DNA of 60,896 nucleotides, taken from NCBI GenBank assembly GCA_016783945.1, contig JADHVP010000004.1, positions 1-60,896 of the forward strand. The letters run 5' to 3'. A model generated the notes under the pieces. That model was not told where the DNA came from, searched no databases, and worked only from the letters and a program-made list of their open reading frames with translations. The position numbers and the translations under genes are program-made. Below are positions 1 through 60,896 of the stretch, piece by piece. Every line of letters begins with the position of its first letter. Within the stretch, counting starts at the first letter, position 1. The stretch is from Ignavibacteria bacterium. GTDB taxonomy: Bacteria > Bacteroidota > Ignavibacteria > Tepidaquicellales > Tepidaquicellaceae.

Positions 1-211
1 TTCTAATATATAAAGTCCCTGCCTCTGATTTACTCTCAGGAATTATTATGTTTTCTTTTTTTAAACCTTCCAGATGAATCTTAATTGCCTCGTATATATT
101 ATTCTCAGCCATATCTTTCGTCTCCCCAGTTGCAATACATCCGGGAAGATCGGGTACATAAACACTGTATCCAGTTTTTGTTTTTTCAAATATTATTAAA
201 CATTTTTTCAT
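1..211 (-). CDS. hicB: HicB-family antitoxin (partial, runs off window)
   Basis: Reading leftward from an ATG at 211 gives at least 70 codons with no stop before the window edge, so the 3' end is missing. The protein begins MKKCLIIFEKTKTGYSVYVP and continues DLPGCIATGETKDMAENNIYEAIKIHL in pieces typical of the HicB partial RNase H fold (YSVYVPDLPGC followed by an E-A-I helix). HicB antitoxins bind and neutralise the HicA mRNA interferase and usually autorepress the operon through a C-terminal DNA-binding region, which is not visible here. The gene starts 1 bp after the hicA stop codon, the usual hicA-hicB order. Family assignment is strong; whether the pair is active is unknown. Confidence 0.88.
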   Translation of the reverse strand, partial: MKKCLIIFEKTKTGYSVYVPDLPGCIATGETKDMAENNIYEAIKIHLEGLKKENIIIPESKSEAGTLYIR

Positions 212-212
212 A

Positions 213-410
213 TTATTTTGTTTTATCAATTTGAGCTTGCTTCAGAATACTATTTAATGTTCCTATCGCCACATCATCCGATAATCTATGAATAGATATC
301 GTTATTAATCCTCTTTTTTCTTCATGTTTATATTGTCTATGGCTTCCTTTTTGTCTCACCAAAAACCAACCGTCATTTTCGATTAGTTTAATTAAGTCTC
401 TTACTTTCAT
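213..410 (-). CDS. hicA: HicA mRNA interferase toxin
   Basis: A 65-aa protein, the normal HicA length. It has the double-stranded RNA-binding-like fold signature: VRDLIKLIENDGWFLVRQKGSHRQY, with the expected catalytic histidine at about residue 24 (G-S-H), followed by a basic tract and a C-terminal helix LNSILKQAQI. HicA toxins cleave mRNA when not bound by HicB. The stop codon at 213-215 lies 1 bp before the hicB start, so the two are co-transcribed on the minus strand. The promoter should lie in 411-480. The pair sits beyond the trailer end of the CRISPR region, where addiction modules often accumulate. Confidence 0.9.
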   Translation of the reverse strand: MKVRDLIKLIENDGWFLVRQKGSHRQYKHEEKRGLITISIHRLSDDVAIGTLNSILKQAQIDKTK

Positions 411-609
411 AATTTATTAAGACAATAAATGTATATGAGTTTTTATTGTAATAATGCAAAAGTATAATTCTAAACAATATAAAACTAATATCGGTAAAAT
501 AAAATAAAAATATATTTAAACCATCTGTCTAGAATTCCTTCGCTTTAATAATTTCCCCATTCTCTTGGAAATAGTAGGGGGTGGGGGTTGAGTTCGGCAA
601 TCATATTAA
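411..609. other. Intergenic: hicAB promoter region and C/G-rich tract
   Basis: No convincing ORF. The part next to 410 must hold the hicAB promoter. A G-rich tract at 576-594 (TAGGGGGTGGGGGTTGAG) resembles the right arm of the hairpin element at 45406-45454, but no complete left arm is visible here, so it may be half of a dispersed element. Confidence 0.4.
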
Positions 610-720
610 GTTTCAATCCTTGTTGTGATGGACTATTAAAAAAAAACAGACACAAATTCCACGAATTGACACGAAGGGAGATTGTTTTAATCCTTGTTGT
701 GATGGATTATATAAAAGAAC
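610..720 (-). CRISPR. Detached relic CRISPR unit (two decayed repeats, one spacer)
   Basis: Two copies of the array repeat occur 74 bp apart, the same unit length as the main array. The copy at 610-646 matches over its first 22 bases and then decays. The copy at 684-720 differs from the consensus by one base (C to T at its fifth base). The 37-bp spacer between them is intact in length. The unit lies 700 bp beyond the trailer end of the main array, with a small gene and terminator in between, so it is probably a fragment of a once longer array or of an older one. Confidence 0.8.
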
Positions 721-829
721 TAATGTTTTTGCTTTTTCATCAAGTCTGTTTGCTATCATAAATTAATGTTCAGGTAAGTTATTTTTTTCCTCAAATTTAC
801 ACTCCAAATTCCCTACGCTGAAAATAAAA

Positions 830-860
830 CAGGTGACTCTTAGATCACCTGCTTTTTTTA
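830..860. terminator. Bidirectional rho-independent terminator
   Basis: An inverted repeat CAGGTGA-CTCTTAGA-TCACCTG (830-851) is followed on the plus side by C and seven T. On the minus strand the same stem is followed by TTTTATTTT. It lies about 100 bp downstream of the small minus-strand gene at 951-1127 and can also block transcription in the other direction. Confidence 0.75.
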
Positions 861-950
861 TAAAGTGGTTAAATAACTTCCCTTACTCTCTCTCCTTAGA
901 AATCATAAAATGAAAAGTCCAATTCTTAGACTTGCGACCTCCACCAAACA

Positions 951-1127
951 TTATTTTTTTATGTATGCATTCAAACCAATCACCAAATTTTTGCCATCAA
1001 TGACACATTCTGTGGTCATGTTTCCATGTGTGGTTGCTACTATTAAAGTTTTTCCAGATGCACTGGGGGTAGGTTCTTGTAAATCAATCTCGACGATAAG
1101 TTTTCCGTCTTCTATTTTGACTTCCAT
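951..1127 (-). CDS. 58-aa hypothetical protein
   Basis: An ATG at 1127 preceded by a good Shine-Dalgarno (GGAG, 1140-1137, nine bases upstream) opens a 58-codon frame ending at TAA 951-953. The protein starts MEVKIEDGKLIVEIDLQEP and ends in NLVIGLNAYIKK. It has no signal peptide or membrane segment and alternates beta-strand-like hydrophobic residues (KLIVEIDL, TLIVATT, LVIGL), suggesting a small beta-rich fold. I do not recognise the family by name. It stands alone between relic CRISPR repeats and the array trailer, with a terminator downstream. The plus-strand frame across the same bases is its shadow. Confidence 0.72.
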   Translation of the reverse strand: MEVKIEDGKLIVEIDLQEPTPSASGKTLIVATTHGNMTTECVIDGKNLVIGLNAYIKK

Positions 1128-1387
1128 TTTAATTTGCTCCTTTACTTGATATTAAGATATTCAATTAATAAAATTAAGTTATTATTTTACAATTAAAGTT
1201 ACGAAAATTCTTTACTCTTCTTACTAAATTACAAATTATTATTTCAACGAACCAGTATTAAAATCAATCCGAATAATACACTCACCATGCTTTTGCTTTA
1301 AATAATCAAGGTGATAGAAAAGGATCTCAATATCATAAATCACGAAGTAATATAAAAATTGTTGTGTAGGATTATTTCAAAGAACAT
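1128..1387. other. Intergenic, no gene seen
   Basis: AT-rich non-coding stretch between the 58-aa gene (its promoter should be here) and the tandem repeat at 1388. No ORF or structured RNA could be supported. Confidence 0.5.
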
Positions 1388-1423
1388 CACAGATTATACT
1401 GATTCCACAGATTACACTGATTG
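1388..1423. repeat. 18-bp tandem duplication at the array trailer edge
   Basis: Two 18-bp units, CACAGATTATACTGATTC and CACAGATTACACTGATTG, are joined head to tail with two mismatches. The last base overlaps the first G of the interrupted CRISPR repeat. Confidence 0.8.
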
Positions 1424-4400
1424 TTTCAATCCCTGCCTGTAATGCATTTCAGCAGGCAGGCTTGTTGTGATGGATTATATAAAAGAACAGTTAGATTATT
1501 GGATATTAATGCAATTCCATTAAGTTTCAATCCTTGTTGTGATGGATTATATAAAAGAACTTAAATAAGGAGAAATAATGGAATACTGGTATGATAGTTT
1601 CAATCCTTGTTGTGATGGATTATATAAAAGAACCAATCTGGAAAATTATTACGAAATTTATACAGGAATTGTTTCAATCCTTGTTGTGATGGATTATATA
1701 AAAGAACTTTAGCAGAAGCAACAGACAGTTTACCATTTGAGTTGGAGTTTCAATCCTTGTTGTGATGGATTATATAAAAGAACATAATGTCTGGTGTTGT
1801 ATCATACAATATTAGGATGTTTCAATCCTTGTTGTGATGGATTATATAAAAGAACTTTATGCTAATTTTGTAATATTTAAATAACTTTCTGTGTTTCAAT
1901 CCTTGTTGTGATGGATTATATAAAAGAACTTCCCATCTATGCCACTGAATTGACTTTCATCTAACAGTTTCAATCCTTGTTGTGATGGATTATATAAAAG
2001 AACTCATTTTCTAAACAATAGTCATTAATTTTTTGTTCGTTTCAATCCTTGTTGTGATGGATTATATAAAAGAACTTTATAGAAAATTGTTTAATTAATT
2101 CTTGGTTATACATGTTTCAATCCTTGTTGTGATGGATTATATAAAAGAACTTTCCTCTTTTACATCATGCCCAGTACCGTATATTTGTTTCAATCCTTGT
2201 TGTGATGGATTATATAAAAGAACAAAATATCCGCTCTCCTCATACCATTTCGTTCCTGTAGTTTCAATCCTTGTTGTGATGGATTATATAAAAGAACGTT
2301 GTATCATTATTCATCAAGTGAAAGAGATTTATGTTTCAATCCTTGTTGTGATGGATTATATAAAAGAACGGTTGAAAGGGAACTGATGGTATTGAAACCC
2401 ATTCAAGTTTCAATCCTTGTTGTGATGGATTATATAAAAGAACTTGTAATTTATATTGAGACATACTACCCATCCCCATCAGTTTCAATCCTTGTTGTGA
2501 TGGATTATATAAAAGAACAGAAAAGGCATTAAGAACGGGTGACGGCGAAGACAGTTTCAATCCTTGTTGTGATGGATTATATAAAAGAACATTCAAGTAT
2601 CTCTTGTAATATCTTTTGCTTTTCTAAGTTTCAATCCTTGTTGTGATGGATTATATAAAAGAACTAAGGATTTTATAGATGATTTTCCACATGATTATTA
2701 GTTTCAATCCTTGTTGTGATGGATTATATAAAAGAACTGTATAACAAGTTTAAGGAAAATTATGAAGAAGAGTTTCAATCCTTGTTGTGATGGATTATAT
2801 AAAAGAACAATCTCCCCCAAGTGTAACATCTCCAGTGGTAATATCGTTTCAATCCTTGTTGTGATGGATTATATAAAAGAACCTGTAACCGTCTATATGA
2901 GAAACTATACAAGTGCATTGTTTCAATCCTTGTTGTGATGGATTATATAAAAGAACTTTTTGTTTTGTCCATTGTCATTGTTTTGATTATTTAAGTTTCA
3001 ATCCTTGTTGTGATGGATTATATAAAAGAACATTCATCCCAAAGACGGGCGGAGCATCAGCTACGACGTTTCAATCCTTGTTGTGATGGATTATATAAAA
3101 GAACCAAATCCAAAAGATGCAAGCTTCACTAATATATCGAAGTTTCAATCCTTGTTGTGATGGATTATATAAAAGAACAGAAGTCAGTAAGTGATTCATT
3201 TGAGGATGCAAAGATGTTTCAATCCTTGTTGTGATGGATTATATAAAAGAACCCCTCTCTCTAACTCCCTCAATTCCCTTCAATATTTCGTTTCAATCCT
3301 TGTTGTGATGGATTATATAAAAGAACCCCTCTCTCTAACTCCCTCAATTCCCTTCAATATTTCGTTTCAATCCTTGTTGTGATGGATTATATAAAAGAAC
3401 TTACCTCCGCCTTTCAAGAGTCCAAATGGAGTCCACGTTTCAATCCTTGTTGTGATGGATTATATAAAAGAACTTAAAGCATATACTTTCATTAGTCCCG
3501 ATTATTTCTAAGTTTCAATCCTTGTTGTGATGGATTATATAAAAGAACAAAGTGATACCCAGCCTCAGCCTGTACGTTTCCACGTTTCAATCCTTGTTGT
3601 GATGGATTATATAAAAGAACCTTTGCCTACTGATTGGATAGACAGGTTTTCTTTGAGTTTCAATCCTTGTTGTGATGGATTATATAAAAGAACTATAGGT
3701 GAATGTTACCAACTTTTATATAGTTTAAGTTTCAATCCTTGTTGTGATGGATTATATAAAAGAACTTAATGTAATGGAGCCTCCTCCTACTATTCAAATT
3801 CGTTTCAATCCTTGTTGTGATGGATTATATAAAAGAACAGGTAACAAGACTATTTTTAGTAATGTTAGATTGTTGTTTCAATCCTTGTTGTGATGGATTA
3901 TATAAAAGAACTGTTAAGCGGAAAGGGAATACTGTTTATTTTATTTTGTTTCAATCCTTGTTGTGATGGATTATATAAAAGAACATAACTCCTTTGAAAA
4001 GCATACAGGTTAAGCATAGGTTTCAATCCTTGTTGTGATGGATTATATAAAAGAACAGGATACGGGGAAGAGGACGAAAGTGTTGATGGTGTAGTTTCAA
4101 TCCTTGTTGTGATGGATTATATAAAAGAACTTCTGAGCGAAGCGAAGAATCCAGTGGCTTTATTTTGTTTCAATCCTTGTTGTGATGGATTATATAAAAG
4201 AACAGGCAGTATTTGAAGAAGAAGGAAGATTGGGACTGGAGTTTCAATCCTTGTTGTGATGGATTATATAAAAGAACGTTACTCGATACCTGACAAAAAC
4301 GGATACTGTAGTGTTTCAATCCTTGTTGTGATGGATTATATAAAAGAACTTGCGAACCATCAGTGTCGAATTCAAACCGCACAAGTTTCAATCCTTGTTG

Positions 4401-6394
4401 TGATGGATTATATAAAAGAACGTTCATCAAAGACCTGGACACAAAGATATATGAAACGTTTCAATCCTTGTTGTGATGGATTATATAAAAGAACACAGAT
4501 CAAGATATATGACTATGGTGACCAGATTTAGTTTCAATCCTTGTTGTGATGGATTATATAAAAGAACTTCAAAAAGAGGATCAAAAGGACTTAGAGAAAC
4601 TGCGTTTCAATCCTTGTTGTGATGGATTATATAAAAGAACCGAATAAACTGCACTACAGATAAAGAGAAAAGCTATGTTTCAATCCTTGTTGTGATGGAT
4701 TATATAAAAGAACGGTAGTGAGGTTTTTGGGGCTGTTACTCATAACCGGTTTCAATCCTTGTTGTGATGGATTATATAAAAGAACACAGCAATGTGAATT
4801 CTACAAGATACCATTTTTTTGTTTCAATCCTTGTTGTGATGGATTATATAAAAGAACAGAAAAAAGCCTCCAATTTTTTTGAAGGCTTCTACAGTTTCAA
4901 TCCTTGTTGTGATGGATTATATAAAAGAACACAAAACCAAATGGAAACACCTTGTCTTTGGGTTTTAGGTTTCAATCCTTGTTGTGATGGATTATATAAA
5001 AGAACTCGGTTAGTAGAGTTCATGAACAAGCCTTTAATTTTGTTTCAATCCTTGTTGTGATGGATTATATAAAAGAACAAGGCAGTTTTTGAAATAATGA
5101 AAGCGAGTAAGAAACAGTTTCAATCCTTGTTGTGATGGATTATATAAAAGAACGTGTTAAGCGGAAAGGGAATACTGTTTGTTTTATTTTGTTTCAATCC
5201 TTGTTGTGATGGATTATATAAAAGAACAATAGCTATCCTTTTTTAAGGTTGTTGTTGAATCTGGTTTCAATCCTTGTTGTGATGGATTATATAAAAGAAC
5301 ATGAAAGTATTTACAATAGTTTTCATTGTTTGCTTGTTTCAATCCTTGTTGTGATGGATTATATAAAAGAACTTAATGATTATGCTTGCGGGTTGGTGAT
5401 AGCTGAATGTTTCAATCCTTGTTGTGATGGATTATATAAAAGAACATTCCTTAGTATTTACGAATATAGATACCAATTCAGGTTTCAATCCTTGTTGTGA
5501 TGGATTATATAAAAGAACAGAGGACTCGACCAGCCTCAAAAGAAACGAGGAGCGTTTCAATCCTTGTTGTGATGGATTATATAAAAGAACTTGCACCCGG
5601 AAAGACAGATACGGATGTAGTTTTTTGTTTCAATCCTTGTTGTGATGGATTATATAAAAGAACATGAAACTATACGAATATGAGGAAATGGATATAAAAA
5701 TGTTTCAATCCTTGTTGTGATGGATTATATAAAAGAACACTTTCTTTAAGAATACTATCTTGAAAGTTAATTGGTTTCAATCCTTGTTGTGATGGATTAT
5801 ATAAAAGAACACTACAATCCGAGTGAAGAGTTTAGTTTTATATATGAGTTTCAATCCTTGTTGTGATGGATTATATAAAAGAACAATGTTAAGCAAAGGT
5901 TTAGCAATGCTATAGCAGAGCGTTTCAATCCTTGTTGTGATGGATTATATAAAAGAACTGGAGGAACTTTGACAAACTACATGAGAAAAATATGTTTCAA
6001 TCCTTGTTGTGATGGATTATATAAAAGAACACTGGAGGAACTTTGACAAACTACATGAGAAAAATATGTTTCAATCCTTGTTGTGATGGATTATATAAAA
6101 GAACTGATTGGGAAACAATATTATCTATTAATAGTACTCGTTTCAATCCTTGTTGTGATGGATTATATAAAAGAACAATTTGAAATGATGAGAAAAAATT
6201 GAATTGGATTTAGTTTCAATCCTTGTTGTGATGGATTATATAAAAGAACCTGACTGAATGATGTCAATGTTATCAACTATTCCAGTTTCAATCCTTGTTG
6301 TGATGGATTATATAAAAGAACAATGTATCTATTTTTGACTTTGACATACACTCTTTTGTTTCAATCCTTGTTGTGATGGATTATATAAAAGAAC
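1423..6394 (-). CRISPR. Type I-B CRISPR array, 68 repeats / 67 spacers
   Basis: Sixty-seven intact 37-bp repeats (first at 1524, last at 6358-6394) and one interrupted repeat (1423-1488) are spaced 71-76 bp apart, giving spacers of about 34-39 bp. On the plus strand the repeat begins GTTTCAATCCTTGTTGTGAT and ends TATATAAAAGAAC. The reverse complement ends ATTGAAAC, the classical 8-nt crRNA 5' handle, so the array is read on the minus strand with the leader at the right, next to cas4. A weak stem AATCC/GGATT with a 10-nt loop precedes the handle. Decay is confined to the left (trailer) end. Duplicate or near-duplicate spacers: 3253-3289 and 3327-3363; 5959-5993 and 6031-6067; 3912-3947 and 5154-5190. 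Confidence 0.98.
1433..1461. repeat. 29-bp palindromic insert inside the terminal CRISPR repeat
   Basis: After the first ten bases of the repeat the sequence is broken by 29 bp containing the inverted repeat CCTGCCTG (from 1432) ... CAGGCAGG, after which the repeat resumes at TTGTTGTGAT. The interrupted repeat is 66 bp, exactly 37 + 29. A related CTGTCTGCTGCCAGGCAG motif is seen near 58620. Confidence 0.8.
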
Positions 6395-6595
6395 TCGTAT
6401 TTCCTAACAAAACATTTATTAATAAGATGATAGTAATAATATTTTTAATGTTAAATGGTTTCTTTTTTATAAAATATTCAATTGTTTTCTCTAATTTTTC
6501 TAACATTTCCGTAAAAATATTTTGGATAAGTGATTTATACTTATAGAACTTATTTATTGTAAGAAAAAAAATTTAATAAATCATCGCGCGGCATT
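6395..6595 (-). promoter_or_regulatory. CRISPR leader
   Basis: About 200 bp of very AT-rich non-coding DNA lies between the cas4 stop codon and the first repeat of the array as transcribed. Its position, composition and the perfect repeats beside it fit a leader containing the pre-crRNA promoter and the integration signals used by Cas1-Cas2. No protein-binding site was assigned. Confidence 0.8.
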
Positions 6596-7168
6596 TTATT
6601 TTACACAAATATTGCGATATGTACAATTAACACATCTTAGTTTATATTTCGTTGCCTTCGGAAAATAATTATCATTTATAATACTAACAATCTCTTTAGT
6701 GCAATCATTTACGAATCGTTTATCGGAATCTGTTATGTTCACTTCTAAAAGTTTGTTCCTGCTTCGAGTGTAAACCAAAAACCCTTTGCATACTTCCTTT
6801 CCATAATTTGATTCTATCAAAATTGCATAACAATACAATTGTGTCTTATATGTTTCAAACAATTTTTCCTTATATTCCGCAAATTTATAATCAAGAGGTG
6901 CCATTGTACCGTCACTTAAAAGTAAAACTTCATCGACCTGCCCTCTCAAATTTTCATTTGTCAAGTACTGATCCAGATATTTTTCAGTAACTCCAATTCG
7001 CTGCCTTAAATAATCTCTGTTAATTTTCAATCTATCGCTGTGCAGTTCTCTCCCTTTAATTACTTTATAATATTTTTCCTCGAATTGAGGTATACATAAC
7101 ACATATTCAAAGTAAGTATACCTTGGACAAAATAGATACTCGATAATATGAGAAGGAGTTATGCTCAT
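6596..7168 (-). CDS. cas4: CRISPR-associated exonuclease Cas4
   Basis: A 190-aa RecB-like nuclease with an Fe-S cluster. Visible are the N-terminal cluster Cys (LFCPRY, C14), the nuclease residues D79 (GQVDEV), D93-x-K95 (PLDYK) and the QxxxY box (Q110-Y114), and the C-terminal cysteines C179, C182 and C188 (CVNCTYRNIC). Cas4 trims prespacers and selects the PAM-proximal end during adaptation together with Cas1-Cas2. It is the last gene of the cas operon, 18 bp after cas2, and borders the leader. Length and motifs are complete, so adaptation should be functional. Confidence 0.95.
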   Translation of the reverse strand: MSITPSHIIEYLFCPRYTYFEYVLCIPQFEEKYYKVIKGRELHSDRLKINRDYLRQRIGVTEKYLDQYLTNENLRGQVDEVLLLSDGTMAPLDYKFAEYKEKLFETYKTQLYCYAILIESNYGKEVCKGFLVYTRSRNKLLEVNITDSDKRFVNDCTKEIVSIINDNYFPKATKYKLRCVNCTYRNICVK

Positions 7169-7186
7169 ATACTTTTAGAACAGTTA

Positions 7187-7477
7187 TCAAAACAAAAGAG
7201 ACTTAACCTGGTCTGTTACTAATTTTTTATCGAACGCCTGACCAAGTAAAACAGTTTGTTTCAACTCACTTTTGCTCATGGGAAAAATATAAACTGAATC
7301 TGTATCTTCGTTTATAAGTTCTTGAATCCTTAGTTTCAATGCATCTTTCTCGCTTAATTCCAAAGTACCAAGAAAAACTGAATACTGAACTCTGTATAAT
7401 CCGGTTTGCTTGCAGATTTTTGCAACTGTGGTTCTTGGTTTATCTTTTTTTATGTCATACATGACCCAAACGATCAT
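7187..7477 (-). CDS. cas2: CRISPR-associated endoribonuclease Cas2
   Basis: A 96-aa ferredoxin-fold Cas2. The first strand MIVWVMYDIKKD carries the conserved Asp at residue 8, followed by the helix in which R-x-Q-Y-S-V-F (LYRVQYSVFLG) forms the second strand. Cas2 dimers hold two Cas1 dimers in the spacer integration complex. The start codon overlaps the end of cas1 by 4 bp (ATGA), indicating translational coupling. Confidence 0.96.
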   Translation of the reverse strand: MIVWVMYDIKKDKPRTTVAKICKQTGLYRVQYSVFLGTLELSEKDALKLRIQELINEDTDSVYIFPMSKSELKQTVLLGQAFDKKLVTDQVKSLLF

Positions 7478-8469
7478 ATATCTTTTATTAATGAATTAGC
7501 GAAAGCATGTGCATCAAATTGAATAACATTGCTTCTTATTTGATTCCGTCCTTTATATCTCACCTTTTCCTCTTCAAAATATTTGTTGAATGATTCGACT
7601 AACAAAATTTTTCCGTTTTTATTTAATGTATATCCATTAGTAATCTTATCAACATGAGTTTGATTAACTTTTTTACCGGAAAATAATTTAAACACAACTC
7701 TTTCTGCAAATATTCTGTATGGTTCTATGAAATCGAATACCATACTTAATTGATTGTAATCATCTCTGTGCAAAAAGCCCACATAAGGATCAACTCCTGC
7801 GATGATAAGAGCTTTCTCAATTTTGGAATACAAAATACCATAAGAATAATTCAAAAAAGCATTGAATGAATCCTTTGCCGGTCTTGAACTCCTCCCTTTA
7901 AATTTATATTCTTCTGAAAGTAAATTTGAAAGTGTTTCGAAATAAATCCTTCCCGATGTTCCCTCTAATCCTCTTAATGTATCTGCGAAGTCTTTAACTT
8001 CATTCCCTTTTAATAACTCCAGTGATTTCTTTAATTTTTCTATGTTCTCAATTTTTTCGTCAATGAATTCAGCTTTTGTACCCCTATGTTTTTTTAGATC
8101 TTTCAAAAAATCAAACTGGTTTTGAATTTTTGTGTTAATCCATAGTTTAATCCACCAAACACCAACTGAACTCGTACTTGCTTGTAATTGCTTTTTTCTA
8201 ATTTTGGTTGTGCTGCCGAGTTTACTATGCCAAACACGACCTAAGGGATGTCCATCATTTTCTATAAATACTATGTCAATGTTATTTTTAACAGCAAGCT
8301 TAACTGCATCTGTGCTAAGAGCAATTCCCTGTGCTAATACAATGCTCGTAACTTTTTTTGCCGAGTAATGGTATTTCTGAATTTCTTGATTTTCATTTTT
8401 AACTTTTACTTCAAACATCTCATCTTTAATATGAATGTAGGCGCCTTTTGTGTTAATGTTTAATTGCAT
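7474..8469 (-). CDS. cas1: CRISPR-associated integrase Cas1
   Basis: A 331-aa Cas1, full length for type I-B. The N-terminal beta domain (AYIHIKDEMFEV) is followed by the alpha-helical catalytic domain with the metal ligands E169 (GLEGTSGRIYF), H234 (GFLHRDD) and E249 (FDFIEPYR). Cas1 catalyses integration of new spacers at the leader-repeat junction. It starts the adaptation block cas1-cas2-cas4, separated from cas6 by a 185-bp gap that could hold an internal promoter. Confidence 0.96.
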   Translation of the reverse strand: MQLNINTKGAYIHIKDEMFEVKVKNENQEIQKYHYSAKKVTSIVLAQGIALSTDAVKLAVKNNIDIVFIENDGHPLGRVWHSKLGSTTKIRKKQLQASTSSVGVWWIKLWINTKIQNQFDFLKDLKKHRGTKAEFIDEKIENIEKLKKSLELLKGNEVKDFADTLRGLEGTSGRIYFETLSNLLSEEYKFKGRSSRPAKDSFNAFLNYSYGILYSKIEKALIIAGVDPYVGFLHRDDYNQLSMVFDFIEPYRIFAERVVFKLFSGKKVNQTHVDKITNGYTLNKNGKILLVESFNKYFEEEKVRYKGRNQIRSNVIQFDAHAFANSLIKDI

Positions 8470-8654
8470 TACAATTTATTTTTTCTCGTGTATGTTTTTT
8501 GTTACACGGAGTTTCACGGAGAAGACACTGAGATTTATGAAAAATATTTTTATTACTTTATGTTTTTAATAACTCATGAATGCTTCGTAGCAAATATTTT
8601 TGGAGGCAGCATACAATATTATTGTATATTTTTGGAGTCATAACACAAAAATAT
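8470..8654. other. Gap between effector and adaptation cas genes
   Basis: This 185-bp non-coding stretch splits the cas operon into an effector half (cas8b to cas6) and an adaptation half (cas1, cas2, cas4). It contains a phrase of the type TTACACGGAGTTTCACGGAG (about 8501-8520), similar in style to short dispersed repeats elsewhere in the window. An internal promoter for the adaptation genes is possible but not demonstrated. Confidence 0.45.
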
Positions 8655-9326
8655 CTAAAATTTTCTTACTATACATCCAAAACCTCTCGATACAGATTTT
8701 CCAATACCAATGTAATCCGGCAGCAAGACATTAGTTGTGAACTTACCTTTAAAAGCAATCATTGATTTGTTCTTAAAACTTGTCTTCTTCTCTATTAAAT
8801 CGCTTTTTATTAAAATGTTTTCAGAAGCATGATAATTTATTGACTTAAAAAAGCTCAAAATGTTACCGGTTAAAATGCCATCCAATAATTTTGAAATATC
8901 ATTTTTTTGTTTTTCTTTTTTTAATTTAATATATCGTTTATGATTATACTGGTTCAAAGCCATCCAAAGAGTCTCAAATTCATATTCGTGAAGTTCATTA
9001 GTCAAACCTGTTTCGCAATTTTTGTTTTCAATATTCTTACTGTAAACCGGGTAAATTTTATTTTCAATATTCAATTCTTTTATTTTTAGAAACAGCGATG
9101 TTAAAAGTTCAGCACCCTCGTTAATCCCAACTAACATAGGAACTCCTTTCACCACTTTATACTGAACTACTGGATATTTATATATCTGCGTACCATCTTC
9201 GAAATGGTTATGAAGCAACTGAGAATGTTCTTTGAACAAGTCCCCGAAGTATCCGCGTAGTTTGTGAGCATCGCGTGTGAGGAGATTTATTTCGGGGAAA
9301 CGTATTGTGGAAGTGAGGATGTGCAT
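8655..9326 (-). CDS. cas6: CRISPR repeat endoribonuclease Cas6
   Basis: A 223-aa RAMP protein. The C-terminal glycine-rich loop GIGKSVSRGFGCIV (about residues 206-219) and the LPDYIGIG strand before it are the hallmark of Cas6. The N-terminal half has the second ferredoxin-like domain, with a possible general-base histidine at one of the N-terminal positions. Cas6 cleaves the repeat transcript to leave the ATTGAAAC handle. It follows cas3 by 12 bp, whereas in many I-B loci cas6 is first in the operon; here it is the last effector gene. Confidence 0.87.
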   Translation of the reverse strand: MHILTSTIRFPEINLLTRDAHKLRGYFGDLFKEHSQLLHNHFEDGTQIYKYPVVQYKVVKGVPMLVGINEGAELLTSLFLKIKELNIENKIYPVYSKNIENKNCETGLTNELHEYEFETLWMALNQYNHKRYIKLKKEKQKNDISKLLDGILTGNILSFFKSINYHASENILIKSDLIEKKTSFKNKSMIAFKGKFTTNVLLPDYIGIGKSVSRGFGCIVRKF

Positions 9327-9338
9327 GTTGTGTAAATT

Positions 9339-11774
9339 TTATAACATCACTATTTTACTTTTATCTTCATCTTCTTTTTTTCTGATAAATCCTGTTTCAG
9401 CATTATAGTATTTTTCTAATAATTCTTTAGGTACTATCATAATATTGTCTGTTAATGTTGTACTATTTCCTTCTTGCTCGAGTGATTTTAGATAATATTT
9501 CGGAACTGCAATTATTCTTTGATTAAAATCTTGTTTATAATATTTGTCGAAATCAGTTTTTGAAATTTCACTTTTAATTTTTGCCAAATACTTTTCTTTT
9601 AAATTTGATTCATACTCTCCCTGTTCTATAAATACGGCAGTTGTATTTACGGATTCTTCTATGATTTTAAAATTTGAAACAGGACAATCTTCACTGTTTT
9701 CAGAGTCATATCGAAGCATCTTCATAGACTCAAAAATCTTATTGAAACGTGAAAAAGATTTTTTATCTTTTATATTATCAAAATATTTATTGATTATATT
9801 TAGATAATCTTTTTCTAAAAACTCTGAATTTCCTTCAAGTGCTAATTTGGCTTGGTCGCTAGTTATTCGTCCATAAATCTTTTGTGCATCACCAAAGTCA
9901 ACAATGTAAAGTGGTGAATTCTTTTTTTTAGGATTATTATTACGATTTACTCTTCCAGCAACCTGAATTATGGAGTCAATAGGACCTAAATCCCTAAATC
10001 CCATATCAAAATCCAAGTCAACACCTGCTTCAACAACTTGAGTTGAGACTAAAATAGGTGCCTGATCTGAATTAATCTGCTCTTTTAATTCACTTATCCT
10101 ATCAAATCTGTGAGCGGGAATAATATTAGTAGATAAATATTCTATAGGATTATTGAATCCTTTTTGCTCTAAGTAAATTTTTATTGCTTCAAAGATTTCT
10201 ATTGATCTTTTTACTGTATTACATACTATGATGCAGGATTTATTTGATTCCCATTTTTTAGAGAAAAATTTTTTAATAAAAACATTAGTCAAAGTGTCAT
10301 ATTCTAACTTTAAATCTATTAATGGAACGATTTTAGTTCTTTCAAATATAGAAAACACTGCTTGGTAACAGTCCAATAGTTCTAACGGTTTTACAGTTTC
10401 TCCTTCTTTTGATAGTATTTGCTCTTGAGCCATTTCAAATATTTTTGGCTTTGTAGCAGTCATTAATATAATTCTTGATTTTAAAAATTTGGCAAGATAA
10501 AATAATACTGCACCTAGCAAAGGCATTTGATCAAGCCTAAGCGTTTGAACTTCGTCTAGAATTATAATTGAATTGGCGTAATGATTGAATTTTTTTAGTA
10601 ACTTATTTCTATTACCAATCAATGTTTCAAAGAATTGAACAAAAGAAGTAATCACAACATCTGACTGCCATGTATCTAATGCCATTAGTCTTTGGTTATA
10701 ATGTTGCTCGGCTCCGTCTTCATTTCGCTTTTCTTTTTCTTCCCCAAAAAAATCAGCGTATTGATAATGACCTAAAATTTCAGTCCCAACTGGTAAAGTA
10801 TCTTTATATTCCTTTATAGCCTGTTCAATAATATTAATGAATGGCAGTGCATAAATTATTCTACATTCCAATTTAGATTCTTCTTTAACCTTTGCTTTTA
10901 ATTTTAATGCAAAGTCTAAGGAGATCATTGTCTTTCCAATTCCGGTGGGGGCTGTTAGCGTAAAGATATAATGATCGAGAATATCCTGTTGTTCGAGATT
11001 GGAAATTACTTGAGCACGACAGAAGTTTCTGAATTGATTATTGGATAGGTTTATCATACCATATTTTGATATGTTAAAATCAAAATTTCCAAATCTCTTA
11101 TCTACTACATTTTTTTCAATTGATTTAGGGATATAAACTATTGTATCAGACGCGTCTAATTTATCTGATTCAATTAACAACGAAAACAAATAATTAATCA
11201 AAAAATAGTCTTTAATATTTTGATTTTTTTTAGACCAGACTTTGAAGCCTCTTCTAATGGGTTTTTCTTCAGGATAATGAATAATTTCTGAAAGATTATC
11301 CACCCGTAAATCCGTTTGAATATTATTTAAATACTTTTGCAAATCATTCTTTTGATAATCAATGACTTTTGAAAGATTGTCATTCAATCTCTCTGAAATT
11401 TGAAGTATGTCGATTAATTGAGAGTGGTGTAAAAAAATGAGGAATAAAGCCAATAAAGCCTTTTTCTCGTCCTTTTCTTTTAACAAATTATAAGCTGCAA
11501 AGCCACCTATACGTGAGTGTTGTTTTAGAATGCCATCAATTGGCTCTTTTTTAAGTAAGTAATTTTGAAAATATGAAGTGTATTTACCTAAGTCATGAAA
11601 TTGAACTACTATTTTTAGCAAATCTTTCAAGTCTTCGTCAGAAAATCCTAAATCAAGGTTCGGCGAATGAAGAAGATGGGCTTTTTCTAAAACTCCATTG
11701 ACGTGATCAATAAGTTTTTTTGTTCCATACACATTACCATCATTTCCGATCTTACTATGCGAAAAGTAAGTCAT
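9339..11774 (-). CDS. cas3: CRISPR-associated helicase-nuclease Cas3
   Basis: An 811-aa fused HD nuclease and SF2 helicase. The HD domain shows H60-D61 (FHDLGKYTSYF), H86 (HSRIGG) and H116/H117. The helicase has Walker A TAPTGIGKT (about 274-282), a motif II of ILDEVQ (DEVQ rather than DEAH/DECH), motif III TATKP and motif VI QVAGRVNR. It unwinds and degrades the non-target strand after Cascade recruitment. Its start overlaps the cas5 stop by 4 bp. The motifs look intact. DEVQ is a known variation among I-B Cas3 proteins, but I cannot rank its frequency. Confidence 0.95.
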   Translation of the reverse strand: MTYFSHSKIGNDGNVYGTKKLIDHVNGVLEKAHLLHSPNLDLGFSDEDLKDLLKIVVQFHDLGKYTSYFQNYLLKKEPIDGILKQHSRIGGFAAYNLLKEKDEKKALLALFLIFLHHSQLIDILQISERLNDNLSKVIDYQKNDLQKYLNNIQTDLRVDNLSEIIHYPEEKPIRRGFKVWSKKNQNIKDYFLINYLFSLLIESDKLDASDTIVYIPKSIEKNVVDKRFGNFDFNISKYGMINLSNNQFRNFCRAQVISNLEQQDILDHYIFTLTAPTGIGKTMISLDFALKLKAKVKEESKLECRIIYALPFINIIEQAIKEYKDTLPVGTEILGHYQYADFFGEEKEKRNEDGAEQHYNQRLMALDTWQSDVVITSFVQFFETLIGNRNKLLKKFNHYANSIIILDEVQTLRLDQMPLLGAVLFYLAKFLKSRIILMTATKPKIFEMAQEQILSKEGETVKPLELLDCYQAVFSIFERTKIVPLIDLKLEYDTLTNVFIKKFFSKKWESNKSCIIVCNTVKRSIEIFEAIKIYLEQKGFNNPIEYLSTNIIPAHRFDRISELKEQINSDQAPILVSTQVVEAGVDLDFDMGFRDLGPIDSIIQVAGRVNRNNNPKKKNSPLYIVDFGDAQKIYGRITSDQAKLALEGNSEFLEKDYLNIINKYFDNIKDKKSFSRFNKIFESMKMLRYDSENSEDCPVSNFKIIEESVNTTAVFIEQGEYESNLKEKYLAKIKSEISKTDFDKYYKQDFNQRIIAVPKYYLKSLEQEGNSTTLTDNIMIVPKELLEKYYNAETGFIRKKEDEDKSKIVML

Positions 11775-12571
11775 ACATCCATGAATTGAAGATTGACGAT
11801 TTCATTTTTCAATTCAATTTCATAATATGATTTTTTTAGTTTTACTCTTATAGGGTATGGAGTAATTGAGAAAAGTAAGCGATTCATTTTTCTAACTTCC
11901 CGATTGCCATTAGCTACAAAATCCCCGGGCATCATATCTTCTTCTATAAAATTGTAATTGCCGAACTCTTCCTTATCAAACTTTAAATCCTGAATCAAAT
12001 TAGTTGGTACAGCAGTATTTATCAAAACATAGTCATTCGATGATTTTTCTATTATTTTATTATTATCAAGACACTCAATATCTGAGATGGAAGCAGTAAA
12101 ATTTGCAGTTCCAAGGGTAATGTTGAAAACCGGAACCTGATTTAAGAATCGCTCTTTGACAATTTGGTATGTCTCAAGTCCAAATTTAGTAGGTGAAATA
12201 AAAACCTGATATATCACTTCAACTTTCCTAATATCCCAGCCACTTACAACCTCAAAAGGAGTTTGGATTCTACCTTCTTCACCTCTGAAATCTGATGACC
12301 ATTTTTTAGCCATATCACCAATTGACTTAATACTCAAAAGATTTAGGCGGTGAAAACTTTTTTTTAGTGGACTTAATACCCTAATACCAAAGTGTATTTT
12401 TTCAGAAGCTAAATCTTCATAATAGGAATTTTTTGGCAAACCCATTGCAGCAGCAACAATTCCCATCAAGCTGGTGCGTGGTGGAATTGAAAAGCTAAAC
12501 GCAGTGTTATTTGCATAATATTTTCTGAAATGAGCCAACTTACCACGTATTTTAAAACATAATATTTCCAT
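11771..12571 (-). CDS. cas5: Cascade subunit Cas5 (Cas5h/Cas5b type)
   Basis: A 266-aa RAMP protein. The N-terminal strand EILCFKIRGKLAHFRK and the following PPRTSLMGIVAAAMGLP helix are diagnostic of Cas5, which caps the crRNA 5' handle in Cascade. The C-terminal half contains beta-rich segments typical of the I-B lineage. It lies 24 bp after cas7 and is translationally coupled to cas3 by an ATGA overlap. Confidence 0.92.
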   Translation of the reverse strand: MEILCFKIRGKLAHFRKYYANNTAFSFSIPPRTSLMGIVAAAMGLPKNSYYEDLASEKIHFGIRVLSPLKKSFHRLNLLSIKSIGDMAKKWSSDFRGEEGRIQTPFEVVSGWDIRKVEVIYQVFISPTKFGLETYQIVKERFLNQVPVFNITLGTANFTASISDIECLDNNKIIEKSSNDYVLINTAVPTNLIQDLKFDKEEFGNYNFIEEDMMPGDFVANGNREVRKMNRLLFSITPYPIRVKLKKSYYEIELKNEIVNLQFMDV

Positions 12572-12595
12572 AGACCAAGTTTTTAATAACCTAAC

Positions 12596-13609
12596 TTAAA
12601 GTGAAATAATAATATCTGATGAAGATTTAATTTTAACTTCTTTTATTTTCTTGTCTTCACCTTTATTTTCTTTCAACAAGGTCAATAGTCTGTTAAAACT
12701 AATTTCCAAATCATTAAACTTTCTAACTTGTTTTTCGGAAACACCTGATTTAGGAGATACATCTACATAATTTCTTAAATCACCGAATTGACCATTTGAA
12801 AACCTTTCGTTATAAATAACTTCCACATAAAGTTTTGGATATTGATTAAGCTTAGAGCGGGTAGGATTTGCTGGAATACTTTCCCAAAGGGCATTTCGGA
12901 AAACTTCAACATCTTCATCTGTTAATCCGGTAGTTTTAGCTGCGGGAGTATTAATCGTTCCATTAAAACCTAATAAACTGTAATGTACTCTATAGTCTTT
13001 TCCGAAAGTGCTACTATCATCATTCATTATCGTAACTATCGAACTTGAATCAATCAGTTCTACCTTATTGAATGAATAACCCCAGTTTAATTGGATTGGA
13101 CCCGTATAAGCTTTTGTAAAACCGGCAACTGCAAAAGCACTTCCGAACATTCTTATATCAATAAATTTTTCTTTCACTAAATAAGCAAGAAGCTCGTAAT
13201 TAACTTCCTTATCTTTGAATTTTTTGTCTGCAATAACTTTCCATACTTTATCCGGTTCTTTTTCTTTACTAATGATTTTTTTGTAAATATCTAGTGCATC
13301 TTTATTTTCTGTAAATACTTTTTCTAATTCTCCAGGATTTTCTATAGTCCTTTTTACGACGGCCTTTAGTTTGCTATCAACGCTTACTTTTGAATTACCT
13401 TCCATATCTACAAATATACATTCATCTTTGTTCGTGGATTTTAAATAATCCCTAATAAATCTTTTCACACGAGTATCAGTAACCAAATTGGTATTGGTGT
13501 CATAATCCATTCTTGGTTTGTTTTCCTGATCCGGGTCGCCATTTGGATTGCATTGTATAGCTTCATATATGAACAGGAAATCTGATGAGTTTTTTATTGT
13601 CTCTTTCAT
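12596..13609 (-). CDS. cas7: Cascade backbone Cas7 (Csh2 family)
   Basis: A 337-aa Cas7 of the I-B Csh2 type. The N-terminus FIYEAIQCNPNGDPDQ, then RMDYDTNT and TDTRVKRFIRDYL, matches the conserved Cas7/Cst2/DevR signature. Multiple copies form the crRNA-binding backbone of Cascade. The middle contains RMFGSAFAV and the GPIQLNWGYS strand expected in this family. It sits 24 bp after cas8b in the effector operon. Confidence 0.94.
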   Translation of the reverse strand: MKETIKNSSDFLFIYEAIQCNPNGDPDQENKPRMDYDTNTNLVTDTRVKRFIRDYLKSTNKDECIFVDMEGNSKVSVDSKLKAVVKRTIENPGELEKVFTENKDALDIYKKIISKEKEPDKVWKVIADKKFKDKEVNYELLAYLVKEKFIDIRMFGSAFAVAGFTKAYTGPIQLNWGYSFNKVELIDSSSIVTIMNDDSSTFGKDYRVHYSLLGFNGTINTPAAKTTGLTDEDVEVFRNALWESIPANPTRSKLNQYPKLYVEVIYNERFSNGQFGDLRNYVDVSPKSGVSEKQVRKFNDLEISFNRLLTLLKENKGEDKKIKEVKIKSSSDIIISL

Positions 13610-13633
13610 ATTATATTTATTTAAAGTTTATAA

Positions 13634-15610
13634 TTAATTTTCAGTTTCTTCGGTTTCTACATCTTCAATTTCTTTTGCCTCTTTTGTACTTATACCAAAA
13701 GAATAGCCGGTAAGAAGAAAGAAAACGGCTTCCTTCGGGTTCAGTTTCCAATTATTAAAATCGAATAGTTCTCCAAATTTTCTATCAGTAAAAATAATCT
13801 TGCCGATAGTATTATGTTGTCTAGATTTTTCAATTAAATCCTTCCTTAATCTTTCGATGTCATCTATATCCATCCCGTTGAAATTTACTTTATTGATGAC
13901 GGTTTTCTTAATTTTCTTTTTAATTTGAACAAATTCAACCGCATTTAACATACGTCCAAGATAGAACATTGATTGCTGTGCTGTATTGAGTTGCATTTTG
14001 TTGAAGAAATCTTGTATGGCTTGGTCATACTTATTTCTGGTTTCTTCGGTGATTGGTTTTATTTTTTCCATATTTATTAGATTTAATTTTTTTAGTACTT
14101 GAATGAAAGCGTGGTATTTAAAAACACTATCGCGTACAGTTTTTCCAAAATAATCTTTAGAAGATTTAATGATATTATTATAGCTGTTGTATCGCTCGTA
14201 GTAATGACATAAAATAAGTTCACAGAAGTAATCAAAAAGCTTAACATGATTAATGTTCCTGTTTTCCAAAATTGACTTAAACAAGTCTAAGGCTTTATTC
14301 CTCTTTTCCTTATCCTTTCGAATTGGAATTAGTCCATAAATAGTATTGAGATTAAAAAACCTCCCTGGATTTCCGTATTCAGTCATTACTGAATTCCAAT
14401 CAATATAATTAGCTTCCTTTAGTTCCCAGTGAATATCACTAAATGCCTGTATGACCTTTTGAAAATGAAAATTGCTTACATCCTTGATAAGTTCAGTTGA
14501 TTTGAAAAAGTTACCATCGGATTCATACGCCATAAAATTTATCCAGAAAATATCTTCTGTTTCATCTTCGATATTTTTTACCAAATCTTCAAGCGTATTA
14601 AAGTGGAATAAAATGTCCGCCTTCTTCTTGATACCTGTTAAAACCATTTCCCAATCAAGATTTTCACTTTCACGGAATTGGGGGATTATAACGTGGTCTA
14701 TATTAGCTATTGAAATTCTATATTTCTCAAGTAAATACTTGGAAGCAAAATCTAGTTTTTCTTGATTAGAAACCGAAACCTGGTAATTTATAGCTGCGTT
14801 TTTTTTATCAAATCTATTTATATAGTTTTGGGTTGTTGTAACAAACATTTTATTTAAGCTGTAACCTGCGGTTAAATTTAGTTCGGTAACATTTTCATAG
14901 TACTCATTATTGGCGTAACATAGTTTTTTTGAACTTACATTACTTAAATTTTCAGACTTCTTTTTGTAATCTTTTACGGAGTATTTTAATTCCAAAAACT
15001 CCCTATATTCATCTAATTCAGCAAATGGCTTTGGATCGTTTATTCCAAATTCTTTATATTTAACTTCAATATAAATCATAGCAACATTTTCACTTCTTTC
15101 AAGGTTCAAGTCCTTTATAATCTTAAGAAAGTTTATTTTCGAATTTCCTTCACCATCTTCTTCGGTAATCAATATCTCCGCCTTACTTTTAAGTTTAAAG
15201 ATTTTATCAATAAGCAAAGTAAATTTACTGTTATCTAAGTTCGGGTAGTCTTTGATAATAATTGATTTTAGTTCACCATATTTTACTTCAGTTAATGGTT
15301 TTCCAAAAAAACTCTTAAAGACTTGTTCATATTTACCGGATAGTGAAGCGGAATAGAATGGCTTAAATCTTCTGCCTAAATTTTTTAGCAAAAAATATTT
15401 GCTTATATCACTTTCATCGTACTCTCTAAGATTCTTCGCATCAATTATCACCTCCATTTCATCTAAATCAAAAATTATTGGAAGAATAAAGTGGGAAATT
15501 TTATTCCCCTTTTTATCCTCTGTCTGTATCTTTGGTTTATCTAAAAAGCGAGCCCATTCGCCTTTACCCTGGCTTTGCCATTTACCAATTTTTAGTAATG
15601 TATCAAGCAT
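13634..15610 (-). CDS. cas8b: Cascade large subunit Cas8b (Csh1/TM1802 family)
   Basis: A 658-aa protein, first gene of the cas operon. The N-terminal MLDTLLKIGKWQSQGKGEW and HFILPIIFDLD segments, the LRRDL-like helix-rich C-terminus, the length, and its place directly before csh2/cas5/cas3 fit the divergent Csh1/TM1802 large subunit, which recognises the PAM and recruits Cas3. The C-terminus ends in a Glu-rich tail (KEIEDVETEETEN). Family members are poorly conserved, so context carries much of the assignment. Confidence 0.88.
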   Translation of the reverse strand: MLDTLLKIGKWQSQGKGEWARFLDKPKIQTEDKKGNKISHFILPIIFDLDEMEVIIDAKNLREYDESDISKYFLLKNLGRRFKPFYSASLSGKYEQVFKSFFGKPLTEVKYGELKSIIIKDYPNLDNSKFTLLIDKIFKLKSKAEILITEEDGEGNSKINFLKIIKDLNLERSENVAMIYIEVKYKEFGINDPKPFAELDEYREFLELKYSVKDYKKKSENLSNVSSKKLCYANNEYYENVTELNLTAGYSLNKMFVTTTQNYINRFDKKNAAINYQVSVSNQEKLDFASKYLLEKYRISIANIDHVIIPQFRESENLDWEMVLTGIKKKADILFHFNTLEDLVKNIEDETEDIFWINFMAYESDGNFFKSTELIKDVSNFHFQKVIQAFSDIHWELKEANYIDWNSVMTEYGNPGRFFNLNTIYGLIPIRKDKEKRNKALDLFKSILENRNINHVKLFDYFCELILCHYYERYNSYNNIIKSSKDYFGKTVRDSVFKYHAFIQVLKKLNLINMEKIKPITEETRNKYDQAIQDFFNKMQLNTAQQSMFYLGRMLNAVEFVQIKKKIKKTVINKVNFNGMDIDDIERLRKDLIEKSRQHNTIGKIIFTDRKFGELFDFNNWKLNPKEAVFFLLTGYSFGISTKEAKEIEDVETEETEN

Positions 15611-15897
15611 TTATTGAATATATATTTAAAGTGTTTGTTTTTTCTTTTTTCTACCTACTTTACAATAAGATATCTCAACGGTTCAAAATACTCAGGATAT
15701 TTTTCTTTTAAAATTAATCCAATATTATATAAAGATTTTATCATGTTTCTATTTAATATTTCAAATTTTATACTTTATAATAACATCATCTTCATTTCTA
15801 TTGTAATTATTTCAATTTTGAATAAAAAATTTTCATGGTTTTGCTTGTTAATTAAAACCTAATTATTTTAAATATAACATTTCTAAATTTAAAAACA
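15611..15897 (-). promoter_or_regulatory. Upstream region of the cas operon
   Basis: This AT-rich 287-bp stretch must contain the cas operon promoter. A plus-strand open frame across 15614-15862 has low-complexity Ile/Phe composition and no start signal, so I treat it as non-coding. At its upstream edge lies a perfect palindrome (15898-15914) and then a decayed WYL gene tail. Confidence 0.55.
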
Positions 15898-15914
15898 GTA
15901 TCATTCAATGATAC
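15898..15914. promoter_or_regulatory. Palindromic operator candidate (copy 1)
   Basis: GTATCATTCAATGATAC is a perfect palindrome, two 8-bp arms around a single C. It is located 288 bp upstream of cas8b and 5 bp beyond the stop codon of a relic WYL gene tail. Related sites occur at 20881-20895, 25049-25065 and 28801-28818, each embedded in A-GTATCA-NNN-AATGATA-Y followed by a TTTTCT-like run. WYL-family repressors typically bind such inverted repeats. Binding here is an inference. Confidence 0.6.
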
Positions 15915-15916
15915 TT

Positions 15917-15982
15917 TTCTCACTCATAATTTCTCAGCGTCCCCTTCGCAAGCTCCATAACTTTTTCTTTAAGTTCGGGAGG
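15917..15982 (-). pseudogene. Relic 3' tail of a WYL regulator gene (tail 1)
   Basis: On the minus strand this stretch encodes PPELKEKVMELAKGTLRNYE and a stop, differing at only a few positions from the C-terminus of the intact WYL protein (PPELKEKVLELAKGTLGNYE, gene at 19917-20780). DNA identity to the intact 3' end is about 88 percent over 68 bp, then is lost abruptly at 15983, 17 bp before the fic stop codon. Only the tail remains. Confidence 0.82.
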
Positions 15983-15999
15983 TTTATTTATCAATGATT

Positions 16000-17535
16000 T
16001 CATTTATCAAAAATATCAGCATAGGCATTTTCAATTGACACGATTTCATCTTGGCTCAGGTTTTTGAACTCATTACTTCTTGCTCTTTTAGAAAGTTTGC
16101 CATGTCCTTGTTCCAAAAATCGTATTAAAAGTGCAAATGTTTTATCCGGCATATCAAACTGCCCTTCAATAAACACCTTCATTCGATCAAAATTTTTGAG
16201 ATATTTTACCTCTTCAGGTATAGTTACATCAACTGTCTCCCGAACACAGCTATAAAGAAATTCTGCTTGCCTGGTTGCATCAAAATAACGGTATAAATCA
16301 GTTGTATTATTAAGGACTTCTACATTATTATCAGCGGTCTTTTTCCAATCAATTAAATTCATTCGAGGTATGGAATAAGTTTCCAATACTTCCCTGTATT
16401 CATCAATTCTTTCTAAAATTACAGAAGAGACAGGAAATATCATTCCTTTATTAGCAAATCCCATTTTAGACAAAACATGATGAATAAGGTATCGATGAAT
16501 ACGCCCATTTCCATCAACAAAAGGATGAATAAAAATAAAACCAAAGGCAATTATTGCAGCTGCTAAAACAGCATCATAGTCAGAATCTTGAAGTTTGTTA
16601 TTCGTATCTATAAGTCCTTGCATTAATGTATCTAAATCCTCCCATTTTGCTGAAATATGATCAGGGATCGGCGTCCCTGTCGTTCTGTCGTGCTCTCCGA
16701 CAAAACCTTCCTCTTTACGAAATCCCATTTTCACAAACCGATCGCTTTCAATAATGATTTGCTGCAATCTGAAAAACTCTTCTTTTGATATCAATTTTTC
16801 CCCAGCCTGTCCAATAGCTCTTCCCCATCTTTGAGCCCTGTTTTGCGGCGGTGTTTCTCCTTCAATAGCATAGGAGGCTTTTGAATCTTTTAGTAGAAGA
16901 AATGCTGATGCACGCAACAAAATATTTTTCTGAATTTTACTCAAGGCAGCTTCCAGTTTCTTAGAAAGGTGAAGCTCGATAAATTGTTCCAGTTTTTTTG
17001 TACGCCTGATTAAAGGGCAGAAACTCCTAACACCAGGAAGGTTATTATTAACACGATGTCTTTTAGATTTTTCTGAAGGTCCCGGGTACTGCAGCTTTGG
17101 ATTTATTAGATCAATAAAGTTTCCCGTTTTTAAATCCGGGATGTCAAGCTTTTTATTCAACAACCATTCATACAAAAACCAAATTCTTCTGCTATACTGC
17201 CCGGTGGGTTCACTAGTAATTATTTTTGTTATCTCGTTTTCGTCAATAGTCAAAAATAAAGATTTCAAAACATTTAGCTCCAATCCTTCATATTTCAAGG
17301 CAAATGTTAGATGACTGAATAAATCGTCTTTCGGTGAGTGTCTGGGAGTAAAAACAGCCCATTCTTCAGTATCGTAATGTCTTGTCTTTTTACTTATTAA
17401 CGATAGTCTATCAGGTATCGGAACTTTAAGAGCAAATGCATCGATTAGTGCACCATAACCAGCCAATTCTCCTTTTTCGGGTGTAATTCTTTCATGAAAA
17501 ACAGTTACAGATCGTGAAATACAATTATTTTTCAT
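16000..17535 (-). CDS. Fic domain protein (class II, with N-terminal inhibitory helix)
   Basis: A 511-aa Fic protein. The catalytic loop HPFVDGNGRIHR begins at H337 and matches HPFx(D/E)GNGR exactly, so AMP-transferase (or related NMP-transferase) activity is plausible. An inhibitory motif SYAIEG at 221-226 fits (S/T)xxxE(G/N), and its position before the Fic core marks a class II, self-inhibited enzyme. The N-terminal 150 residues and the C-terminal winged-helix-like part (KLSKRARSNEFKNLSQDEIV) are accessory. It sits alone between two WYL gene tails in the accessory island. Direct 50-bp repeats cover its start codon and upstream region, suggesting autoregulation. Target protein unknown. Confidence 0.9.
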   Translation of the reverse strand: MKNNCISRSVTVFHERITPEKGELAGYGALIDAFALKVPIPDRLSLISKKTRHYDTEEWAVFTPRHSPKDDLFSHLTFALKYEGLELNVLKSLFLTIDENEITKIITSEPTGQYSRRIWFLYEWLLNKKLDIPDLKTGNFIDLINPKLQYPGPSEKSKRHRVNNNLPGVRSFCPLIRRTKKLEQFIELHLSKKLEAALSKIQKNILLRASAFLLLKDSKASYAIEGETPPQNRAQRWGRAIGQAGEKLISKEEFFRLQQIIIESDRFVKMGFRKEEGFVGEHDRTTGTPIPDHISAKWEDLDTLMQGLIDTNNKLQDSDYDAVLAAAIIAFGFIFIHPFVDGNGRIHRYLIHHVLSKMGFANKGMIFPVSSVILERIDEYREVLETYSIPRMNLIDWKKTADNNVEVLNNTTDLYRYFDATRQAEFLYSCVRETVDVTIPEEVKYLKNFDRMKVFIEGQFDMPDKTFALLIRFLEQGHGKLSKRARSNEFKNLSQDEIVSIENAYADIFDK

Positions 17536-17600
17536 AATATTTTGTGAATAATGGTTACATATTGTGAAATACGGTTATTTATAATAATATTCTATGAAAA
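17496..17600. repeat. 50-bp tandem repeats over the fic start codon
   Basis: Two 50-bp units (17496-17545 and 17546-17595) and the start of a third share the pattern GAAAAACAGTTACA ... GTGAAATACAATTATT ... AATATT. Each unit holds two half-related GAAA-N4-TTA phrases, and a further single phrase GAAAAATAGTTATA is near 17673. The first unit lies in the fic coding start, the second upstream of it. Confidence 0.7.
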
Positions 17601-17709
17601 ACACTTATATCACCAAGATAACATGAAAATCATTTAAATTCCATTAATAATAAATTAAATATTAATTCTTCATGAAAAATAGTTATAATTCGACTATTTC
17701 AACTCCTTG

Positions 17710-17782
17710 CCTCACTCATAATTCCCCAGTGTCTTTTAGCAAGCTTAATAACTTTTGCATTAAGATTATGAAGTTCGAGTAC
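17710..17782 (-). pseudogene. Relic 3' tail of a WYL regulator gene (tail 2)
   Basis: The DNA aligns with the 3' end of the intact WYL gene (CTCACTCATAATTCCCCA start, then AGCAAGCT, then GTTCGAGTAC end), but substitutions and an indel destroy the frame: it reads VLELHNLNAKVIKLAKRHWG. It is the most decayed of the three tails and lies just downstream, in the minus sense, of the DUF3800 relic. Confidence 0.65.
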
Positions 17783-17828
17783 AATAATGCTTTTGTCTGC
17801 ATAACTATCAAGTTAACTTGACATACAA

Positions 17829-18005
17829 TTATAACTTCATTATGTTTGTTGTATAAAAGTTTAACAAGTAAATCCCTGTATGTGGGCCTCCGTATGGTTG
17901 CTCTAAAATAGCATACAGGGTTTTGTATTTATGGAAACAACGGATTTTCTCCTTTGTAAAATCAAATCCAAGATCTCCGCTTTCATCAAGTACTATATAC
18001 CCCAT
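17829..18005 (-). pseudogene. Truncated DUF3800 protein, N-terminal relic
   Basis: An ATG at 18005 opens a 58-codon frame beginning MGYIVLDESGDLGFDF. The xxDESGDxG start is the signature of DUF3800 proteins, a putative RNase-H-like fold whose first Asp is at the predicted active site. These proteins are usually over 200 aa, whereas this frame stops at 17829 and loses similarity after about residue 18. An inverted repeat CCCTGTATG/CATACAGGG (17874-17882 and 17912-17920) lies in the divergent part. I read it as a broken gene, consistent with repeated replacement events in this island. Confidence 0.6.
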
Positions 18006-18060
18006 GCTTTAAAAATATCCGTTAATTTTAAATCATTAACCTCTATGTATTTTTCTCTTT

Positions 18061-18140
18061 CTCACCCATAATTCCCCAGTGTGCCCTTCGCAAGCTCTAT
18101 AACTTTTTCTTTTAGTTCAGGAGGTTCGAGGACACCTACG
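18061..18140 (-). pseudogene. Relic 3' tail of a WYL regulator gene (tail 3)
   Basis: The minus strand encodes VGVLEPPELKEKVIELAKGTLGNYG before the stop, almost identical to the C-terminus of the intact WYL protein. Homology ends at about 18140, next to an imperfect inverted repeat. It is the best preserved tail. Confidence 0.8.
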
Positions 18141-18158
18141 ATTCATTATGCACACTCA

Positions 18159-18185
18159 TTGTGCAAGTATTAAAAACTTACACAA
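18159..18185. promoter_or_regulatory. Imperfect inverted repeat beside WYL tail 3
   Basis: TTGTGCAAGT and ACTTACACAA form 10-bp arms with one mismatch around a 7-nt centre. A second TTGTGCACAAGTA phrase follows near 18200. It could be an operator of a lost gene; no gene now starts here. Confidence 0.4.
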
Positions 18186-18221
18186 AACATTTAATTTTTG
18201 TGCACAAGTATTTAAATTCTA

Positions 18222-18302
18222 ATTAATCCCCCTGTCTCCACCAACCATTTCAAACACTATATTTACTACCAACTTATTTACCAACCCTTCTACTAACCGT
18301 TT
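18222..18302 (-). pseudogene. Relic of a second AlbA/GHKL-type gene linker
   Basis: The minus strand reads NGLVEGLVNKLVVNIVFEM and stops near 18222. The GLVEGLV repeat closely resembles GLVKGLVEGLVE in the linker of the neighbouring intact protein (18332-19696, residues 383-394). It lies just downstream of that gene's stop codon, so it may be the remains of a paralogue or of a duplicated 3' segment. Confidence 0.45.
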
Positions 18303-18331
18303 GCAACCTTGATATAATTTCTTAAACAAAT

Positions 18332-19696
18332 TTAATTGGTCCTTATTTTCCAGCTTCCTCCTTTAGCTGGTCCAATTCTTTCTAAAATACCCAAATTCTT
18401 GAGTTTTTCAATGTTTTTATCAATTGCTGTTGTAGATATACCAATCTGTTTATGAATTTCACTCTTGGAAATTTTTGGGTTTTCATAGATAAGCCAGACA
18501 ATTTTTTTCTGATTTTCTACCAACCCTTCTACCAACCCTTTTACCAACCCTTTATCTATTTGAACACCTTTTCTTTCAAGAGTTGTTATAAAGACATCCG
18601 ATAATAGATCAAATTTTGTTTGTGGTTCTTTTTCAAGAATAAGTGCAATACCCCTCCCTTTCCTTTCAACATAGTGTGCTCTACTAAGTACATCGGCAAT
18701 AACTTCATTTCTTCGTTTAGAAATGTTTCTTTTGATGATGTCTTGAATACTAAGACCTCCGAAAAGTCCACCGGGATTTTTTACTTCTATTCTATCCTTA
18801 AAAATTCCTATCGAGATAAAATCAGGATTAAAATAATCTCTATGCAAAAATGCATTAATGATGACTTCTCGCAAAGCTTCATTATCTATTTCCGGGACAT
18901 CCTTTCTGTATAAACCATCGACCTTCATTCCGATGTGTATGTTTTTAAGAATATAATTTTCAGCTTCGTGTAATAGATAAAACAAATCGCCGGTGAATTC
19001 CTTTTGGTCGATAATATGAGCTGTATTCGTTGTGGCAAAAATACTGCACATTAATTTTGTGTTTGAGAAAAACTTTTCCGGTTTTTTCGAAAACAATACA
19101 ACACAAGCGTTTAAAGGTTTCTTACTTGCAAGTAAATTAAGTGAATCTAATACATCGCTTAATGATGTAAATTTTATTTCTGCTTGTTTACAATATGCTT
19201 TTACCTTATAGTGATCAATGTCTTTAAGAGTTGCTGAATCGTTTCTTGTTTTATCCCATCGAATATCTTGATGGTTAATGATAAATCTTTTTAACTCATC
19301 TGCAGATAATTGTTTATCTTCATCAGCAACTCGGATATAGTATCTTCCTTCGGCAGAATAAGGAATCTGGTGACCTTCTAAAGTAATTTTAATAACCTCA
19401 ATTGAGCTGATCTTAGATAGTTCTATCGATGGGTAAATCTTTGGTTCAATTTTGTGTGAAATAGATTGGGATATATCGCGCAGTGTTTTTACTGAGTACT
19501 TAGCTTTTATAGGAGAACCATCATTTTTTATCCCGAAATACAATTCACCTTTTTGGTGTTTGTTAAGAATAGCAGAGATAGATTTGAGTGCTTCTTTGAG
19601 TTCACCTGTGGATTTTTTAAATTCAACTATTTCTGATTCTTTTAGTTTCACTGTTTGTTTAACGTATTGTAAGTTTGATAATCTCTCATATCCCAT
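18332..19696 (-). CDS. Schlafen AlbA_2 / GHKL ATPase-like protein with C-terminal winged helix
   Basis: A 454-aa protein of the family annotated as AlbA_2-domain or ATP-binding, RecG-like regulators. Residues about 18-135 form the AlbA_2 (Schlafen-type) domain (ESEIVEFKKS, LYFGIKNDG, GRYYIRVADEDKQLS). Residues about 270-350 carry a GHKL-like ATP-binding signature (EALREVIINAFLHRDY with N281, NPGGL at 307-311). A GLVKGLVEGLVE linker then leads to a C-terminal winged helix (396-454). Function is probably nucleic-acid-dependent regulation or defence; the exact role is unknown. It lies upstream of WYL tail 3 on the minus strand, in the same arrangement as fic with tail 1. Confidence 0.82.
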   Translation of the reverse strand: MGYERLSNLQYVKQTVKLKESEIVEFKKSTGELKEALKSISAILNKHQKGELYFGIKNDGSPIKAKYSVKTLRDISQSISHKIEPKIYPSIELSKISSIEVIKITLEGHQIPYSAEGRYYIRVADEDKQLSADELKRFIINHQDIRWDKTRNDSATLKDIDHYKVKAYCKQAEIKFTSLSDVLDSLNLLASKKPLNACVVLFSKKPEKFFSNTKLMCSIFATTNTAHIIDQKEFTGDLFYLLHEAENYILKNIHIGMKVDGLYRKDVPEIDNEALREVIINAFLHRDYFNPDFISIGIFKDRIEVKNPGGLFGGLSIQDIIKRNISKRRNEVIADVLSRAHYVERKGRGIALILEKEPQTKFDLLSDVFITTLERKGVQIDKGLVKGLVEGLVENQKKIVWLIYENPKISKSEIHKQIGISTTAIDKNIEKLKNLGILERIGPAKGGSWKIRTN

Positions 19697-19916
19697 TGGG
19701 ACACGTATTTTCTCAATTGCTACGGAGTTCGGTATGGCTTATGCAATTTGTTTGCGATTTTCCATACATAAAATTTATCAGGTTTTGATTAATAGACATA
19801 TATAATCTGTAAATGTTTTAAAGTTTAAACCCTAATTCGTATTAAATGCATCTCCTCATCAAATTTACTTATTCTCAAGAACTTATAAAACATAAACGAA
19901 AAACCTTGGTTCTTTC
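19697..19916. other. Gap between AlbA-like gene and WYL regulator
   Basis: 220 bp of AT-rich DNA without a supported gene. It should contain the promoter of the AlbA_2-type gene, or readthrough from the WYL gene upstream. Confidence 0.4.
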
Positions 19917-20780
19917 TCACTCATAATTCCCCAACGTCCCCTTTGCAAGCTCCAAAACTTTTTCTTTTAGTTCAGGTGGTTCGAGCACTATAACACCTTC
20001 ACCTCTGCTTACTATCCAGCTTGCTATTTCACTTAATGAGTTTACTGTAATTGAAAGGTCCATCGTTCCGTCATCATACTCTTCGATTATCTGTGATTCC
20101 ATTAACTGCTGTGGCTTAATCCTTGATGCCCATTCTTTTGAGAACTTTAACTTTACATTAAACTTCTCATTACCCTGCCAGCTCTTCCAGGAATGTTTGA
20201 ACAGGTCATCGATTTGATTTTGAGGTACTCGTTTGAACTTTTTACCTGTCTCTTTTACTTCGATTATCTTGTTCAAAAGGAATTGTTTTATAATACCGTT
20301 GTCAAGTGCAAGAACTCTCCAATTATTTTCAGTTTGAAAAAGTTGTATTGGAAATATTTCTCTTGTCTTTCTTGGTTCGTTTGCAACTTTCTCGTAAGTA
20401 ATAAGGACAGCTTTGTTGTTATCAATACATCTCTGCAATACAACGATGTTGCAGATTGCTTTCTCCTTTAGCTTGCTTACCATCAGAGCAGTAGATTTAT
20501 CGAATGAGTTCTGTGAAAAACACAATCCAATATAAAGCCGTGCAATTTCTTTTAATTTTTCAAGTGGAATCTTACCTGTGATGCAGACTCCGTAATTTTT
20601 AGCAGAGTGGATATCTATTCCGTTTGCCCGCAAGTCCTGCAGGTCTCGTTTTATGGTAAGCTCTTCTACATCGAATATCTCTGCCAGGTCGAGTATTGAT
20701 AATGCATTTTTCCTTTCATTAGCAATGCACAAACCTAATAGTTCTATCTGTCTTTTTATCTTGGTCTGAATTTCAAACAT
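19917..20780 (-). CDS. WYL-domain transcriptional regulator
   Basis: A 287-aa protein. An N-terminal DeoR-like helix-turn-helix (about 1-60, SILDLAEIFDVEELTIKRDLQDL) precedes a WYL domain (about 115-195: AVLITYEK ... REIFPIQLFQTENNWRVLAL) and a C-terminal WCX-like extension ending PPELKEKVLELAKGTLGNYE. WYL proteins of the BrxR/CapW type repress defence operons and respond to nucleic-acid ligands. The gene is divergent from the ARPP-1 operon, with a palindrome in the shared 171-bp region, the typical CapW layout. Three further 3' tails of the same family lie in the 4 kb downstream, so this is the sole intact survivor. Confidence 0.9.
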   Translation of the reverse strand: MFEIQTKIKRQIELLGLCIANERKNALSILDLAEIFDVEELTIKRDLQDLRANGIDIHSAKNYGVCITGKIPLEKLKEIARLYIGLCFSQNSFDKSTALMVSKLKEKAICNIVVLQRCIDNNKAVLITYEKVANEPRKTREIFPIQLFQTENNWRVLALDNGIIKQFLLNKIIEVKETGKKFKRVPQNQIDDLFKHSWKSWQGNEKFNVKLKFSKEWASRIKPQQLMESQIIEEYDDGTMDLSITVNSLSEIASWIVSRGEGVIVLEPPELKEKVLELAKGTLGNYE

Positions 20781-20880
20781 GGAATATGATAATAGAAATT
20801 TAACAAAATGCTGTTTGATTGAATTATTCTATATCACAGGAAGTAGTGTCAGATTCTGCAGCATGTTTTCAAGAAAATAA

Positions 20881-20895
20881 TATCATTCAATGATA
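20881..20895. promoter_or_regulatory. Palindromic operator candidate (copy 2)
   Basis: TATCATTCAATGATA, a 7+1+7 palindrome, lies midway between the WYL start (20780) and the ARPP-1 start (20952). Read on the minus strand it is AGTATCATTGAATGATAT, matching the other copies. Its place in a divergent WYL promoter makes it the best-supported member of the four-copy family. Confidence 0.65.
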
Positions 20896-20951
20896 CTAAA
20901 GTAAATATTATAAAAAGTAAATTAAGATAAAAATAAATAAGGGAGAAAAAA

Positions 20952-21863
20952 ATGCAATCTCAAATTTTGAACATACAAAATAACGGGTGTTTGACCATAG
21001 CTGAACTTTCTACAGAAGGAACCGATAAACTCATGTATATAAGCGGAGACACAGCTATTAAGCAGAGAAAATTAATCATCGAAGAAGTCTCTGAATCCGG
21101 GAGTGTGAATGATTTACTTGTAAGGAATCTGTCAGACCAGTTTGTATTCATGATGGACGGGGATATCTTAATAGGTGCAAAGCAGAACCGTGTTTTAAAT
21201 ACTTCTGTGTTTATAGCACCTGAATCCAAATCAAAAATCAATGTAAGCTGTGTTGAATCAGGCAGATGGGCTTACAGAACAAAGTCATTTACTTCTGCTG
21301 ATTTCACAATGGATTTTGCAATGCGATGCAGTAAATCGAGAGCCACGACAAAAAGTTTACGGGAAAAACGTGGGCATTACGCAGACCAAAATAAAATATG
21401 GGAAGGAATAGCTGATTCACATTCCTCTAGAAAAATTTATTCTGATACGTCAGACTACTCGGAAATTTATGAAACATCGAAAAAGGATATCAATAAATTC
21501 ATAAATGATTTCAAATCTGATAGCTCAGCAAATGGTATGTCTGTTTTCATTAACAATAAATTGATATGTCTGGATATCTTTGGAAGAAAAGACATATACA
21601 AAGAATATTTCCCAAAGCTTTTAAAGGGTGCTGCACAGGATGCTATATTTATAAAGAAGAAAAAAGAGTTTAATGAAGCTGAGGTAAAGTACAAGACGGT
21701 AGATTTCCTTGATAAGTTCGATGACATGAAATTCACTTCTCATAAAGGTCTTTGTGAAGGTCAGGAAAGAAGATTTGAAACAAAAGAAATATCTGGTTTT
21801 GAATTACTGTATGAAAACAATCTAATTCATTTAACCGGTTTAAACATTAAAGATGAAAAATAA
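20952..21863 (+). CDS. ARPP-1 domain protein
   Basis: A 303-aa protein whose core (about residues 12-110) matches the ARPP-1 domain: LTIAELS near the start, SVNDLLVRNLSDQFVFMMDG, ILIGAKQNRVLNTSVFI and SKINVSCVESGRW. ARPP-1 was named from comparative genomics for its association with predicted prokaryotic conflict systems; its biochemical role is not known to me. A strong Shine-Dalgarno GGGAG lies 6 bp before the ATG. The stop overlaps the next start by 11 bp. Transcription is divergent from the WYL regulator, which suggests WYL control. Confidence 0.78.
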   Translation: MQSQILNIQNNGCLTIAELSTEGTDKLMYISGDTAIKQRKLIIEEVSESGSVNDLLVRNLSDQFVFMMDGDILIGAKQNRVLNTSVFIAPESKSKINVSCVESGRWAYRTKSFTSADFTMDFAMRCSKSRATTKSLREKRGHYADQNKIWEGIADSHSSRKIYSDTSDYSEIYETSKKDINKFINDFKSDSSANGMSVFINNKLICLDIFGRKDIYKEYFPKLLKGAAQDAIFIKKKKEFNEAEVKYKTVDFLDKFDDMKFTSHKGLCEGQERRFETKEISGFELLYENNLIHLTGLNIKDEK

Positions 21864-22842
21864 CAAAATGAAAATAGCAGAGGGGAAAATATATTATGAG
21901 CAAAAGCCCAAGCTTATGCTCGAGGAACTTAACAGTTTACAGAGAGAAAAAATAACAGTCGATCCAACCAAACTGAAATTGAAAGATGACAAGGATAGAC
22001 TATTGCTTCAGGTAACAAACGGAAGCGTAAAACATTACCCGGTTAGAAGAGCATTCCTTTACAAACTTCTTAAATGGTACTGGTTTCCAACAAGACTTAT
22101 CTATAAACTCAGCACAGAATCAATTGTATCTGTGTGTAATGATTTTCTACTGAACATAAAATCCGACCAGGTAAATGTTAAAATTGAAAACGATGAAGCT
22201 CTAACAATCACGAGTATGAAATATACTGATATAACTGATAGGGAAATACTGGAGATGTGTGTACCGTTCGATATAGGCTCTGTTTCAAGGTCAGATTTTT
22301 GTATGAGAATGTATGGGCAAAAGTTGCTCAATGCTGCGCCTGTTGTGGATGATAAATGCGGTTTTGGATTTAATATTTTAAATTCAGAGACAGGGTTTAG
22401 AGCTCTGGGTGTTTATCATTACATATTGAGATATATATGCACTAACGGAGCCATCGCACCGGTTAATGGTTCTTCAACGTATGTTCATTACGATAAGAGC
22501 AAGAAGAATATTCTCGAATCTCTAAAGAAAAATCTTGATAAGTTGGAGGATTCAAAATTGATTATAATAAAACAATTGGGGAGGATGCAATATGCAGGGG
22601 GAAGAAAATATTTAAGTAACATAAAAAAAAGTCTGGAAGCATTATTAGGTTTAAAGGAAACAAACAATTTTGTTGAAAAGTTTGAGATGTCATTGAGCAA
22701 AAAAGAACAAACCAAATATGATTTGTTTAATTACATCACTAATAGAGCTAAGCTATATGATTTTGGAAAACGCATTGCAATTGAAGAAATAGCAGGGAAA
22801 TTAATTTCATTAGACGTGAAAGAAGAAACAAATCAAAATTAA
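21853..22842 (+). CDS. DUF932-like protein in the ARPP-1 operon
   Basis: A 329-aa protein with NSETGFRALGVYHYILRYICTNGAI at about 177-201, resembling the NS-x-G ... R-x-VC-x-NG signature of DUF932 (phage/plasmid-like TIGR03299) proteins. The rest is alpha-helical and Lys-rich, with no membrane segment. The function of the family is not established; members are frequent on mobile elements. The start at 21853 (MKNNKMKIAEG) overlaps the previous gene, and M6 is an alternative. Co-transcription with ARPP-1 suggests a two-protein system. Confidence 0.62.
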   Translation: MKNNKMKIAEGKIYYEQKPKLMLEELNSLQREKITVDPTKLKLKDDKDRLLLQVTNGSVKHYPVRRAFLYKLLKWYWFPTRLIYKLSTESIVSVCNDFLLNIKSDQVNVKIENDEALTITSMKYTDITDREILEMCVPFDIGSVSRSDFCMRMYGQKLLNAAPVVDDKCGFGFNILNSETGFRALGVYHYILRYICTNGAIAPVNGSSTYVHYDKSKKNILESLKKNLDKLEDSKLIIIKQLGRMQYAGGRKYLSNIKKSLEALLGLKETNNFVEKFEMSLSKKEQTKYDLFNYITNRAKLYDFGKRIAIEEIAGKLISLDVKEETNQN

Positions 22843-22848
22843 ATTGAA

Positions 22849-23166
22849 ATGAGAAAGATTTCAAAAATATTTATAATACTTTTTGTATTGGTACTAATAG
22901 GGTGTTCATCTTCATACAATAAATACAATGCGAAGCCCCCTAAAGAAAACAAATATGCTGAGCTGGAAGAGCCTTGCGATGGATTGAAATTAAAAGTTAC
23001 TCTCCATTTATATGATAAAGATTTTATAATAGAATATAATATTGATGAGTATAAAATCGAAAAGAATATTAAAGGACAGAGTATATTAACCCTATACGGA
23101 CCTTGTGGAATGATAGTCTTCTTTCCAATGGATAATATCATGCAATTAAAGTTTAGAGAGTTGTGA
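22849..23166 (+). CDS. Small lipoprotein
   Basis: A 105-aa protein with a lipoprotein signal peptide (MRKISKIFIILFVLVLIGCSSS, lipobox LIGC with Cys at 19). The mature part is short and contains two further Cys (EPCDG, GPCGM) that could form a disulphide. It begins 6 bp after the DUF932-like gene, so it may be third in the ARPP operon. It converges with the 114-aa membrane protein gene. No family recognised. Confidence 0.7.
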   Translation: MRKISKIFIILFVLVLIGCSSSYNKYNAKPPKENKYAELEEPCDGLKLKVTLHLYDKDFIIEYNIDEYKIEKNIKGQSILTLYGPCGMIVFFPMDNIMQLKFREL

Positions 23167-23511
23167 TTATTCCCCAATTCTTTTTACCTCTCTGAAAGTT
23201 TTATTCATATCAAACATTGTTCCTGAATCAGAACTTATAAAAAGGGAATCTAATTGAGATTCGAATGAATCTTTTGATTCCAGCGATATGAAATCTTGTA
23301 AGTTTAAATTATCTTCTTTTATTGCTACAGTGTATGATTGAATAAAACCAAGAATAAAACATGTACAGCTAAATAGAAATAAGAATGCTCCTATCTTTTT
23401 GTATATCCTTACAGTCCTACAATCTTTAAAAGCTTTAGCGAGAAAAATAAATAAAAGACCGAATAGAAAAAGTATGTATATTAAAATAATATCAAAGAAG
23501 TTAAAAGACAT
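23167..23511 (-). CDS. Membrane protein, 114 aa, protease operon
   Basis: Two predicted transmembrane segments (about 6-26 and 41-60) are followed by an acidic, Ser/Asp-rich soluble tail (LESKDSFESQLDSLFISSDSG). No homology recognised. It is the last gene of a minus-strand operon headed by a trypsin-like protease gene, 11 bp after the 59-aa membrane protein gene. Its stop abuts the end of the convergent lipoprotein gene. Confidence 0.68.
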   Translation of the reverse strand: MSFNFFDIILIYILFLFGLLFIFLAKAFKDCRTVRIYKKIGAFLFLFSCTCFILGFIQSYTVAIKEDNLNLQDFISLESKDSFESQLDSLFISSDSGTMFDMNKTFREVKRIGE

Positions 23512-23522
23512 TTTCTAATTTA

Positions 23523-23702
23523 TTATCCTTTTAATAATTCTGTGATTTTTTTCTTCTGTTTAAAAATAACAATCAGTAGAAATATTATTAACGCTGGATT
23601 TATAAAACAAAATATGACAACGTTTAACGCTTCATATGTCATTCCTAACAGATCACTCAACCAGGATAAAAAATAAACGCAGTATCTAAATAGCTCATTC
23701 AT
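23523..23702 (-). CDS. Small membrane protein, 59 aa
   Basis: An ATG at 23702 overlaps the protease stop codon (ATGA), giving translational coupling. The 59-aa frame reads MNELFRYCVYFLSWLSDLLG, then one or two hydrophobic helices (VVIFCFINPALIIFLLIVIF) and a basic KQKKKITELLKG end, consistent with an inner-membrane protein with a positive cytoplasmic tail. It is below common ORF length cutoffs and easily missed. Function unknown; context links it to the protease. Confidence 0.72.
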   Translation of the reverse strand: MNELFRYCVYFLSWLSDLLGMTYEALNVVIFCFINPALIIFLLIVIFKQKKKITELLKG

Positions 23703-25024
23703 TTCCCAATAGCTCCTTTAGGTCGTTCATCACCATCTGCCCTGGTATAATCTTCCTCATAATTTATATTGATTCCATATTCCAATATCTTTTCTATAGT
23801 ACTTTTCAACTCTGGATTATCATTCTGTACTGACAACAGTTCTAAAGCATTGTTCAAATCATTAATTCCGTCTTTTTTATATTTAAGATGTAGATACGAT
23901 ACTCCTCTGTAATAATAAGCTTCATAATCTGAGTCGTTGAGTATCATGTGTTCGCTGAAGTCTCTTGAAGCAGCTATATAATTTTGCATAAGGAAATAAA
24001 CTATACCTCTTTTTAAATAAAGTCCACGGTCTGATTTGTTCTGTTTTAAATCATTCGTATAGCCTGTTATAAGATTGCTGTATGTGTTTAAAACTTTTCC
24101 TTTTGTAGTAGTTGTATCATAATATAGCCAGTTCTTTTCAGGGCAAATCTCCATGAGTTTGTTATAATCCTCAAAAGACAATTTGTATTCTCTTGAGTTA
24201 TAACGGGCATAACCTCTGTAGTAATAAGCCTCCGGATAAAACTTGTTGATTTCTAATAGTTCGTTGCACACACGCTCAACCTGTGAATACTCTTCATATA
24301 CAAAAGAATTGATCATTCGAAATCTTAAATCTATCGTAAGCGTATCTACGCTGTAATAATTTCTATTAACTAAAACATCTTCATAATATGAAATTGGTAT
24401 GGCAAAGTTTATTCCGGGATAGGTATCATAACCGAGAGTTGTAATTCCTATTAACTCACCCTTTGAATTAAATAATGCACCACCACTGCTGCCGGGAGAA
24501 ACTATTGCTGAGAATTGAAGCATATCACTATACATTATATCGAAGTTTCTCTTTAATCCACTTATAATCCCATTACTAAAAGAGTTGCTCAGTTCGAATG
24601 GACTACCAATCGTATAAACATTTTCTCCAACTATGAAGTTATCACAGTCGCCCAATTTGACAACAGGTAACTCTAAACTATCAAGTGATAGGATCGCAAT
24701 GTCTCTTGATTCATTCGCTGCGATGAGTTTTGCAAAACCCAAAGTTACGCTGTCTTTTTTAATCTCATACTTTTTCGCTTCTGATAAGACATGAAAATTT
24801 GTTGCAATAATTCCAGGCTCAATAATGACACCGCTTCCACTTATCCATTCTTCATCTTGATAATCATACGTGAAAATATCTACTACTGAAGGAGAGCACA
24901 TCTTAAAGACCTCTTGAGGAGTTAAATCCTGAGAGAATAATTTTACAGTTGTGAAGAGTAAAACTATTGTGATAAAGACTATTATTTTTTTCATGATGAA
25001 TAAATTTAAGTTAATAAAATTCAC
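23699..25024 (-). CDS. Secreted trypsin-like (S1C) serine protease with TPR repeats
   Basis: A 441-aa frame. The likely start is M11 (MKKIIVFITIVLLFTTVKLFS), which begins a signal peptide, so the protein is exported. A trypsin_2 domain follows with the full triad by motif: H78 (ATNFHVL), D108 (RDIAILSL) and S180 (SPGSSGGALFN). No PDZ domain follows. Residues about 250-400 contain TPR-like repeats (AYYYRGYARYNSREYKLSFEDY, AYYYRGVSYLHLKYKKDGINDL). DegP-like proteases act on envelope proteins; a TPR partner domain suggests a specific target. It heads an operon with two small membrane proteins and is preceded by one of the 58-bp repeats carrying the palindrome. Confidence 0.85.
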   Translation of the reverse strand: MNFINLNLFIMKKIIVFITIVLLFTTVKLFSQDLTPQEVFKMCSPSVVDIFTYDYQDEEWISGSGVIIEPGIIATNFHVLSEAKKYEIKKDSVTLGFAKLIAANESRDIAILSLDSLELPVVKLGDCDNFIVGENVYTIGSPFELSNSFSNGIISGLKRNFDIMYSDMLQFSAIVSPGSSGGALFNSKGELIGITTLGYDTYPGINFAIPISYYEDVLVNRNYYSVDTLTIDLRFRMINSFVYEEYSQVERVCNELLEINKFYPEAYYYRGYARYNSREYKLSFEDYNKLMEICPEKNWLYYDTTTTKGKVLNTYSNLITGYTNDLKQNKSDRGLYLKRGIVYFLMQNYIAASRDFSEHMILNDSDYEAYYYRGVSYLHLKYKKDGINDLNNALELLSVQNDNPELKSTIEKILEYGININYEEDYTRADGDERPKGAIGK

Positions 25025-25031
25025 ATCTGAT

Positions 25032-25089
25032 ACAAAATAATGTTTTTTGTTTTAAGAACAGTATCAGAGAATGATATTTTTCTAAGGAT
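25032..25089. repeat. 58-bp direct repeat, left copy (with palindrome copy 3)
   Basis: Matches 28774-28831 in 55 of 58 positions in the same orientation. It begins CAAAATAATGTTTTTTGTT and ends TTTTTCTAAGGATG, with the operator-like GTATCAGAGAATGATAT inside (about 25049-25065). It lies directly upstream of the protease gene and 84 bp before a divergent TPR gene. Similarity is lost sharply at both ends. Confidence 0.88.
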
Positions 25090-25172
25090 GAGCTTTCAGG
25101 ATTTTTTGTTTTTAATAAAAGGATTAATTTTAAATAAGTATCATAATCTTCGTTCAATATTATTACAAAACA

Positions 25173-25463
25173 ATGATCGCACAAAGAGATTTGTCACTTG
25201 AAAGTAAACAGTTAAAAGCATTTGAAATCTCTCAAGAGGCAGAAGATATATATGAAACGGCTACCAGGGAATATCAAAATGCTAATTATATTGAAGCGAT
25301 AGAAATATTCACTAAAGTAATTGAATTAGAACCAGAATATTTTTTCGCATATCATTTTCGAGGAATGGCTTATTATTATTTACTAAACTTCAAAAAGGCT
25401 CAGAAAGACTGGGACAAAGCATCACAGGCTATGAAGACTTTGAGTCCGGAAAAAAGAAAATGA
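25173..25463 (+). CDS. Small TPR protein
   Basis: A 96-aa protein containing about one and a half TPR motifs (YQNANYIEAIEIFTKVIELEP, FFAYHFRGMAYYYLLNFKKAQKDW), with no signal peptide. It may be a fragment of a larger TPR protein. It is the first frame inside the segment bounded by the 58-bp repeats and reads toward the nuclease module, ending 88 bp before the two-TM protein start. Confidence 0.6.
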   Translation: MIAQRDLSLESKQLKAFEISQEAEDIYETATREYQNANYIEAIEIFTKVIELEPEYFFAYHFRGMAYYYLLNFKKAQKDWDKASQAMKTLSPEKRK

Positions 25464-25550
25464 GGAGTTTTGAAGTGAAATACTTTTGTGAATATGTTTT
25501 TCTCTTTTATAATAAAGGTTGCCTTTGTAAAATTTAAAACAAATACAATT

Positions 25551-26258
25551 ATGAAAAAGTCATTTTGGAAGGATGAAAAATTTTGGACAATTTTTTTAGG
25601 TACAATTGGATGTTTAGCGTTAATATGGATTTTGATTAATGATCCGAGTGATTGGCCAAGCATTTTGGTAAACTTTGCACAGATAGGAGTTGCTGTTATT
25701 GTTTTCTTTATTGCTCATAACATTTTTAAAAATTTAATAAAGAAAAAAACTTTCGGATTTAATGAAAAATTTGAGGAGCATTTGAAAGACTGGGCAGAGC
25801 AGAATAAATATCTTATCGATACATCTGAAATAGGTGTTCCAAAAGGAAATGAAAAAAGACGTTCAATACAAATGATTTGCAACCATGCAAATATGTTAAA
25901 CTGTAGTGATGCTAATTCAACATCAAGTAAAAGGGGTTCTTTTTTATATTTACCAAAAAGTGATGAATTTGGTTATGAAAAACAAACTGAAGGTAGCCAA
26001 ATTGAATTTAAAATTAATAAAGGTATGTTTGAAACCAACAATGAAATCTTTAGTAATTATGAAAACCTAAAAAAAGATATTTCAAATAAAATAGCAAATT
26101 CTGTAAAAATTAAATTTGCAGAATTTAACATATCAGTAGTAAGTAAAGATGACAGAATTATTGTTGACTTTTCAAAACTTGAGAAGACTGATGACAATGC
26201 AAAAAAATTAATTGATGTAGTAGAATTTGTAAAAACAATATTTTTAGCAATAGCATAA
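25551..26258 (+). CDS. Two-TM membrane protein, first gene of the nuclease module
   Basis: I take the start at 25551 (MKKSFWKDEKFWTIFL), within a frame open from 25488, giving 235 aa. Two hydrophobic helices (WTIFLGTIGCLALIWILI and ILVNFAQIGVAVIVFFIAHNIF, about residues 11-29 and 38-60) precede a soluble, Lys- and Asn-rich domain of about 170 residues with no motif I recognise. The topology resembles membrane sensor or effector subunits of defence systems, but no family can be named. It ends 9 bp before the PD-(D/E)XK gene. Confidence 0.65.
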   Translation: MKKSFWKDEKFWTIFLGTIGCLALIWILINDPSDWPSILVNFAQIGVAVIVFFIAHNIFKNLIKKKTFGFNEKFEEHLKDWAEQNKYLIDTSEIGVPKGNEKRRSIQMICNHANMLNCSDANSTSSKRGSFLYLPKSDEFGYEKQTEGSQIEFKINKGMFETNNEIFSNYENLKKDISNKIANSVKIKFAEFNISVVSKDDRIIVDFSKLEKTDDNAKKLIDVVEFVKTIFLAIA

Positions 26259-26267
26259 AAAAATCAA

Positions 26268-27185
26268 ATGAAAAGATTTTTAAATAATACATTCATTACG
26301 GATCTACTTGAGGATAATTTGAAAGAATTACTTTCGTATGTAAAAAAAGATAATACACTGGATATCGAAATACGTGGAAATTATATAAGTATCTATTATC
26401 GGGGAGGAAACGCATTAAAAGTATCTGAAACAAATGTCAATAAGTATGATTTCCATTTTGACAGAAAGTACCTTGAAACATCCAAATTTCTTTCTGAAGA
26501 CACCATCAATTCATTTAAATTAAAATCAGATTGGGACAAATATTTTCCTTTGGTAAAACAGGCAATGGATTTTTACTTTACGAAATTAAGTAAAGATGAG
26601 AGAGAATTTCAACAACTTGTTGTTCGAGAAAATAATTATTCGACCATAGCCAATTCAACAGATTATTTTATTCTAGATATTGAATATGATAATCGAAAGA
26701 ATGCACGATTCGACATCGTAGCTATTGAATGGGAATCGGAAGCTTCAATTAGAAAATTAATGAAAGGGTACAAACCTAAACTGGTTGTTATCGAAATGAA
26801 ATACGGCGATGGAGCACTCCAAGGTAATGCCGGAATCCAAAAGCATATCAGAGATTTCGAAATTTTCATCTCTAACAGATGTGATGTTGATGAATTTAAG
26901 ATAGAAATGTTAAATGTATTCAGACAAAAACGGCAGCTTGGATTGATACCTTGTTTATCTGATACTGAAAATTCAAATGAGGTTATATGTTTTTCTGAAA
27001 ATATTGAAATGATGTTTCTATTTGCTAACCACGATCCAGCAAGCAGCATTTTGAAAACAGAACTTGATAATTTAACAAATAAGAATATTAAATTCATCAC
27101 TTCAAATTTCTTTGGCTATGGTCTTTTCAAACAGAATGTTTTTAATTACAACCAATTCCTAGATCGTTTCAAATCACAGATATAA
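26268..27185 (+). CDS. PD-(D/E)XK nuclease-like protein
   Basis: A 305-aa protein with a plausible restriction-endonuclease-like core: D149 in ARFDIVAIEW and E176-x-K178 in KLVVIEMKYG, followed by a helix QGNAGIQKHIRDFE typical of the post-core helix. The N-terminal 110 residues are a separate domain (YISIYYRGGNALKV), and the C-terminal part contains LIPCLSD and FATNHDPASS-like strands. It is probably a DNA- or RNA-acting nuclease of a defence module. Its stop overlaps the next start (TAATG). I do not recognise a named family. Confidence 0.7.
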   Translation: MKRFLNNTFITDLLEDNLKELLSYVKKDNTLDIEIRGNYISIYYRGGNALKVSETNVNKYDFHFDRKYLETSKFLSEDTINSFKLKSDWDKYFPLVKQAMDFYFTKLSKDEREFQQLVVRENNYSTIANSTDYFILDIEYDNRKNARFDIVAIEWESEASIRKLMKGYKPKLVVIEMKYGDGALQGNAGIQKHIRDFEIFISNRCDVDEFKIEMLNVFRQKRQLGLIPCLSDTENSNEVICFSENIEMMFLFANHDPASSILKTELDNLTNKNIKFITSNFFGYGLFKQNVFNYNQFLDRFKSQI

Positions 27186-28495
27186 TGAAATTTAAAATCC
27201 ATCGTGGAACTAAAGAAATTGGCGGTTCTTGTGTTGAAGTCTGGACTGATAACACAAGAATATTGCTTGACTTCGGTTTACCTTTAGTAGACAAAGATGG
27301 AAAAGAGTTTGATTTCAAGAACTACAAATTTCTAAATATCAACGAACTAATCGAGAGAGGTGTGTTGCCTGATATTGAAGGTCTTTATAATGATGCTGTC
27401 AAATTAATTGATGGTGCATTTATTTCGCATCCACATCAAGACCATTATGGATTAAGCCAATTCATCAATAAGGAAATCAAATTCTTTTTAGGAGAAGCAA
27501 CACATAGAATAATTGAACTGAACAATTTATTTACTTCTCAAAACCTGATTATAGAAAATGTTGCCTATTTTGAAAAAGAAAAAACATTTCAAATAGGCGA
27601 CTTCTCAATTACACCCTATTGGGCTGACCATTCAGCATTTGATGCATACTCATTTTTAGTAGAAGCAAACGGTAAAAGCATTTTTTATTCAGGTGATTTT
27701 CGAAGTCACGGAAGAAAAGCAAAAGCATTTAAATGGTTCACACATAATGCCCCACAAAATGTTGATTATTTACTGCTTGAAGGAACAACTATAGGAAGAG
27801 AGAACAAACCTTTTAAAACGGAAACACAAATCGAAAATGAATTAGTAAAATTATTCAAACAAGCAGGAAAAATAAATTTAATTTATACTTCTGGTCAGAA
27901 TATTGATAGATTGGTTTCTATTTACCGGGCTTGTATAAGATCAGGTAAAACTTTAGTTATTGATGTATATGTTGCAAAGGTTTTGAAAGAATTATCAAAA
28001 TTTGCTGGCATTCCATATCCATCAGAAGATTTCAAGAATTTGAGGGTTATGTTTCCTTATTTTACAAGTCGAAGATTGAAAAATGAAGGAAACGAAAAAG
28101 TATTATATCAATTCAAGAAATATAAAATCACAAAAGAACAAATTACTAATCAATCAGATAAAATTGTAATGATTGTTAGACCATCAATGCAAAAAGATTT
28201 AGAGAAAATAAATGGAATAATTGACGGAAATCTGATTTATTCAATGTGGGAAGGATATTTAAAAAAGTCCAATACTAAGAAATTTGTTGACTATTTGAAA
28301 TCGAAAGGATTTTCTTTTCATCAAATTCATACAAGTGGACACGCTGACATTAAAACATTGAAGCAAATGGTTGAAGCGATAAAACCCAGGAACCTTGTGC
28401 CAATCCACACTTTTGATGGAGATGTTTACAAGGATATTTTTAAGAACGTAAATGTGAAACGAGCAAAAGATAAAGAAGAAATAGAAATTGTATAA
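27185..28495 (+). CDS. Beta-CASP metallo-beta-lactamase nuclease (RNase J-like)
   Basis: A 436-aa metallo-beta-lactamase protein. The N-terminus KIHRGTKEIGGSCVEVW is RNase J/CPSF-like. The metal motif SHPHQDHYG (H82, H84, D86, H87), then WADHSAFDAYSF and YSGDFRSHGR, and the C-terminal HTSGHAD and IPIHTFDGD-like segment (LVPIHTFDGD) match motifs of the beta-CASP nucleases. The middle insert (TSGQNIDRLVSIYRAC) is the CASP region. RNase J proteins of housekeeping type are longer (about 550 aa, with a C-terminal domain), so this is a shortened variant. It overlaps the PD-(D/E)XK gene by 1 bp, making a tight operon. Confidence 0.86.
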   Translation: MKFKIHRGTKEIGGSCVEVWTDNTRILLDFGLPLVDKDGKEFDFKNYKFLNINELIERGVLPDIEGLYNDAVKLIDGAFISHPHQDHYGLSQFINKEIKFFLGEATHRIIELNNLFTSQNLIIENVAYFEKEKTFQIGDFSITPYWADHSAFDAYSFLVEANGKSIFYSGDFRSHGRKAKAFKWFTHNAPQNVDYLLLEGTTIGRENKPFKTETQIENELVKLFKQAGKINLIYTSGQNIDRLVSIYRACIRSGKTLVIDVYVAKVLKELSKFAGIPYPSEDFKNLRVMFPYFTSRRLKNEGNEKVLYQFKKYKITKEQITNQSDKIVMIVRPSMQKDLEKINGIIDGNLIYSMWEGYLKKSNTKKFVDYLKSKGFSFHQIHTSGHADIKTLKQMVEAIKPRNLVPIHTFDGDVYKDIFKNVNVKRAKDKEEIEIV

Positions 28496-28773
28496 AGTAC
28501 TACAGGCAACAATGTATATAAAAAATAGGCGAGACAGGTGCTCCATTAAGTATTGGTGCATGCAATTCATTTTGACATATAGGCAACCTCGAATTGTACC
28601 CTCCTTTTTAAAAGTCAAATTTAAGCCTTTTGATTATTGATGTTGCCTTTGTAACCATTAGTAATAAACTTTTTTAAATAAACATCATTATAAATGGAAA
28701 GACATTTACCACATAAAAAATAAAATGTAAACAGTTATGTGGAAAGATGAAAAAACAAAATCTTCTTCTGTCC
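28496..28773. other. Intergenic downstream of the nuclease module
   Basis: No supported gene. It contains short repeats of GGCAAC (near 28507 and 28580) and GTTGCCTTTGTAA (near 28644). The last 13 bases also occur near 25518, just before the module, so this could be a secondary boundary sequence. Confidence 0.4.
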
Positions 28774-28831
28774 CAAAATAATGTTTTTTGTTATGAGAAC
28801 AGTATCAGCGAATGATATTTTTCTAAGGATG
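28774..28831. repeat. 58-bp direct repeat, right copy (with palindrome copy 4)
   Basis: Direct copy of 25032-25089 with three mismatches, containing GTATCAGCGAATGATAT (about 28802-28818). It lies downstream of the beta-CASP gene and has no gene starting next to it on the minus side, unlike the left copy. The offset between copies is 3742 bp. Confidence 0.88.
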
Positions 28832-29077
28832 TTTTCTGCAACATTGTCAATACAATGCATTGAACAGGAATATGTTGATCTTAGTGCTTTATCTTAAATG
28901 GACCTTTCATTAATTCACAACGATTATTCTAAAACAAAAAAAATGAATCTCTATTATTTAAGACCATACATTACAGAACTTTTTCCTATGCTTTTGAGCA
29001 CGAGTACATCACTAACTAAGTTATCAGCAAATTTTATTTTCCTCTTGACATTTAAAAACAATAATACTAAGTTTGTC

Positions 29078-29106
29078 AACCAATCAGTTAGTTAATCTGT
29101 TTGGTT
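29078..29106. promoter_or_regulatory. Putative TetR operator
   Basis: AACCAATCAG and CTGTTTGGTT form an inverted repeat with one mismatch across a 9-bp centre, ending 8 bp before the tetR start codon. A TTGACA hexamer lies at 29045-29050. The site is well placed for autorepression of the tetR-efflux operon. Confidence 0.6.
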
Positions 29107-29113
29107 AAACAAT

Positions 29114-29731
29114 ATGGTTAACAAAGAAAATAAAAATACTACGGAAGAAAGGATCTTAGAATCAGCCCGGCAGATATTTCAAGTAAAAGGACTTCAGGGG
29201 GCAAGAATGCAGGAAATTGCAGATAAGGCTGGTATTAACAAGGCAATGCTTCATTATTATTATCGTAGTAAAGAATTATTATTCGAAGCTGTTTTCGAAG
29301 AAGCTGCAAATCGAATATTTCCAAAGATTGTAGAGTTTCTAAATACTGATTATCCACTTTTCGAAAAGATTGAGCGTTTTGTAGATTACTATTTAACTAC
29401 ACTCCTTGAAAACAAATATATGCCGGCATTCGTCCTTAATGAATTAAATCAAAACCCGGAAAGACTGGTAAAGTTAATGAGTGATAGGGGCATTTTCAAA
29501 CAGGAAAAATTTATTGAACAAATAAATAATGCAATCAAAGATGAATTAATAATACACATCGATCCGCGCCAGCTAATAACGAACATTATATCTATGTCCA
29601 TTTTCCCATTTGCCGGACGACCGATACTCATGGGCTTATTTAAACTCGATGAAGAATCTTATTACCAATTTATAGAAAGCAGAAAGAAAGAAGTACCAAA
29701 GTTTATTATTAACGCAATTAAAGTTAAGTAA
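29114..29731 (+). CDS. TetR/AcrR-family regulator of the efflux operon
   Basis: A 205-aa protein with an N-terminal TetR helix-turn-helix (about 12-58: RILESARQIFQVKG ... QEIADKAGINKAMLHYYYRSKELLFEAVF) and a helical ligand-binding C-terminus. It is the first gene of an operon encoding a TolC-like protein, an HlyD-like lipoprotein and an ABC-2 transporter, 1 bp before the next start, so it probably senses the exported compound. An inverted repeat upstream is its likely operator. Confidence 0.92.
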   Translation: MVNKENKNTTEERILESARQIFQVKGLQGARMQEIADKAGINKAMLHYYYRSKELLFEAVFEEAANRIFPKIVEFLNTDYPLFEKIERFVDYYLTTLLENKYMPAFVLNELNQNPERLVKLMSDRGIFKQEKFIEQINNAIKDELIIHIDPRQLITNIISMSIFPFAGRPILMGLFKLDEESYYQFIESRKKEVPKFIINAIKVK

Positions 29732-29732
29732 G

Positions 29733-30983
29733 ATGAAACTCCTATTAATGCTATTCATATTTTTTTCAAACGGTAACGATACTCTAAAACTCGATTATTG
29801 TTATGAACAGGTATATGCGAAATATCCGTTAGGTGCTCAAAGAGAATTAAACAAATCATCAACCAATCTAAAGCTTGACAATCTTGATATTAATTACCTG
29901 CCTCAAATAAACATCACTGGACAAACAAGCTATCAATCAGACGTGACAAAAATAGATATTGGTTCTCCGCTCTTTACCCCTCCGGAAATAAACAAGGATC
30001 AATACAAAATATTTCTTGATATTAAGCAAACAGTTTTTGATGGCGGGATTACGAGCAGTTTAAAGGATGTAGAAAGGAGTCAATTGCTTGCCAACAACCA
30101 GAAAATAGAAGTCGAATTATACCAGCTCAAACAAAGGGTGAACGAGTTGTTCTTTTCAATCCTCTTGCTTCAAGAGAAAAAAGATTTAATCGATTTAAAA
30201 TTTAACACGGTTAAAGAGCAATTATCCGAGATTGAATCTCAAATAAAATACGGTGTTCTTCCGGCAAGTGCCCGCTACATACTTGAGGCTGAAATTTTAA
30301 AAATCGACCAGGAGCTTTATGAAATAGAGTCTAACAGGATAGCATCTTTAAATATGCTTGGTGAATTGCTCGATGAAGATTTTGATAGAAATATTATGTT
30401 AGAACTTCCATCACCGATAGTAACAGATTTCGAAATCAATCCCGGTAACCGCCCCGAATATAAACTGTTCCAGCTCGAAAAAAACGCTCTAAAATCTTAT
30501 GACGATGTTGTATTCTCACGCAGCATACCTAAGTTAAGTATTTTCGGACAGGGAGGATATGGCAGACCGGGTCTAAATTTTTTAGATAACACTTTTCAAC
30601 CTTATTACATTGTTGGCTTAAATCTGTCCTGGAATCCAATCAACTGGAATCGAAACGATAACGAAATTCAGATTAATCGAATTAACGAGAAAATCGTTGA
30701 CATACGAAAAGAAACATTTGATAAAAACTTAGAGGTGAGCCTGGAAAAATATAAAACGGAAATTTCAAAACTTGAAGGACTCATTGAAAAAGATAAAGAA
30801 ATTATTGTACTAAAAAGCAAGATTCTTTTAAGCATTTCATCACAGCTTACAAATGGTACAATCACAGCGACAGATTATTTAACAGAACTGAATTCTGAAA
30901 ACCAGGCAAAGATAATGCTTAAAACACACACGGTTCAATTAGTTCAAGCTAAAATAGATTTATTAACTCTTAAAGGAAATTAG
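29733..30983 (+). CDS. TolC-like outer membrane efflux protein
   Basis: A 416-aa OEP-family protein with long coiled-coil helices (YQLKQRVNELFFSILLLQEKK, TVKEQLSEIESQIKYGVLPASARY) and the strand FQPYYIVGLNLSWNPINW. A short hydrophobic N-terminus (MKLLLMLFIFFSNG) acts as export signal. TolC-type trimers provide the outer-membrane channel for the ABC pump encoded downstream. It is shorter than E. coli TolC but in the usual range for Bacteroidota OEPs. Confidence 0.88.
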   Translation: MKLLLMLFIFFSNGNDTLKLDYCYEQVYAKYPLGAQRELNKSSTNLKLDNLDINYLPQINITGQTSYQSDVTKIDIGSPLFTPPEINKDQYKIFLDIKQTVFDGGITSSLKDVERSQLLANNQKIEVELYQLKQRVNELFFSILLLQEKKDLIDLKFNTVKEQLSEIESQIKYGVLPASARYILEAEILKIDQELYEIESNRIASLNMLGELLDEDFDRNIMLELPSPIVTDFEINPGNRPEYKLFQLEKNALKSYDDVVFSRSIPKLSIFGQGGYGRPGLNFLDNTFQPYYIVGLNLSWNPINWNRNDNEIQINRINEKIVDIRKETFDKNLEVSLEKYKTEISKLEGLIEKDKEIIVLKSKILLSISSQLTNGTITATDYLTELNSENQAKIMLKTHTVQLVQAKIDLLTLKGN

Positions 30984-30987
30984 TTCA

Positions 30988-31890
30988 ATGAAAAAAGTAA
31001 TTCTTTCTTTAATATTTTTATCTTTAATTGTTTCATCCTGTACAGACAGCGATGATAAATCGGATGCTTATGGGAATTTTGAAGCAGTAGAAATAACAGT
31101 TTCAGCAGAAGCAAATGGAAAACTGCTCGAATTCAATGTTGAAGAAGGTCAGACGATTGATGAAGGAGAAATAGTGGGATATATTGATACAGTACAATTA
31201 AACCTGAAAAAACAGCAGCTCGATCAGCAGAAGAATACAGTCAGAACAAAATATAATAACGTTTTTTCACAGGTGTCTGTACTACAGCAGGAAAAGAATA
31301 ATGCTTTAATAGAAAAGAATAGAATAGAAAAACTTATCAAGGATGAAGCAGCCCCGGAAAAGCAACTCGATGACATAAATGCAAGAATCAATGTTATCGA
31401 TAAGCAAATTGCCTCTGTTCAATCTCAAAACAGTACTACGTTTCAGGAAGTTAAGACAATCGATACACAGATAGACCAATTAACAGATCAAATAAATAAA
31501 AGCGAAATCACGAATCCGATCAAAGGAACGGTGCTAATAAGATTCTCCGAACCTTCTGAAATTGTAAATTACGGCAAACCACTTTACAAAATTGCAGACC
31601 TCTCAATAATGGAATTAAGGGTATATGTAAGCGGTGACCAGCTCCCATCTATAAAAATTGGACAGGAAGTTACGGTTATTGTGGATAAAAACAAGGAGGA
31701 AAACAGAACTCTTAAGGGGACGATTAGCTGGATATCTTCAAAAGCGGAATTCACCCCTAAGATAATTCAAACTAAAGAAGAAAGGGTAAATCTTGTCTAT
31801 GCAGTGAAAGTAAGTGTGAATAATGATGGAACATTAAAGATTGGTATGCCGGGGGAGATAATGTTTAACATGAATCAAAAAAGTGAATAA
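30988..31890 (+). CDS. HlyD/YbhG-like periplasmic adaptor, lipoprotein
   Basis: A 300-aa membrane-fusion protein. The signal peptide ends in a lipobox (LIVSSC, Cys at about 18). A lipoyl half (TVSAEANGKLLEFNVEEGQTIDEGEIVGYID), a coiled coil (about 70-165) and a beta-barrel domain follow. It bridges the ABC-2 permease and the TolC-like channel, as in the YbhGFSR type of exporter. Its stop overlaps the next start (TAATG). Confidence 0.9.
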   Translation: MKKVILSLIFLSLIVSSCTDSDDKSDAYGNFEAVEITVSAEANGKLLEFNVEEGQTIDEGEIVGYIDTVQLNLKKQQLDQQKNTVRTKYNNVFSQVSVLQQEKNNALIEKNRIEKLIKDEAAPEKQLDDINARINVIDKQIASVQSQNSTTFQEVKTIDTQIDQLTDQINKSEITNPIKGTVLIRFSEPSEIVNYGKPLYKIADLSIMELRVYVSGDQLPSIKIGQEVTVIVDKNKEENRTLKGTISWISSKAEFTPKIIQTKEERVNLVYAVKVSVNNDGTLKIGMPGEIMFNMNQKSE

Positions 31891-32813
31891 TGCACATCGT
31901 TGAAGTTAGCGGAATACACAAAAGTTATAAAAGCACAAAAGCATTAGATGATATTTCATTCGATGTAAATTATGGTGAAATATTCGGTTTCATTGGACCT
32001 GATGGCGCCGGTAAGACAACTCTTTTTAGAATCCTCACGACTCTCCTTATCCCGGATAAAGGAAATGCACTTGTCCTTGGAAACGATGTGGTTAAAGATT
32101 ATAAAAAAATCCGCAAGAGAGTTGGTTACATGGCTGGGAGGTTTTCACTTTACCAGGATTTAACTGTCGAAGAAAATCTTAAGTTTTATGCAACAATATT
32201 CGGAACTACGATTGAAGAAAATTATGATCTGATAAAAGAAATCTACGTACAAATCGAACCGTTTAAGAAAAGGCGAGCCGGCAAATTATCCGGCGGAATG
32301 AAACAAAAGCTCGCTTTGTGCTGCGCCCTAATACACAAACCGGATTTATTAATTCTTGATGAACCTACGACAGGTGTCGATCCTGTTTCAAGAAATGAGT
32401 TCTGGGATATGTTGATGAATCTGAAAGAACAGGGAATCACAATTCTCGTTTCAACTCCATACATGAACGAAGCTGCTTTATGCGATCGCGTTGCATTGAT
32501 TCAGAATGGAAAGACTCTAAGTATAGATACTCCTGAAAATATTATAAATAGATATACAAAAATCATATTAGGTGTCAGGTCAGATAATATGTATGACCTG
32601 CTTTTGAAACTTCAAAAATACAAATATACACATTCCGTTCAACCTTTCGGAGAATATCTTCACTACACAGACAAAAGGGAGAAACCGAATTTAGAAGAGC
32701 TTAAAGATTATTTAAATAAAAACGGTCACACCTCCTCAGAAATAATTACTACTCCACCAGATATCGAAGACTGCTTTATGGAATTAATGGAGGAAAAAGA
32801 GCATGTCAACTGA
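31890..32813 (+). CDS. ABC-2 exporter ATPase 1
   Basis: A 307-aa ATPase with Walker A GPDGAGKTT (about 36-44), signature LSGGMKQK, Walker B LLILDEPTTGVDP and a C-terminal DrrA-like extension. It powers the drug/lipid-type ABC-2 export system with the second ATPase. The next gene overlaps by 11 bp. Confidence 0.93.
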   Translation: MHIVEVSGIHKSYKSTKALDDISFDVNYGEIFGFIGPDGAGKTTLFRILTTLLIPDKGNALVLGNDVVKDYKKIRKRVGYMAGRFSLYQDLTVEENLKFYATIFGTTIEENYDLIKEIYVQIEPFKKRRAGKLSGGMKQKLALCCALIHKPDLLILDEPTTGVDPVSRNEFWDMLMNLKEQGITILVSTPYMNEAALCDRVALIQNGKTLSIDTPENIINRYTKIILGVRSDNMYDLLLKLQKYKYTHSVQPFGEYLHYTDKREKPNLEELKDYLNKNGHTSSEIITTPPDIEDCFMELMEEKEHVN

Positions 32814-33579
32814 CAGTATTATAATAAAAGCAGAAGACCTGACAAAAAGATTTGGAAAATTTACAGCGGTCGATTCGATTTCATTTGAAGTAAAAAAAGG
32901 TGAGATATTCGGATTTCTTGGAGCAAACGGTGCCGGAAAAACTACCGCAATCAAAATGCTTTGCGGTTTGTGGAAACCCACAACAGGAAAAGCTAACGTA
33001 GCAGGATTTGACGTCTATAAACAAACTGAACAAATTAAAAAAACGGTTGGGTATATGAGTCAGAAGTTTTCGCTTTATGATGACCTTACAGTTAAAGAAA
33101 ATGTAAGTTTTTATGGAGGCGTTTACGGATTATCAAATAATAGTATTAAAGAAAAATCGGAATATCTAATAAAGAAATTGGAGATTGAAAAAGAAAAAGA
33201 TGAACTTATTAAATCACTTCCGTTGGGCTGGAAACAAAAGCTCGCTTTTTCTGTAGCAGTTTTACACGACCCGTTATTAGTTTTTCTTGATGAACCAACC
33301 GGGGGCGTTGACCCTATTACAAGAAGACAATTCTGGAATATGATCTATGAATCAGCATCAAACGGAGTTACGATATTCGTAACTACACATTATATGGATG
33401 AAGCAGAATATTGCGACAGGGTGTCGATGATGGTAGACGGAAAGATAGCAGCATTAGACACACCGAGAAATTTGAAAAATAGATTTAATGTAAAGTCGAT
33501 GCATGATGTATTTGTTAAATTAGCCCGACCTGATTATGTACCAAACCCAATTCCTTCAAACCAAATAACCACCTTATGA
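32803..33579 (+). CDS. ABC-2 exporter ATPase 2 with altered signature
   Basis: A 258-aa ATPase with Walker A GANGAGKTT and Walker B LLVFLDEPTGGVDP, but the ABC signature is degenerate (SLPLGWKQK in place of LSGG-Q). In a heterodimer with ATPase 1 one composite ATP site would be non-canonical, as in other asymmetric exporters. It overlaps the permease gene by 4 bp. Confidence 0.92.
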   Translation: MSTDSIIIKAEDLTKRFGKFTAVDSISFEVKKGEIFGFLGANGAGKTTAIKMLCGLWKPTTGKANVAGFDVYKQTEQIKKTVGYMSQKFSLYDDLTVKENVSFYGGVYGLSNNSIKEKSEYLIKKLEIEKEKDELIKSLPLGWKQKLAFSVAVLHDPLLVFLDEPTGGVDPITRRQFWNMIYESASNGVTIFVTTHYMDEAEYCDRVSMMVDGKIAALDTPRNLKNRFNVKSMHDVFVKLARPDYVPNPIPSNQITTL

Positions 33580-34682
33580 AGAGATTCAAAGGATTTTTAA
33601 TAAAAGAATTTCATCATATATTTCGTGATAAGAGAAGTCTACTTATCTTATTCGGAATACCTATTGTACAGATCTTACTTTTTGGCTATGCAATAACTAA
33701 TGAGCTTAAAGATGGAAAAATCGCAATACTCGATCAATCAAAAGATGAAATAACCCAGGAGATAAGTAACAAAATACTTTCATCGGGCTATTTCATGTTA
33801 TACGAAGATCTCGAATCTCAAAACGATATTGAATCTGCATTCCAGAGGGGAATAATAAAAGAAGTAATTATTTTCGAACCTGAATTCTCCGAAAAATTAT
33901 TCCGCGATGGAAAAGCATCGGTACAGTTATTAGCAGATGCATCCGACCCAAACCTCGCTAATATGATTATCGGCTACACATCTTCAATAATCCAAAATTA
34001 TCAACAAGGTCTCATTAAATCCGGTTCTGTTCAACCTGTAATTACAACAGAAGTAAAAATGATTTACAATCCTGAACTTAAAGGTGTTTATATGTTTGTA
34101 CCGGGACTTATGTCTGTAATCCTTTTGCTCGTCTCCGCTTTAATGACTTCTATTTCAATAACCAGGGAAAAGGAAATGGGAACTATGGAAGTACTGCTTG
34201 TTTCCCCTTTAAAACCAGTGCAAATTGTAGTAGGAAAAGTAATTCCATATTTCTTGCTTGCATTTGTTGATACGTGCATGATTTTACTTCTCGCAAGATT
34301 CGTGTTTGATGTTCCATTGACTGGGAGCTTGTTATTATTAATTCTCGAAAGTATACTGTATATAATAACTGCATTATCACTCGGAATTCTGTTTTCCACA
34401 ATAAGCAACAATCAACAGACAGCAATGATGCTATCCTTAAGTGGTCTTATGCTTCCCACGATTTTACTATCCGGTTTTATCTTTCCCATTGACAACATGC
34501 CATATATACTTCAGTTATTTAGTAATTTCATCCCGGCAAAATGGTTCGTTATTATTGTGAAGGGGATTATGTTAAAAGGAAACAATTTTTTTTATATCTG
34601 GAAAGAAACATTAATACTTGTAGGAATGACAATATTCTTTTTATTACTAACAATCAAAAAATTTAAAATAAGGTTACAGTAA
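33576..34682 (+). CDS. ABC-2 permease 1
   Basis: A 368-aa ABC2_membrane_3 protein: one N-terminal TM helix (LLILFGIPIVQILLFGYAI), a large periplasmic domain (about 45-175), and five C-terminal TM helices with the conserved ITREKEMGTMEVLLVSPLKP motif after the second. It forms the transmembrane pore together with permease 2. Confidence 0.92.
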   Translation: MKRFKGFLIKEFHHIFRDKRSLLILFGIPIVQILLFGYAITNELKDGKIAILDQSKDEITQEISNKILSSGYFMLYEDLESQNDIESAFQRGIIKEVIIFEPEFSEKLFRDGKASVQLLADASDPNLANMIIGYTSSIIQNYQQGLIKSGSVQPVITTEVKMIYNPELKGVYMFVPGLMSVILLLVSALMTSISITREKEMGTMEVLLVSPLKPVQIVVGKVIPYFLLAFVDTCMILLLARFVFDVPLTGSLLLLILESILYIITALSLGILFSTISNNQQTAMMLSLSGLMLPTILLSGFIFPIDNMPYILQLFSNFIPAKWFVIIVKGIMLKGNNFFYIWKETLILVGMTIFFLLLTIKKFKIRLQ

Positions 34683-34684
34683 TC

Positions 34685-35803
34685 GTGAGAACCATAAGAT
34701 TCATATTGAGAAAAGAGTTTTTGCAGATATTCAGAAACAAAGCAATGCTTCCTATAATCTTTATAATACCCCTTATTCAATTAATAATTTTGGCAAATGC
34801 AGTTACATTCGAGATTAAGAATATAACCTTTAACGTAATAGATTTTGATCAAAGCAGCTATTCGAGAGAGTTGATATCAAAATTCACCGCAAGTAATTAT
34901 TTTACTTTTAATAGGAGTTCATTCTCAGTAGAAAATTCCCAGGAAGACTTCAGAACGAATGATTCAAAACTGATAATCGTCATTCCTAAAAATTTCGAAA
35001 AAGATTTTATAAAAACAGGTAATTCCAAAGTTCAATTATTAATAAGAGCTGAAGACGGAAACGCAGCGGTCATAATACAGAATTATTCTACAAATATTAT
35101 CAGACAGTTTAACATCGGTATCATTCCGGAGTGGCAGGGAGCAAACACCTGGAAAACACCTCCAATGATTGACATAACTTATTCTAATTGGTTCAATCCT
35201 CAACTTAATTACAAAACGTACATGGTTCCGGGAATTCTTGTCCTCCTGGTGACAACTGTTGGAATGTTTTTAACTGGTATGAATATCACGAGAGAAAAAG
35301 AAATGGGAACGATTGAACAAATAAATGTTACGCCTATTAAAAAGTACCAATTTATAATCGGCAAACTTATACCATTTTGGATAATTTCTTTGTTTGAGCT
35401 TGCATTCGGATTGTTAGTCGCTAAAATCATCTTCGATATACCAATCTTAGGAAGTATATTCCTCATTTTTTTTGTTGCGTCAATTTATCTTTTTGTAGTT
35501 CTCGGTATCGGTTTATTCATTTCAACCATAACAGAAACACAGCAGCAATCAATGTTTATCGCCTGGTTCTGTATGATTGTATTTCTTTTAATGGGAGGAA
35601 TATTCACACCTATTGAAAGCATGCCCTCGTGGGCACAAACAATCGCTTTTTTCAATCCTGTCGCACATTTCAACAAAGCTATGAGAATGATAATGCTCAA
35701 AGGTTCTGACCTCTCGGACATTCATCAGACAATATACTTCCTCTTAATATACGCGACTGTTATTCTAAGTTTGTCTGTTTGGAGATACAGAAAGGTTAGC
35801 TGA
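34685..35803 (+). CDS. ABC-2 permease 2 (GTG start)
   Basis: A 372-aa paralogue of permease 1 with the same layout: N-terminal TM, periplasmic domain, then ITREKEMGTIEQINVTPIKK and the remaining TM helices. The start is GTG at 34685, 2 bp after the previous stop; no ATG in frame covers the N-terminal TM. It is the last gene of the operon. Confidence 0.92.
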   Translation: MRTIRFILRKEFLQIFRNKAMLPIIFIIPLIQLIILANAVTFEIKNITFNVIDFDQSSYSRELISKFTASNYFTFNRSSFSVENSQEDFRTNDSKLIIVIPKNFEKDFIKTGNSKVQLLIRAEDGNAAVIIQNYSTNIIRQFNIGIIPEWQGANTWKTPPMIDITYSNWFNPQLNYKTYMVPGILVLLVTTVGMFLTGMNITREKEMGTIEQINVTPIKKYQFIIGKLIPFWIISLFELAFGLLVAKIIFDIPILGSIFLIFFVASIYLFVVLGIGLFISTITETQQQSMFIAWFCMIVFLLMGGIFTPIESMPSWAQTIAFFNPVAHFNKAMRMIMLKGSDLSDIHQTIYFLLIYATVILSLSVWRYRKVS

Positions 35804-36040
35804 TGTAAACTATCCGATACTGTAGGACTATATATTACAGAGTATAACAACTTTGTCTTACAAGAATTTCATACATCGTCTTATTTCATTGTTCATTCTA
35901 AATGATTAATTTGTTAAAAGAATTAAAGATTTAGTTTTCATCATTTTCACATTGTAACTCGTCTCCTTTATTGTTTAGATGATTAAAAGTATTCTGTAAT
36001 ATACCTCCATTACAGATACTAAGTGAGCAGAAGAAAGAGG
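35804..36040. other. Intergenic downstream of the efflux operon
   Basis: AT-rich, no gene seen, leading to the terminator at 36041. Confidence 0.4.
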
Positions 36041-36070
36041 AAGCCCCCGCCATCGGGGGCTTTTCTTTTA
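36041..36070 (+). terminator. Rho-independent terminator
   Basis: GCCCCCG-CCAT-CGGGGGC (36043-36060) flanked by AA/TT and followed by TTTTCTTTTA. A strong GC-rich stem 240 bp after the last efflux gene. Confidence 0.85.
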
Positions 36071-36071
36071 T

Positions 36072-36160
36072 TGGGTGGCATTTGTGGTGCTGTCATGACA
36101 TGAGTCTCCTTCCCGCGCGCGGTATGAACCTTATCATGTTATGCCTGACATTTTTGAACC
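36072..36160 (+). repeat. CG-rich dispersed element, copy A
   Basis: The pattern GGTGGCATTTGTGGTGCT ... CCCGCGCGCGG ... CTTATCATGTTATGCC recurs inverted at 38565-38660 and directly at 53107-53214. CCGCGCGCGG is a perfect 10-bp palindrome, conspicuous in AT-rich surroundings. Confidence 0.8.
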
Positions 36161-36177
36161 TCGTTTCATTCACTGGC

Positions 36178-36231
36178 AAGTCACGGACCACTCCGTGACT
36201 TTGTGATGTGTCACGGTATGGACCGTGACAC
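36178..36231. repeat. Pair of hairpins with compensatory stem change
   Basis: AAGTCACGGA-CCAC-TCCGTGACTT (36178-36201) and GTGTCACGGT-ATGG-ACCGTGACAC (36208-36231) are two perfect 10-bp stems, 6 bp apart. They share TCACGG but swap the loop-closing A-T pair to T-A. Layout resembles a REP doublet. Confidence 0.8.
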
Positions 36232-36241
36232 ACCAGAAAAT

Positions 36242-36299
36242 AAAAAAAGCCCGCTAAATGCGAGCTTCAAGAGTGCCCAGAATCGGGGTCGAACCGATA
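36242..36299 (-). pseudogene. Duplicated tRNA-Leu 3' end with terminator (att-like)
   Basis: Bases 36274-36299 equal the last 26 bases (T arm and 3' acceptor strand) of the tRNA-Leu gene at 38704-38789. The adjoining 36242-36269 (AAAGCCCGC ... GCGAGCTT) matches a shortened version of that tRNA's terminator. The rest of a tRNA is absent. Same orientation as the intact tRNA, 2.4 kb away, as expected for attL/attR after integration at a tRNA 3' end. Confidence 0.72.
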
Positions 36300-36583
36300 G
36301 CAAGAAAAGGAAGAAGTATGTGAGCTCGTGTTAAAGGTAAAACTGAAAATGATTTGATGAAACTTCCATTCAAAGTTGCTTTTATATTCAGCCCTGGATA
36401 TATTCAGCCAATGAAGGAATTATAAAAAACTTATAAGGTTTATAAATTATTCGCATCAATTTATACTCTTCTAACATTAATTTTCTCTAAATATGTTACT
36501 ACACTAACGGATTTAGGATTGGCAATGATTAATGTAACCTTGTCTGGATAGGAAAAGAAAATATTGGAATGTAGGGATATTGT

Positions 36584-37711
36584 TCAGATATTAAAGAGAT
36601 AATTTTTAACACTCACACTATAAATCTTAACTTCCTTTTCTTTACCTTTAAGTTTAATTGAATCTATAAACTCAGTTGTGAATAAATCATCCCATTGAAT
36701 CTGATCTTTTAACATTTCAGAAATTATGAATGACTTGCCGTATGTGTTGCAAACACCCTGTATTCTTGCAGCAGTATTTATTGTATCTCCGTGGTAAGCT
36801 ATCTCTCTTTTGATGTCCCCAACTTCAGCAACAGTTACATTCCCCAAATTTACCCCTGCTTTAAATTGAGGAACAAAACCATACCTTGATTCATAATAAT
36901 CTTTCCTTCTCTTTAACTTTTCCTGAAAAGCAAAAAAGTATTTTATGCAATTCATATTTATTAAACCTTCTTTAATTCTCCAGCTAAGCACAACCTCATC
37001 TCCCACATACTGGTAAATCTCTGCATTGAATGAGGGAATAACCCTGTTTACATCCATAAAACAATCCTGTATCATTTCACTAAATTTTATATGTCCCAAT
37101 TTTTCTGCGTATGTTGTTGAGTCTTTAAGATCCATAAAAAGAAATATTCTTTCTTCAACGCTTGGTTTACGGAATTTTCCCAGAAGCATCGGTAAAAGAA
37201 CTCCAGGTCCGAACTTATTACTCATCTGTTTTATAAAACTTATAACCAATATCATAATTGCGGTATATATTGATGATGCAATAAACATATTGCCTGAAAA
37301 TAATTCTGTGTATCTTAGTAAGGGGCTGTCTAAAATTTTCGCATTCAGTGATGTTCCGATAGTATAGCTAATAAACCCAACTAAATACCATGAAGAAAGA
37401 TATAATATTCCTTTAAGCAACAATTCAAATCCGAGAGATTTGTCTCTTAATTTTTTTTCAACAAAGTAATCAATAATTCCTAGAGTGGTTCCAAAAATTA
37501 CAGCAGCTACAATTGCCACAATAATACTTTCACCAAGGTATACTTCAACTTTTTGCGGATAAAGACTTGTAACAGCCTTCGAAATAAAATAGAGCATTAA
37601 AAAAAATATTATGTAAGCAATGCTCCAGAAATTTATCTGGGTCAAAATATCTGCAATAAGAGGATGTCTTAAATAAAATCTTCTTGCTGTTGCTGAATAA
37701 TCAAGTTTCAT
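36584..37711 (-). CDS. Membrane class III adenylate/guanylate cyclase
   Basis: A 375-aa protein. Four hydrophobic segments fill about residues 27-165. The C-terminal catalytic domain (about 185-370) shows the first metal Asp (RIFLFMDLKDSTTYAE), the second metal site (YQYVGDEVVLSW) and the transition-state region GDTINTAARIQGVC (Asn and Arg). The product, cAMP or cGMP, cannot be set from sequence alone. The gene stands alone inside the tRNA-Leu-bounded island; an effector gene for the messenger is not visible nearby. Confidence 0.88.
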   Translation of the reverse strand: MKLDYSATARRFYLRHPLIADILTQINFWSIAYIIFFLMLYFISKAVTSLYPQKVEVYLGESIIVAIVAAVIFGTTLGIIDYFVEKKLRDKSLGFELLLKGILYLSSWYLVGFISYTIGTSLNAKILDSPLLRYTELFSGNMFIASSIYTAIMILVISFIKQMSNKFGPGVLLPMLLGKFRKPSVEERIFLFMDLKDSTTYAEKLGHIKFSEMIQDCFMDVNRVIPSFNAEIYQYVGDEVVLSWRIKEGLINMNCIKYFFAFQEKLKRRKDYYESRYGFVPQFKAGVNLGNVTVAEVGDIKREIAYHGDTINTAARIQGVCNTYGKSFIISEMLKDQIQWDDLFTTEFIDSIKLKGKEKEVKIYSVSVKNYLFNI

Positions 37712-37925
37712 TTGGCTTAGACAAGTTATTTTTTAAAGAGCCTTTGCAATTTATTCATAATGAAATTAAATATGAATATAGAAATTTCAAGTAACCTGAT
37801 AATGTTGTAGTGATAATACTTTCTTTATTTCTACAGCTTGATTAATTGTCTTAGAGATTCTTTTAAATGTTGAGTCAGGTCTTTTAACCTGATGCAACAG
37901 GAAAAGCCAATATGTCCTGCTTAAC

Positions 37926-38016
37926 CCCCACCGTAAACGGTGGGGAAATTAAAATAATTACCCTGCTGTTTACGGCAGGGATGAAAGAACACCCTAAACC
38001 TGGGCTTTAGCCCAAA
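37926..38016. repeat. REP-like hairpins upstream of the transposase
   Basis: CCCCACCG-TAAA-CGGTGGGG (37926-37945) is followed by an inverted variant CCCTGCTG-TTTA-CGGCAGGG (37961-37980; on the minus strand its core is again CCGTAAAC) and by TGGGCTTTAGCCCA (38001-38014). The first hairpin is repeated exactly on the other side of the transposase gene. Confidence 0.85.
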
Positions 38017-38031
38017 GTATATATTAACAAA

Positions 38032-38463
38032 ATGCTGTATATTAAAATCTGGTTACATTGTGTCTGGAATACAAAGAGAAGACAAACTCTGCTATCTAAA
38101 GAGATTAGACAAAATATTTTTAATCACATCAAAAATTACTCAAGAGAAAAAAAGATTTTCATCGATAGAATTAATGGTTCTTTAGAACATGTTCATTGTT
38201 TAATATCCTTAGGAAGCGACCAAAATATTTCGAAAGTTATTAATTTATTGAAAGGTGAATCTTCGCATTGGATTAATAACCATAAATTAATTAGAGGAAA
38301 ATTTGAATGGCAGGATGATTATTTCGCAGTTTCGATAAGCGAGCCAGTCGTTGATAAAGTTAGAAAATACATTGATAATCAGGAAGAACATCATAGAAAA
38401 ATATCCTTCAAAGAAGAGTACGACGAGTTTATCAAAAAATATCGTTTTAAGTATCTAGGCTAA
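38032..38463 (+). mobile_element. IS200-like / REP-associated tyrosine transposase (RAYT)
   Basis: A 143-aa Y1_Tnp protein. LHCVWNTKRRQTLL is the family N-terminus, the HUH metal motif is HVHCLISL (about residues 53-60), and the catalytic Tyr lies in VRKYIDNQEEHH (about 111-122). Such enzymes excise and insert single-stranded DNA with hairpin ends. Identical CCCCACCGTAAACGGTGGGG hairpins on both sides (37926-37945 and 38488-38507) mark it as a RAYT with its REPs or a minimal IS200-type element of about 0.6 kb. The catalytic residues are present, so it may be active. Confidence 0.88.
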
Positions 38464-38487
38464 AGCCAATACTTTCTCGTTCTCTAC

Positions 38488-38507
38488 CCCCACCGTAAAC
38501 GGTGGGG
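38488..38507. repeat. REP-like hairpin downstream of the transposase
   Basis: Exact copy of the 37926-37945 palindrome CCCCACCGTAAACGGTGGGG, same orientation. Confidence 0.85.
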
Positions 38508-38564
38508 TAAATAAAATATCCACACATTTTAAGTGCAAGTCAGGATTACTTCTTTCAGAAAAAT

Positions 38565-38660
38565 ACCAATGTTAGGCATAACATGATAAGATCAGATCCG
38601 CGCGCGGGAAGTAGAAGCGTGTTAGGATAGCACTACCAATGCCACCAAAACAAAAAAGCC
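38565..38660 (-). repeat. CG-rich dispersed element, copy B (inverted)
   Basis: On the minus strand it reads GGTGGCATTGGTAGTGCT ... TTCCCGCGCGCGG ... CTTATCATGTTATGCC, matching copy A at 36072-36160. Copies A and B face each other across the cyclase-RAYT segment. Confidence 0.8.
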
Positions 38661-38697
38661 CGCCTGTCTACAACAGGTAGACCTAAAGCGAGCTTAA
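38650..38697 (-). terminator. tRNA-Leu terminator
   Basis: After the tRNA on the minus strand, AAGCTCGC pairs with GCGGGCTT around an inner hairpin (GTCTACCTG-TTG-TAGAC region), followed by TTTTTTG. The shortened relic form is at 36242-36269. Confidence 0.7.
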
Positions 38698-38703
38698 ACA
38701 AAG

Positions 38704-38789
38704 TGCCCAGAATCGGGGTCGAACCGATACTGACTTTACAGCCAACAGGATTTTAAGTCCTGCGCGTCTACCAATTCCGCCATCCGGGC
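38704..38789 (-). tRNA. tRNA-Leu (anticodon TAA)
   Basis: An 86-nt tRNA on the minus strand. The 5' acceptor strand GCCCGGA pairs with TCTGGGC. The D arm has TGGCGGAATTGGTAGACGC, the anticodon stem-loop is CAGGA-CTTAAAA-TCCTG with TAA as anticodon, and a long class II variable arm precedes the T arm CGGTTCGACCCCGAT. The discriminator is A; CCA is not encoded. It forms the right end of the island that has a copied tRNA 3' end at 36274-36299. Confidence 0.96.
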
Positions 38790-38958
38790 TCATTTGTTAG
38801 ATGTAAAATATACAAAAACTCAATTTATTTTACTAATCAAAATTCCGTTGGTTTCCAGAATTTCCTCATAAAAAACTTTTAATAATTAGTATCTCAATTG
38901 AAACTTGATGAATACCAAATAAATCATTATTTTACATCATTAATAAATTAATTACCGA

Positions 38959-39408
38959 ATGAAGAATTATTCAAAAACAACTCTTTTCTTTTTTATCGTA
39001 TTCATTCTCCTTTTTATTTACCTCGGGTATTATTATCTGAAAAAAGAATTTCATATAGATGCCTCTGAAACAAACATCCCCCCTCCGGTATATCAAAAAA
39101 CTCCGGATGAATTAGCTGACAGTATTCATAAACAGCAATACAGGTTAGAATACACAGTAGATAATACAGTTGATGAAAAGATGCTGCAGATCATTCATTT
39201 AAACAAAGGTGAAGTTTATTTCAGCATGGAACACTTTGGGGATTCGGAATTCATCGTAACGCTCAAAACACCCGAAGAAGTATTGGTTGCTACGTTAGCT
39301 GATATTAAAGGGAAAAACAAGATAGCAAAAACAATTGTTGTTCCTGAAACCGGACCTTATTTACTCGAAGTAAATACTAAAGGTAAATGGCGTTTGTCTT
39401 TTCAGTAA
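38959..39408 (+). CDS. Membrane-anchored hypothetical protein
   Basis: A 149-aa protein with one N-terminal TM helix (TTLFFFIVFILLFIYLGYYYL) and a periplasmic domain of mostly beta character (VYFSMEHFGDSEFIVTLKTPEEVLVATLADIKG, then ETGPYLLEVNTKGKWRLSF), reminiscent of small beta-sandwich domains. No family recognised. Monocistronic between the tRNA and a convergent TPR gene. Confidence 0.7.
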   Translation: MKNYSKTTLFFFIVFILLFIYLGYYYLKKEFHIDASETNIPPPVYQKTPDELADSIHKQQYRLEYTVDNTVDEKMLQIIHLNKGEVYFSMEHFGDSEFIVTLKTPEEVLVATLADIKGKNKIAKTIVVPETGPYLLEVNTKGKWRLSFQ

Positions 39409-39484
39409 CAAACACAATAAACATTAAATACAAACTTAGCCAATAATCCTTCGGATCATCGGTTAAAATATCTCGATGATTATA

Positions 39485-40270
39485 TTATTGTTCTTCTAAT
39501 ATATCCTTTAAAATATTAATTCTTCTCGTTAGAACTTCTGTGTACCTTGGATTAAGTTCTATTGCTTTTTCCCAATCGTTGATTGCTTTTTCATAATCAT
39601 TTATCTTAGCATAAGATTTACCACGATTATAATATGCCTTTGCTAATTTGTGATCAATAATTATCACAGAATCATACTCTCTTATTGCCTGCCATGGATT
39701 GTTAAGGGCATCGTACACAACTCCCCTATTGAAAAAAGCAATTGTATCTCTTGGCTTGAGTTCGATTACTTTGCTGTAATCTGCCAAAGCCGAATCATAA
39801 TGTTTAAGTCTTTCGTGTGCTGTTCCCCTGTTCATATATCCTGAATGATTACCCGGTACCAGGTTAATATATTCATCGTAATCTAAAATTGCTTCTTTAT
39901 ATTTATGAATGTTTTGCAAATGATTACCTCTGTCAAGATAAGGACCTGGAGTCACGGGTCTATTTTCTAATAACAGATTCAGTTCTTCAAAAGCTTCTAA
40001 ATTTTCTACCTTATATACACTATCCCTTGGAATACTGTACCCCATATGATAACTTTCTATGGTATCTTCATAATCAAAATATCCGCTGCCATAAATCTCT
40101 GTACTATCTCCGGGTGATAAACCTTCTGTTTCACCGCTTTTCTCTGTGAATTCACCTGATTGATCCTTATCGGACCCGCTTTGCTGGCTGCGTTTGGTAC
40201 AACTGTAAGTTGCAAGCAGTAACAACATCAACACAACCACTAAGAATGGAATAAAATTATTTTTTTTCAT
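39485..40270 (-). CDS. TPR lipoprotein
   Basis: A 261-aa protein. A signal peptide with lipobox (LLATYSC, Cys at about 24) precedes a Ser/Gly/Asp-rich linker and, from about residue 90, four or more TPRs (PYLDRGNHLQNIHKYKEAILDY, GYMNRGTAHERLKHYDSALADY, AFFNRGVVYDALNNPWQAIREY, AYYNRGKSYAKINDYEKAINDW). TPR lipoproteins act as scaffolds for envelope complexes; its partner is unknown. Confidence 0.85.
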   Translation of the reverse strand: MKKNNFIPFLVVVLMLLLLATYSCTKRSQQSGSDKDQSGEFTEKSGETEGLSPGDSTEIYGSGYFDYEDTIESYHMGYSIPRDSVYKVENLEAFEELNLLLENRPVTPGPYLDRGNHLQNIHKYKEAILDYDEYINLVPGNHSGYMNRGTAHERLKHYDSALADYSKVIELKPRDTIAFFNRGVVYDALNNPWQAIREYDSVIIIDHKLAKAYYNRGKSYAKINDYEKAINDWEKAIELNPRYTEVLTRRINILKDILEEQ

Positions 40271-40591
40271 TGTACTTTTCCCCCAATTAATAATGAAATA
40301 TATTCTTGCTTTAAAATCTTTTGTTTTAAAAAAATAATTGAAACAATTTCAATTAATATCCTTGTGCCAAATCTTAATAACTTTTTTGAATCCAGCTTCA
40401 AATACTCTTTACGGATATTAATTTAATAAATCTTAACTTATAATGCTATCAACTTAAAACGTTAATATAACTTCGGGGATTTGTTTTTTGCCATTAAAAA
40501 ATCCTTTTGCCCACTCTAATTATTCTAAAAATAACAGAGGAGACAAAAGGAAGTTTAATAAATTTGCTTGTTATATGTTTTTTGGGGAATA
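40271..40591. other. Intergenic, no gene seen
   Basis: AT-rich 321-bp gap, including the promoter of the TPR lipoprotein. No ORF, hairpin or RNA could be supported. Confidence 0.45.
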
Positions 40592-40999
40592 TTAGTCCCT
40601 ATATTTTATTCTGATTGTATTTGACGTCAATAAATAATCATTGCAATCATACACATATACACTGTAGAATCCAGGCTCATAAAAAGTTACTTTCTTATAA
40701 AACCAAACCCAATCAGTTTCTGTATCCTGATAAATTGTAGTTGAATATGTTTCAGAACCGTCATAGTCAACACTGTAAAGCTCATACCTAACCGAATAAC
40801 AGTTTATTGTATAGGGCAGCCTTACAAGAAAATACAAATAGCTTCCCGATGAAGAAATGTTAAATACGTTACTTTCTGTTATCGGATAACCCTTACTGTC
40901 AACATCCTCGCAGAAGTACAAAGTTTGTGCTTTGGTTAAGTTCGAAAATGCAAAAAGCGCAATCATCAAAAACATTGCAAGAAATAATTTTTTCAACAT
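40592..40999 (-). CDS. Secreted protein, tandem paralogue 1
   Basis: A 135-aa protein with a signal peptide (MLKKLFLAMFLMIALFAFSNLTKAQ, cleavage after KAQ) and a beta-rich mature domain with several aromatic residues and Cys (YFCEDVDSKGYP, INCYSVRYELY, VYDCNDYLL). No family recognised. It is about 70 percent identical to the protein of the next gene upstream; an AGAAAGGAAAA stretch lies before the ATG in both. Confidence 0.78.
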   Translation of the reverse strand: MLKKLFLAMFLMIALFAFSNLTKAQTLYFCEDVDSKGYPITESNVFNISSSGSYLYFLVRLPYTINCYSVRYELYSVDYDGSETYSTTIYQDTETDWVWFYKKVTFYEPGFYSVYVYDCNDYLLTSNTIRIKYRD

Positions 41000-41219
41000 T
41001 TATTTTCCTTTCTGATAAATTTTATAAAATTTCTTGATTGCAATATATATAAAAACTCATTTAAGAGTAAAGTAAAAGTTTATAACAATAAATATAAGTT
41101 GAATGATGGTTCTTTTAATTTTTTAGATTTAATATCCTATCCATTATTATCTTTAAAATCTCTATTGTAGCACTTTTAAAGTTATAATAAAATTAAATAA
41201 AAATTGTTTCTATGGAAAA

Positions 41220-41630
41220 CTAATCCTGAAATTGAATTCTTACTGTATTTGACGCTAGAACCGCCTCACAGCAATTACAAATCGCATACACCTTATAATA
41301 TCCAGCATCATAGAATGTCACCTGTTTATAAAACCAGACCCAGTCATATTCTACATCCTGATAAATTGTTGTCGAGTAAGACTCAGAACCATCACTATAA
41401 CTATTGTATAGTTCAAACCTGACCGATGTGCATTCAACTGCCTCTGTTAATCTTACAAGAAAATACAAATAGCTTCCTGAAGAAGATATATTGAATACAT
41501 TACTTTCGACAATTGGGTAACCCTGACTGTCAACATCCTCGCAGAAGTACAAAGTTTGTGCTTTTGTTAAGTTCGAAAATGCAAAAAGCACAATCATCAA
41601 AAACATTGCAAGAAATAATTTTTTCAACAT
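41220..41630 (-). CDS. Secreted protein, tandem paralogue 2
   Basis: A 136-aa paralogue with almost the same signal peptide (MLKKLFLAMFLMIVLFAFSNL), the same YFCEDVDS start of the mature domain and YSTTIYQD-x4-DWVWFYK core. It has more Cys near its C-terminus (ICNCCEAVL). The duplication includes about 30 bp of 5' non-coding DNA. The two genes are separated by 220 bp and can each be expressed from their own promoter. Confidence 0.78.
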   Translation of the reverse strand: MLKKLFLAMFLMIVLFAFSNLTKAQTLYFCEDVDSQGYPIVESNVFNISSSGSYLYFLVRLTEAVECTSVRFELYNSYSDGSESYSTTIYQDVEYDWVWFYKQVTFYDAGYYKVYAICNCCEAVLASNTVRIQFQD

Positions 41631-41797
41631 TTGTTTTCCTTTCTGATAAATTTTATAATAGAAGTAGGTTTAAAAATAATCTTTTCATTTTCTATTTGCA
41701 ATAATCTAAATTATGAACACATAATATATAAGTACTGATTGAATTTTTATGAAACTTATATTTTCCTTTCTTATTATTTACCATTATCTTACTATGC

Positions 41798-42850
41798 TTG
41801 AAGTCAAAAGCCAAAATTTCATTTTTGTTTTGTTTAAGATATATTACAACATTATTTGTCTATTCATTTTTTTTTTTAGTATGGATAAACATTCACGCAG
41901 AAGAGAAAATCTACAATTGTCATAGTTTAGATTCACTCGTACCTATAATTAACGGCTTAAACTCAGATTTGTTCAGCATAGATGAAAACGGTAATTTAAA
42001 AGTCTTGCTTTTCTACAGACCTAACGAAAGTGATATATTTAATTATAAAATGACAACTAAGCTCAGCACTTTCGAAAACAGTCTATCGACAGATTATAAC
42101 GACCTGAACACAACCAGAGAAACCATTCTGTATTATAAACATAAAGTCATCAACGTAGACGCATTATTCAATAGTACATATACAGTTGAATTTGACAGTG
42201 TTATCGTTAACACTTCTGTGTCGTCAGCAGATACTTCTTTCAACGAATACTATAATTCTAATACCAAAAACCAAAACAATGATAAATTTTTGTTATACAA
42301 TTTAATTTCAGATGAGGAATTCACACTAACGGTTTCCCAAAATGGAGATATCCGCGAAATTACAGGTTTAATGGGAAATGCTTTCGATTCAGTGTATACA
42401 AATGCTGAACTTCTATCAGACTTACAAAAAAACATAGAATCCATACTAAGTCAACAGTTTTTATTTACACCTAATGAAGAATTAATGACGGAATCTAAAT
42501 GGCAGAGAATCGAAGACACAGAATTCCTCATATTCCCAATAAGAAAAAACATCTTTTATACATTGAAAGGTGTTAAAGAAATACAAGATAATTATATGGC
42601 TTTTATACGTGAGGAATACAGTGCTGATTTCTTAGAAAAAGAAAAGGACGATACTAATTTTCGAATAATACTTACCGCATCTCACTTTGGAGGTGAAGGA
42701 GTAATTCAATTCAACATATCGAGTGGATGTCTTGAAAAGATTGAAAGAAAAAGCAATGTCTTTCTTAACATGAACATTTATTCTGATAACGGAGATGGAA
42801 CATCCAGACAACGAGTTGAGGAAGAATTCCTTCTTGAAAGAATTGAATAA
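41798..42850 (+). CDS. Exported hypothetical protein
   Basis: A 350-aa protein with a long N-terminal signal or anchor (about 14-35, YITTLFVYSFFFLVWINIHAEE). The mature part is mixed alpha/beta and contains NLISDEEFTLTVSQNGDIREITG and a C-terminal HFGGEGVIQFNISSGCLEKIERK strand set, a layout like DUF6263-type periplasmic proteins (weak similarity by eye only). It is followed 20 bp later by the deacetylase-like gene. Confidence 0.68.
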   Translation: MKSKAKISFLFCLRYITTLFVYSFFFLVWINIHAEEKIYNCHSLDSLVPIINGLNSDLFSIDENGNLKVLLFYRPNESDIFNYKMTTKLSTFENSLSTDYNDLNTTRETILYYKHKVINVDALFNSTYTVEFDSVIVNTSVSSADTSFNEYYNSNTKNQNNDKFLLYNLISDEEFTLTVSQNGDIREITGLMGNAFDSVYTNAELLSDLQKNIESILSQQFLFTPNEELMTESKWQRIEDTEFLIFPIRKNIFYTLKGVKEIQDNYMAFIREEYSADFLEKEKDDTNFRIILTASHFGGEGVIQFNISSGCLEKIERKSNVFLNMNIYSDNGDGTSRQRVEEEFLLERIE

Positions 42851-42870
42851 TAATCAATTAAGAAATTAAA

Positions 42871-43713
42871 ATGAAAACCCTTTTTAATAAAAAGTTTTTA
42901 AACCACAATCCCAACAGCTTTGGTGAGGGTGCATACCGCATAAGGGATTTCAATAACGGCATTGAAGAAACTGAATATAACGGCGAAAAGTATCTCACCC
43001 TGGTACACACTAAAGATTACCTCCAAGAAATTCATGAAGCAAGTATGCGTTATAGCCTTCTTGCGGAAGTTGAACTAACTCCTGAAAGTTACGAAGCAGC
43101 ATTACATGCAGTTGGCTTGACTATTCTTGCTTCTGAACAAAACGATTTTGCGGTTGTCCGTCCCCCCGGTCATCATGCTAAGCGTTCTCGTGCAGATGGT
43201 TTCTGTTTTTTCAACAACATTGCAATCGCAACTCAAAAACTCGTCGAAGATGGTAAAAAAGTGTTTATAATCGATATCGATGGTCATCACGGAGATGGGA
43301 CACAGTCAATTTTTTATGATTCCGATAAAGTTTTATTTTGCTCAATACATCAGCAGCACGCATATCCCGGTACCGGGGCTGCTTATGAAACAGGCGAAAA
43401 AGTAGGCGAAGGCTTTACCATGAACTTCCCGTTACCCGCTGGAAGCGGGGATGAAGAATTTTTATTATCTGTTGATAAAGCAATTGAGAAAGCATTAGAT
43501 TTTAAACCCGATGTTGTTGGTGTTTCAGCCGGATTCGATGGTTATGAAAAAGACATGCTCCTCAACCTAAATTACACGTTAGACTCATACTACGAATGCG
43601 GACGAAGATTAAGCGAATCATTTGAAAATGTGTTCGCTGTTTTAGAGGGTGGTTATCACCAGGATGTTAGAAAATGCGTCGACAACTTTATAAATGGTGT
43701 TAATAATAAATAA
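42871..43713 (+). CDS. Histone deacetylase-family hydrolase
   Basis: A 280-aa protein with the arginase/deacetylase fold signature: VRPPGHHAKRSRADGFCFFNN (tandem His), the Zn site FIIDIDGHHGDGT, then SIHQQHAYPGTG and SAGFDGYEKDML, ending in LEGGYHQDV. All metal and charge-relay residues are present. Bacterial members deacetylate acetylpolyamines or acetyl-lysines (AcuC-like), and the substrate is not clear here. A broken AMP-ligase gene follows 20 bp downstream, so the pair may act on acyl groups together. Confidence 0.92.
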   Translation: MKTLFNKKFLNHNPNSFGEGAYRIRDFNNGIEETEYNGEKYLTLVHTKDYLQEIHEASMRYSLLAEVELTPESYEAALHAVGLTILASEQNDFAVVRPPGHHAKRSRADGFCFFNNIAIATQKLVEDGKKVFIIDIDGHHGDGTQSIFYDSDKVLFCSIHQQHAYPGTGAAYETGEKVGEGFTMNFPLPAGSGDEEFLLSVDKAIEKALDFKPDVVGVSAGFDGYEKDMLLNLNYTLDSYYECGRRLSESFENVFAVLEGGYHQDVRKCVDNFINGVNNK

Positions 43714-43733
43714 TGATATCTTTCTGACTTACT

Positions 43734-45307
43734 ATGTTACTATCACAGATTCTAATAGACGCGATAGAAAGATTTCCTCAAAAACTCGCTGTTGTTTGTG
43801 GGAATATAAGATATGACTATACTACTTTTAAAACCCGTGTATCTAAACTTGCTAATGCATTAAATAGCTTTGGCATCAAACCCGGCGATAGAGTCGCCAT
43901 CATACACAAAAACTGCCATTGCTTTCTTGAGAGTTACTTTGCTGCTGCTCTCGCAGGAATAGTAATCGTTCCAATTAATTACCGCCTATCCAAAAAAGAA
44001 TTCACTTATATACTTAATAATTCCGACGCGAAAGTTTTAATAACGCATTCTGAATTTAGAAATAAAATATTGCCAATATTAGAACACACTCCACAATTGA
44101 CAAAAGTAATCTGGACGGGAGAATTCAATGATACCGAACAATCAGGAAAACACGTATCATATGAAAACCTAATCAAAGACAATCCACCTTTGAAATTACC
44201 TGCCTTAAATATTCCAGAAAACTCCATCGCTCAACTCTATTACACAAGCGGTACAACAGGTCAACCAAAAGGCGTTGTTCTGACACATAAAAATAATTAT
44301 GCCCATACGCTCGGAGCAATGAAAGAGCTTGACCTTAACGAAAGTGATAACTGGCTCCATGTATCTCCGATGTTTCATCTGGCAGATGCGTGGGCTGTAT
44401 GGACTATTACAAAAGCGGGAGGCACTCATATCATTGTCCCGGAATTCAATCCTGAAAACGTTTTGCGAATAATGGAAACCGAGAGGGTCACAATCAGTAA
44501 TTTTATACCTACCCTCCTGAATATATTAATTAATCATCAGGGAGTGGATAAATTCAACTATAAATATTTACGTTTGATCATGAGCGGAGGAGCTCCTATT
44601 GCACATGAAGTTGTGAGAAAAGTAATTGACATTTTTAAATGTGAATACACACAGACTTATGGAATGACTGAAACCAGCCCGTTCCTCACAATGTCAATAT
44701 TAAAGCCGCATATGAAAAAACTTCCTTTAGAAGAACAGTTTAAATACCTGGTAACAACCGGTAGACCATTCTCAAATGTACAGCTTAGAGTGATCAATGA
44801 AAAAAATTATGATGTTCTAAGAAATGACAAAGAAGTTGGCGAGATAATAGTTAAAGGAGAAACCATAACACCTGAATACTGGAAACTTCCTGAAGAAACC
44901 TCTAAAAGGATTAAAGATGGCTGGTTATATACGGGCGACCTTGCAAGATTAAACGAAGAAGGGTATTTAACCATTGTAGATCGCAAGGATGATATGATAA
45001 TCACCGGTGGGGAAAACGTCTATTCAATTGAAATTGAAAACGTTTTATACTCTCACCCGGACATACTTGAATCTGCGGTAGTCGGTCTGCCGGATGATAT
45101 TTGGGGCGAGAAAATTATAGCTGTAACTGTATTAAAAGAGGTAAGAATACTAATGAAAAAAATATTATTGACTTCTGTAGAGAATATCTCGCCGATTTTA
45201 AAGTACCCAAAAGAATTGAATTTGTTGATGAACTGCCAAAGACTGGCTCAAACAAAATCTCCAAGCAAAAACTGAGAGAGACATTACTTCAAAATAATAA
45301 AAACTAA
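43734..45307 (+). pseudogene. AMP-dependent acyl-CoA ligase with one frameshift near the 3' end
   Basis: ANL superfamily ligase. The phosphate loop YYTSGTTGQPKGV, YGMTETSP, the GWLYTGDLARL motif and IVDRKDDMIITGGENVYSIEIE hinge are in one frame up to about 45140. Then the frame shifts: the expected end (EYLADFKVPKRIEF, PKTGSNKISKQKL with the catalytic Lys) lies in the next frame, 45101-45307. The missing base is best placed at GAGG (45138-45141), where GAGGG would restore KEGKNTNEKN. Unrepaired, the enzyme ends in a foreign 45-residue tail without the catalytic Lys. True mutation or assembly error cannot be told apart. Confidence 0.82.
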
Positions 45308-45405
45308 AAGAACAACAACAAGTGATCACAGTTGTCCAAGATAAGTCTTAATTGATAGAAAAAGTTTAATATCAAAACAATAATAATTCTTTTTGACTTT
45401 TGCTA

Positions 45406-45454
45406 AACTCAACCCCCTAACCCCCTTCCCTTGTAAAGAGAAGGGGGTTGAGTT
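45406..45454. repeat. Long C/G-rich hairpin
   Basis: AACTCAACCCCCT (45406-45418) pairs perfectly with AGGGGGTTGAGTT (45442-45454) across 23 nt. It sits between the frameshifted ligase gene and the convergent symporter gene and could serve as a terminator-like structure, although no T-run follows. A similar right arm occurs near 580-597. Confidence 0.7.
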
Positions 45455-45552
45455 GGATTACAATGACTTTTTAGATTTAAGGCATTTTAATTCACGTAGT
45501 GTTTGCACTAAAAAAAGAATGTTTTGGACAGATTCAATATTTGACATAAATA

Positions 45553-46770
45553 TCAACTTCTAAACTCCTTTGTTTTTTCTATAACAGCAGCTCCAACCGA
45601 ATCACCCCAAACGTTTACCGTAGTTCGGCACCTGTCCAAAAACCAATCAATCGCCCATATCAATCCAATTCCCTCAAGCGGTAAACCCACAGCTGTTAAG
45701 ACAAATACCATCGTAACCGTTCCGGCATGAGGTATACCCGCTGCTCCAATAGAAGCAAGCGTAGCTGTAAGGAATATTACAATTTGACTGCCAACACTAA
45801 GGTCGATGCCATAAATCTGAGCAATGAACAAAGCCGCAACCGCTTCGTACAAAGCTGTTCCATCCATGTTAATCGTTGCACCAAGAGGAAGGACAAATGA
45901 AGAAGCTTTGGGATCAACTTTGTTATTAATCTCTGTACACTCCATCGTAATTGGAAGAGTCGCAGATGAAGATGCTGTAGTAAATGCAGTTGCCAGTGCC
46001 TGACCCATACCGAGAAAGTAATCGACCGGCTTTCTTCCCGTGAAAATATGCAATATAATCGGTAAGATTATCAATGCGTGAACGAGTAACCCAATAATAA
46101 CAGTTAAAGTATAAAAAGCTAATCCCGAAACAAGTTCATTAACAGAACCTCTGTTCTCCGCAACAATACCTCCTATCAAAGCCATAACACCAATAGGTGC
46201 AAAATATATAATTATTGTCACAAGTTTCATTATTGCAGCATTTAGACCTTCAAAAAATGCTATAACGGGTTTTCCTTTTTCACCGATAGTTGTCAGTACA
46301 CCACCAAACAGAAGTGAGAATACAATTAATGGCAAGACACCCCCTTCGGCAGCAGCCTCAATAATGTTAGAGGGAATAAGTCCAACGATTACATCTATCA
46401 ATGTTTTTTGCTGACTTTCTGCCACAATTTCAGGAACATATGCACCAAAGCTTTCTACTCCTATTCCGGGTTTTATAATATTAACTAATATGAGACCTAT
46501 TATGACAGAGAAACCGGTTGTAACAAGATAATATAGAAGCGTCTTTCCCGTTGTTTTTCCCAGCTTACTGATATTACCGAGAGAAGTTACCCCCACAATC
46601 ATAGAGGCTACAATCAACGGTACAACAACCATTTTAAGTGCGTTAAGAAATATCGTACCGATGAACTTTATGTTTAAAAAGAAATCTCCGATATAAAGAC
46701 CACCAAGCACTCCTGCAATAGCTCCAGCTATCATACCTATCAGAATAAGATTACCCGTTTTTTTAGTCAT
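45553..46770 (-). CDS. Dicarboxylate/amino acid:cation symporter (DAACS, GltP-type)
   Basis: A 405-aa transporter with eight TM helices and two re-entrant loops. The family motifs are clear: SSSATLPITMECTE (HP1 Ser-rich loop), LPLGATINMDGTALYEA (TM7 NMDGT), AAGIPHAGTVTM (HP2) and DRCRTTVNVWGDS (TM8 with D and R for substrate). It probably takes up glutamate, aspartate or C4-dicarboxylates with Na+ or H+. Monocistronic. Confidence 0.95.
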   Translation of the reverse strand: MTKKTGNLILIGMIAGAIAGVLGGLYIGDFFLNIKFIGTIFLNALKMVVVPLIVASMIVGVTSLGNISKLGKTTGKTLLYYLVTTGFSVIIGLILVNIIKPGIGVESFGAYVPEIVAESQQKTLIDVIVGLIPSNIIEAAAEGGVLPLIVFSLLFGGVLTTIGEKGKPVIAFFEGLNAAIMKLVTIIIYFAPIGVMALIGGIVAENRGSVNELVSGLAFYTLTVIIGLLVHALIILPIILHIFTGRKPVDYFLGMGQALATAFTTASSSATLPITMECTEINNKVDPKASSFVLPLGATINMDGTALYEAVAALFIAQIYGIDLSVGSQIVIFLTATLASIGAAGIPHAGTVTMVFVLTAVGLPLEGIGLIWAIDWFLDRCRTTVNVWGDSVGAAVIEKTKEFRS

Positions 46771-46891
46771 ATAATAAGATTTTTATTTTGATGTACAAAG
46801 ATAAAATAAAAATATGGTTTATGCCATATAACTTGGGATTTTTTTATCGAAGAATGATGTTTAATTTTTATTAATAAAACTATACAATAAT

Positions 46892-47272
46892 ATGAAACTT
46901 AAAACTACCGGTATTGACCACCTTAACCTTCAAGTACAGGATTTAAACGAAACCGCAGAATTTTACAACAAGTTGTTTGGCTTCGAGGTGAAGAAAGAAC
47001 AGCTGGAAGACAACTCTAAAATCATAGGCAACAACAGTGTGAAACTCTGCTTGTATGAAACACCCGGCTTTGAACATTATCACAAAAAGGGCTTTGCTCA
47101 CTTTGGGTTACACGTTGAAAACTTCTATGACGTTTTGAATAAGTGTAAAGAAATTGGAGTCCAGATATATTATGATGGTCCTGTAAAATGGGAACACTCC
47201 ACATCGGTTTATATTAAAGACCCGAACGGTTATGAAATAGAACTAACAGAAGTTTTTGGAGGTGGTCTTTAG
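46892..47272 (+). CDS. VOC (glyoxalase/bleomycin-resistance) family protein
   Basis: A 126-aa single VOC module pair. GIDHLNLQVQDLNETAEFYNKLFGF carries the first metal-His position, FAHFGLHVENF the second, and YIKDPNGYEIELTEVF the Glu. The full set of ligands suggests a metal enzyme such as a dioxygenase, lyase or fosfomycin-type transferase; the reaction is not determined. It precedes the hemerythrin gene by 54 bp. Confidence 0.85.
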   Translation: MKLKTTGIDHLNLQVQDLNETAEFYNKLFGFEVKKEQLEDNSKIIGNNSVKLCLYETPGFEHYHKKGFAHFGLHVENFYDVLNKCKEIGVQIYYDGPVKWEHSTSVYIKDPNGYEIELTEVFGGGL

Positions 47273-47326
47273 ATTTTAAAATCTGTATATTTGCCCCAAT
47301 ATTTTTAAACCAAAATAAATTAATAT

Positions 47327-47863
47327 ATGAACAAACCTACAACGATCTTATCCGATGAACATCAGAATATTCTGAAGGTAATCGATACATTAGACAGGGA
47401 ATGCAATGCTCTTGAATCGGGCAGTAATCTAGATAAATCCTTCTTCGAGAAAGCGGTAGATTTCATACAGAATTACGCTGACAAATTTCATCATGCTAAA
47501 GAGGAAGACATCTTATTTATAGAGATATGTAAAGATTCAGTTCAAATGCACTGCAACCCCACCCAACAAATGCTTCACGAACATGACCTGGGTAGAGATT
47601 TTGTCAAAGGTCTTATAGAGGGATTAAGTGAGGACAACACAAAAAAAATAATTGAAAACGGAAGAGGGTATGCTGCACTGCTCCGTGAACACATATACAA
47701 AGAAGATAACATTCTTTTCCCAATGGCAGATGAAGCATTACCTCAACAAATTCAGGAATCCATTTTAGAAAGATTTCAAAAAGTCGAGTCTGAAAAATTC
47801 ACTGAGGGGACAAAAGAAAAGTATTTAAACATTGTAAAAGATTTTGAAGAAAGGAAACGTTAA
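47327..47863 (+). CDS. Hemerythrin domain protein
   Basis: A 178-aa four-helix protein with iron-ligand motifs DEHQNIL, FHHAKEEDILF, HEHDLGRDF and LREHIYKEDNILFP, as in HHE/hemerythrin-like proteins that bind a di-iron centre and act in oxygen or NO sensing and repair. No extra domain. A terminator follows at 47897. Confidence 0.9.
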   Translation: MNKPTTILSDEHQNILKVIDTLDRECNALESGSNLDKSFFEKAVDFIQNYADKFHHAKEEDILFIEICKDSVQMHCNPTQQMLHEHDLGRDFVKGLIEGLSEDNTKKIIENGRGYAALLREHIYKEDNILFPMADEALPQQIQESILERFQKVESEKFTEGTKEKYLNIVKDFEERKR

Positions 47864-47896
47864 AGGATAATCACGGCAACGTGATACAGTTAATAG

Positions 47897-47926
47897 AAAG
47901 GCTCACACAAGTGAGCCTTTTTTATT
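47897..47926 (+). terminator. Rho-independent terminator
   Basis: AAAGGCTCAC-ACAA-GTGAGCCTTT (47897-47920) followed by TTTTATT. Ends the hemerythrin transcript. Confidence 0.9.
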
Positions 47927-47966
47927 ACAATACAATCTGTAAAACGAAGTTAGAGCTTAATCCTCC

Positions 47967-49475
47967 CTACAAATTAAATGCGTAATCATTAAAGCTTAAT
48001 TCAGCGATTGCATTCCCAAAATTTGTTTCCTTGCCCTCAAAATGTTTCTTTATTATTCTCAATAGAAACCGTCTCTGCTCACTGTTTACTTTATAAAGTA
48101 TCTTGATCAACATAGCTGCGGAGAAAACTTTATCGCCAAACGTCATCGTTGTAAATGATTCCTCGAAGCCTTTTACTTCTTTATTGTCCTTTTGCTTTAA
48201 GAAATTCTCATATCTTTCGTGAATATTATTCAGCGCATAGATCTCCTTGTTAACCCAGCGGCGTCCTTCCGCAAGAGTCTCCGCAGACATCTGCTTCGGC
48301 TTGAAACAAACAGACTCAAAATTATACCGCTCCCAATCCTTATGCAATATTCTATCCTCACTTTCCAAACGTTCAAAAAGCCTTGTTCCGGGAAGCGGGG
48401 TAAGAATGTTTATCATATTATATATCAAATTGTTTTCCTTGATAAACTTCACAGTCTTTTCGAATATAGAATCATCTTCCGCATCACTTCCTAATACAAA
48501 CGAGCCCAAAACCTTTATACCGTGAGATTGTATATTATCAATACACTCATAATACTCATCTACCTTATTTATCTTTTTATCCATTCCCATTAAAGTCTCC
48601 GGGTTTACACTCTCAATTCCGATTATCATCGATTGACAACCCGCTTCTTTCATCATCGACAACATCTCGTCGTCCCTACCAACGTTTATCGATGACTGGC
48701 AGTACCAATCGGAAAGCTTCAAAGGCATGATAGCTTTGAATAATTTTCTGGAATAACTTTTATTGCCAATTATATTATCATCAGCAAAGAGAAGCGTCTT
48801 CGGTAATTTTAGATCATATCCCAAAATATTAATTACATAATTGGGATATAACGATTTAATTTCTTCCACGACCTGCTCTATATTCTTCAATCTGAATTGC
48901 TGCCCTGAAAAAGCTTTCACAGAACAAAAGTCACAATCGAACGGGCAGCCTCTCGATGTTTGAACCTGGTTGATAACATACTTTTCCGACTTAACTAAAT
49001 CGAACCTCGGAGCAGAAATATCTTCCAATTCTGGATAAGAAGTAAAGCGGTAAGTCTTTTGTAATTTCCCTTCCTTAAAATCACCAATAACCTGTGGCCA
49101 CAAACAATCTGCTTCACCGATAACAACACTATCAGCATGTTCCAGTGCTTCTTCCGGCAGCATAGAAGCGTGTATCCCGCCAATTACGACAGTCACACCT
49201 CTTTTTCTAAACTCATCCGCAATCTCGTATGCTCGCGTAATATTCGGAGTCATTGCACCGATACCGACAATATCTACTTTCTCGTCGAAGTTTATCTCAT
49301 CGACTTTTTCGTCTATGATTGTTGTATCTACATCTTTTGGCGTAGCTCCCGCAATTGTAGGAAGTGAAAGAGGTATCAGGCTCGTTTGACCGAGTATTCT
49401 CTTCTCAAATTTAAAATCCCAAAAATCCCCTTTTGAATTTTTACCCCTGGTTGGATTAATTAGAAATAACTTCAA
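47967..49475 (-). CDS. B12-binding radical SAM protein with DUF4070 (paralogue 1)
   Basis: A 502-aa protein. An N-terminal cobalamin-binding Rossmann domain (about 1-150, GATPKDVDTTIIDEKVDEI, VTVVIGGIHASMLPEEAL) is followed by the radical SAM barrel with the cluster motif RGCPFDCDFCS (CxxxCxxC) and a C-terminal DUF4070-like region (LTPLPGTRLFERL). Family members include B12-dependent methyl transferases such as HpnP; the substrate here is unknown. It is about 75 percent identical to the next gene upstream, which may drive both. Confidence 0.88.
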   Translation of the reverse strand: MKLFLINPTRGKNSKGDFWDFKFEKRILGQTSLIPLSLPTIAGATPKDVDTTIIDEKVDEINFDEKVDIVGIGAMTPNITRAYEIADEFRKRGVTVVIGGIHASMLPEEALEHADSVVIGEADCLWPQVIGDFKEGKLQKTYRFTSYPELEDISAPRFDLVKSEKYVINQVQTSRGCPFDCDFCSVKAFSGQQFRLKNIEQVVEEIKSLYPNYVINILGYDLKLPKTLLFADDNIIGNKSYSRKLFKAIMPLKLSDWYCQSSINVGRDDEMLSMMKEAGCQSMIIGIESVNPETLMGMDKKINKVDEYYECIDNIQSHGIKVLGSFVLGSDAEDDSIFEKTVKFIKENNLIYNMINILTPLPGTRLFERLESEDRILHKDWERYNFESVCFKPKQMSAETLAEGRRWVNKEIYALNNIHERYENFLKQKDNKEVKGFEESFTTMTFGDKVFSAAMLIKILYKVNSEQRRFLLRIIKKHFEGKETNFGNAIAELSFNDYAFNL

Positions 49476-49566
49476 TAAGATATTATTTATTTTTAAAAAC
49501 TGTGTCGTTAAACATATCGCAGGTATGATTCAACGTTTCAACAAAACAAATTATGCTTGAGGAATA

Positions 49567-51099
49567 TCAAAGACCATTCGTTCCATTCGATTTTAAATTG
49601 TTTGCATAATCATTACAGCTTATCTCCAAAATAGTATGACCAAAATTTGTTTCATTACCAGAGAAATGTCTTTTCAGCATGTTTATAAGAAACCTTCTCT
49701 GTTTGCTGTTCACTTTATAAAGAATCTTCGCAAGCATGATTCCTGAAAAAACTTTTTCCGAAAACTTCATCGTTGTGAAAGATTCTTCATAACCTTTGAC
49801 TTCCATATTGTTCTTTTGCTTTAGAAAACTCTCATATCTATCGTGTATATCATCGAGTTTGTAGAGTTCCTGTATAACCCAGCGTCTGCCTTCTTCAAGA
49901 GTTTTAACTGACATCTTCTTAGGCTGAAAGCATACCGACTCAAAATCATACCTTTCCCAATCCTTATGCAGTAACCTTCCCTCATTTTCCAGCCGCTTAA
50001 AAAGCCGTGTACCGGGAAGAGGTGTTAGTATATTGATGCAGGTGTATATAATATTTGTGTCTCTTATAAATTTGACAGTCTTCTCGAATATTGAATCATC
50101 TTCCGAATCACTACCCAGTATAAGAGTACCCAAAACTTTTATGCCTGCAGATTGTATGTTATCGATACATTCATAGTATTCATCTACCCTGTTAATTTTT
50201 TTCTCCATACCGGAAATGGTATCCGCTTCTACACTCTCAATTCCGAGTATCATAGTCTGGCAGCCGGCTTGTTTCATCATCGCAAGCATTTCTTTATCCC
50301 TACCCGCGTTAATAGAAGACTGGCAGTACCAATCCTGGAGTTTTAAAGGCATGATAGCTTCGAACAGCTTTTTGGCATAATTCTTATTCCCTACGATATT
50401 GTCATCCGCAAAAAGAAGTGTCTTCGGTAACTTAAGCTTATATCCTAAAACGCTCATCGTATAATAAGGAGTTAAAGATTCGATTTCCTTTATAACCTGT
50501 TCTATCTTTTTCAATCTGAACTGTTCTCCTGAAAGTGCCTTCACACTGCAGAAATCACAATCGAACGGACAGCCCCTCGTTGTTTGTATCTGGTTGAGGA
50601 CGTACTTTTCATTCTTCACCAGGTCATACCGCGGTTTATGAATATCCTCTAATTCGGGATACGTTGTAAAACGGTAAAATTTTTGAAGATTGCCCTCCTT
50701 AAAATCATTAATCAAATCTGCCCAGAGACAATCTGCCTCACCTATGACAACACTGTCGGCATGCGCGGAAGCTTCCTCCGGCATCATCGATGCATGTATA
50801 CCTCCCATCGCAACCGTAACACCTCTTTTTCGAAATTCATCCGCAATCTCATACGTCCTTTTGATATTCAGCGTCATTCCGCCTATGCCAACAAGATCGA
50901 CCTTTTCATCGTAATTTATCTTTTCTATCCTTTCATCTACGATTATTGTTTCAACGTCTTCCGGCGTTGCCCCGGCAATGGTTGGAATAGAAAGAGGAAG
51001 AAGACTCGTCAAACCGAGAACTCGTTTTTCAAAGTTAAAATCTAAAAACGCGTCCTCTGCATTTAAACCCCTGCTTGGATTAATCAGTAATAATCTCAC
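49567..51099 (-). CDS. B12-binding radical SAM protein with DUF4070 (paralogue 2)
   Basis: A 510-aa paralogue with the same three parts: B12 domain (VTVAMGGIHASMMPEEAS), RGCPFDCDFCS cluster, and LTPLPGTRLFKRL near the C-terminus. It has a slightly longer end (DYANNLKSNGTNGL). The tandem pair has diverged in the catalytic half mainly by conservative changes, so they may act on related substrates. The promoter should be in 51100-51200. Confidence 0.88.
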   Translation of the reverse strand: MRLLLINPSRGLNAEDAFLDFNFEKRVLGLTSLLPLSIPTIAGATPEDVETIIVDERIEKINYDEKVDLVGIGGMTLNIKRTYEIADEFRKRGVTVAMGGIHASMMPEEASAHADSVVIGEADCLWADLINDFKEGNLQKFYRFTTYPELEDIHKPRYDLVKNEKYVLNQIQTTRGCPFDCDFCSVKALSGEQFRLKKIEQVIKEIESLTPYYTMSVLGYKLKLPKTLLFADDNIVGNKNYAKKLFEAIMPLKLQDWYCQSSINAGRDKEMLAMMKQAGCQTMILGIESVEADTISGMEKKINRVDEYYECIDNIQSAGIKVLGTLILGSDSEDDSIFEKTVKFIRDTNIIYTCINILTPLPGTRLFKRLENEGRLLHKDWERYDFESVCFQPKKMSVKTLEEGRRWVIQELYKLDDIHDRYESFLKQKNNMEVKGYEESFTTMKFSEKVFSGIMLAKILYKVNSKQRRFLINMLKRHFSGNETNFGHTILEISCNDYANNLKSNGTNGL

Positions 51100-51538
51100 A
51101 AATTTATTATTTAGCTCTGTTTAAAATTAAAATACTTTATACGGATTGAATACCTGAAAATTAATTGCGGCTCAACTGATATAATTATTGAGTACAAAAT
51201 ATGTTTTTTCCTTTAAAAAATCAAACATAATGCTTTCTAAAGCCCATATTAGTTTTTCAGAGTTATTATATCGTTGCATATTATTACATACATCCAGCTT
51301 TTATTTATCATAAAGATAAATAACTAAACCAAAACTTTCACAGATAAGTTTTGAAATTATAGCAAATCTGATTATTGAATAATTATGTAGAAACCATCCT
51401 TCCCACTATCTCCCTTCTTATAAAAAGAGGGGAGGTAGTGAGTTGTGTTGTTTCAATTTATTCATAAAATTAAATACAGATTGATTCGGATTGTAACAGA
51501 CCTCAAGAAAAAATTTTTCATAGATTGCACATCAAACA
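51100..51538. other. Intergenic with one C/G-rich hairpin
   Basis: No gene. CACTATCTCCC (51404-51414) and GGGAGGTAGTG (51430-51440) pair with one mismatch, resembling the 45406-45454 element in style. The remainder is AT-rich. Confidence 0.5.
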
Positions 51539-52441
51539 TTAATTTTCCTGAAACTCTTCCAACTTCTTCCACTGATTCTTTGAATATTCAGCGGGTATGT
51601 GAACCAGATGGCACTTAAAGCAGCTCTCCATTCCAATCCTATAGCTTAGCTTGTTCACTGCATCCTTATCGATTGTGGATTTCTTTATCGTCTCACCAAG
51701 CTCATCTATCGCAGACTGCACTTTCTCGTCTACGTAGTATGTTCTCTTCGAATCATGACATTTTATGCAAACCGTTTTCAACGATTGAAACCTGGCGTTG
51801 AAACCTTCGAACTGCTTTCTTGCGTTCTCGATTTGCCCCTGCTGGATGTCGAGGCTTATTCCTGTAAAGTTTACATCGAGGAATTGCATAAATCGGATAA
51901 AGTCAATTGTCTCCTCTGTTAAGGGATCTTTTACCGAAATGTCCTTAAAGCTTTTCCAATGATATTTTTGCTGAACTTTGGGCGTATTAATATAATGGCA
52001 ATTTTGGCAAACACCTCCAACGTTTTCAAACTCTGTCATAATCTTCCCCTGGTCTCCTGTACCTAATGCTGCACCAAGACTCTCAACTGCTTCGATGTTA
52101 AAGTAATGTTCCCACTCAGGCACCAGCTTAGAGATCTCTGTAAACTTAGTTTTGAACTTATTAAAATTATCCGTTACACCTTCTATATCGCCCTCAAAAA
52201 GGTCGACCATTATTCCAGAGAAATACATACCCATCTCCAGCATGTTGTATAGAAAAATTGGCTGATCGGATACCGGAGGAAACAATTTGTCGAGCGAGCT
52301 TGGCGGCGGTGCAACGATTGCCCTTAATGTTTCATTCTCCTGTTTTAACTTCTCCAGTTCCTGTGCAATGGAATTTGTACTTCCAAGAATAATGAAGAAA
52401 GATAATAAGATAAAGATTAATCTTGTTGTGTGCTTTTTCAT
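51539..52441 (-). CDS. Periplasmic triheme cytochrome c-like protein
   Basis: A 300-aa protein with a signal peptide (LIFILLSFFIILGSTNSIAQE), a short coiled coil (ELEKLKQENETL) and three heme-binding CxxCH motifs: CQNCH (about 145), CIKCH (about 221) and CFKCH (about 274). Helix-rich regions around the first two repeat the pattern F-x-G-I-x-x-D-x-x-x-G-x-I-E, so the fold looks like an internal duplication of a cytochrome c'-type domain. Probably an electron carrier; partner genes are not adjacent. Confidence 0.85.
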   Translation of the reverse strand: MKKHTTRLIFILLSFFIILGSTNSIAQELEKLKQENETLRAIVAPPPSSLDKLFPPVSDQPIFLYNMLEMGMYFSGIMVDLFEGDIEGVTDNFNKFKTKFTEISKLVPEWEHYFNIEAVESLGAALGTGDQGKIMTEFENVGGVCQNCHYINTPKVQQKYHWKSFKDISVKDPLTEETIDFIRFMQFLDVNFTGISLDIQQGQIENARKQFEGFNARFQSLKTVCIKCHDSKRTYYVDEKVQSAIDELGETIKKSTIDKDAVNKLSYRIGMESCFKCHLVHIPAEYSKNQWKKLEEFQEN

Positions 52442-53245
52442 AACGTTTCTCCTTTGGTTTTTTTAATGTGAACTAATTTATTATTTAGAAATATTAAAAA
52501 CAAATCAAAAATGTGAAACTAGCCTCAACAATTTCTCTAAAAACATTTATATTAATTTTTTGATGAGAAATTAAATAAAAATTCTAACATAAGAAATCCT
52601 TTGGTAGATGTTCATGTAGTTTTGTGTTTTGATGCACCTATCCGATTGCTCTTTTTACGAGTCATTCCCGCGGGGTACCCCAGTATCATACAGAAAAAGA
52701 TTTCACAGCCACGAAGTGGTCACTATGTAAAGAGACGCTAAGTTTAGTAAAGTCATTCCAACCAGTCTGCTTTACCTGTTTACTGTCAAGTGAAAACAGG
52801 CTAGAGCTGGGATTCAGAAAAATACGACTTACTAAATGTAAAACAGACTTTACAAAGAGTATTAATATTTGTAATGTACGGTTAGCAAATAGTAATGATC
52901 ACTACAACTTGAAAAATGATCTCGGCAAGTCGAGATACATAGAAAATTATTGCAGCGAGGGAGGGGTGTAAACACGAAATATTATTTCTTTTGTGGTCGA
53001 AAATTGCGACCACCTATCAAAATTAAAATTCTCTAAATCGTTTTAGCTCCAGTCTTTTAGAATGCTCCAGAAGTTTATTCTCCCCTCTGTGAAATGTGTT
53101 TTTTATGGTGGTATCTGCAGTGCTCTCGTAACATGGATTGACTTCTTTAACTGGCTACCTGACGACAGTCAAGTGACCGTCCGCGCGCGGCACAAACCTT
53201 ATCATGTTATACCTTTCATTGGTAAAAAACCTTAATGTAAATTAT
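52442..53245. other. Repeat-rich gene desert
   Basis: 800 bp without a supported gene. It holds a hairpin CTCG-GCAAGT-CGAG (52921-52934), a perfect 7-bp stem GTGGTCG/CGACCAC (52993-53013), a long imperfect inverted pair around AGTCTGCTTTAC and GTAAAACAGACT (about 52766-52850), and copy C of the CG-rich element (53107-53214). It separates the cytochrome gene from the restriction-modification genes. Confidence 0.55.
53107..53214 (+). repeat. CG-rich dispersed element, copy C
   Basis: GGTGGTATCTGCAGTGCT ... TCCGCGCGCGG ... CCTTATCATGTTATACC matches copies A and B but carries about 25 extra bases in the middle. It abuts the 3' end of the methyltransferase gene. Confidence 0.75.
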
Positions 53246-54094
53246 TTAATAAACTCCTTTATTCTTTATTTTGTTTTTTTCAAAAAGGGTTAAATATTCT
53301 ATTTCATCATACTTCTCTTTTCCAATTTTCAATTTGTACTTTGGGGGAATTTTACCATCTAACTTTATTCTATCGTTTATCATCTTGTGATATAATTTAT
53401 CTGTTTCAGCAGAAATAAAATTTCTTTTTGAATGTTTAGCATAAATAATTTCATTCCCAGATCCACCAAAGTGAATGAATACAATATCACCTTTTTGAGT
53501 TGAGGCATTCATTAATTTATCAAATAAACCTATTGGCAATTGACATGAATGAATAGTTTTATCTTTAGAAACATTTTTTACTAAATCAAAATACATCCAA
53601 GTATAAGGCATTCTCCCTTTTGAACCATTTGCAATATTTTGAATTATTCTTTTGTCTGTTGGATTTTTATACGGTTCAGTTACAGCATCTTTAAACCATT
53701 TGTTATTTTTTGATTTTCTGCAATGCAAGATAGTTCTATGTGCGGTAGTAAATCTTCTTGGTGTATGTCCAACATTAGAATTATAAATCCAAACATATTC
53801 ATGAACATCATAACAGGCGCTATCCAAATACTTTACCCATAGGTGTGAATTTTGTTTTGGATAATTAATAAAAAACATGTTTCCATCTTCCTTTAATACT
53901 CGCAAAGATTCTTTAGCTAAATTAATATACCAATCAATATATTCACTAAAATTCTTTGTATATGATTTTTCATTATATTTAATACCTACATTATAATCAG
54001 GATCACTGTATATCATGTCTATGCTATTGTCATCAATTTTAGTCATTAATTCCATTACATCCATCAAATATGTTTTATTTATTTCAATCATCAA
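53246..54094 (-). CDS. Type II DNA methyltransferase (beta-class, N6-adenine or N4-cytosine)
   Basis: A 282-aa methyltransferase. Motif IV (SDPDYNVGIKY, a DPDY variant of DPPY) lies near the N-terminus and the SAM-binding motif I (FIHFGGSGNEIIYAK ... ISAETD) near the C-terminus, the beta-class order. LKEDGNMFFINYP is the strand after motif IV. It modifies the target of the restriction enzyme encoded immediately upstream, whose stop overlaps its start by 11 bp. Low GC and the repeats around it suggest horizontal transfer. Confidence 0.9.
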   Translation of the reverse strand: MMIEINKTYLMDVMELMTKIDDNSIDMIYSDPDYNVGIKYNEKSYTKNFSEYIDWYINLAKESLRVLKEDGNMFFINYPKQNSHLWVKYLDSACYDVHEYVWIYNSNVGHTPRRFTTAHRTILHCRKSKNNKWFKDAVTEPYKNPTDKRIIQNIANGSKGRMPYTWMYFDLVKNVSKDKTIHSCQLPIGLFDKLMNASTQKGDIVFIHFGGSGNEIIYAKHSKRNFISAETDKLYHKMINDRIKLDGKIPPKYKLKIGKEKYDEIEYLTLFEKNKIKNKGVY

Positions 54095-54941
54095 ACCCTC
54101 TCCTTTTTAATCTATATTCTCTTTTCTTTTTTACTATTATTGAAGTTATGTCATAAGGATCGGTAAATTCATAATTATAAAGTCTAATATAAGATCCATC
54201 ATCCTTTTTTTGACGTACAAGGTAAGCGGCTGTAATATTTTCCACATTTAGTTTATTCGCTTCTCTCAGATTATAATAATATCTAAAAGGATTGTATAAT
54301 TGAAATACATTAAAATTTATAAGCCACGAGTTAGAATTTTTTGTGTTCTTCCCTTCAAAAACAGTAACATTTCTATTGTGTTCCATCGTAAGATCTATTT
54401 CTATTTGTAACTGCTCATAACTTAAATCTAACTCACCAATTTTATAATTAAATGATACTTTGTTTTTTCTTTCACTATTATATATTTTCGGGTTTGATAC
54501 TATATCATTATATAAAAAATCATGAATTATTCTATGATTATAGCATAAAGATAAGACACTATTTTCAGATGTCGAGTAATCATTTAAAATACTAGGTCTA
54601 TAAACCCAATCTATAGTTTCATTTTTCTCGATAATCTCAAATTTATGATAAACTTTTTCTATCTCTTTAACAAATTGATGTTCACCTTTTCCTTTATGCA
54701 CTATAAAATAGTTTTTCTTCAACATTAAATCAGGAAATTTAGATATGTCATCTAATTTTGTCATATCGTACGGATTATTACTTGAGCCTAACTTTTTCAT
54801 ACAACTCTTAACATAATCATTATTAAAAGTCATATTTTTTCTTTTAATGCATTGTTTAAATATATATTCTATTATTTCTTTTTTTGTCATATTTTCTTTT
54901 ATGTAATATGTGCTATGTTTAGTAATTATAAAATATATCAT
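54084..54941 (-). CDS. Probable type II restriction endonuclease
   Basis: A 285-aa protein, or 268 aa if M18 (MTKKEIIEYIFKQ) is the start. A PD-(D/E)XK-like core is seen at QIEIDLTMEHNRNVTVFEGKN (D and E-x-K), with flanking strands and a C-terminal basic stretch (KKKREYRLKRRGFDD). It precedes and overlaps the methyltransferase gene by 11 bp, which is the main reason for calling it the cognate nuclease. Very AT-rich. Recognition sequence unknown. Confidence 0.75.
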   Translation of the reverse strand: MIYFIITKHSTYYIKENMTKKEIIEYIFKQCIKRKNMTFNNDYVKSCMKKLGSSNNPYDMTKLDDISKFPDLMLKKNYFIVHKGKGEHQFVKEIEKVYHKFEIIEKNETIDWVYRPSILNDYSTSENSVLSLCYNHRIIHDFLYNDIVSNPKIYNSERKNKVSFNYKIGELDLSYEQLQIEIDLTMEHNRNVTVFEGKNTKNSNSWLINFNVFQLYNPFRYYYNLREANKLNVENITAAYLVRQKKDDGSYIRLYNYEFTDPYDITSIIVKKKREYRLKRRGFDD

Positions 54942-55341
54942 AAAATTAATTATTAGTAAAGTATATTTACAAACTAAATTACTTTACTTATTATTAAACC
55001 GTTTAAGTGTTATATTATAACTAATAAGTATTTACAACTTCCTCCACAAAAAACCATTCCCAAAACAAAAAAGACTCCAAAAATCTTTTTCCAATTCTTT
55101 AGGTCTTTACTTGTACCTTATTGTTTTAATGACATACTATCTCTTCGCATTTTCATTTAATATCACTTCTGCAAATGCATTTTCATTTCTACCATAATTT
55201 GCCATTTTAATGGAGGTACAAGTTTAATATCAATTAACATTAGAGTGTTTTATATAAAATGTAATTTAAACAAAAAAAATTGAGACTCTTTCTATTCTTT
55301 TCTAAATATCTAAATGCACTGTATCCTGCACATAGTTCTCT
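54942..55341. other. Intergenic, no gene seen
   Basis: AT-rich 400 bp between the restriction gene and the divergent DUF559 gene; both promoters should be here. Confidence 0.45.
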
Positions 55342-56154
55342 ATGAACACCACTAAGAAAAAATATTCTAAACCCGATATGCTCGTTGCATTGCTTAAAGA
55401 AAAAAATGATTTAGAAATTCTGTTGAATCATAATTGGTACCGTATTCCTGTGAAGTCTGCTCCGGTAGATTTGTACAAATTGAAGTTTCTATCTTTTTAT
55501 CAACCAAGTGTTTTCAAATCTGAAAAGTATAAAATAAGATACTATGGTATGATAAAAGAAATACAGGTTAAAAAGAGAAAAGAACTATTTCCTGATGAGG
55601 TAGAAAATCCAAAAAGTGAATTCGAATATTATAAAGTAATAATAGACCGTATTAATAAACTCAAAGAACCAATTATCAGCATAAAAGGAAGACGCTTAAT
55701 ATTCATAAAGACCACTTTAGAAAAATTTATCAACGCTCGGGAAATAAACGACCTGTTTCACGAAAGCCCATTAGAAGATAAATTGTGGCAGGAATTTCAA
55801 ACACACGAGATTGCTGCTGAAAGACAATTTCATATTGGAAGCCAGCATAAGCATATATTCCTTGATTTTGCTTTATTCTGCAGAGAAAGAAATGTTGACG
55901 TGGAATGCGATGGCGATTTATACCACATTAATAAAGAGAAAGCCATTCGAGATAATGAAAGAGACAATTTTTTAAATAAATCTGGTTGGAATATTTTACG
56001 CTACTCAACAACGCAATTAGAAGATATAACATCCTGCATAAATGAAATCACGGATACTATTAATACAAATGGAGGATTATATATTTCACCTCGAAACTAC
56101 CAATTATATAAAAATGAAAATGAACATAATGATAACCAATTAGAATTGCTCTAA
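55342..56154 (+). CDS. DUF559 (Vsr-like) endonuclease with an unassigned N-terminal domain
   Basis: A 270-aa protein. The C-terminal part (about 140-235) is a DUF559/Vsr-type PD-(D/E)XK nuclease: HIFLDFALFC (D175), VDVECDGDLYH (E188-x-D190) and then IRDNERDNFLNKSGWNILRY. The N-terminal 130 residues (ILLNHNWYRIPVKS, FLSFYQPSVF, YYGMIKEIQVKKRKELFP) form a beta-rich domain I cannot name. It lies next to the restriction-modification pair but on the other strand, so a role in restriction or repair is possible. Confidence 0.8.
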   Translation: MNTTKKKYSKPDMLVALLKEKNDLEILLNHNWYRIPVKSAPVDLYKLKFLSFYQPSVFKSEKYKIRYYGMIKEIQVKKRKELFPDEVENPKSEFEYYKVIIDRINKLKEPIISIKGRRLIFIKTTLEKFINAREINDLFHESPLEDKLWQEFQTHEIAAERQFHIGSQHKHIFLDFALFCRERNVDVECDGDLYHINKEKAIRDNERDNFLNKSGWNILRYSTTQLEDITSCINEITDTINTNGGLYISPRNYQLYKNENEHNDNQLELL

Positions 56155-56485
56155 TATATCACATAATCCCAAAACAAAAAAGCCTCCATAAGCTATATGC
56201 TTGTCTCTCGTGGATTTATTAAACATGCATCTACAAAAAGGGTTCAAGATTTTGAACCCCTACACACTTAATATGCACTTATAAAATCAACATTCACCTG
56301 CCCCTGTGGGATTAATCAGCATTCGTTAATCTTCCCAAAGCCCATTACAACTCTCGGAGCTTTTTCTTAGCGTCTTTGTGTCTTAGTGGCATATTATTTC
56401 CCTGCGTCTCTGCGGCTTTGCGTGAAACCATTCTTAAAATCAAGATTCAATTTAATATTAAAATCAATTTCCGTAACTTTGTACC
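56155..56485. other. Intergenic, no gene seen
   Basis: No ORF. It includes a phrase of the form CGTCTTTGTGTCTTAGTGGC (56370-56389) and GCGTCTCTGCGGCTTTGCGTG, a style of short repeat also echoed at 8501-8520. Confidence 0.4.
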
Positions 56486-57004
56486 ATGCTCGAATTAATC
56501 ACAGGCGGTCTGCTCATAATGGCAATGCGTGTAGCGGATGTAACGCTCGGTACATTCAGAACACTTCTTATCGTACAGGCTAAGAAATACCTTGCCGGTG
56601 CAATCGGTTTCGTCGAGGTCCTCATCTGGATATTCGCAATGAGCTACGTAGTCCAGCACCTTGATAATGTGTTTAACCTAATAGCTTACGCAGCAGGCTT
56701 TGGTCTTGGCAACATCCTTGGGATTACGCTTGAAGAAAAGTTCGCAATAGGTTACGCGCAGGTAAATGTCATCTCAAAACACGACACAGACAAGATAGCA
56801 GATGCCCTGCGTTCGTCAAAATTCGGCGTAACAATACTTCCCGCCGAAGGCAGCTCTGCCGGCATGTCTATATTAATGACTATCATTCGCAGGAGGGATT
56901 TAAAAGGAGTCAGAAACCTGATCGAATCGATCGACGACGATGCATTCATAACCGTTCAGCACTCAAGACCTTACCGCGGTTTCATCCCCGGCGTAAGGAA
57001 GTGA
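56486..57004 (+). CDS. DUF2179/DUF5698 membrane protein (UPF0316 type)
   Basis: A 172-aa protein. Three TM helices (LITGGLLIMAMRVADVTLG, AGAIGFVEVLIWIFAMSYVV, NLIAYAAGFGLGNILGITL) precede a soluble DUF2179 domain (VNVISKHDTDKIADALRSSKFGVTILPAEGSSAGMSILM). The layout equals UPF0316 proteins of unknown function. Monocistronic, 57 bp before the toxin-antitoxin operon. Confidence 0.88.
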   Translation: MLELITGGLLIMAMRVADVTLGTFRTLLIVQAKKYLAGAIGFVEVLIWIFAMSYVVQHLDNVFNLIAYAAGFGLGNILGITLEEKFAIGYAQVNVISKHDTDKIADALRSSKFGVTILPAEGSSAGMSILMTIIRRRDLKGVRNLIESIDDDAFITVQHSRPYRGFIPGVRK

Positions 57005-57061
57005 AATTTCCCACTTGTATTATGCGACAGATGTCGTTATATTTAAGACAAAAGTCACAGC

Positions 57062-57499
57062 ATGGAAAAGATGTCAGAAAGCAATACTATCGTAGAGATA
57101 CTCGGAGGTTATAAATACATAAAAAAACCTATCGAAAGTAACCTTGACCTCATTAGAATATCGAAAAATGGTATAAAGAAACAAATGTTTCAGGCTTTAC
57201 TGGAAAACACCTCCCTAACCGCAAACGAAATAGCAGAATATTTGCATATCAGCCTGAGGTCAATACAGAGACAAAAAAATTCTTTCTCTGTTCCTATATC
57301 CGAGAGAATCCTAAAAATTGCATCTTTATACTCAAAAGGTTACGAGGTATTCGGTAATAAAGAAAATTTTATATCATGGTTAGAATCACCGAACATTGCT
57401 TTGGGTGAGAAAAAGCCAAAAGAGTTTCTATCTCATATTTTTGGTATAGAAATGCTGCTCAATGAGTTGGGAAGAATCGAGCATGGAATATTAGCGTAG
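57062..57499 (+). CDS. Xre/MbcA/ParS-type antitoxin
   Basis: A 145-aa antitoxin with a helix-turn-helix (about 48-75, SLTANEIAEYLHISLRSIQRQ) and a C-terminal DUF2384 region (FGNKENFISWLESPNIALGEKKPKEFLSH) that blocks the toxin active site. It is followed 3 bp later by the RES toxin gene. The start may instead be M4. Confidence 0.9.
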   Translation: MEKMSESNTIVEILGGYKYIKKPIESNLDLIRISKNGIKKQMFQALLENTSLTANEIAEYLHISLRSIQRQKNSFSVPISERILKIASLYSKGYEVFGNKENFISWLESPNIALGEKKPKEFLSHIFGIEMLLNELGRIEHGILA

Positions 57500-57502
57500 A
57501 AT

Positions 57503-57961
57503 ATGCAGGTCTATAGATTATCAAAAGAGAAATTCAGTAATGATCTAACCGGACAGGGAGCAAGAAATTACGGCGGGAGGTGGAATAGTAAAGGATACCC
57601 TATCATATACACTTCGGAAAGCAGGTCACTTGCTGCTTTCGAACTGGCGGTTCATCTTAACCTCTCTCAATTACCCTACAACTACGCAATGGTTACAATA
57701 AATCTTCCAGACGGAATTAAGATCGAAAGCATTGATAGAAAAAAATTACCAGCGAATTGGAATTCGTTCCCCTTTCATACTTCAACCAGAAAAATTGGGG
57801 ACGACTTTATAATTAGAAATGAAAATTTGGTTTTAAAGGTACCCTCCGCAATCATTCAGGGTGATTTTAATTTTCTTATAAATCCTTTACACAAAGACAT
57901 AAGCAAAACCAAAATAGTTCATACAGAACCATTCAATTATGACCATCGGTTATTGAGTTAA
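57503..57961 (+). CDS. RES-domain toxin
   Basis: A 152-aa RES protein. The motif GQGARNYGGRWNSKGYPIIYTSES with Arg and Tyr residues, and SLAAFELAVHLN with the active Glu, fit NAD+-consuming RES toxins. It pairs with the preceding DUF2384 antitoxin. Depletion of NAD+ causes growth arrest. Confidence 0.92.
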   Translation: MQVYRLSKEKFSNDLTGQGARNYGGRWNSKGYPIIYTSESRSLAAFELAVHLNLSQLPYNYAMVTINLPDGIKIESIDRKKLPANWNSFPFHTSTRKIGDDFIIRNENLVLKVPSAIIQGDFNFLINPLHKDISKTKIVHTEPFNYDHRLLS

Positions 57962-58011
57962 ATTTTGATATGAGGTACTTCAAATAATTTATCCATTCAA
58001 AATTTTTCGTG

Positions 58012-58440
58012 CTATAGAAGTTGTTTGATCTCTCTAAAATACTTCAAATACCTGTTCAGCCTTTTTCTGTCATCTTCTGTTATTCTCTTTAACCTTCTAA
58101 TATCCATATTATCTTCTAAGTCTGCGATCTTTACTTTAACTGCAAGAGGATTCTTCTTCACCCTTTCAATGGATGTCTTATAGCTCTCACCTTTTCGTTT
58201 CGTTAGAGCATCGACAGCTTTCAGAATATTTTCTGTGAAGCCTTCTTTCCTTAGGTCGTTAATTGTTATACTAGAATCTTCCACAACGTCGTGCAATACT
58301 GCTGTAATTTTTTCTTCTGCTGTTTTCATTTTCATCATCATACGCAAGGGATGTTGTATGTATGGATCTCCTGATCTGTCCTTCTGCCCTGAGTGGCATT
58401 CGACAGCTATGTTTATTGCATGCTTTAATTTATAATTCAT
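58012..58440 (-). CDS. HD-domain (p)ppGpp hydrolase-like protein (MESH1/SpoT type)
   Basis: A 142-aa single HD domain. H15 region (VECHSGQKDRSGDPYIQHPLRM), HDVVEDS with the metal-binding HD, and the distal D-x-x-D (KIADLEDNMD) match the Mn-dependent SpoT hydrolase domain. It lacks the synthetase and ACT parts. It may degrade ppGpp or a related nucleotide. Confidence 0.82.
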   Translation of the reverse strand: MNYKLKHAINIAVECHSGQKDRSGDPYIQHPLRMMMKMKTAEEKITAVLHDVVEDSSITINDLRKEGFTENILKAVDALTKRKGESYKTSIERVKKNPLAVKVKIADLEDNMDIRRLKRITEDDRKRLNRYLKYFREIKQLL

Positions 58441-58654
58441 TTGTTGTTTTTAACCTTACAAACTTTTTAATATTTCAAAAATGATATAGTGAGTTTCCAA
58501 AACCTGCTTATGTCCGGTGCAGATATGTGGGCTAAAGCCCTAACCGAGTTAGCAATTTTTTTTCCGACATAAATGACGGGGCTACTGAATAATGTTTTAT
58601 CATATCATTAGCTCCGACCTGTCTGCTGCCAGGCAGATCTGTAGCTAAAAAATA
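58441..58654. other. Intergenic with palindromes related to the RAYT region
   Basis: GGGCTAAAGCCC (58529-58540) equals, with WW variation, the GGGCTTTAGCCC palindrome near the RAYT gene. CTGTCTGCTGCCAGGCAG (about 58620-58637) resembles the arms of the insert in the CRISPR repeat. No gene. Confidence 0.5.
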
Positions 58655-59623
58655 CTATTTAAAAAGATGAATATTACCCCCAGTGTGTATAAACAGAACA
58701 TTGTTCCTGTCGGTGAATATGCCACGCCTGGAATAATTTATTAATCCTGCTGCAGCTTTCCCCGTGTAAACATAATCGAGAAGTATTCCCTCTTTCCTTG
58801 CAAAAAGATTCACAGCTTTTGCACCATCAGGAGTTATAACTCCATACGCTTCACCTATAAACGAATCATCAACTATAACATTCTCTTTGTCTATGCTCAC
58901 ACCAAATTGCTCTCCTGTCTGCATTGCTAATTCGTAAACCTCCTCTGTCAACTGCTCTTTGTTCTTTGAAACAGCCATCCCGATTATTTCGCCTTTCCAC
59001 CCTGACATTGCCCTTCCGACAAGCAGTCCAGCCTGCGTACCGGCAGAACTCGTTGCATGAACAATATAATCGAATTCAACGCTCATTCTCTCGCAATCTT
59101 CCAGAATTTCAAAAAAAGCTGACACATAACCAAGTGTCCCGACAGGATTCGAACCGCCAACCGGCATACAGTATGCTTTCCTGCCTGCCTTCGACAGCTC
59201 CTTTTCTAATTCCTTTCCTTTTTCTTCCCACACATCCCACTCTTCCGATTCCACATGATGAACCTTAGCCCCGAACATATAATCTATTAGAAGGTTACCA
59301 GTCGGTTTATCAGGTTTACTTCCGCCGAGTACAAGATGAACATCGAAATTATTTACAACTCCTGCACCTGATGCCATTCTACAAAAGTTAGATTGGTTCG
59401 CTCCAACAGCAATTAATGAATCGTTGCTCTTTATTAAAGCATCCGCAACAAGGTAATCGAGCTTGCGAGTCTTGTTCCCGCCGAAGGCGAAACCTGTAAG
59501 GTCGTCTCTCTTACAGTATACGTTTCCAAAAAGCCCCCTCGATAAGTTTTCGAGTTTATGCAGGGGAGTCGGAAGTACCGACATATTTAACTTTGGAATC
59601 TTTGATAATTTTTCTTTAGACAT
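58655..59623 (-). CDS. D-cysteine desulfhydrase / ACC deaminase-like PLP enzyme
   Basis: A 322-aa PLP-dependent enzyme of fold type II. The PLP lysine is in FAFGGNKTRKLDYL (about 50), GANQSNFCRM follows, and the phosphate loop is SAGTQAGLLVGR. The sequence is close to DcyD/ACCD proteins; the Tyr and Glu residues that separate the two activities cannot be read safely. It lies 8 bp after queA and is co-transcribed with it. Confidence 0.88.
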   Translation of the reverse strand: MSKEKLSKIPKLNMSVLPTPLHKLENLSRGLFGNVYCKRDDLTGFAFGGNKTRKLDYLVADALIKSNDSLIAVGANQSNFCRMASGAGVVNNFDVHLVLGGSKPDKPTGNLLIDYMFGAKVHHVESEEWDVWEEKGKELEKELSKAGRKAYCMPVGGSNPVGTLGYVSAFFEILEDCERMSVEFDYIVHATSSAGTQAGLLVGRAMSGWKGEIIGMAVSKNKEQLTEEVYELAMQTGEQFGVSIDKENVIVDDSFIGEAYGVITPDGAKAVNLFARKEGILLDYVYTGKAAAGLINYSRRGIFTDRNNVLFIHTGGNIHLFK

Positions 59624-59631
59624 GATTAGTT

Positions 59632-60870
59632 TTAATTTTTAAAAAGCAAAGAGCTGTCGCCATAGCTTAAGAAGCGGAAATTATTTTTTAAAGCAAACTC
59701 ATAGACGTCTCTCCATTCATTACCAATGAACGCAGCGACAAGTAAAAGAAGCGAACTGCCCGGCATGTGGAAGTTCGTAATTAACGCATCCGCTATGCGG
59801 AAATTATAACCGGGGACTATCATTAATTCCGTATCACCGTATAAGTAATCCCTGCCTTTCTTTTTCATTGTATCAAGAACAGCACTAAGTGAATCTTTAT
59901 AAGTCCACTTTAGATTATCTTTATCAAAACAATAAGGATCCCATTGCTTTATTTTAATTTCATCGAAATCCTTCTTTGGCTGGGAAAGAATCTTTAAACC
60001 AAACCAGTAGAGGCTTTCTATAGTTCTCAGAACGGTCGTCCCAACTGCAATAACCTTTTCCCGGGAATTATTTAAAAGCATTTCAACCAATTCACGTGAT
60101 ACAAAAATAGATTCGGAATGCATAACATGGTCTTTCAAAGATTCTGCTTTTATCGGTCTGAATGTTCCCAAACCAACGTGAAGTGTCACATAACCAAACT
60201 TTACATTCTTCCTTTTGAGTTTGCTTAATACGTCATTAGTAAAATGCAATCCGGCAGTCGGTGCAGCAACGGAGCCATCGTTCACAGCATATACAGTTTG
60301 ATATCTTGTTTTATCCATTTCAACTGCATCCCTTTTTACGTAAGGAGGTAATGGAACTTCTCCTGTTGCTCTCAATATTTCAGTGAATGTCAATTCTCCG
60401 GAATCCCAATTAAAATTTATGGCAGTCTCATCCGAATCTTCTCTCTCTTTTTCGGCAACTAATTTAAAAACTTTATTGTTGTATTTAAAATCTTTTTCTA
60501 ATGAACCCGATTTCCATTTTGCTGCATTTCCCACAAGGCATGTCCATTTACACGAACCTTTACGCTGAAAAGCATTATGTATTTCCTTTTTATCTCCGTG
60601 AGGTTCAAGGCAGAAAATTTCAATCACCGCTCCAGTATTCTTTTTGAAATGCAGTCTTGCCCGTATTACTTTTGTATCATTAAAAATCATTAACGAATCA
60701 TTTGGAATATACTCATCTATCTCCCTGAAGACTTTCTCCGAGATATCTCCATTCTTGAAAAGCAATAATTTAGAGCTATCCCTATCCTCTAAATGAAATT
60801 GGGCAATCCTCTCCTCAGGAAGGTTGTACATATAATCTTTAACCTTTATCTTCTTTGGGTCGAAAAGCAT
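59632..60870 (-). CDS. queA: S-adenosylmethionine:tRNA ribosyltransferase-isomerase
   Basis: A 412-aa QueA, which adds the epoxycyclopentane precursor of queuosine to tRNA. The motifs are MIFNDTKVIRARL, APTAGLHFTNDVL, HVGLGTFRPI, GTTVLRTIES and NFHMPGSSLLLLVAAFIG. It is longer than the common 340-360 aa form because of insertions at about 110-160 and 290-340. The start is at 60870, 26 bp from the window end. Confidence 0.95.
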   Translation of the reverse strand: MLFDPKKIKVKDYMYNLPEERIAQFHLEDRDSSKLLLFKNGDISEKVFREIDEYIPNDSLMIFNDTKVIRARLHFKKNTGAVIEIFCLEPHGDKKEIHNAFQRKGSCKWTCLVGNAAKWKSGSLEKDFKYNNKVFKLVAEKEREDSDETAINFNWDSGELTFTEILRATGEVPLPPYVKRDAVEMDKTRYQTVYAVNDGSVAAPTAGLHFTNDVLSKLKRKNVKFGYVTLHVGLGTFRPIKAESLKDHVMHSESIFVSRELVEMLLNNSREKVIAVGTTVLRTIESLYWFGLKILSQPKKDFDEIKIKQWDPYCFDKDNLKWTYKDSLSAVLDTMKKKGRDYLYGDTELMIVPGYNFRIADALITNFHMPGSSLLLLVAAFIGNEWRDVYEFALKNNFRFLSYGDSSLLFKN

Positions 60871-60896
60871 CTAATATTCTTTACTTATATTTACAA

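Follow-up and report, generated by a model that had tools for sequence, protein, structure and literature searches.

How genes that carry no mobility functions enter defence islands is poorly understood, and the island described here raises the question in a concrete form: what has placed the 3' end of one WYL regulator gene, three times over, between unrelated genes? In the stretch of DNA analysed, referred to as the window (60,896 nucleotides, 60.9 kb), a repeat search returned one 78-nt repeat family in four copies, at 15914, 17705, 18056 and 19911, and the copy at 19911 is the 3' end of an intact WYL gene. The remaining copies are termed tails, and the four features are as follows:

19917..20780, minus strand: intact WYL regulator gene (HTH_11 - WYL - WCX), whose 3' end is repeated elsewhere.
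15916..15984, minus strand: tail A, matching WYL gene positions 800-868 at 88% identity, in frame, with the stop TGA at 15920-15922.
18056..18133, minus strand: tail B, matching WYL gene positions 793-870 at 88% identity, in frame, with the stop TGA at 18062-18064.
17711..17812, minus strand: tail C, a gapped match to WYL gene positions ~762-865, frameshifted and decayed.

The WYL gene, which spans 864 positions, is recognised by its Pfam domains (WCX 8e-17, WYL 4e-6, HTH_11 2e-6) and also by the PADLOC WYL model (1e-24). When it is compared with the window by blastn, tail B is recovered at 5e-23, tail A at 9e-20 and tail C at 2e-8, and the local alignment scores of the tails (53/60/41) lie far above the shuffled maxima of 18-24; even in tail C, the final 18 bp equal the WYL gene without a difference. 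The tail repeats are real and non-random, and their coordinates and order agree with those given in an earlier, sequence-only reading. That reading had the homology begin just before the WYL stop codon, whereas the alignment places this end 1-6 bp past the stop (WYL gene position 865-870). The length of 65-80 bp which it gave is right for tail A (69 bp) and tail B (78 bp) and too short for tail C, which runs weakly to ~105 bp, towards position 762. Likewise, its description of the tails as decayed applies to the frameshifted tail C, but not to tails A and B, which are open and in frame, and read PPELKEKVMELAKGTLRNYE and PPELKEKVIELAKGTLGNYG, respectively, up to the stop.

When the WYL gene and its 300-bp flanks were searched against the window by blastn, the only matches were the three tails and a palindrome upstream, and no 5' or internal WYL fragment was found in the window; a second WYL of the same kind was not found in the genome assembly, which is 78% complete. 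The view of the remnants as WYL ends left at cargo holds insofar as every remnant comes from the 3' end and none from the 5' end or the middle, and it is joined by a further case, at an unrelated AbiEi gene, in the related genome G044. The genes that surround the tails are the following:

18332..19696, minus strand: cargo 1, AlbA_2 (Schlafen-type) and HATPase_c_4 protein (Pfam 4e-18, 5e-18), between the WYL gene and tail B.
17829..18005, minus strand: cargo 2, a relic like the N-terminus of DUF3800 proteins, with the motif MGYIVLDESGDLGFDF at its start, between tails B and C.
16000..17535, minus strand: cargo 3, Fic protein (Pfam Fic 4e-12; PADLOC candidate PDC-S24 2e-202), between tails C and A.
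13634..15610, minus strand: cas8b, first gene of the CRISPR I-B operon (PADLOC Cas8b 2e-83), behind tail A and a palindrome.
12596-13609: Cas7b gene, neighbour of cas8b (PADLOC Cas7b 1e-51).
20952..21863, plus strand: ARPP-1 gene, divergent neighbour of the WYL gene (Pfam ARPP-1 1.6e-82).

The relic resembles DUF3800 proteins in its N-terminal motif only, and a Pfam search of 17829-18005 gave no match at 1e-3. On the minus strand, the order is WYL, AlbA_2/GHKL, B, DUF3800-like relic, C, Fic, A, palindrome and CRISPR I-B, so that the four WYL ends form a single array in which each pair is separated by different cargo. As the sequence-only reading had noted, each tail stands just downstream of a minus-strand cargo: tail A ~15 bp past the Fic stop, tail C adjoining the relic and tail B ~200 bp past the AlbA_2 gene. 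Every cargo, the CRISPR operon included, has a WYL 3' end immediately upstream.

This last feature would also be expected if the island had once been a row of complete WYL-led units (AlbA_2, DUF3800, Fic, CRISPR), in which the redundant WYLs were deleted or overwritten and the 3' ends next to the following promoter remained, given that BrxR-type regulators likewise stand directly upstream of the systems they control. Such a course, which is close to the view of the sequence-only reading, is a serious rival, if on balance a rather doubtful one, as it calls for three independent deletions, each of which would have stopped within the final 65-105 bp of a gene 864 bp long. Moreover, homologues of Fic and AlbA_2 occur elsewhere with no WYL neighbour: the further protein matches to Fic (24) and AlbA_2 (7) in 341 genomes of the class had neither WYL nor tail within their ~1.5-kb flanks, which indicates that cargo and WYL are no co-inherited unit. 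The replacement of WYL genes by cargo, as it had been put, goes beyond the data, since nothing shows several whole WYLs at this place and insertion behind one WYL fits equally.

The upstream position of every tail, together with the probable operator which adjoins tail A, may also suggest that the tails were kept as working DNA, such as the promoter or terminator of the next cargo, for reasons unrelated to recombination. This is very improbable, given that the tails hold no terminator-like site (the region is not above shuffles in such sites), that tails B and C and the intact end fold no better than shuffles while the fold of the tail A stretch is due in good part to the palindrome, that the reading frame is kept in A and B, and that such tails are absent from most relatives. 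Candidate attC-like or terminator folds in the tails did not rise above shuffles, save for the palindrome behind tail A.

Other features of the surrounding DNA were recorded. Directly 5' of the Fic gene (window 17490-17610), there are repeated GTGAAATA-N-GTTAT-like units, perhaps an operator array, and a VEGLV-repeat relic of an AlbA_2-type protein follows the intact AlbA_2 gene (window 18240-18310; 81% over 42 bp), a match which was set aside as only the relic of a similar gene's C-terminal repeat. The ARPP-1 gene and a 329-aa gene with no Pfam match (window 20952-22842) accompany the WYL gene as a conserved pair in several Ignavibacteria. Further away, two 78-bp direct repeats (window 25013-25090 and 28754-28831; 86% identity), which contain GTATCAGNGAATGATAT, flank a 3.7-kb block that holds a TPR-like gene and a metallo-beta-lactamase/RMMBL gene, along with two genes of unknown family. 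Two adjacent CRISPR spacers are identical (window 3252-3362), and the spacers gave no match to the WYL gene, the tails or the cargo.

The DNA directly behind tail A offers a way to tell which of the junctions is the oldest. Two copies of a palindrome are concerned:

15898..15914, strand not applicable: palindrome GTATCATTCAATGATAC, 5 nt past the tail A stop; probable WYL operator and native 3' flank.
20880..20896, strand not applicable: the same palindrome with 1 mismatch, in the promoter region between the divergent WYL and ARPP-1 genes.

Allowing up to 2 mismatches, the palindrome GTATCATTNAATGATAC occurs within 450 bp upstream of WYL in 23 of 46 related loci (~0.3 expected) and five loci have it no more than 100 bp past the WYL stop (0.07 expected), an enrichment which is large even though the loci of one genus are not independent and the corresponding P values are too small. 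In these five loci (L053, L063, L146, L159 and L160), the palindrome lies 6-71 nt past intact WYL stops, and in L160 it is followed by cas6 and other members of a CRISPR operon. The palindrome is probably the operator of WYL, to judge from its placement, and would in that case put the CRISPR I-B operon of the window under WYL control. Given that the palindrome behind tail A is placed as it is behind these intact stops, tail A seems to carry the native flank; the most natural reading is that it marks the original 3' junction of a WYL gene which once stood before the CRISPR operon, with the cargo inserted in front of tail A.

On contig C81 (G000:C81, L005), two ~180-bp direct repeats, 83% identical (7140-7320 and 8645-8840), lie on either side of a TPR gene in a second cluster, and open with ~12-25 bp of WYL end, after which comes the palindrome, as in the flank of tail A. 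As further tails, these matches were rejected, since they consist mainly of the palindrome and leader with at most ~25 bp of WYL end; as two remnants of a WYL end plus operator before two further genes, they lend some weight to the loss of WYLs from a row of units.

The divergence of the copies bears on whether they are decaying pieces or the ends of genes that were once in use. Any two of tail A, tail B and the WYL gene differ at 8 of 60 nt, and the changed codons are synonymous in 5/7, 5/7 and 4/7 cases in the three comparisons, where a neutral mean of 0.21-0.23 is expected (P 0.005, 0.005 and 0.027); in G044, the tail and its WYL differ synonymously in 7/8 changed codons (P 0.0006). The nearly equal pairwise differences, together with the synonymous excess, give the copies the look of the ends of different WYL alleles which evolved as protein. 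That the tails belonged to functional genes up to a fairly recent time is moderately supported, the number of sites being small and part of the change belonging to the branch of the intact gene. A slow decay of whole genes in place, which the sequence-only reading had named as the pattern that would speak against it, explains tails A and B and the tail of G044 poorly, their changes being mostly synonymous, and the near-absence of slow decay in A and B weighs against the successive loss of complete WYLs.

Loci of relatives from named public genomes place this WYL group in Ignavibacteria, where its neighbourhood types include a divergent ~190-aa gene, a downstream 428-aa gene and ARPP-1, which is the type of the window and is found near WYL of this kind in 11 loci, the window counted. 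The 428-aa gene appears glutamate dehydrogenase-like on inspection of its counterpart in G039. The second case of the array pattern is seen in G044 (L057, L145), where WYL and an AbiEi antitoxin gene are followed by a 153-bp WYL 3' end, 94.8% identical and running from the stop codon, with its left boundary at gene position 705; this tail belongs to a WYL family different from that of the window. Two other genomes record the loss or decay of WYL genes, as expected if complete units had been reduced. In G042, a lone 171-bp tail (boundary position 691) keeps 73 bp of native downstream flank with no WYL gene in front, its best relative being the whole WYL of G031 (L056; 85% identity over 241 bp), a pattern of loss or replacement and not of insertion; in G039, a WYL pseudogene decays in place before its usual glutamate dehydrogenase neighbour, which is the pattern that the sequence-only reading had named as speaking against it.

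In the DNA examined around some 40 other loci with a close WYL, no tail was found, and a 62-position C-terminal profile, with detection down to ~20 aa, returned no further isolated tail clearly of the WYL subfamily from 396 genomes of the phylum, sets in which the genus of the source is represented by this genome alone. A 144-bp WYL 3' copy (97%) in L142 (JAKIZM010000071.1, 13429-13732), which at a contig end runs in frame into another gene at GAAGATGG, was rejected as probably an assembly chimera, and repeats near the WYL end in L128 and L160 proved to be dispersed or simple repeats. No WYL relatives were found on viral contigs or phages, and those on plasmids were distant ones only.

Taken together, these observations lead to a tentative reading, held at somewhat less than even confidence, in which recombination within the 3' end of the WYL gene repeatedly added unrelated cargo behind it. 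The starting point would be a WYL regulator and its operator in front of the CRISPR I-B operon, behind which the Fic, DUF3800-like and AlbA_2/GHKL genes would have been added one by one, each on DNA bearing part of a WYL 3' end that derived from a related lineage, the donor DNA being taken as circular. A single crossover between the incoming piece and the resident WYL 3' end, presumably carried out by the homologous recombination of the host, would yield a whole hybrid WYL, the cargo, a truncated 3' end and the old flank; tail A with its palindrome would then be the original 3' junction, and tails C and B would mark later additions. The right boundaries all lie within 6 bp of the stop, and the left lengths vary (69, 78 and ~105 bp in the window, 153 in G044 and 171 in G042), a pattern to be expected where each left end marks the start of the incoming fragment.

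The same right ends would suit a site-specific tandem accretion, in which the WYL 3' end is the att site of a tyrosine recombinase, and the cargo consists of decayed CIME-like units (attL-cargo-attR) whose integrase lies elsewhere. Three integrase-family genes and one 46-aa fragment do lie on other contigs of the 78% complete genome; no recombinase was found in the window, the tails show no unusual or att-like fold, and the repeat length of 153 bp in G044 differs from the 69-105 bp of the window, which makes this origin unlikely. The combination of constant right ends with variable left ends (69 to 153 bp) is better suited to the single crossover than to a fixed attachment site. Nor do the cargo boundaries fall at the same base of the tail, as had been proposed for checking: on the side of the cargo 3' end they lie at positions 800, 793 and ~762, at 705 in G044 and at 691 in G042, so that a fixed landing site is not demonstrated. 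The suggestion of a preferred exchange or landing site thus gains from its recurrence in two independent genomes, and is weakened by these shifting boundaries and the ~40 tail-free loci. The homologous single crossover, the loss of tandem WYLs and the CIME-like accretion are all compatible with the present data.

With support from two genomes, the finding is a lead, and its interest lies in what the tails would record. With a regulator 3' end left at each addition, the history of such events could be read from the sequence, and, if general, such tails could reveal past insertions in other islands; the operator directly behind the regulator suggests how a newcomer might come under control at once. 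In its boldest form, an improbable one at present, the WYL 3' end would serve as a landing pad for integrase-less defence genes, at which the regulator is rebuilt and the newcomer falls within reach of the operator, and the WYL regulator would shape the growth of the island as well as its expression.

Among known systems, the regulator is comparable to the BrxR family of WYL regulators of defence islands, as characterised in PMC9122601 and PMC9122589. Both place a WYL regulator, equipped with a DNA-binding HTH, at a defence cluster, and both have an inverted-repeat, operator-like site upstream of the regulator's own gene; here, HTH, WYL and WCX are joined by the upstream inverted repeat at 20880-20896 and by Cas8b, Cas7b and the PDC-S24 Fic downstream, a likeness of architecture, predicted site and location. 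The site differs from that of BrxR in being an 8-1-8 palindrome instead of an 11-5-11 repeat, and a divergent ARPP-1 partner is present here; the repeated WYL 3' ends between cargo receive no mention for BrxR in the passages of PMC9122601 consulted.

The array itself recalls the tandem accretion of CIMEs and IMEs at gene 3' ends, which is well described for SGI1 at trmE and MGIs at yicC (PMC5704250). In both, direct repeats with the gene 3' end flank each cargo, the target gene is left whole, the tandem array contains decayed units, and CIME/IME accretion also carries toxin-antitoxin or restriction cargo. Tyrosine recombinase repeats are generally short, 8-60 bp (PMC5704250), a range exceeded by the tails, with their variable left ends. 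In addition, no integrase or transfer gene is seen here, the repeat length is not fixed, and the target is the regulator of a defence island and not a housekeeping or tRNA gene.

Finally, in the hotspots of defence islands, unrelated defence genes turn over at one position beside a conserved gene, and the present locus likewise gathers unrelated defence genes at one position by a conserved gene. It differs from such hotspots in that what is shared here is the terminal 70-150 bp of the regulator that belongs to the island itself, and in that every event leaves a trace.

Follow-up and report, generated by a model that had tools for sequence, protein, structure and literature searches.

We analysed a 60,896-nucleotide stretch of an Ignavibacteria genome (hereafter, the window), in which a gene of the ARPP-1 family lies next to a divergent WYL regulator gene. 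The features considered here, with positions counted from the first letter of the window, are as follows.

20952..21863, + strand: ARPP-1 (PF20208 = DUF6569) gene, 303 aa (Pfam E=1.6e-82).
21853..22842, + strand: DUF932-like gene, hereafter g2, 329 aa, motif NSETGF...RYICTNGAI (identified through phrog_1362, a weak PF06067 match and hhalign).
22849..23166, + strand: gene for a small predicted lipoprotein, its N-terminus with a lipobox-like LIGCSS; no Pfam family.
19917..20780, − strand: WYL transcription factor gene, HTH_11-WYL-WCX by Pfam; presumed operator reader.
20880..20896: putative operator ATATCATTCAATGATAC, between WYL and ARPP-1, 55 bp upstream of the ARPP-1 ATG and 99 bp upstream of the WYL ATG.
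15898..15914: perfect copy of the putative operator, GTATCATTCAATGATAC, 287 bp upstream of the cas8b ATG.
15914..15991, − strand: WYL gene fragment, last 24 codons, with its stop codon 5 bp from the 15898 operator.
6596..15610, − strand: type I-B CRISPR-Cas operon that begins with cas8b and ends with the cas gene at 6596; a proposed target of the same control.
18056..18133, − strand: second WYL 3'-end fragment, 92% over 24 aa.
17705-17782: third, weaker WYL 3'-end fragment, from self-comparison.
25061..25077: operator-like site, 1 mismatch, between a trypsin-TPR gene (−) and a small TPR gene (+).
28802..28818: operator-like site, 1 mismatch, a copy of the 25061 site, ~300 bp upstream of a TetR/efflux gene cluster.

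The layout given in the original prediction was borne out: ARPP-1 and the second gene overlap by 11 bp, the lipoprotein gene begins 6 bp 3' of the second gene, the WYL gene is divergent from ARPP-1, and the palindrome between these two is real and kept across genomes. The assignment of the first gene also holds, with a PF20208 score of 277.6 bits over residues 4-295 against a curated Pfam cut-off of 27 bits. The invariant family residues Q78, R80, C100, E102, R105, Q146, W150 and H293 are all kept in the window protein, and C100, Q78 and Q146 are invariant in 19/19 aligned ARPP-1 sequences. The family is present in 63 of 294 genomes of the class and in 17 of 296 genomes of the phylum. A PDB sequence search with the ARPP-1 and g2 profiles gave no credible match, predicted structures of the two proteins, built from two-sequence alignments, were unusable (mean pLDDT 46.7 and 37.0), and our literature search found no tested function for ARPP-1 or DUF932.

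We next asked how the second protein should be classified, having been called DUF932-like at the outset. The window g2 protein belongs to no Pfam family; it has no PF06067 match and so falls outside Pfam DUF932 as defined; five of the six g2 family members match PF06067 weakly, the best of these relatives at E=0.0083 (16.4 bits vs a cut-off of 23), and all six match phrog_1362 (E=2.6e-11 for g2). In profile-profile comparison (hhalign), the g2 profile matched divergent DUF932 proteins at 96.6% (E=6.6e-10; shuffled controls ≤0.1%), and these matched typical DUF932 proteins at 99.9%, whereas g2 matched the typical proteins directly at only 15.6%. The earlier label thus stands as profile-level homology and fails as Pfam membership, and by sequence g2 is a divergent member of the DUF932 superfamily. 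With PF06067 it shares a central motif and this profile-level homology; it differs in scoring under the Pfam cut-off and in forming its own branch, tied to this WYL regulator.

A search for conserved ARPP-1 and DUF932-like pairs, as had been suggested, showed that the pairing recurs. Strong g2 matches (E below 1e-50) occur in 10 of 294 class genomes, and ARPP-1 and strong g2 occur together in five, adjacent in 5/5 and in more than one gene order: ARPP-1 then g2 on the same strand in G000 (this genome), G132, G093 and G422, and convergent in G243. These counts leave out nine of 19 genomes with a g2 match, in which the match is weak or partial (E above 1e-50), among them G467, in which the g2 fragment lies at the end of one contig and ARPP-1 is on a different one. 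A single-protein ARPP-1 scan of genome contigs added one locus, L042, a named Bacteroidetes record with the order g2 then ARPP-1. Across 11 g2 loci, WYL adjoins g2 in 10 and ARPP-1 does so in six; G184 has neither, and the contig of L095 ends inside g2, so that the presence of ARPP-1 there cannot be judged. WYL and ARPP-1 also occur together where g2 is absent (G236, G300, G346 and G318). The constant part of the arrangement is therefore the regulator, with ARPP-1 and g2 carried jointly or singly. An ARPP-1 tree gave no answer on how often the pair arose.

DUF932 proteins, as UPF0380, are known from prophages and are also annotated on plasmids, which would fit g2 being an ordinary mobile-element passenger that lies beside ARPP-1 by chance. 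We consider this very improbable, since the pair recurs in 6/11 loci in several orders, WYL lies beside g2 in 10/11, phage records gave no match to the g2 protein, and two scans of viral contigs confirmed no g2; the outcomes named beforehand as counting against the pair, an unconserved pair or an ordinary phage gene, were thus not what we found. For ARPP-1, viral contigs yielded one broken fragment. The proposed operon as a whole fared less evenly: the ARPP-1/DUF932-like pair recurs, but the lipoprotein gene has no relative in a search of 19 related loci. We therefore place the lipoprotein outside the conserved unit, and here it may be co-transcribed with the pair.

As a separate observation, a YbjN family gene (PF10722) lies directly 3' of g2 in two loci (L091:2882-3376 and L092:4591-5076), the L092 copy also being a weak TY-Chap1 match; YbjN-type chaperones are reported in ARG-centred systems in PMC9503650.

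The WYL protein of the window contains HTH_11, WYL and WCX, all above Pfam cut-offs, which gives it the wHTH-WYL-WCX architecture, and relatives occur in 75/294 class genomes at E<=1e-20. Comparison of intergenic regions revealed a site common to related WYL loci, GTATCA-N5-TGATAC, and the 37 sites found give the consensus GTATCAT-N3-ATGATAC, a 17-bp palindrome. Scanning 400 bp before and 200 bp after each WYL gene, we detected a site with ≤1 mismatch in 35 of 52 loci, compared with 0/52 for the reversed pattern and ~0.06 expected from single-base shuffles; the locus type thus has a conserved inverted repeat upstream of the presumed controlled operon, as in BrxR and CapW. Of the 40 loci picked only by WYL similarity, 24 have the site; the 40 are the upper part of the list of relatives (without G314:C160, for example), and many are from one genus and so not independent. 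The remaining 17/52 loci had no such site in the scanned stretch, and at least two (L192 and L217) have exact sites just beyond it. The WYL gene and the palindrome, pointed out earlier from this single locus, thus make up a conserved control unit.

The placement of the site is also informative. Where ARPP-1 lies beside this WYL the site is present in 9/10 cases, 52-61 bp before the start in seven of them (the ninth site, L029 in G243, was taken from a separate site scan, the predicted start there being too far upstream), and where ARPP-1 occurs away from this WYL it is present in 0/22. In G243, in which ARPP-1 and g2 are convergent, each has one exact operator copy of its own. Site placement and the separate copies in G243 are therefore good evidence, at the sequence level, for ARPP-1 and g2 as targets of the WYL regulator. 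L042 has WYL, g2 and ARPP-1 and no good site.

To the other side of the WYL gene, the perfect copy at 15898 precedes a CRISPR-Cas operon whose first gene matches Cas8b (PDLC01623, E=2.4e-83) and also cas_TM1802. The WYL fragment next to it repeats the WYL 3' end in direct orientation (75% over 24 aa in tblastn, E=4e-6), and the site directly follows this fragment, reproducing the WYL-site-cas order of other genomes. In counterparts with an intact WYL (G236, G482, G074 and G473), the WYL stop codon is followed after 3-11 bp by the site and then by the cargo. Cas genes lie near such a WYL in G074, G047, G473 and G482, with Cas6 in all four, Cas8b in G074 and Cas3 in G047. We also considered a general enrichment of cas genes near this WYL and set it aside as not clear (4/51 loci outside the window vs 1/48 in the background). 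Seven loci form a clade with 100/100 support in the WYL tree: cas genes are found at four of them, g2 with SpoVG at one, ARPP-1 with g2 at another, and none of these at the seventh. With either cas or g2/ARPP-1 as cargo within this clade, orthologous WYL regulators with the same site therefore appear to control, or at least to precede, either CRISPR-Cas or g2/ARPP-1, and the window has both.

The cas-side site could be a fossil of a WYL-site-cas module that was broken by insertions, the cas operon no longer being under this regulator. It does adjoin the remnant of a broken WYL gene, and several pieces of the WYL 3' end lie between WYL and cas. However, the palindrome is perfect, whereas the WYL fragment beside it has diverged (75% at the protein level), and the five spacer bases are identical between the 15898 and 20880 sites, which makes this reading unlikely in our estimation. 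Beyond these two sites, the window holds two operator-like sites, bringing the number with ≤1 mismatch to four, against a mean of 0.16 and a maximum of two in 400 simulated windows; the 25061 and 28802 sites lie within copies of one repeat and are not independent in this count. The repeat copies (25013-25090 and 28754-28831; 95% over 58 bp, this 58-bp part lying at 28774-28831 in the second copy) carry one operator-like site each and precede the trypsin-TPR gene and the TetR/efflux cluster, respectively. A relaxed pattern matched seven places in the 2.73 Mb genome, 4/7 of them inside 13 kb of this window.

The three WYL 3'-end fragments flank a Fic gene and an AlbA_2 gene between the intact WYL and cas, the 18056-18133 and 17705-17782 fragments sitting between these two genes, and the fragments look as if cargo had been exchanged at the WYL 3' end. 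A similar fragment, of 50 residues and 98% identical, adjoins the WYL gene in L204.

We further examined what else the regulator might control. The data from other genomes do not support a wide regulon: away from WYL loci, 17/19 further sites examined, the extra sites of G184 and G489 being left out, fall inside predicted ORFs. Among the loci listed, a DUF2071 gene and a conserved gene of unknown function adjoin the site in many WYL relatives of one genus, and response-regulator genes do so in another WYL group. A SpoVG-like gene lies near WYL in 5/52 loci (L026:5768-6184, L093:8205-8447, L207:6372-6620, L214:4844-5113 and L200:3812-4183), directly downstream of WYL in four of them and once between WYL and cas genes; the operator lies between WYL and the SpoVG-like gene in L026, L093, L207 and L214. 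One of the sites away from WYL loci that do not fall inside an ORF is in this genome, where an exact intergenic operator on contig C81 (L134:5664-5680) lies 215 bp before a cluster of an HSDR_N-like fragment, a type III methyltransferase and a Ppl-like ATPase. The reach of the regulator is thus not confined to defence overall, although in this genome its cargo tends that way.

These neighbours raise the possibility, doubtful in our view, of a general stress or housekeeping regulon, in which the WYL subfamily would sense an internal cue and control varied genes, the ARPP-1/DUF932-like pair would work in repair or metabolism (of damaged nucleotides or sugars, for example), and CRISPR would be one link of many. 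Besides the exact sites adjoining DUF2071 or response-regulator genes and the SpoVG neighbours, the affinities of the WYL protein fit such a regulon: its profile matches the DNA-damage regulators PafBC and 8tp8 (the latter we take to be DriD) at E ~1e-12, BrxR (7t8k) at E=0.48 and 7qfz at E=0.1, so that by sequence its closer affinity appears to be with PafBC and 8tp8, and BrxR is more distant. Against this, the window WYL sits in a defence-gene cluster of cas genes, a Fic protein matching PDC-S24 (E=2.2e-202) and an AlbA_2 protein, and the exact intergenic L134 site precedes the type III methyltransferase operon.

That ARPPs associate with WYL, that WYL proteins repress defence operons and that WYL regulators occur near CRISPR is already known, and we compared the locus with the closest of these systems. 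ARPP-1 with a WYL regulator has been described as a two-gene neighbourhood (PMC9503650, section 3.8), which our locus resembles in the ARPP-1 family, the invariant cysteine and glutamine and the adjacent WYL regulator; in contrast, a DUF932-like partner, an operator and a cas operon go unmentioned in that section. BrxR (PMC9122601) shares the wHTH-WYL-WCX architecture; its inverted repeat likewise has a 5-bp spacer, its island has a second box in front of a further operon, and some BrxR homologues adjoin CRISPR-Cas (21 of 210 associated systems). It differs in its weak similarity to the window WYL profile, in the repeat arms (11 bp in BrxR vs 6-7 bp here) and in its cargo, which is BREX there and ARPP-1/DUF932-like plus cas here. 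CapW (PMC9122588) is a wHTH-WYL-WCX protein that represses a defence operon, divergent or adjacent, and is presumably released by a ligand during infection, and our locus matches it in architecture and layout; the CapW cargo is CBASS, whereas no CBASS gene was found among the window proteins scanned. Our literature search found no DUF932-like partner of ARPP-1, no operator of this kind, and no report of one regulator and site common to ARPP-1/DUF932-like and cas genes.

The reading that we think probable is that a WYL repressor co-regulates the ARPP-1/DUF932-like pair and the type I-B CRISPR-Cas operon through a shared palindrome. The genes, their pairing, the conserved site and its placement come from the sequence itself, and from there we infer binding, repression, signal, defence role and biochemistry. 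The WYL factor would bind the 17-bp palindrome and control, most likely repress, two operons, ARPP-1/DUF932-like from the 20880 site and type I-B CRISPR-Cas from the 15898 site. On the model of CapW and BrxR, a dimer bound to the palindrome, 55 bp upstream of the ARPP-1 start codon, would block the promoter and would be released when WYL-WCX binds an infection or nucleic-acid-damage (nucleic-acid-like) signal, which would turn on both operons at once. Probably, ARPP-1 is an enzyme that works through the invariant Cys100 and glutamines, and the DUF932-like protein may be its partner or a parallel component. Because the same palindrome precedes the ARPP-1 pair and the CRISPR genes, the shared switch suggests one co-regulated defence programme; the proposed defence role of the pair also has better circumstantial support than before, since cas operons are linked to this site and regulator as well.

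More tentatively, ARPP-1 and the DUF932-like protein could be a two-protein anti-invader module that a WYL repressor switches on along with type I-B CRISPR-Cas, to which it would be a back-up or helper, with the WYL gene and its downstream operator as a docking site that exchanges defence cargo (cas, Fic, AlbA_2, ARPP-1/DUF932-like) and the WYL 3' fragments as the scars; we hold this combination to be possible and rather doubtful. If the WYL 3' end is indeed a docking site, this would be an additional route of defence-island assembly. With the conserved operator, a conjecture drawn from gene order becomes a regulon that can be tested directly and has a named regulator; the operator also ties the ARPP-1/DUF932-like pair to CRISPR-Cas control and supplies a motif that can be used to find further regulon members.

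The relation of ARPP-1 to ADP-ribosylglycohydrolase (ARG) genes was also examined. In PMC9503650, the ARPP authors suggest that the protein acts on a sugar or ribose moiety, perhaps with a covalent cysteine adduct. The locus differs from the ARG-centred system described there: gene scans of the window found neither an ADP-ribosylglycohydrolase nor a rhodanese-phosphatase gene, and no ADP-ribosylglycohydrolase gene was found in this genome (78% complete), which sets it apart from ARG operons. ARG genes do occur in four of the nine genomes with a WYL-linked ARPP-1, ~2.3 kb beyond the WYL gene in G132, ~8.5 kb off in G300, and elsewhere in the genome in G236 and G243. Those of G132 are four ADP-ribosylglycohydrolase family genes in tandem (G132:C1:2877454-2881689), and G243 has a similar four-gene cluster on another contig. 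On a plasmid, an ARPP-1 gene annotated DUF6569 adjoins an ADP-ribosylglycohydrolase gene and a RecB-like nuclease gene (L045:4890-7558), which is the published ARG-centred layout.

A few further observations concern the window and its relatives. An Rfam search of 15500-29200 found nothing. At 47971-51113, two adjoining long genes are divergent duplicates (74% DNA identity over 1519 bp), and self-comparison revealed a long CRISPR array with a ~73-bp period at 1461-6395, adjoining the cas operon. Lastly, in L100 (5355-8541), the direct neighbours of ARPP-1 are a Cas_NE0113 (CARF) gene and a Card1-like nuclease gene, and cas1 is matched close by, a second and separate tie between ARPP-1 and CRISPR genes.
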